From positions 1-24,476 of the forward strand of contig KV424173.1 in assembly GCA_001632435.1 (NCBI GenBank): 24,476 bases of DNA. The letters run 5' to 3'. Below, in pieces: positions 1 to 24,476 of the stretch. Source of the DNA: Calocera cornea HHB12733 (Eukaryota > Basidiomycota > Dacrymycetes > Dacrymycetales > Dacrymycetaceae). Under the pieces are notes generated by a model. It was not told the origin of the DNA. It did not search any database and saw only the letters and a program-made list of their open reading frames with translations. A program made the translations under genes and the position numbers. Positions within the stretch are counted from its first letter, which is position 1; every line of letters begins with the position of its first letter.

Positions 1-67
1 GGCACCGCAAGACGGGCACCGCAAGACGGGCACCGCAAGACAGGCACCGCAAGACGGGCACCGCAGG
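1..67. repeat. 14-bp minisatellite at window edge
   Basis: Unit GGCACCGCAAGACG is repeated four times (the third copy ends in A), with a fifth diverged copy ending near 67. The array is cut by the window start, so its full length is unknown. Confidence 0.9.
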
Positions 68-517
68 GCCACAAGGGAGCAATGCAGAAAATCAGCAGAC
101 TCGGTGAGGGACCAAAAACAACGGTTACAATGAGCGAAGCGAGATGGGTTACCCTAGTGAGAACGAAGCCGACCATCAGACCAGGTGGTAGATCCCTTGC
201 CAAAGCCGATGATAGGTGATTGGCGCAAAGAAAGGGAGCGCACGGAAGGTCACCTTCCATACGATGCTGACAAAGCGTCCGCTTTGGTGGGCCCAAAACA
301 AGCGGCAGTTCGTGACCTGAAGTGGCTCACTCATATGTATGCTTAACAGTTCCCTGGTAGGACACATCCAGTCAGATGACGAAGTTGCCGGGCTTGGAAT
401 CGATTGAACCGTCCACCGAACCACCCGTGAGAATCCAGCACTCAGACTATCCAAGACCCGAACCGGGCACCATATTGTGGTCTACGACGCGCCAGATCCA
501 CACCGCGCATCCGTCTG

Positions 518-1168
518 ATGACTGCATTGGACGCCTCCCTCGGTGCAAAGCCCCTCGAGTTGCCGGAACTGCTTACACCCGATCGGATTGTGGCTGGAGC
601 CGAGACCTATTTGGTTTTTGACGGCAGGGACACGAAGATCTACCGCGTTGAAGATCGATTCGCTCTCATCCTGACCCTTCCCGAGCTGGATATTGAGCGA
701 ATAGCTCGGAACCAGGGCCGCGCTGCTAAAGTTATTTCAACGCCTTCGGTCTACTACTACGGGCGGACTTTTGATTGCACCTACATGCTGACGGACTACA
801 TTGGTGTCCGAACTGTCGAAGACTATGCGAAAGATTGGCCCAAATCTGATCTGGCCATTTACATGTCCAGGATTCGGACCATCATCGATCGGCTCGCGGC
901 CATCAGTCTCTCCCACAACGACCCGTACCCAAGGAACATCATCATCGACCAGTTCTCCAATTTCCTTGGAGTCGTCAATTGGGAGATGTCGGACACACTG
1001 GACAAGAGCCCGGAGTATCAGCGGCGGGCTGTGAGTCATTCGGAACCCCACTATTGGGACGCGGCAGTTCGACACCTACACTCTCCCGCCGTGTTGTTCC
1101 ATGGGAATGGGTTTGATGGCCGGGAGTTCGGCCGCGCGCTGCCTCATATAGTTCCCCTATATGCGTAG
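518..1168 (+). CDS. APH/protein-kinase-fold protein, short and degenerate
   Basis: An intron-less 216-residue frame. The C-terminal half holds a catalytic-loop sequence SHNDPYPRNIIID (about residues 131-143), matching the HxDxxxxN loop of aminoglycoside-phosphotransferase-like kinases. A few residues later VVNWE stands where the family has a metal-binding D (I-D-W-E), so the DFG-type Asp is Asn here. The N-lobe is short, and the expected ATP-binding Lys is not obvious in IYRVEDRF. Family knowledge: many fungi carry large sets of such kinase-like proteins of unknown substrate. Inference: activity is weakened or lost, or the protein is a pseudokinase. The start at 518 is the first Met of this frame; an upstream exon cannot be excluded. 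The frame ends at TAG 1166-1168. Confidence 0.6.
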   Translation: MTALDASLGAKPLELPELLTPDRIVAGAETYLVFDGRDTKIYRVEDRFALILTLPELDIERIARNQGRAAKVISTPSVYYYGRTFDCTYMLTDYIGVRTVEDYAKDWPKSDLAIYMSRIRTIIDRLAAISLSHNDPYPRNIIIDQFSNFLGVVNWEMSDTLDKSPEYQRRAVSHSEPHYWDAAVRHLHSPAVLFHGNGFDGREFGRALPHIVPLYA

Positions 1169-4100
1169 ATACTGCTAACTCATGGATCACTCGTGTCTGA
1201 CCCGCGCGTCGCATACCCGCGCGTGTCTTGAGATGGTGCGAGTCAACCATCACCGCCTGCCCTTCCTCTCCTGCGCCGCGGCGGTAGGGCAACATTGTGG
1301 GTCTCGGACGGATAATAGCATTACCCCACTGTGATTCCTTTTCTTGCCTTCCAACAGACACTCTGGCGCACACGGTGGGCGACCGCGATGCGCTTCCATG
1401 GGGATGGTGGAAGGCACCGCTGTCACGCCGATTCGTAGCCCCCCCCCCCCCCCCTTTTTAAGCTCTTACCGAGCTTCCTCACCATCCTCTCGCGGCACTC
1501 CCCGCGGCAGGTCCGGCCACCTCCCGGCCAGAGCAGAGCGTGCCTGCGCGTGGCCAGGCCCCAGGCCCCCCCAATTCGTCAGGGTCAGGGTCATCTTCCG
1601 GCCGTCATGGCAACCGCTCCGAACATTGCATCCCCGGTTCGGCGGGCTGAACGCGCGCGCGCTGGCTCGTTGTCACAGCCGAACCGGCATTCGGGGGCGA
1701 TAGGAAGAGGGCAGCCTGAGTGCGTGCTGTGGCGCTCTGCTCGGAGAGCGATCGGCGGGGAGGGGAGGGTGCGCTTTCGGGCTTGTCCACGCTCGCCCGG
1801 GCGGCCGTCCGCGGAGGGGTCGCCCCATCTCCTCGCTGCCGCACTGCAACCGCCTCGCTGTGCCGCCGGGGGGTGTGCTGCGAGCACTGCTCAGCTTGCA
1901 TTCAGCAGTATTAGCCCCGAGGTCGAGGGATGCTGCTGGTATGGCTCAGTTTCCCCCAGAACGCCTGGACCGGGGCTCGAGTGTGTCGTACTGGACCTGA
2001 CCAGCAAGTTCTGTGGTATGAAACTCGCCCCACCTTTCTACGCAGCATCCACATCCCGAAGGCTCATGCAGTGACAGAACACCTCGATCGCTTGCAGCCT
2101 GGCGGGGTCGCAAGAAGTGCCCTCTTTCCGTGGAGCACGCGGCTCTCAGCCTTACTCTGATACAACCATATTGCGCAATCTCGACTGTCGGCGCTATGGA
2201 CTGTGCTGCGCTGCACTGCCCGCGGTACAGTAGCGCGGCTATGTATGTCGTGCGTTCATTTCCGTTGTCGACGACGGCGGAAGCGAGTAGGAACCCGCCG
2301 CCCCGGCCGTCGGACCTGGCTAAATGGTGCACGGGCGACAACGGGCAGTCGTCGCATCAGGCGCGGAGCCCGCTCCCGAGCTCCAGCGAGCTCCGTGCAT
2401 CGCATGCGCATGCACTAGTACGCGTACAGTTGGCGAGCACCAGAAGCGACCGCTGCCCGGGGTTTCCTGCGCGCCGGAGGGGCTGCTCTAGGCGGGAAGG
2501 CATGGAATGGTGTCACTTGTGTCATCACTCATCAGTGGTACAGGAGGCTGCGGACGGATGTGAAGCTGTCTACATAGCGGGGGCACGGGATGAGCGGAGT
2601 GTGAGATGGGAAACATGCGCATTGCAGTAAGTTACAGCATGCACTGTGGATATTCGTTGGTTGAGGTACTGTGGTAGGGTACAGTAGGTTGCAGCTTTTC
2701 TCAAGGCACGGCAGCGGACGCGGGGGCAATGACGCAGCGGCTCCACAGCGACAGCGCGCGCGCGAGCGGGCAGCGGGCAGTCCGAGTCGCGTGTCGGGCG
2801 CCGGCCTTCTCTGTCAACGGGAAGGGGGGTGGCGGTGCGCGGGTTCCTTGTGCCTGGGAAGCGTGTCGTTGACGACCGACGACCAGACGACCAGAGCGCG
2901 TTTCAGCTCGCCCTGGGCTAGCTCGGACTTCGGAAGAACCCAAGGGGGATGGGCCGGGGTCGTACGATGTGTTTGTGGGTGTCTCTGTGTCTATGTCTTG
3001 AGGTTCTTGCGGGTGCAGGACTGCATACATTGCAAGGAAGTTGGGGAGTGACTGGTCTACTGGTGCGTGGGCCGGCGGGGCGGAGGGAACCCGCTGCTGA
3101 ACTAGCGGACTGCAGGGCAGGTGCAGGGGTGCGCGGTGAGACGAGGGGTGTCTGAGGCTCCGGCTGTGGGAGTGGGAGTGGGAGTGGGTTAAAGGTCCCG
3201 AGGGACTAGCTGACGAGGGGTACATAACTAATGCTAGTGCATGCGCTAACTTGCAAGGTGCTGAGGTGTGGCGCGAGGTCTCGGAATGCGCGACTGGCAC
3301 TCTTGGATTGTGGGAGCTTGGGAGCCTGGAATTAGCATGGGATGGGATGGAGGTGAGTGGAATCGGGTCGGGTCGCATCGCCGCGCTGCTCAACCACTGG
3401 CGTCGTCACGCCCCGGGCGGGCCTATCAGGGCTCAATCATGCTCACACGCCGAAGCAGCAGGGGTCGGTATGACGACGGAGGACGGAGCCGGAAGACGGA
3501 GGGGCGGTGGGACTTGGTTGCGGGACGGGCCCTGGGAGAGAAGCGGCGTTGGCGGGTGCGGGCGGGCGCCATCGACGTCAGCTGGTGCCGGGCGGGGCGT
3601 GTGCCGAGGGTCGGAGGGGTTGCTAGGCTGGGTGAGGGGGTGCGCTAACCAGGCAGGACAGTGCTCGACGAGGGGGCGATAGCGGGGTGTACTACTACAT
3701 ACTGCGTGGATCGATTGATGGGGCATGCCGCGGGTCGTTTGTGGGTATAATAGGGGGGAGCCGCTGTTGCTCCAAGAGGAAGAGAGTGCGTCGCTTTTCA
3801 CGGTCGTGCTCCGAGTGTGGCAGTCCCCGCGACCCGGCGGCGTGCGCGCGGTGACGTCTGCGTCTCTCCTCGGTCTGCAACCTGTCCGTAAAGTTCCCCC
3901 GGCCCCTGATCCGCCTGACCACCCGTCGGCCCTGGCGGAGGAAGCATCGCAGGTGGGGAGGGGAAGCAATTGACCGCAGACGGTGCGGCACTTGCCAATT
4001 GCACCGGGCCACAGAGCAGAGCACACTACAGTCGGCACGCTACACGTCTGCTCTCACCCTCCTCGACAGCCCCACCACCACCCACCACCACCCACCACCC

Positions 4101-4221
4101 CCTGCTGCCCGACGACCACCCGGATCGGATGCATGCGACACCCACACACCGCTAGAGCAGCACGACGACGACGCCGACGCGGACGAGCAGCCTGTGCCCC
4201 ACCCCCACCCACGGAGCAATC
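1169..4221. other. GC-rich intergenic region, no supported gene
   Basis: About 3 kb between the kinase-like gene and the YTH gene. It holds a run of 16 C at 1439-1454, a G-quadruplex-capable repeat at 3166-3188, a TATAATA at about 3746, and CCACCA/pyrimidine-rich sequence at about 4071-4100 before the YTH start. Several frames of 60-230 codons are open here on both strands. They are low-complexity, overlap one another and show no domain or splice logic. The 3' part probably contains the YTH promoter and 5' UTR. Confidence 0.6.
3166..3188 (+). repeat. G-quadruplex-capable hexanucleotide repeat
   Basis: GTGGGA repeated three times plus GTGGG. This gives four GGG tracts (3168, 3174, 3180, 3186) separated by AGT loops, a textbook parallel G4 pattern, about 1 kb upstream of the YTH start codon. 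Confidence 0.75.
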
Positions 4222-7200
4222 ATGGACCGCGACCAGCAGCAGCGGCTCCACCCTCGCTTCACAGGTGCGTACCCGAGCCCCCGCTTCCCCCTCTTCCCTT
4301 CCTTCTCTCTCCATTCGTGAGCCCTCGATGCCTGCGCTTCTCGCTCTTGCTTCTGGCCCACCCCCACCGGCTCGCACCACGCAAGATCGCTTGCCATATC
4401 GGGCCCCACTCGCTCCCGCCACACCCACACCCACAGCCTCACAGCCCTCGCCTCCCTCCTCCCTCCCTCTCAGCACCGGCCCGCCCCCATCCCGCCGCGC
4501 ACTCCCACGGGGGCCCTCTGTCCTTCACCCACCCACCCGAGAGGCGAGAGGCGAGGAGGCGAGGAGGCGAGGGGTGGGCCGATACCCCGCCCGCGTCGCG
4601 TGCGTATGCGAGCGCGGTGCACACCTCCTCATGCGCGCATGCAAGCACACCCCTGCCCATGGCCGCTGTGGTCGCTCGTCGCCTCCCGCCCTGCGCTCAC
4701 GGCCATGTGAATCCACGCCCGGGCGGTGCACGGCATCCCATCCGCCACCCAGCACCGCGCACCGGGCGAGTCATCTTCGCCCCGAGCCCGCATTGGGATG
4801 GTGCTGGTACTGGTCTTCCTGGGACTAGGGCTGCGAGTGGGCGAGCTGGGAAGGAAGGGGGGAAGGCAGTGGAGGGGGATAAAGCAACGGCCGATCGTGC
4901 GTGCTCTCAGACTCCCTTCGCGACTCACGCTCATCCTTTTCAACTGCAGGTGGTCGCCCGCTGGATGCTGGATCGCCGTCGCTGTTCGCTGCTTGCTCGT
5001 TTGCGCTAGTCGCCCCTCTCGTCCCCTTTCCGGCCCAGCCCGCTCGCTGCCTTCCCTTTGCGCTCTTCACCTTTCCGCTTCGAAGGACGCTTCCCTGCGG
5101 CCATCTTTTGCTTTTCTGCGTTCTTCGGCGGACATTCCTTGCATTTACACTCCCAATTCCGAACTCGGACATCCCCATCGTGCCTGTGCCTGTGCCAGTG
5201 CTAAACTAACCCCCGCCCTTCACAGAAGAGGGCCAAGCCCCCTACGCGCCCCAGCCGCAAGGCGCGTTCACCCCGTTCGACCGGGCGAACGCCAACCCAA
5301 ACCCAAATCCAGCGCCGGACGGCTTCCCCCCAACCCCCGCTCTCCCGGTCCCGGTCCCGATCTACGACTCCGCCTCGGCGCTGAGGGGCCCCTGGGCGCC
5401 CGTCCCCGCCCCGCCCTCCACCTCCGCCGGCCCCTCCGCCTCCCCGCTCCGCGCCGTCCCCGGCCAGGTGCGCCTCGCGGACCGCGACCGCGACAGGCAG
5501 AGCCCCGAGGCGCTCCCCGCGCGCGCGCTCGCCAGCCTAGCGCTCGACGAGGACGACTCCTCGGCGGAGGACGAGATGCGGCGGTCCCGCGCCAGCCCTG
5601 GCTCGCGCTCAGAGCGCCAGGTCCCGCCCCGCCGCATGCAGGAGCACCAGCAGCGCCAGCTCCAACGACAACAGTCCACCGCTGCCGCCCTTGCGCAGCC
5701 CACCCAGCTCACATACGGCTCCATCGGCGCTAACACCCCGCAGGACCCGTATGGTCGCTCCCAGGCTGCCGCGGCAGCAGCCGGAGGGTTCGGCATGCCG
5801 ACGGTGTACGGGCAGCAGCCCGCGCCTTTGTCGTACAACCCGCGCGGGTACTCGCCGAGCTACCCGAGCCCCATGCAGGTGATGATGGGCGGCGTGGGCG
5901 TGGGCGTGTCCGTGCCCGGGCAGTACGGCGCGTACGGCGCGTACGGCCAGCCGGAGCTCATGACCTCCCCCGTGGCGTTCGGCAACCCGCCGCCCTTCTC
6001 CTTCCAGCGCATCTCCCCCGACCCGGCGCCGTCCTACCCCCCTCCCCGCGCGCCCGGCGGGCCACGCCCGCCCTACCCACCCAGCTCGTTCCACTTCAAC
6101 TCCCCCCCGCCGTCCTCCCCTCCTCCTCCAGGCGCACGCCCGCTCCAGCCCCAGCAAGCGTACGCCCCGATGGGCTACTCGACCCCCTCCGGCTCGTCGA
6201 TGCAGGGCTACTCGCCGGTGTTCGGCGTACCCACCTCGCCCGTCTTCACCCAGCCCCGATTCGCAAACACGGGCTTCGCACAGCCCTACGGCTCCCAGTC
6301 GCCGGAGGACGCCCTCAGGCAGAGCGGAGGCACGTGGTACTTCATCCCGGACCAGAGCGGGCAGGCGGGCGGGTTCGAGCAGGTCCAGCATCCGCACCAG
6401 CACCAGCACCAGCAAGTCCCGCACCACCAGCACCAGCAGCAGTACGCACAGCCGTACGGGCTCGGCTTCGCACCCCCCCAGGTCGCGCGCAGCGAGAGCG
6501 ACTCGTTCCCGCAGGCACCAATCAGCCCGATCATGTACCCCATCGGCGGCGCTCCACGTCCGCTCCGCGCGTCACACGGGCACGGCCCACGCCCCTCGCT
6601 CTCCCAGTCCTCCTCCACTCCTTCCACCAACGTGCCTGAAACGGGCCCGTCCGAGCCGCACGCGCGCTCCGACCCTGCAACACTGCGGCAGTCCACCTCC
6701 GCGCGAGGCGCGAGCGCAGACGCAGCGGACACGTCCTTCGGCTCGCAGGTCTCGCAGATCCCCTTCCCCTCCCTCTCCTCCCCGGCCCAGCAGAGCAGGC
6801 CGCAGCGCCGCCCCGCGTCGCCCACGCGCAAGGCGTACCACCCCAACCCGCCCGCGAATCGCTCCGAGTGGGTCATGTGGGTCGGAAACGTCCCGCACGA
6901 CGCGACCCACGACGAGCTCTGGCGGTACTTCAACCAGCCGATCCCGCCCCAGCCGTACGGCCCACCCCTGCCAGGCCAGCCGCCCGCGCCGGGCGAAGAT
7001 CAGTCGGGCGGCGTCAGCAGCGTCTTCCTCATCTCCCGCTCCAACTGCGCGTTCGTCAACTTCAACTCGGAGAACCACCTCGAGCGCGCGGTCGCCTTCT
7101 TCAATAACAAGCCGATACGGCCGAACGACCCGCGCTGCCCGAGGCTCGTCTGCCGCGTAAGGAGGAGGGACGACGACCTGCGCGCTGGCGTTGGTGGGCA

Positions 7201-9204
7201 GCGCGGCATGGGCATGCACACGCGCTGGGTGAAAGAGCAGCGGGAGCGCGACCGGGATGAGCAGGAGCAGACGCCTGCTACCGCGGCCGCTCAGGTCGCC
7301 GAGGGGAAGCAGCCCGAGCAGGGCGCAGAGAGTGACCAGCCGCCGGACACGCCCACGCGCCAGAAGACGTTGGGCCACCAGGGCAGCTCGGGCAGCTTTA
7401 CAAGCACCAACTCGAGCTTCTTGCAGAAGTACTTCCCCAAGCGGTACTTTATCCTCAAGTCGCTTACCCAGGTGAGTCCTGCCGATACGGGAGTGATGCA
7501 CGTACTGATTGCTTGGCACAGTTCGATCTCAATCTCAGTGTGGAGCGCGGTCTCTGGGCCACTCAACCGCACAACGAGCCCGTTCTTGATCAGGCTTTCC
7601 GAACGAGCACAGACGTGTACCTCATCTTCGGCGCGAACAAGTCCGGCGAGTTCTACGGATACGCCCGCATGGCTGGGCCCATCCAATACCCAGGCAAGCA
7701 AGAAAAGGCTGAGAACCGCGTCTCCTGGGCATCGCGCACCGAGAGCTCGCATTCATCTAGCAAGAGCATCGAGGGGCCGCTGAACAAGAGACAGGGCCAG
7801 CCGGAGATGATCGCGGAAGACCAGGAGGGCGAGCACCGCGAGGAGAAGCGGGAAAGCCGCGATGAGCCTGCTGAACCTGCGCAAGAAACGGGGGCTGCGG
7901 AGGAGACTGCTGCTGTCCATGAGGAGCACGACGCAGCCGAAGAAGCTCAGGAGCGACCCGAGCCTCCATCATTGGAGGTTTCTGCGCCGGAAGAAGAGGA
8001 TCCGGAACCGAAAGATCATGGTGGTGGGCTCTCTGAGCGACGAGACGACGTTCCAGGCCCAATGGAACTTCCCAGCAGCTTCCTCGATCCTCCCGCCGGC
8101 GGCCCGTCACTTGCGTCCTCACCTCAGCCCATGACACAAGATGAGTCGCAGTCACTAGAGGAGCGAGATCCCAAAGAACAACGTCCTCTTCATCACCCCC
8201 ACATTCGAGGTGGCGTTCGCAGTCAAAGGCAGAGTCCATTGCCCACACCATCGGTGCCTACCGGCGATGACGCACCGAGACTGCCTGTTCCGGAGGAAGT
8301 TGCCTCTGCGCCTGCCGAAGTCGGTCCCGAGCGGAAGAGGTTCACATTCGACGAGCCGGGGCCGCATAACACCATCGACGGTAGCGACCTCCGCTCGTCT
8401 AACAATCGCACTCGCCTCGCTGCTGCGCTCGCCAGCCAGCCTGCCGATCTCGATCTGAGACTGGAGGCGATTCTCTCCGCGGCTGACAAGCAGGCTGAAC
8501 GAGGCGCGTCGAACCAGGAGGGCGAAGTCGACGGTGACGGTGTTATGCGGAGGGATACTGCCCCAACCGAAGCAGAAAAGCTCGAGCATGCGCAGCGGAC
8601 AGCAGCTGCTGAGGAGCTAACGCCGGAAGCAGGCAGACCGCAAATGCAATCATACACAAGCGGTCCCACTGAGACCACCGTAGTCCCGGAGCATGAAGGG
8701 GCCACACAGCCATCCGAGGGAGTACAGTCTCCCGAAGCTGAAGGCGGGAAGCCAACCGGAAAGGAAGAGGAGTCCTGGGGTACCCCTTTCAAGATCGAAT
8801 GGATCAAAGTGGAGCCGCTTCCTTTCTATCGTGCTCGACATCTCCGGAATCCGTGGAACAATGACCGAGAAGTCAAGGTTTCGCGCGATGGCACGGAGAT
8901 CGAGCCTGCTGTGGGCGCTCGTCTCCTGCAAGAGTGGGAACGTCTGGAGGAAGACCCGACACCTGCTCCACCCGCGACCGGCAGAAATCGTGGCTCTCGC
9001 CCACCCTTCCGCACCGGTTACTCTACTCCTTCTGCACAGATTGCTGCGATGCAGAGCCCTCCCGTGCCTCTGTCGCCCACGCAGCTTGATGCGATGCAGA
9101 GTCCAACCGTGCCAATTCCCCCCTACATGCCGCCAAGAGACAATTCCGGCAATGTACCGCAGTGGCTCTTCCAAGGCCGTGGCCCAGCGCCATGGCAGTC
9201 ATAA
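4222..9204 (+). CDS. RRM + YTH domain protein (putative m6A RNA reader)
   Basis: Exons 4222-4264, 5226-7471 and 7522-9204 (introns 961 and 50 nt) join in phase to 1323 residues. Residues about 75-550 are disordered and rich in Gln, Pro, His, Gly and Tyr. An RRM follows (about 560-662; RNP2-like MWVGNVP, RNP1-like NCAFVNF). The YTH domain starts at about 746 (KRYFILKSL...GLWATQP...VYLIFGANKSGEFYGYARM) and is split by about 360 acidic, disordered residues before WGTPFKIEWIKV and HLRNPWNNDREVKVSRDGTE (from about 1182). W775 and W1182 align with methyl-adenine cage positions; the remaining cage residue is uncertain (W832 is a candidate). YTH domains bind N6-methyladenosine in RNA; RRM-YTH fusions occur in fungi. 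Start choice: the 43-nt exon gives a clean phase match (codon G|AA) and CTAAC lies before acceptor 5225. Ends convergent to Sen15. Confidence 0.88.
4265..5225 (+). other. Long first intron of the YTH gene
   Basis: Donor GTGCGT at 4265; acceptor CACAG at 5221-5225 preceded by CTAAC. At 961 nt it is about 19 times longer than the other introns here. It contains an 8-bp tandem repeat (AGGCGAGG, about 4541-4573). Open frames inside it are compositional and do not join the exon phases. Confidence 0.7.
4541..4573 (+). repeat. AGGCGAGG tandem repeat in YTH intron 1
   Basis: About four units of AGGCGAGG/GAGGCGAG in direct succession, within intron 1 of the YTH gene. Confidence 0.7.
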
Positions 9205-9937
9205 TCTCCGTTCACCAATTACCCTCAATCCCCTTATATGCATCATTTGGTCATTCTTGATTCAACTCCCACCAGCCAATCATCCATCGCATCGTTTTCC
9301 AGCACTCACGACCTGGAGGCGATTCCATACCCTGGATGTCGCCCCTCTCACGCCCTTTGACTACGATTTCACACCACCCGCCCTCTCCGATCAACTGTTT
9401 CCACCAATGGCTAGTGTATTCATAAGCCTCCCCTCCTGCATCACCGCCCAGTCGCGTCGACTGGCCCTGTAATGCCTCTTTTGCATTTTTTCCCATCATG
9501 AAGCAACACACGAATCGCATGGCTCCATTTCTTGTCCTTCTAACTTACGGGGTTGCTTGGTAGTCTAGGATGGCTATCCCTGGAAATCGCGCGTTCCGCC
9601 GGATGTCACACCGACCGAAGAATACATGACTCGTCTCTTTAGATGTCGTCACGACAACAAAAGTGACCAGCTGGCGGCGCGATGCGAGATCCAGGTCGAC
9701 TAATGGGTAGGATAGGACGTCACTTGTGCAAGAGACTCGGACTTTCTCCTTCGGACTGTTCCCCTTTGGCGTAAGTGGTAGATGACCAAGTATCCTAATC
9801 GCCGTAGAGTGAATCTGCAGCAATCAATGATGGTTTCGTCTGTCCCCCGTGACCCGGGCCCACTGTTGCTGTCGCAGCCAGCATGAAGTGATCTCGCGGT
9901 TCTCCACCCCCAGGATGAGCTCGAATGTGTCTGAAGA
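9205..9937. other. Convergent 3' intergenic region
   Basis: Between the YTH stop (9204) and the Sen15 stop (9938). It must hold both 3' UTRs. A 92-codon minus-strand frame (9545-9823) has no recognisable feature. No RNA gene or repeat seen. Confidence 0.6.
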
Positions 9938-10505
9938 TTACATTGGTGGCTTAACTATACCCTTCGACAACCTATAGTACACGATGGAAGAATCAGACGA
10001 GACGATGCCCAGATAAACTTCTACCGGTGTAGGAGAGATACTGTCAAACACGGCAGACAGCCTGAAGCTACATGAACAAGCGGTATGGTTTGAAGGTCGA
10101 TCACTTACCAACCGAGAGATAGTGATTCGTTTAGGTCGCAAGGAACCACGAGCTTGGGGAGCTCCTAGACGGCCGTGAGTGGGTGAGTCACGCCTTCAGC
10201 ACCAAGCGGTTCACCTCTTTCGGCTTCACACCTCGAATCACGCCTCGTCCAGACTGCGGTACGTCTATTATTTCGAGATCGGTCCATTGCTGCGCTAGAA
10301 GACAGGAGTCACCACGGTGTAGAAGGAACTATGGAAGTGCATACCATGGAGGATGTCATTGTAGGTTTGATACAGTGATGCCGCCGTTGCGGGATACTTG
10401 GTGAGAAGCGGCTTTACCGCGTCGAACTAGCACATATCTTGAGCTCAGACTGAATATCATGAGAAAGCAAGAGAAACGTACTGCAGGATGGACATTCGCA
10501 TCCAT
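9938..10505 (-). CDS. SEN15: tRNA-splicing endonuclease subunit Sen15
   Basis: Exons on the minus strand, 5' to 3': 10505-10482, 10426-10345, 10294-10215, 10164-10109 and 10061-9938. Introns are 55, 50, 50 and 47 nt, and the phases close to 121 residues. Diagnostic Sen15 segments are YNDILHAQQWTDLEIIDVPQ, KLVVPCDLNESLSLGW and the C-terminal SSDSSIVYYRLSKGIVKPP. Sen15 is a structural subunit of the Sen2/Sen34/Sen54/Sen15 complex that cuts introns from pre-tRNA. The length fits compact fungal homologues. The donor at 10214 (GTGAAC) was preferred to one 12 nt downstream because it gives a 50-nt rather than a 38-nt intron. The mobile element begins 143 bp upstream of this start codon. Confidence 0.9.
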
Positions 10506-10554
10506 AAACCACGACAACAGAAAAAGCTGATCAAAAGGGTTTGGCAATGCCGAA

Positions 10555-10599
10555 GGGCGCGTTCAAGAAGGACCCTTGAGAGAACCCTTGAACGCGCCC
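10555..10599. repeat. 13-bp perfect inverted repeat in the Sen15 5' flank
   Basis: GGGCGCGTTCAAG at 10555-10567 and its exact complement CTTGAACGCGCCC at 10587-10599, with a 19-nt spacer. It lies 50 bp upstream of the Sen15 ATG and could form a cruciform or a hairpin in the 5' UTR. Confidence 0.85.
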
Positions 10600-10642
10600 G
10601 AAATTTCGCCCGATTCGGCGACCACGGCACCAACGATGGGCT

Positions 10643-10648
10643 TCATTC
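10643..10648 (+). repeat. Left target-site duplication TCATTC
   Basis: TCATTC directly abuts the left terminal inverted repeat. The same six bases directly abut the right one at 23299-23304. Confidence 0.85.
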
Positions 10649-10674
10649 TACGGAATGGCAGAGTGGACAGCTCA
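10649..10674 (+). repeat. Left terminal inverted repeat
   Basis: Starts TACGGAATGGCAGAG and continues TGGACAGCTCA. All 26 bases match the reverse complement of 23273-23298. Similarity becomes patchy just inside. Confidence 0.92.
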
Positions 10675-10680
10675 ATTCAG

Positions 10681-10719
10681 GGGTAGGGTCTCTCCCACGG
10701 AGGCAGATCTGGCCTACCC
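10681..10719. repeat. Subterminal inverted repeat, left end
   Basis: GGGTAGG at 10681-10687 pairs with CCTACCC at 10713-10719. GACCCA occurs just inside, and its complement TGGGTC lies near the right end (23224-23229). These could be subterminal integrase contacts; this is inference. Confidence 0.45.
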
Positions 10720-10960
10720 AGACCCAGCATAATATAGCTAGACCCACTATACTTGCCCTCTCGTCAGCAACCCATTCAAGCTCCGCAAAAGCTCCGTACA
10801 CCCCGGCTATCTGCTTGTACCTCCACTCTCAGTCAGCCTTTGTAAGCAGGGATCCTATCAATGGACCCTGGCCCTTCGTACCCCTCGCACTGCGCTCGGT
10901 TTGGGGTCGAGCACACTCGCCCCTCTCCCCTTCCTCCGCCCGTCATCTCCTGCCTCGCAT

Positions 10961-10983
10961 GGGCAGTGCAGTGACATTTCACC
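10961..10983 (+). repeat. Dispersed dyad motif, copy 1
   Basis: GGGCAGTGCAGTGACATTTCACC split as GGGCAGTGC + AGTGACATTTCACC. It lies in the 3' flank of the integrase gene, inside the left end of the element. Confidence 0.85.
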
Positions 10984-11098
10984 ACCCTTTCCCTTCGGCG
11001 ACCGAGTTGGATCGGTTTCGGGTCGCCAAGGGCCAATTGTCTTGTAGAAGAACATGTAATATTACCGTTGTCAGACCTGTTAACCTATCCTAAAATGA

Positions 11099-12944
11099 TT
11101 ACAAGCGGGTTGTTAGGTCTTCTACCTCCCTCATCACCTCGTCGTTGGCTTCCCGGACTTCTTCCCCACAGTCCTCACCCAATCCATCCAAATTGTCGAA
11201 GTACTCCTCGCCCACCTCGGTGCCCTCTACCAAGTCCATGTGCTCGCCGATGATTGTCATCTCGTGTAGGGCTTCAGATGCCAAAGTCTGCGCAAGGTCC
11301 GCGTGTTCTGGGCACCGTAGAAACGCATGCAGTAGTTCGTGATAGACATCCCAGAAGGAATCCAAAGTTACTTCAGGCGCTCCCAGATCTAAAACAGTTA
11401 TTATCAGCCCTTTTCACTTGTGAGTACCCGAATACGGCACCCGACCTCGATAATGACGTTCAATTGCTGTACCGAATGCTGGTGGGACCAGCTGGAATAC
11501 CGGATGGTCTGGCGGCGCATACAGCTCTTCAACGTACTGAATGTCTTCTTCGGTTACCAGCACCTACAAAGACCCTCAATATCATTCCTGCGCATCGATT
11601 GCCACTGGATACCTTGAAGTTCTTGGCGTTATCAAAGCGCTCTGGATGGTGAAGAATATGTTCTGGACGACCGAGGGGAAGCACCTTCGTTTTGTCGCGT
11701 CGAGGCTTGCTCGTGTTGTACATCTTGATGTATTCGTCTAGATTCCTCTTCAGGAAGGGGATTGCTAACCAGCGAAAGACGTTACTGTTGATTTTCGTCA
11801 AAGAGTGCTAAGAACGTGAGAATACCTGGCTTACTATTCCAACGGGTTGTCTCGATCGTACCATCCCCGATGTACACCCATATCAAACAAATCCTCGTAT
11901 GCCCTCGTGAACTCTCGACGCAGCTGGCCCCATCTGATCTCGGGTTTCACATTCGCATGGCCACGCATCCATTTATGCTGCAACTGGCCAATCAGCGTAG
12001 GGTCAAGCAGTTGGCGTAGCATGGTCTGTGCATTGGCGATCCCATTGTTCTCGCCTCCTGGATCGCTCTGAGTAAGCATCGGAATGCCTGCCATGCGTGA
12101 GCGGTGTTTAGCCTGGCCTCCTGTTATCCACGTACCTCCATATGCCCTCGCCATGCGCAAGTAGAAGCTGCACACCAGGCGGGGGTTCTTGTTCGTCCAC
12201 CATGGCTCCACCCACAATAGAGCGCCCGAGAACGTCTCCATTCCTAAGTGCATAAAGAGCCCGAAGCGCTCCCATTTATCGTGCTGGTCCATTGCGATCG
12301 TTGCGAAGACCCCAGGTGTCCAGAACCTCTTTCGCTTCAGGCGCTTCCCAGTCCGCTTCAACACCTCTTCAGGATGATATCTCTGGTTGTACTCCCGCAG
12401 TAGATGGCTGCTAGTAGTTAGCTTCAAACGTGGGACCCTCCAAACGACCTACTCTGATACCAAGATCCGCTTCTGGGTTAACCAATCTTTTTGACGCTTG
12501 ACCCCTGCCTGGGGATACTTGCTGACGAGCTCTGTCATGTACGGCCGTATGGACTCCAGAGTGTGAGCCTGCTGTCTCACACTGGCCATCTGGAGCTGCT
12601 TTCGACGTCGATAAACAGTGCGTTTACTAGTCGTATCAATTAGAACAGTCCGTGCATCTCGTAAGTCAAATTGCGCACCTAAGACCCCAACCCTTCTCCG
12701 CTGCTCCCACGTCCTGCTTGATTGCCTCTGCAATTTCGGCATCTCCTAGTCCCTGCGACCAGTATTCTTCGATTCGGGGCAATAACTCCTCATCTGGGAC
12801 TAGCCGCACACAACATCAGTCAGGCTTTCAGCGGCCCTGCTCTTTCAACGCACCCGTTGGCCGATGCTGATTGGGTTGGTGCTCCCAACTATTTCGTTGA
12901 CTTCTGGATGGGCTCTTCGTCTTCATCAAGTCGAGGGAGGCCAT
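11099..12944 (-). CDS. Retroviral-type DDE integrase (rve family) of the element
   Basis: Seven exons on the minus strand, 5' to 3': 12944-12854, 12799-12679, 12626-12453, 12407-11835, 11784-11613, 11563-11446 and 11388-11099. Phases close to 512 residues. The N-terminal part has a helix-turn-helix-like stretch (LLPRIEEYWSQGLGDAEIAE; then SKRTVYRRRKQLQM). The catalytic core shows D169 in MDQHDKW, D244 in TQSDPGGENNG and E285 in VKPEIRW, giving a D-D(40)E spacing, followed by a conserved NPLE..VFRWLAIPFL segment. The C-terminal region is acidic (residues about 400-512). This resembles the integrase-core proteins found in fungi and animals. Role: cutting and joining of element ends. All three catalytic residues are present and no stop or frameshift is seen, so it is probably functional. 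Acceptor 12408 (CAG) was chosen over 12411 (TAG); this changes one residue. Confidence 0.85.
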
Positions 12945-12977
12945 TCCAGACTATCCGGTGTCACTGAGCAAGATGCA

Positions 12978-12994
12978 GGTAACCACCGGTTACC
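12978..12994. repeat. GGTAACC dyad upstream of integrase
   Basis: Seven-base arms GGTAACC and GGTTACC with a 3-nt spacer, 34 bp upstream of the integrase ATG. Operator-like in position; function unknown. Confidence 0.6.
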
Positions 12995-13605
12995 CTGGCG
13001 TTCTAGATGAAATGCATAGCCTTGGGAAGGTCCGTATATCTGATTGGTCCCGCTGATAAGACGGGGTTCCCTTTTGCGGTACCATACGCATAGCGCCTGT
13101 CCTTTCCGGTGATTTGGGCGTTTACATTGGGGCCAGCCTCGATTTGGGGTTAACAGTTTTCACGGCTCCAACTTTGGGTAGCAACGCCTCGTGATCGCCC
13201 GCCTCAAATCGAACGGGCTTCGGGCCCTAATATATGCCCATCTGGTTCTTTCTCCCCAACGGTATCCTTCTCAGCTATGATTGGTGCGGCAGAGGCATTG
13301 AAAAGCCAAGCCCTTCGAAAATAGAACACGGTTTTCAGACATGATGGAGATCCGAGCGCAGCTCCATGGCCGGCTGTGCAACAACGTTTACGTGTCGCAT
13401 CAAGCTGTCAGTTCCGAACACGGCGTATCGAGCCAATAACCAGCTTTCTTATTCAGCCCCGTTTTCCGTACCCTCGGCCCGCTGTTTCACTGCACTATTT
13501 TCTGCTTGCTCGGCGATGCACCGCATGCGAGAGACCTTCTTCGATCAGCAGAACGGATATCCTCTGCGGTAGACCTAAAGATGCTACTCTCGGGTTGCCA
13601 GGGCA

Positions 13606-13627
13606 GGCAGCCCAGTGACATTTCACC
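13606..13627 (+). repeat. Dispersed dyad motif, copy 2
   Basis: GGCAGCCC + AGTGACATTTCACC, 50 bp upstream of the TATA-like box and 122 bp upstream of the alpha-kinase start codon. Confidence 0.85.
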
Positions 13628-13676
13628 ACTCGGCCGAAACGATGAAGTTTTCAGTCCTTCTGCGCTTCATGCGGGG

Positions 13677-13684
13677 TATAAGTA
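13677..13684 (+). promoter_or_regulatory. TATA-like box of the alpha-kinase gene
   Basis: TATAAGTA within the palindromic GGGGTATAAGTACCCC, 73 bp before ATG 13750, in the normal range for a fungal TATA promoter. Confidence 0.5.
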
Positions 13685-13749
13685 CCCCAGCTCGAATCGT
13701 ATCGAGGGAAAAGCTGTTTTTCGTCCTCTGTACTTCTTCAGCCGCTGCC

Positions 13750-16338
13750 ATGGCATCCTTCTCCGCCTGTGACGAAGTCTTCGTTAACCCTGCAGCGATG
13801 ACTTTCATTGCGAAGCGACCCGAGCCCTGTGAACGATTCGAGCTTTGCCGCACTCACCCTCACTATGTCATTCCGGTTGGAGACTTCTACCAGAGAATGA
13901 AGGATGTCGATGGGCACACCCTGTTGACTGTTTGCTCTCCGTGCTGGGAGCGGGCAGACTCCAAAAGGGGCTCACAACGGGTCACCGAGCGTCGTACTGC
14001 CCGAGACATACCCAATCCCTTGACGATTCGCGATATGAATCACGCAGCAAAGCTTCAAAGTAAGGGAATCTCTGTTCTTCTATTATCACTGTCACCTGAC
14101 ATAGTGCTTTCCAGTCGGCGGCTCGCGTGTGCAAGCCATTGGACCTCATTCATTGTCCACGAGTATGCCCCTACACGCTCGTAAGGAGCTGCATGCCGCT
14201 CCGTCCGGTGGCCGTGGCTACACCGGTGCCCATAAGCACTACCAGTCAGAGTACCTGTCGCGGGCTCAGGAAGCTTACGCTCGGGTGGTTCGAGAGACGA
14301 TCTGGGTCAATTTTGCGGTCCATTACCTCGAAGAGGGCAAAACAGGATCAAAGTTGTTCATGGTGAGTCGCCTTTTATTGATATCTCGTGTTGGGTACTG
14401 AACTGTGGGTGCATTAGAACGTGGAAGATCGAGAAGAAATGTCTGCCAAGATCACCGGCCCCGAGCTCAAGTCGACAGCCCTGTCCCTTCTGCAGCGGTC
14501 CTTGATGGAATGCACAGGCAGCTTTGTGTTCCATCTAGACAACTTCTGGCTACGTGGCAAGGATAACACGAACTACGAGCGCTTCCCTCCATCTCAGCCG
14601 CTGTTTTATCATCTATGCTTTCGCATTAAAGGCAAGAGCGGGGCGGCTGTATTCCAAGCGGGCAAGTCTTTCCATGTCCGTCTGATAATGCAACCGGAGG
14701 TGTACGAGCAAGTGCAGCTCTACATGGAGCGAGCCAACCAGGGTCGGTCCCACCCAACAACGAGCTTTATCTCGGCTGCCATCTCTAAGACCATAACACC
14801 GCGGAAACACAGCCGATCTGGTCCATCGGATACAGCTCTTCCAGGGGTAAGCCTTGTTTCGGGTGTAAGGAGCGTAACTGACAAGCAATCAGTCTGCTAG
14901 TCCCAGGGCTAGTCCGCGTGCCAAGCGAGTGCACACTGCATCTCAGCTTGATCACAATGCTCTTGATGGAGCTCCTGCATCTGTAAATGGCCATTTGACC
15001 GGACAGTCCGGTGACATTTCACCTGGGATTGGCCAACCGTCGGCCCTCACCCTCACTTTGCTGTCACGCACGATTCGGGCGACTGACATGGATGCTGCCC
15101 ATGAAGATCTGCCAATACCGAATACGGCCGACATCCGGGCGGCACTGTTGGACAGCGCCGCTACGATTGCAGGCTCAAAGCATCCCTTCGGTGAGGCTGC
15201 CCTGATAGCGCATCGACTTGGCATCTGCTGACTGCAACACCCAGGCTGTTTTCGCGATATGGGTCGTTTCATACCCGCCCCGAGCCTCGACTTCAACACA
15301 CTCATTCGTACTCGCTACAAGTTCTCGATCGACTGGCTGACCGAAGGTTGTACTGCCCAGATTATTGTCGATGAGAGAGCCTCGTCTTGTCCCGGACCAC
15401 CAGGCTCGTTTAAGACAACCCACCCGGGAAAATTCGTTCTCTACGAAAGCAGCATGAACAGCGACCACGATCAGACAACGGCCTTCAAGGTCAACCACCG
15501 AGAAAAAGTTGTCTTCAAGCGGTGGTATGTCCCTCAAGCGGCTCAAGCAGCACCCAACTCTCCCGAACAGCCAGACGTCTCTCGATTTGGGGCTTTTGTC
15601 CGCCTCGGAAAGCCTCAGGAGGAGAAGATGTTGGCCGGAGAAGTCACCTGCTCGGTCTGGGCCACTGCGCTCACTCTGCTGGTGTACCGTGCCATTCAGG
15701 ATGCCAGATCCAAGGCTGATCCCAGTGATCTCGTATGTCGGACGACCTTCCCTGTGGTCCGATTCGTGCGATGCGGACTATTCCGTGTTCAACTGCCGGC
15801 CCCACCCAAGGATACGAAAAGGCCCTCGAGGCACTTGACACCGTATCTTGTTGAAGAGCTCATCGATACCAAGGGCGATTCCTCCAACTTCGTCAAGTAT
15901 ATCCATAATGGCAGCGCTGTTCCTTGTATCACCACGGGAGCCGAGGGCAACATCGCGTCGTTCCTTTCATTTTGTCAGCATCTCCAGTACGTGTCCACTG
16001 GAAAGCAGGTTTATGTGAGCGATTTCCAAGGTGAGCTGAGCATCATTGTCATCCGGGCAGCCATGCTCATTGTCATCGTACCTTCAGGATGTAACGGTAT
16101 CCTTACCGATCCTCAGATCATGACGACACCGTAAGCCGTGATTGCTTATTATGGATAAGCTGAGCCTTACTGACCCCTTCGTAACAGCGAGTTAGCATCT
16201 AAAGTCTTTGGTGACGGCAATGTTGGAAGAGCTTTTGCGGCTTTCGAAGCTCAGCACATCTGCACTGCGTATTGCGTCGCTTACGGCTTGGAGAACTTCC
16301 TCATTGTCCCGTCTAATGATGATCAGCCATCTGGCTGA
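13750..16338 (+). CDS. Alpha-type protein kinase carried by the element
   Basis: Seven exons: 13750-14059, 14115-14362, 14418-14846, 14893-15190, 15245-16030, 16088-16130 and 16188-16338. Phases close to 754 residues. An N-terminal cysteine module (C27, C33, C62, C65, with H36/H38 nearby) may bind zinc. Residues about 430-740 carry the alpha-kinase domain: YLVEELI (629), FVKYIHNG (644), VSDFQG (686-691) with D688, LTDPQI (696-701), FGDGNVGRAF (712) and the zinc-type end H728-C730-C734 before GL. Alpha-kinases phosphorylate Ser/Thr, often in helical contexts, and have expanded in some fungi. Start choice: CCATGG context, TATA-like box 73 bp upstream. The dyad motif at 15001 is read within exon 4 as GQSGDIS. 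A perfect hairpin overlaps the stop codon. Whether it serves the element or is captured host cargo is unknown. Confidence 0.87.
14986..15011. repeat. Nested palindromes beside motif copy 3
   Basis: AAATGGCCATTT (14986-14997) is a perfect palindrome. It is followed by CCGGAC-A-GTCCGG (14999-15011), which merges into the dyad motif. All of this lies inside kinase exon 4. Confidence 0.6.
15001..15023 (+). repeat. Dispersed dyad motif, copy 3 (coding)
   Basis: GGACAGTCC + GGTGACATTTCACC inside exon 4 of the alpha-kinase gene, translated in frame as GQSGDISP. Confidence 0.85.
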
Positions 16339-16343
16339 TCATC
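16318..16343. repeat. Hairpin overlapping the kinase stop codon
   Basis: GATGATCAGCC (16318-16328), loop ATCT, GGCTGATCATC (16333-16343): a perfect 11-bp stem and 4-nt loop enclosing TGA 16336-16338. Confidence 0.85.
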
Positions 16344-16775
16344 CCGTGGTGGGTCAAGTCCTTCATTTCATTGTGCATACGAAAGACTTTCAATGGGCTC
16401 ACATCTTCGGACAATAGCCTAGTCGAGCCATTTTCATACTATGTTATCACTTTCCATCCTGTCTTAAGCTAATGATGATATTTCTTGTCCATGTATATCA
16501 TGCTCGATTCGGGGTTTACCGCAGCGGAATGCCAGTTCTTGAGGCACCTCAAGCGTAGTGGGCCAATGCGTACCCCAACTGCCTCAAATCGAGGATACCA
16601 AGCCGTGCATTGGTGAAATGTCACTGGCCTGCTCAAGGTGCAGGCCGTGCATGCCTGGTGAAATGTCACTGGCCTGCTCAGGAAGCAGGCCGTGCATGCC
16701 TGGTGAAATGTCACTGGTTTGCCCGACCATCGTAGTTGCATTGCAGAAGTATGGATAGCTAAGACAAGAAGGAGA
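16339..16775. other. Convergent intergenic region with tandem motif array
   Basis: Between the 3' ends of the alpha-kinase gene and the 995-aa gene. Apart from the hairpin end and the 45-bp array, nothing is recognised. Frames reading through the array are artefacts of its periodicity. Confidence 0.6.
16612..16724 (-). repeat. 45-bp tandem array holding dyad motif copies 4-6
   Basis: Two full 45-bp units (16612-16656 and 16657-16701) differ at only a few bases; a third partial unit runs to 16724. Each starts GGTGAAATGTCACTGG, which is the dyad motif in reverse orientation (16612-16634, 16657-16679, 16702-16724). The units also contain a short GCCTGC...GCAGGC hairpin and GTGCATGCCT. Confidence 0.9.
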
Positions 16776-19700
16776 CTACGCGAGCGGGGCAGCCTTCTGT
16801 CGTCCCTTTCGATCCAGCTTCTCCAAATGTTCGATAGTCCCAACATCAAGCCATTCCGAATCGTCAATCTCCACCCACTCCTCTGGAGGAGCGGTATCAT
16901 TGTCAGCGTTGCCCTCGTACCACTTGTCAGCCAGAGCACGATCAACATCGTCCATTGTAAACTGCAGCGTGCGAATATTGGGTTTGAGGGACTTCTCATC
17001 CCAGTCCTTAATGGAAACTGACATTCCAGTCAGTAAATGATGGTAATGTCAACGTAAGGACAAACTTTTCTTCTTTCCTGGCTTGCGCCAGAGGCATGAT
17101 ACTCCTCTGCGTCTGCACTCAAAGCAACCGGTACCTTCGATCCGTCGGCACGAGCGCCGAAGACCAGTTCTCGAATGCAGAGACCGGATACGACAGCGAA
17201 GACACATTGCCTCGCAAAAGCAGAGCTGAGAGAATGGACAAATGTCAGTGCTGCATCAGACGTAGTGAGTAAATGACCATACAACAACCGGATGCTCGAA
17301 GACCTTCTTCATTCTAACCACGCGTGCCCTACGCGCGACTCGTAGCGGGGGAATGTATTCGATTTCGAGTAACGGTGACGGGGCTCGGAGGGTGTCGGGC
17401 AGGATGTTGCCAAAAGCCTTCCTCCTAGACTTGCGTTTGTACTTGGCGTGTACACGGGCGATTCGCCGATCGTGCTTCTTGAGAATATGCTGGGTATGTC
17501 TAATGATGCCCTCGTAGACTTCGTCCGCTGTCACAGGTCGCCCGCCTCCTTCCATGTTCGCGAGATCTTCATCGGTAAAGAGCTTGGGAGGTGGTGCAAC
17601 GTTGTTCAACTCGAGAACCAGTTGGTTAAGGAGCGCAACAGGAAATCCCATCATCGGTATGGGCCAGGATTCTAGGTCGTACGTCAAGTGCCACTTTTGT
17701 GTGTAGCGCATGAGCTCAAATAAGCATGTTGCGAAGAAGTGCGTTGGGGGCGACTGCCAAAGGCTCCGATGGTTCATGGTATCGCGCTGACAATGAACAA
17801 TCAGAATTGTGCATATGAAGTCAGTACAGTGTGACTAACCCAATGTGTATTGGTCAATGTCATGAAGGCGGAAACTCGAATAAGAGGTGCATTGGGAAAG
17901 CTCGGCCAGGGGCGTGATACGTTGATGATGGCGCGGACCGCCGTTCTCGAATACAGGTCGATGGTGTGCCGGGCATCCACCGAGCCGACTTCCGAAGTCT
18001 CCACTGCCCGCAGAATGCCCAAGAGAGACCAATCCTGTCCGAACGCAAGATCGACGTCTTGGATGTGGTGAAGGTTGGCTTCAACTCCAAACTCGTGATG
18101 CCAAGTCCAGATGTTGATGAGGTTGGCTGCCAGCGGGCCCCGCATTTGCAACCAGGGCAGTGCCTTGCCAGCTTTTATCAGCCCAAAGTATGCAGACTGC
18201 TCGCCATTGAGCCAGATGTACATAGGATGAGTAGAGTTATGAGGCGCACCAGGTATTGAGATCGCCTCTGCACTGCTTCGATAGCATCTGGCAAATTGTC
18301 CTGGCCGAAGGTGGGAATAACAGGTTGCTGCTCCAGGTCATCGATCAACTCCTGTGCTGACTTGCATAGCAATATTCGCTGTGCCGGACTGAGAAATTCA
18401 TTGGTAATCTTGAAGTCGTCGTCCTCTGACTCTTCTTCCTGCGCAGGCTTCGGTTCGCGATCGTTACCAGCACCTCCACCGTCTCTCCTTTTTCTCGTCA
18501 AATGAGCCGCATGCTGCCGTACGGTGCGGATGGCGACGTTGATCCTTTCATTGTTGAAGGGAAGATCGTGCCGGTGCCAGTGGATCAGTAACTTCTGCAG
18601 AGGATGTAAGACTGACATCGGAAATGGCAAGGTATAGACATACGTTCATGTTCTCGAGCTTCCTTTCCCACTCTGGAAACTCCGGTTCGTCGACACTGCC
18701 CGGGACGTTGTGTGCAAGGTCCAGTAGAGTATCCTCAGCGCGCTGCCTTTCGTTTGTGGCTCTGATGATTGCCTGGCTGTAGGTTGTGCTGTTCGATGCC
18801 TCGCTATCTGGCTTGCCACCGGAACGTTGGCTGTCTTCGAGAATCGGTTCGAGGCTGGGTGAATGTTCCTGCAAGACTTGGATTAGCATGGGGCTATTGT
18901 GCTGGGATACCGGGCGTACCATCGTAGCATCCTGAACAACTTCGTCCTCTTTGTCCTCTTCTTCTCTATCCGACACCGTCTCAGACAGCGGGTCGTCGCC
19001 AGCCATGCCCACATCCTCCTCCCCGACATCCCCCTGCCAACTCCCCACATCCTCAGCTGCAGCAATGGATGTCTCAGCGTCGGTGTCTCCCAAATCCGCC
19101 AACTCCTCTTCGATATCGTTGTTATCAGTGTCCCTGTACTCGATGGACGTGTCGGAGTGGATGGATGAGCCGTTATCGCTCCCCGGAGACCACTCGTCGG
19201 AATCAGTATCGTCACCTGCATCTGATTCGGACAGAGCCATTCCCGGACTGGACGGCTTGCTGATATGCTCGTCGCTGTCTTGTTCGTTTGAGTTAAGGTC
19301 ATGTAATTCTTCATCATGGGTGTCGAGTTCCGGTTCAAACGCAGGTGAATGCTCAGCATCATCTTCAGCAAGGTCCATCGACTGGCTTGGATCTTCAGCA
19401 TGGTGGAAGGATGGCAAGCCGGCAGCTGGGGCGACCTGCTTATCACGACGATCCCACTCCTCGAGCCGCTTCCTGTAACGCTCGAGCCGCCGTCGGTAGC
19501 CAGGTGTGTCGGTAACCTTGGGAGAACGGGGCAAACGCAGGGGCGGAGTCTCCAGCCGATAGAGGGTAGGAGAAGGTGACGGAGTATGCAACGGAGAGCA
19601 GACTGCTTCCTGGCTGTCGGGAACGATAGTAGATTGTACCGATGAGCGACAGGCCGGCTTTTCGTCCAAGGAGCGACGAGGGGTGCGGGGAGGCGGCGAA

Positions 19701-20023
19701 GGAGAAGGGGATGGTGAGGAGGAGGGTCGAAGCGACGGAGGACGATGTAGTGGTGAGAGGGTTGGTGCACGCCGTACCTGTCCACCAGCAAAGGAGGGCA
19801 TATACAGTGTGATTGGAGTTGCAACCTCCCCCTCTGTGGGAAAGCGTGCATCTCCGAACTGACTGATCGGTGGTGGTTCTGGGGATGTCGAAGTGGATCT
19901 GGCGGGATGACGAGCGGGACGACGAGCTCGCCGGGGTGGCGTGGATGGACTCCCGACTGGAGCCAACCATTGCTTGAACAGCGGCTTCTTGCCTTTAGCT
20001 TTCTTCTCGATTGTGCGCCCCAT
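16776..20023 (-). CDS. 995-aa element protein: disordered acidic N-terminal half, C-terminal Cys cluster
   Basis: Six exons on the minus strand, 5' to 3': 20023-18644, 18594-18250, 18196-17840, 17786-17283, 17225-17066 and 17017-16776. Introns are 48-57 nt and all phases close. The function is not recognised. Residues 1-20 are basic. Residues about 20-180 are Ser/Pro/Arg-rich. A charged helix lies around GYRRRLERYRKRLEEWDRR. Residues about 200-400 are strongly acidic and disordered. Residues about 460-860 look folded and carry a basic patch (KYKRKSRRK). Residues 863-915 hold eight Cys, including CLRC (870-873) and CFEC (896-899) with C888 and C906, which resembles a zinc-binding module. The C-terminus is acidic. 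Exon 5 is also open in another frame, but only this one joins both neighbours in phase. A DNA- or RNA-binding role is conceivable; this is inference. Confidence 0.75.
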
Positions 20024-20290
20024 TTGCTAGTAGGTCGGTTCGGGGATGGCTTCAACAGTGAAGAGTCGAGCAGGAGGACGAGGAATGAGACGAGGATGAT
20101 GGTGAGCAAGAGAGTCGCGCGGTCTCAAACCGAGCTTGTGACAGCTGAGTGTTACATGCGTGACTGCATCCCAGCGGATCCATCCTAAGCTATGAGGTGC
20201 ATACTGTCAAACGAGTGTATTAAAGATTGAACGGCCTTAAAGGCCTAGATACACGGCGACGCAGACACTGTTGTATAGAAGCTGGGTTCT

Positions 20291-21200
20291 TCAGAGAGGA
20301 GAGAGCAGCGGGGCTGGGGCCTTCTTGTCTTTGGGCGGCCATTCGGCAGGATCCGAGTTGGAGAGGGGGGTGTATGCTGCGTTTGGATGCACGTCGAAGA
20401 AGTTGAACCATGTCTTCAGGACATCGATGACCTTGACTGCTTCATCGTAATACGCCAGACCAACACTTGGAGCAGACTTCTTCAGGGCCTGAGCAGCCTT
20501 GCGTCCCTCTTCGAATCTGCGCTCGAAGTAACCGTCCCCGCTACTACCTGCACGTCTGTTGTCCTGATACTGGAGAGCAGTGGTTTCAGAAGCGAGAGTG
20601 AGGTTGCCACGTTGATAAACAAGAGGAGCGATGGGTTCGTAAGCGGGGGGAGCGTCGTAAGAGGGCGCAGAGGGGAGCTGAAGATTGTTTGAGACGGGCA
20701 GAGAGGCTTGATGCGCGCTGTCGCCTGATGACGCGTGGGACACCGCAATGTGGCTAGCGATATTGGGATTGGCCTCCATGAGAAGGAACAGGTTGATAAT
20801 CCCATTAGCCTCGACACTGCCCTCCCCAATGCTGAAAGGCGGCGCTGGATTCTTGATAACAGGTATGGCTCCTGTACGACGAGAGTTGTTGATCGAGCTC
20901 GGTTTCCGGTTGGAGGCTGGAGCAGGATTGCCAACACCGGAGCCAGGATCGGGTGCCGGGCCACCGGGGTGGATGCTCTCGCCACCCCGCAGGCGGGCAG
21001 CGACAGAGCGAGGGGCGCACGAAGGGACCTCTCTGTCCACCTTCGCACTTGAAATGTCACTGGACTGCCCGTCACAAATGGAGGGATTGTCTAAACGAAG
21101 GTGAGTGTGATGCGGAGTAAGCGAGAGGTTAGGACGCACCAGGGGCCATCGCTCCTGCAGCTCTTCCGACTGTGGGCATGCTGGTAGGATTGTGGTTCAT
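20291..21200 (-). CDS. 286-aa element protein with PPAY motif
   Basis: Two exons on the minus strand: 21200-21140 (starting MNHNPTSMPTVGRAAGAMAP) and 21090-20291, with a 49-nt intron and matched phase. The function is not recognised. Most of the first 160 residues are Pro/Ser/Gly-rich. SYDAPPAYEP (about 164-173) contains a PPxY motif, which in known proteins binds WW domains of Nedd4/Rsp5-type ubiquitin ligases and also serves as a late domain in viruses. The C-terminal 80 residues look folded (FERRFEEGRKAAQALKK...VIDVLKTWFNFF). The dyad motif at 21048-21070 is translated in frame as GQSSDIS, like the copy in the kinase. It shares a promoter region with the plus-strand 275-aa gene and lies 267 bp downstream of the 995-aa gene start, same strand. 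Confidence 0.72.
21048..21070 (-). repeat. Dispersed dyad motif, copy 7 (coding)
   Basis: On the minus strand GGGCAGTCC + AGTGACATTTCAAG, with the last bases diverged. It lies inside exon 2 of the 286-aa gene and reads GQSSDIS. Confidence 0.8.
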
Positions 21201-21848
21201 ATTGCGGGTGCAGAACACCTTGCAGCTAACAGAGAGGGTGAGCTAAGTTGAGCAACTGTCCTCAACGGTTGGAATCACTCGAGACTTGGACAGGCGAGAG
21301 GGGTGGCTAGGTCGTTTGCAGTGAGTATTTGAGAAGCAGGTTGAGACGGTGATGGCCGTTGAAGGTTGAGGAGAGAGGGGTATCTGGATCCGTTGCCAGC
21401 AGTGCTGAACGCTGTGCAAGCCACGTGAAGCTAAGCGCCCAACCTCGTGTCAAAAGGTTGTTACGTCATCAGGGTCTAGTCGGTTTTTTACAGCATTGAT
21501 ATCAACTTCGGACGTCCAGAACGCATCTTCATTGCGAATTTACGGATATTACTGTCATCATGCTACAATGCAAGCAGTCCAGCGACATTTCACCAGGCAA
21601 TTAATGGCCCGTTGCGCTATACGACTCACGAAACTGACGAGTTGCAGACGGGGATATGGGCCCTGGTCCCCGGTCCGAACACGTGTTCGAATAGGGGAAG
21701 AAGCAATTGGTAGCGTGGGCCGATTTCCGAACCCTGCCATGAGGCTGTCCCGCGCCAGCAACGCATGCACGCCGCTCTCTTCCTTTCGTCTAACCCTCTC
21801 CTCACCATCAATAAACTTACCCCTTCGCTCTGCATCAAGACGACTGAT
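21201..21848. promoter_or_regulatory. Divergent promoter region of the 286-aa and 275-aa genes
   Basis: About 650 bp between divergent starts. It contains one dyad motif copy (21573-21595), a TTACGTCAT (about 21460) resembling an ATF/CREB-type site, and a pyrimidine-rich stretch (about 21770-21800) before the plus-strand start. Confidence 0.55.
21573..21595 (+). repeat. Dispersed dyad motif, copy 8
   Basis: GCAGTCC + AGCGACATTTCACC in the divergent promoter; one arm base is changed (GCGA for GTGA). Confidence 0.8.
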
Positions 21849-22874
21849 ATGGACATGGACGACGCTGTCTCTCTTCTGGGCAATGATAACGACAATGAGC
21901 TCGATGACGGCGACAACCTGCTGATGGGGATGAGCAACGCGCTCGTTGGCTCGTACAAGGCGGCAGACATGGGCGAAAGGACGTCTCCGTCGCGTTCGTC
22001 GACCGGCAGCTTCGCCTCGGTCGACATCACAGGCAGCTCCAGCGCTGCGAAGAACACGACGCCCGCCGTTTCGCGCATCACGGCAAGCGTCTTGGCTCCT
22101 GGCCTGGCGCATACATCCATCGCTGCGGCCGAGGAGAAGGTCGAGCTGCACCCTCGCCTGATCTCTAACAAGGAGCTCGGCGTGCTCAGCGTCTTGCGCG
22201 CTGAGGGTAGCCATTTCACCGCGGCTGGTCGTGCTGCGATGGCGAGTCGCAGCTTGGAGGCGATGGAAGAGGGGATGGAGCCCGAGGTGAGCTCTTTCTC
22301 TCATATCGGGACCTGAAATGTCTCTGGACTGCCTGTCGACGGCGAACAGACGGTGACGGTGAAATGTCACCGGGCTGCCTGTCGACAGCGCAGGGAAGAT
22401 GGCATTTCGGCGATCTCGTCGTTTGTCTGAGCAGGCTGACAGCCCTGGACAGATCAATGAAGGGGACGACGACAAGAAGCTCGGCAAGAACGCTGCCGCC
22501 GGCTATGCCGCGGCGAAGAAGATCGGTGGGGGAATCGCGGCGGCGTTGGGCTTCGCGCAGGGTATGGTGGAGCGCGAGGAGAAAGCGGAGAAGAAGGAGA
22601 AGAGGACGGCGTGGCAGAAGTTCTGCCTTGGGATGAAGATCATCTTCGGATGGTTCCTGTTGGCGGTGACGACCGTTCTCTCGGTCTTGGCGAGCGCGGT
22701 GAAGGATAACCCGCTCAAGACGGCGAGCCTCGTCAGTGAGTATCGCTATCTTGCCTCTTTGAACTGAATCTGACGCGGCATACAGTTATTTGGTGCACGA
22801 TGCTTGCTCGCGGCGTGAGCTTCTGGGACATCGTGACCCAGAGCATCGACTCTTACAAGGCCAAGAAAGAGTAG
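21849..22874 (+). CDS. 275-aa putative membrane protein of the element
   Basis: Exons 21849-22286, 22435-22735 and 22786-22874 (introns 148 and 50 nt) close in phase. The function is not recognised. The N-terminus is acidic (DMDDAVSLLGNDNDNELDDGD), then Ser/Thr-rich. A predicted helical segment follows (about 100-145). Next come a Gly/Ala-rich stretch (GYAAAKKIGGGIAAALGF) and a lysine/glutamate-rich linker. One good transmembrane helix spans about 213-234 (MKIIFGWFLLAVTTVLSVLA), and a second hydrophobic patch near 247-260 precedes the end SYKAKKE. A Met at 21765 is also in frame but lies in pyrimidine-rich leader-like sequence. Intron 1 is three times the usual length because it contains two dyad motif copies. 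An alternative acceptor at 22455 would also keep phase. Confidence 0.7.
22311..22333 (-). repeat. Dispersed dyad motif, copy 9 (intronic)
   Basis: On the minus strand GGCAGTCC + AGAGACATTTCAGG. It lies inside intron 1 of the 275-aa gene; both outer arm bases are diverged. Confidence 0.75.
22358..22380 (-). repeat. Dispersed dyad motif, copy 10 (intronic)
   Basis: On the minus strand AGGCAGCCC + GGTGACATTTCACC. With copy 9 it forms a diverged 46-bp tandem pair; both are followed by CTGTCGAC. Confidence 0.85.
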
Positions 22875-23272
22875 AGTCGCCCGTAGATACTGCCCTGTAC
22901 GCTGCTCTACCAGAGCGAAATGACATTGTTTTCAAAAGCGATTTCTATGGGCAGTCCGGTGACATTTCACCTCCAGTGCGATGTCATTAGAACATTAGTT
23001 CGATGGTATTATTACTGCTAGGAAGCGGGCCGGGTCTGTCGTGCACGACCCCAAACCGAGTGACGCCTCGAAGGCCAACAATAACTTACCGCTTATAAGT
23101 AGTGTTACATAATCGTCATAACTAACCGAGCCCGGTTGAATGGAATCAATATCACTTCAGTCGCCGCTCCAAATAAGATGACTAATTACTTGGGAAAAGG
23201 GAAAGTACAGGACAGACCACGATTGGGTCTGAGGAGACCACCACGATGCTGTGCCGCCTGAAACGCGTAAAC
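22875..23272. other. Right subterminal non-coding region
   Basis: From the stop of the 275-aa gene to the right TIR. It holds motif copy 11 and a TGGGTC matching left-end subterminal GACCCA. No gene is supported. Confidence 0.6.
22949..22971 (+). repeat. Dispersed dyad motif, copy 11
   Basis: GGGCAGTCC + GGTGACATTTCACC, 75 bp after the stop codon of the 275-aa gene; this copy is identical to the consensus. Confidence 0.88.
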
Positions 23273-23298
23273 TGAGCTGTCCACTCTGCCATTCCGTA
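23273..23298 (-). repeat. Right terminal inverted repeat
   Basis: Exact reverse complement of the left TIR over 26 bases; the plus strand ends GCCATTCCGTA. Confidence 0.92.
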
Positions 23299-23304
23299 TC
23301 ATTC
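23299..23304 (+). repeat. Right target-site duplication TCATTC
   Basis: Directly follows the right TIR and matches 10643-10648 exactly. Confidence 0.85.
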
Positions 23305-23802
23305 TCCGATAAGTACGCCCGTACGTATGAGTGCCTACCAGTCTGAGCTTCAAAATCTCTGCAGCTGTACAAGAACCGAGTTGGCATATGTGAGACGAAT
23401 CGCTCAATATAATGTAGAAGAGGTGCCCAATCACACTAGACGCGGACTAGGGTCTGATAGTAAGCAAGTTAAGTACTTATGCATGGGTGAACAGCCATCA
23501 AGCGGCTGTATGCTGTAACGGGCTGATAGGGTGCTGATTTACTTCAATCCTCTTCCGGGCTGGAAATCAGCATCCGCTGAGACGTGTCAAGCAATCTGCC
23601 CCTAAGAGCAGCTGAGTTTGCCTCCGCTCCAGGGGACTCAGTGCGTCTGAGTCCGTGTGTGAGGGCACACAGTCTAGCAAGGCTGCCGACTAAACCCGAC
23701 TGAGTCGAAGAGACCGAAGACGAGGGATTCGGGGGAGGTCGTGGCTGACAGTATCCAAGAACCAACCAATCGTACCCTTCGTAAGTCCAACTAGGAGATA
23801 CG
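23305..23802. other. Host flank between the element and a retrotransposon
   Basis: About 500 bp without a supported gene. Before insertion it would have lain directly upstream of the Sen15 promoter. It contains a 9-bp inverted repeat at 23532-23540 / 23564-23572 (TGCTGATTT / AAATCAGCA). Confidence 0.6.
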
Positions 23803-24252
23803 TGGGATGTCAAAGGTAGTTCGGATGCAGCAAGCAGAGTTTGGAGAGAGTTCGGATGTTCGGAGTGGGAGGACGGATGTGATGACCAGGCTTTCTCACA
23901 AGACTATGGAGATTCCTCAGAGATCAGATCTAAGGAGAAGCTACCGAAGCTACCGAAGTTTATATACGAGTATACGATCACAGCCTCAGCTTCTCCCGAA
24001 ATGCCGAGGTGAGACCCAACACTGCCCAGGACACAGCCGAGGCATAGTCCGCACAGCCGAAGCATAGCCGAGTGGGCACTGCCTTACCTAAGCCTGTACC
24101 AAGTATCCGAAGGTTTATGCCGAAGGTATGACTTTGTAACCGAAGACCTGAATGCGGAGCCGAGTTCTGGGGAACTGTCGAAGGTGGTCGAAGGTGTCCG
24201 AGTGCTGCGAGATCGTGCCCGAGTTGGCCGAACTTGGTGTCCCCTGACATCA
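23803..24252 (-). mobile_element. 3' LTR of a Ty3/Gypsy retrotransposon
   Basis: On the minus strand it starts TGATGTCAGG directly after the polypurine tract and probably ends TTGACATCCCA at 23803, giving 450 bp with TG...CA ends and near-symmetric ATGTCA/TGACAT tips. A TATATAAA (23959-23966, minus strand) fits the LTR promoter. The lower boundary is inferred from the TG...CA rule; the partner LTR is outside the window. Confidence 0.6.
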
Positions 24253-24260
24253 CCCCCCCT
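24253..24260 (-). other. Polypurine tract of the retrotransposon
   Basis: AGGGGGGG on the minus strand, directly between the pol stop codon (24261-24263) and the LTR start: the plus-strand primer site expected next to a 3' LTR. Confidence 0.75.
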
Positions 24261-24476
24261 TCAAGGTTTGCCGACTCGGCAAACTCGGCCCTTTGTCCAA
24301 TCAAATAAGACCCGATTCACATGTTCGGTGTAGTTTTCAAAGGTTCGGAATGGAAGTCGGGCAAAGTCGGTTGCAGAGATTCTCTTTGGGGCCTCGGGGT
24401 GCCTTCGGTGGAAGTCTCGTACAGCCGCCTTTGCTTTTGTGAGGGACTCGGGAGTTTGCCAGGTGTTCTCGGAGTT
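24261..24476 (-). CDS. Ty3/Gypsy pol polyprotein, C-terminal chromodomain tail (partial)
   Basis: A minus-strand frame open from the window edge to TGA 24261-24263, 71 residues, 5' end beyond the window. It begins ENTWQTPESLTKAKAAVRDF, the end of a chromodomain as found after the integrase of chromoviral Gypsy elements. It continues with HRRHPEAPKRIS and LPFRTF and ends WTKGRVCRVGKP, a style common in basidiomycete elements. The stop is followed at once by polypurine tract and LTR. No lesion is visible in the part present. Confidence 0.78.
   Translation of the reverse strand, partial: NSENTWQTPESLTKAKAAVRDFHRRHPEAPKRISATDFARLPFRTFENYTEHVNRVLFDWTKGRVCRVGKP

Follow-up and report, generated by a model that had tools for sequence, protein, structure and literature searches.

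The window, a stretch of 24,476 nt from Calocera cornea, contains a mobile element of 12,650 bp (without its target site duplications) that we place with high confidence in the IS3EU superfamily as an autonomous-looking DNA transposon, on the strength of a Pfam domain and of published features. The element encodes five genes in an order that recurs in other elements of the same genome, and this five-gene block is a seemingly new form, unnamed in the available part of the published IS3EU descriptions (PMC12730594). It and its closest relatives also each carry a motif of their own at positions that correspond from one element to another, a second feature that seems to be new. The private motifs look like a copy-specific self-recognition system.

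Boundaries and relatives of the element

The element is bounded by exact inverted 26-mers (TACGGAATGGCAGAGTGGACAGCTCA) at 10649-10674 on the forward strand and 23273-23298 on the reverse strand, and at 89% complementarity the inverted arms reach 36 nt. The termini read TACGG..CCGTA, TACGG being the beginning of the left terminal inverted repeat (TIR). Both TIRs are adjoined on the outer side by TCATTC, at 10643-10648 and 23299-23304, which constitutes a 6-bp target site duplication (TSD). About 7e-8 perfect inverted pairs of 26 bp are expected by chance in a random sequence of 24.5 kb, leaving the TSD requirement aside. GC content is 0.54 in the element, 0.63 in the left flank and 0.53 in the right flank. 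These coordinates and the exact inverted match confirm the perfect 26-bp TIRs and the 6-bp TSD claimed in an earlier note on this DNA, which had also put five spliced genes and eleven dyads between the TIRs; gene models and a pattern search place all of them inside.

The earlier note had further claimed that the element is mobile, and had pointed to a search of the genome for other copies. With a variant of the TIR pattern, further TIR pairs come to light in the genome, their sequences varying between elements. On contig C8 a TIR-bounded element extends over 9514-22278, its flanks having seven bases in common (CAAGGGG) rather than six; an element split over C196 and C48 has the TSD CGACCA at both ends; and TIR pairs spanning 29.8 kb on C2 and 2.66 kb on C121 have the TSDs CTCGGC and TGGAAG. 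The same order and orientation of the five genes is found in the window element (contig C260), on C8, on C78, where the left end is damaged and no TSD was found, and on C196 with its gene A on C48. Other TIR pairs with TSDs of their own, and the recurrence of the five genes as a block, bear out the mobility claim. The alternative that the five are ordinary host genes lying between two repeats by chance could draw on their all being intron-bearing and free of internal stops, but the block is present on other contigs of the genome with matching TIRs and TSDs; its recurrence between TIRs elsewhere in Calocera cornea leads us to reject this alternative, to which we assign a vanishingly small probability.

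Gene content

Splicing was modelled here and gives five multi-exon genes, A to E, all within the element. Gene A (11099..12926, reverse strand) has eight exons encoding 490 aa as modelled, corresponds to the 496-aa database entry P0001 (CALCODRAFT_504712), and is a DDE transposase by its match to PF24764 (E 7.2e-9). The candidate catalytic residues D169, D228 and E269 (P0001 numbering) show conservation of at least 90% across 56 sequences. An AlphaFold model of A (pLDDT 88) has a helical N-terminus, and its comparison with the PDB yields six matches at E ≤ 0.001—to IstA, a chain of the Tn7 TnsABCD transpososome and PFV integrase—whose whole-chain TM-scores are low (0.16-0.36); a sequence search of solved structures with A gave no match at E ≤ 0.01. 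The identity between C260 and C54 at the three codon positions of gene A (0.73, 0.78 and 0.42) indicates constraint at the protein level. Between elements, residues 24-80 of A are 74-81% identical and residues 81-160 are 34-62% identical.

Gene B (13750..16338, forward strand) is arranged head to head with A and encodes in seven exons an alpha-kinase of 754 aa (PF02816, E 8.9e-14) with a conserved CX5C..CX2C stretch at its N-terminus. A comparison of the kinase with the protein database gave no match among the 7,997 candidates scored, those sharing most words, and is uninformative. Calocera cornea has many integrase/alpha-kinase pairs of IS3EU type, in which the kinase is regularly present: the genome has at least 22 strong integrase loci, with a kinase match within 2.5 kb in 18 of 22 and head to head in 17 of 22. 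Weak integrase matches on C64, C126, C130, C160, C20, C226 and C23 were excluded from this count, as were weak matches on C261 (gene E) and C238 (gene C).

Gene C (16776..20023, reverse strand; 994 aa as modelled) has an acidic, low-complexity N-terminal half and a Zn2Cys6-like cysteine cluster near the C-terminus. Nine of its 11 database relatives, among 7,989 candidates scored, are annotated with PF26625, a putative Zn2Cys6 domain, and P0100-P0102, cited under gene C, have no family in the Pfam copy searched; the predicted structure of one relative has a pLDDT of 46, too poor for use. Gene D (20291..21200, reverse strand; 286 aa) has no Pfam family and bears a PPAY motif of the PPxY type, which reads PPPY in its relatives on C8 and C78. 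A copy of the DNA motif described below lies within the D coding sequence, and the D peptide shifts together with it between elements. Gene E (21849..22874, forward strand) encodes a membrane protein of 275 aa, strongly hydrophobic over residues 209-235, and has no Pfam family above the cut-off. Tet_JBP has no match in C260, and the genome gives two sub-threshold matches, on C49 and C100; a TET-type gene within the element is rejected on the former result.

This gene set could suggest that the element is what remains of a virus, Polinton-like or other, the integrase, the PPxY late-domain-like protein and the membrane protein supplying virion functions. Consistent with such an origin are the 6-bp TSD together with an integrase-like fold, the retention of PPxY as PPAY or PPPY in D, and the hydrophobic stretch in E. 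However, none of the frames and proteins compared with Pfam matches a protein-primed DNA polymerase, capsid, ATPase or protease, the six tested against PHROGs have no match, viral contigs give 35 pattern matches and no relatives of A by tblastn, and the features of the element are those of IS3EU transposons. A viral remnant is therefore rejected as very improbable, given the lack of virion and replication matches among the tested frames and of relatives of A in viral contigs.

Private motifs at corresponding positions

The window element contains eleven copies of a dyad (CAGTCCRGTGACATTTCACC) distributed over genes, introns and intergenic regions. The first is found at 10964..10983 (+), the second upstream of gene B at 13608..13627 (+), and the third within a coding linker of B at 15004..15023 (+). 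Copies 4 to 6 (16612..16631, 16657..16676 and 16702..16721, all on the reverse strand) form a tandem array with a 45-bp period between the 3' ends of B and C. Copy 7 (21048..21067, −) lies in coding exon 2 of D, copy 8 (21575..21594, +) between D and E, copies 9 and 10 (22312..22331 and 22358..22377, both −) in intron 1 of E, and copy 11 (22952..22971, +) 3' of E. Genome-wide the pattern has 12 matches, the twelfth, with three mismatches, being on another contig; the reversed pattern used as a control has five. A second motif, CTCGATTTGGGGT, shows weaker enrichment, with one copy at 10895..10907 (+) at one mismatch and further copies at up to two mismatches starting at 13138, 15581, 16503, 16581 and 23048.

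Each of the three complete five-gene elements (window, C8 and C78) has its own 24-bp motif in 9-11 copies, and 11 of 12, 8 of 8 and 10 of 11 genome-wide matches to the respective motifs fall in the owner element. The fourth five-gene element, partly read, has a motif array of its own. The sites of the three elements correspond in position and differ in sequence, and seven positions agree in orientation as well; the site adjacent to A is oriented differently in the window than in C8 and C78, and no positional partner exists for the weak copies at C8:3907 and C78:7701 (counted within the element). To compare positions, the 11 window sites were collapsed to 8 and set against all 9 sites of C8 and all 11 of C78. 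In either element 7 of the 8 have a partner no more than 120 bp away, which none of 20,000 random trials reaches; at a limit of 60 bp the figure is 5 of 8 in C8, reached in 2 of 20,000 trials, and 6 of 8 in C78, reached in 0 of 20,000.

Divergence was compared using eight sites per element (8 of 11 in the window, 8 of 9 in C8, 8 of 11 in C78). Motif copies within one element differ by 3.2-3.9 of 24 bases, a likeness inflated by the choice of sites for their similarity to a seed, and the 24 bases flanking them on either side differ by 16.3-18.5, which is near chance; motifs at the same position in different elements differ by 9.2 of 24 bases. The skeleton TRAAAKGTSAC is matched at all 11 positions in the stretches of C260, C8 and C78 alone among the loci fetched (one such match, C8 at 21874, is no motif copy), and at 10 of 11 positions also in C48, C295, C127 (three matches), C5, C111 and C85.

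De novo scans reveal other private repeats outside the three complete elements. Integrase loci on C142 and C5, which have no match to genes C, D or E, bear nine copies of a private repeat and five dyads, respectively. Ten other integrase stretches were compared with shuffles: repeats in C10, C155 (twice), C65, C25 and C13 only equalled the shuffles, C26 tied its top shuffle, and C127 fell below its top shuffle. Local tandem repeats are present in C275 and C295. A fragment on C54 contains three 24-mers within 0-2 bases of the reference, and its 14-mer count (3) is not above simulation.

The motif copies might have no function and be kept alike in each element by neutral processes, whether gene conversion or the duplication of short tandem units. 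Local tandem arrays, such as the 45-bp unit repeated three times in the window and the unit of about 30 bp repeated nine times in C196, speak for this, but the flanks of dispersed copies are unalike, so that gene conversion would need to stop sharply at 24 bp. The conservation of motif positions between elements also argues against it, as do the copies within the coding sequences of B and D, with the peptide of D changing alongside the DNA motif. We consider a neutral origin improbable.

Possible function of the motifs and comparison with known systems

In the mechanism that we propose, A would excise and reinsert the element via its TIRs with a 6-bp stagger, and a protein encoded by the element would bind the motif sites all along it, having co-evolved with them. 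The bound protein might maintain open chromatin on the element, in the way that VANC proteins act on VANDAL transposons. Anti-silencing by the private motifs and their binding protein is the most likely reading, at somewhat less than an even chance. To judge by their sequences, A, B and C may each have DNA-binding regions. Since C142 and C5 have private repeats where A and B alone were found, the motif could be read by A or by B, and the same loci are evidence against C as the sole reader.

The next most likely reading, an unlikely one in itself, is that the motifs make transposition copy-specific. They would then be bound by the transposase, or by its variable stretch at residues 81-160, and serve self-only mobilisation, a possibility we rate no higher. 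The private repeats of C142 and C5 fit this account, as does the variability of residues 81-160 relative to residues 24-80, and the TIRs likewise vary from element to element. However, the sites are spread over the whole 12.6 kb rather than confined to the ends, coding sequence and introns included, and tandem arrays stand in mid-element between the 3' ends of B and C. Taking anti-silencing and selective mobility together, we regard it as evenly balanced whether fungal IS3EU elements have a copy-specific recognition code, in which an element-encoded protein and its 9-11 dispersed 24-bp sites, fixed in position, change jointly, so that each related element of a genome gains a private cis/trans system for escape from silencing or self-selective mobility. 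Should an element-encoded protein indeed read the private motifs, this single genome would offer four or more related elements, each with a solution of its own and three of which align site by site; how the specificity of DNA recognition evolves, and how transposons and silencing compete in their arms race, could then be tested directly in fungi.

The earlier note had found no transposon family to match this gene set, a claim that does not stand: the transposase, the opposite-strand alpha-kinase, the termini and the 6-bp TSD fit fungal IS3EU elements. As far as the available text of their description goes, these have a 6-bp TSD, TAYGG..CCRTA termini and a DDE transposase oriented oppositely to an alpha-kinase, with TIRs exceeding 30 bp reported in rust families (PMC12730594). 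TACGG..CCGTA conforms to these termini, and the TSD is 6 bp in the window element and in the C196/C48, C2 and C121 relatives. Gene A is an IS3/IS481-like DDE transposase by PF24764, by the conserved D169, D228 and E269 and by its fold, which is like that of IstA and retroviral integrases, and alpha-kinase B is oriented opposite to it as in the TET+ fungal families. In those families a TET/JBP gene lies between transposase and kinase (PMC12730594), whereas the present element has none and carries instead genes C, D and E and private motifs. Genes for Zn2Cys6-like, PPxY and membrane proteins in conserved order are a seemingly new trait, unnamed in what is available of that description (PMC12730594). 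The accessible account of IS3EU/GingerRoot gives TA..TA termini, a usually 6-bp TSD and an integrase-like transposase without an HHCC domain, and multigene content like that of the present element goes unmentioned in it (PMC10045372).

Ginger1 and Ginger2 are unlike the element in having TSDs of 4-5 bp, and Ginger1 in its HHCC domain, whereas the TSD here is 6 bp and the N-terminus of A is helical; on the TSD we do not assign the element to either group. Polintons (Mavericks) combine a 6-bp TSD, an integrase-like enzyme and TIRs. The element resembles them in all three respects and is set apart by the absence of Polinton replication and virion genes among the frames tested.

VANDAL transposons have a transposase of the MULE type. 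In the available part of their description in Arabidopsis, a short motif of 9 bp, private to the family, non-coding, often in tandem and present at high density, evolves with an element protein (PMC5735166). The motif of the present element is private to it, as the VANDAL motif is to its family. A recognition code, if true, would be an independent counterpart of plant VANC and would differ between all fully examined elements. Unlike the VANDAL motif as described there (PMC5735166), the motifs here are 24 bp long, occur in 9-11 copies, lie partly in coding sequence and keep their positions between elements.

Ends and genes of the window element

The element occupies 12,650 bp (10649-23298) of the window, which comprises contig C260 in full, in a genome of 32.1 Mb and 302 contigs. 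Its ends, re-read in the sequence, match exactly the inverted 26-bp repeats (TIRs) and TCATTC duplications described in the earlier note; the computed chance expectation for a perfect 26-bp inverted pair in a sequence of the window's size is about 7e-8. To the left, a domain scan finds a YTH (RNA-binding) domain in the reading frame at 7336-9204, which ends about 1.4 kb from the element; an RRM match lies within 5210-7783. The contig opens with a 14-bp tandem repeat GGCACCGCAAGACG (1-70), and a string with GGCACCGCAA, common to this repeat, is present twice near 221 kb of contig C25.

The five spliced genes reported previously are recovered as five models free of internal stops when exons within the window are joined at GT/GC..AG borders. 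Gene A (11099-12926, minus strand, 8 exons, 490 aa) encodes a predicted transposase identical to CALCODRAFT_504712 of Calocera cornea HHB12733 (database protein P0001), a scan of which identifies PF24764 'Integrase core domain' (E 7.2e-9). In an alignment of 56 sequences, conservation is 90% or higher at residues D169, D228 and E269 (P0001 numbering). The AlphaFold model of A (pLDDT 88) has six PDB matches at E <= 0.001 (1.9e-4 to 9.7e-4), all chains of the IstA complex, the Tn7 TnsABCD transpososome or PFV integrase, with low whole-chain TM-scores of 0.16-0.36. The A sequences of the window and contig C54 are 64% identical, and their codon positions 1, 2 and 3 are identical at 0.73, 0.78 and 0.42, which indicates constraint at the protein level. 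P0002, a C. cornea relative, lacks the candidate catalytic glutamate at the E269 position, and some copies are therefore probably inactive.

Gene B (13750-16338, plus, 7 exons, 754 aa) encodes an alpha-kinase (PF02816, E 8.9e-14) with a conserved N-terminal stretch of cysteines. Gene C (16776-20023, minus, 994 aa) combines an acidic N-terminal half with a cysteine cluster. It has at least 11 matches in the protein database; those listed comprise ten C. cornea proteins, among them the window's C itself, and a single C. viscosa protein, and 9 of the 11 listed are annotated with PF26625 ('putative Zn2Cys6 domain'). A Pfam scan of three of the C-matching database proteins finds no family. The product of gene D (20291-21200, minus, 286 aa) has a PPxY motif that reads PPAY in the window and PPPY in the relatives on contigs C8 and C78, and gene E (21849-22874, plus, 275 aa) is strongly hydrophobic around residues 209-235; neither D nor E matches a Pfam family above cut-off. 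The C. viscosa protein P0101 is 62% identical to C and resembles, by eye in the alignment, a D-plus-C fusion model, so that D and C appear linked in C. viscosa too. Seven further copies of C lie on C64, C93, C111, C67, C85, C132 and C109, the larger matches being 45-56% identical; no A, B, D or E match adjoins them, and they may be host relatives or captured genes.

A family of elements within IS3EU

The window element belongs to a family within the C. cornea genome. The other TIR-bounded copies envisaged in the earlier note are found: a variant TIR pattern occurs at 16 places in the genome, against none for the reversed control, with paired ends and target-site duplications (TSDs) at several. 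The C8 element (9514-22278) has identical 26-mers at both ends and flanks sharing CAAGGGG. Ends at C196 36400 and C48 2851 have identical TIRs with CGACCA outside both, and thus constitute one element split across two contigs. The C2 element (157359-187147; 29.8 kb, TSD CTCGGC) holds an integrase/kinase pair mid-element, and the remainder may be a large cargo or nested insertions. The 2.66-kb C121 element (5176-7834, TSD TGGAAG) has no integrase match in the protein search of the genome and is therefore probably non-autonomous; an end at C50:179113 is nearly identical to its end. In C78 the right end is intact, the left end is damaged and the TSD is absent. C97:119085 and C108:3805, near two contig ends, have a common E-side element end (46 bases compared), and since their flanks differ they are probably two very similar copies. 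Contig C54 contains a left end with A and partial B before it stops, and C50 and C7 hold single ends only, that of C7 being doubtful.

Protein searches of the genome find genes A-B-C-D-E in like order and orientation in the window, C8 and C78, while C196 carries B-C-D-E and its A lies on C48. Paired D and E matches occur at six places (the window, C8, C78, C196, C97 and C108). The genome has at least 22 strong integrase loci, with seven weaker ones left uncounted; 18 of the 22 have an alpha-kinase match within 2.5 kb, head to head at 17. Database protein P0006, from an 8,042-base scaffold, lies at a tree distance below 0.01 from the C54 integrase, which suggests recent copying.

Passages of a published account of fungal IS3EU elements describe 6-bp TSDs, termini TAYGG..CCRTA, and an oppositely oriented transposase and alpha-kinase with a TET/JBP gene between them (PMC12730594); passages of another state that IS3EU termini are TA..TA and that the TSD is usually of 6 bp (PMC10045372). 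The window element shares these features except the TET gene, a Tet_JBP search finding none within it; sub-threshold Tet_JBP matches lie elsewhere, at C49:9728-10072 and C100:113531-113803. The earlier statement that the gene set fits no known transposon family is thus not upheld, and we file the element as IS3EU, a known kind, in a five-gene form. Judged by titles and abstract openings, none of the papers listed in literature searches describes the C-D-E genes or such motifs, and the five-gene variant seems new in comparison with published IS3EU descriptions.

Private motifs and their placement

The part most likely to surprise a specialist is the presence of private, position-conserved motifs. 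Counting 14-mers with up to 2 mismatches on both strands, against three first-order simulations per element, one motif tops the count in each complete five-gene element, with 11 copies in the window, 9 in C8 and 11 in C78, the simulations giving 3-5. Extended and oriented alike, these read about GGTGAAATGTCACTGG.CTGCCCG in the window,.GTAAAATGTCACTCCAAAGCCCG in C8 and GGTAAAAGGTGACTGGGACATCCG in C78. The C54 fragment has three copies of GTAAAATGTCATCGTGTCGTTCGA, 0-2 bases off, its 14-mer count not exceeding simulation. All four motifs have the skeleton TRAAAKGTSAC in common (one departure in C54) and differ in the remainder. A scan of the genome allowing at most 3 mismatches places 11 of 12 matches to the window motif inside the owning element, and likewise 8/8 for C8 and 10/11 for C78; reversed-pattern controls give 5, 1 and 0 matches, respectively. 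The partly read C196/C48 element has its own motif GAAGTAGTATCTTGGTGT, with two copies beside A and nine in a ~30-bp array between B and C, the same place as in other elements.

Mapped onto C8 and C78 via BLAST anchors, 7 of the 8 window sites pair with a site no more than 120 bp away in each element (random 0/20,000 placements), six of the seven in matching orientation. Within 60 bp, partners exist for 5/8 sites in C8 (random 2/20,000) and 6/8 in C78 (random 0/20,000); poor pairing of the site upstream of B reflects the unequal length of the intergenic sequence there. Seven positions can be matched across the three elements by gene context, all of them with shared orientation: upstream of B, in the B linker, between the 3' ends of B and C, in D near the main-exon start, between D and E, in E at the first interval separating its matches (in the window, intron 1), and 3' of E. 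Beside A, the window site is oriented unlike its counterparts in C8 and C78, and weak copies at C8:3907 and C78:7701 have no partner.

Copies inside one element differ by 3.2-3.9 of 24 bases, a figure favoured by the choice of sites for likeness to a 14-base seed, and for the adjoining 24 bases on each side the difference is 16.3-18.5, close to the 18 expected by chance; at the same position in different elements the motif differs by 9.2 of 24. Seed selection cannot explain the position result. Two sites lie in coding sequence, and the D peptide at the motif (GQSSDIS, SGLWSDIL, SGCSSHLL) varies with the DNA motif, which points to selection on DNA.

A candidate reader of the motifs

The privacy, conserved placement, sharp borders and concerted change of the motifs would be accounted for by a DNA-binding protein encoded by the element and co-evolving with its motif. 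Judged by its Zn2Cys6-like cluster, C is one candidate; A or B are equally possible, since private repeats also occur on two contigs without a C, D or E match in protein searches, as nine copies on C142 and as five dyads on C5. Between elements, A is 74-81% identical over residues 24-80 and 34-62% over residues 81-160. A second motif, CTCGATTTGGGGT, occurs with weaker enrichment in all four sequences scanned; the conserved part of A could be what binds it.

In a shuffle test of ten other integrase stretches, C18 and C43 exceed their shuffles, although the top word of C43 is a low-complexity repeat (a separate dyad is seen in C43 as well); C26 equals its highest shuffle, C127 falls below its own, and C10, C155 (two), C65, C25 and C13 do no more than equal theirs. 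These stretches span 3.3-4.0 kb, a length at which even the window element, C8 and C78 would show just 2-3 sites, so an absence carries little weight.

Published passages on VANDAL transposons describe an anti-silencing protein, VANC, whose binding sites are short private motifs, frequently arrayed in tandem, and which induces methylation loss (PMC5735166); as there described, this would be the nearest known behaviour to the private-motif system of these elements.
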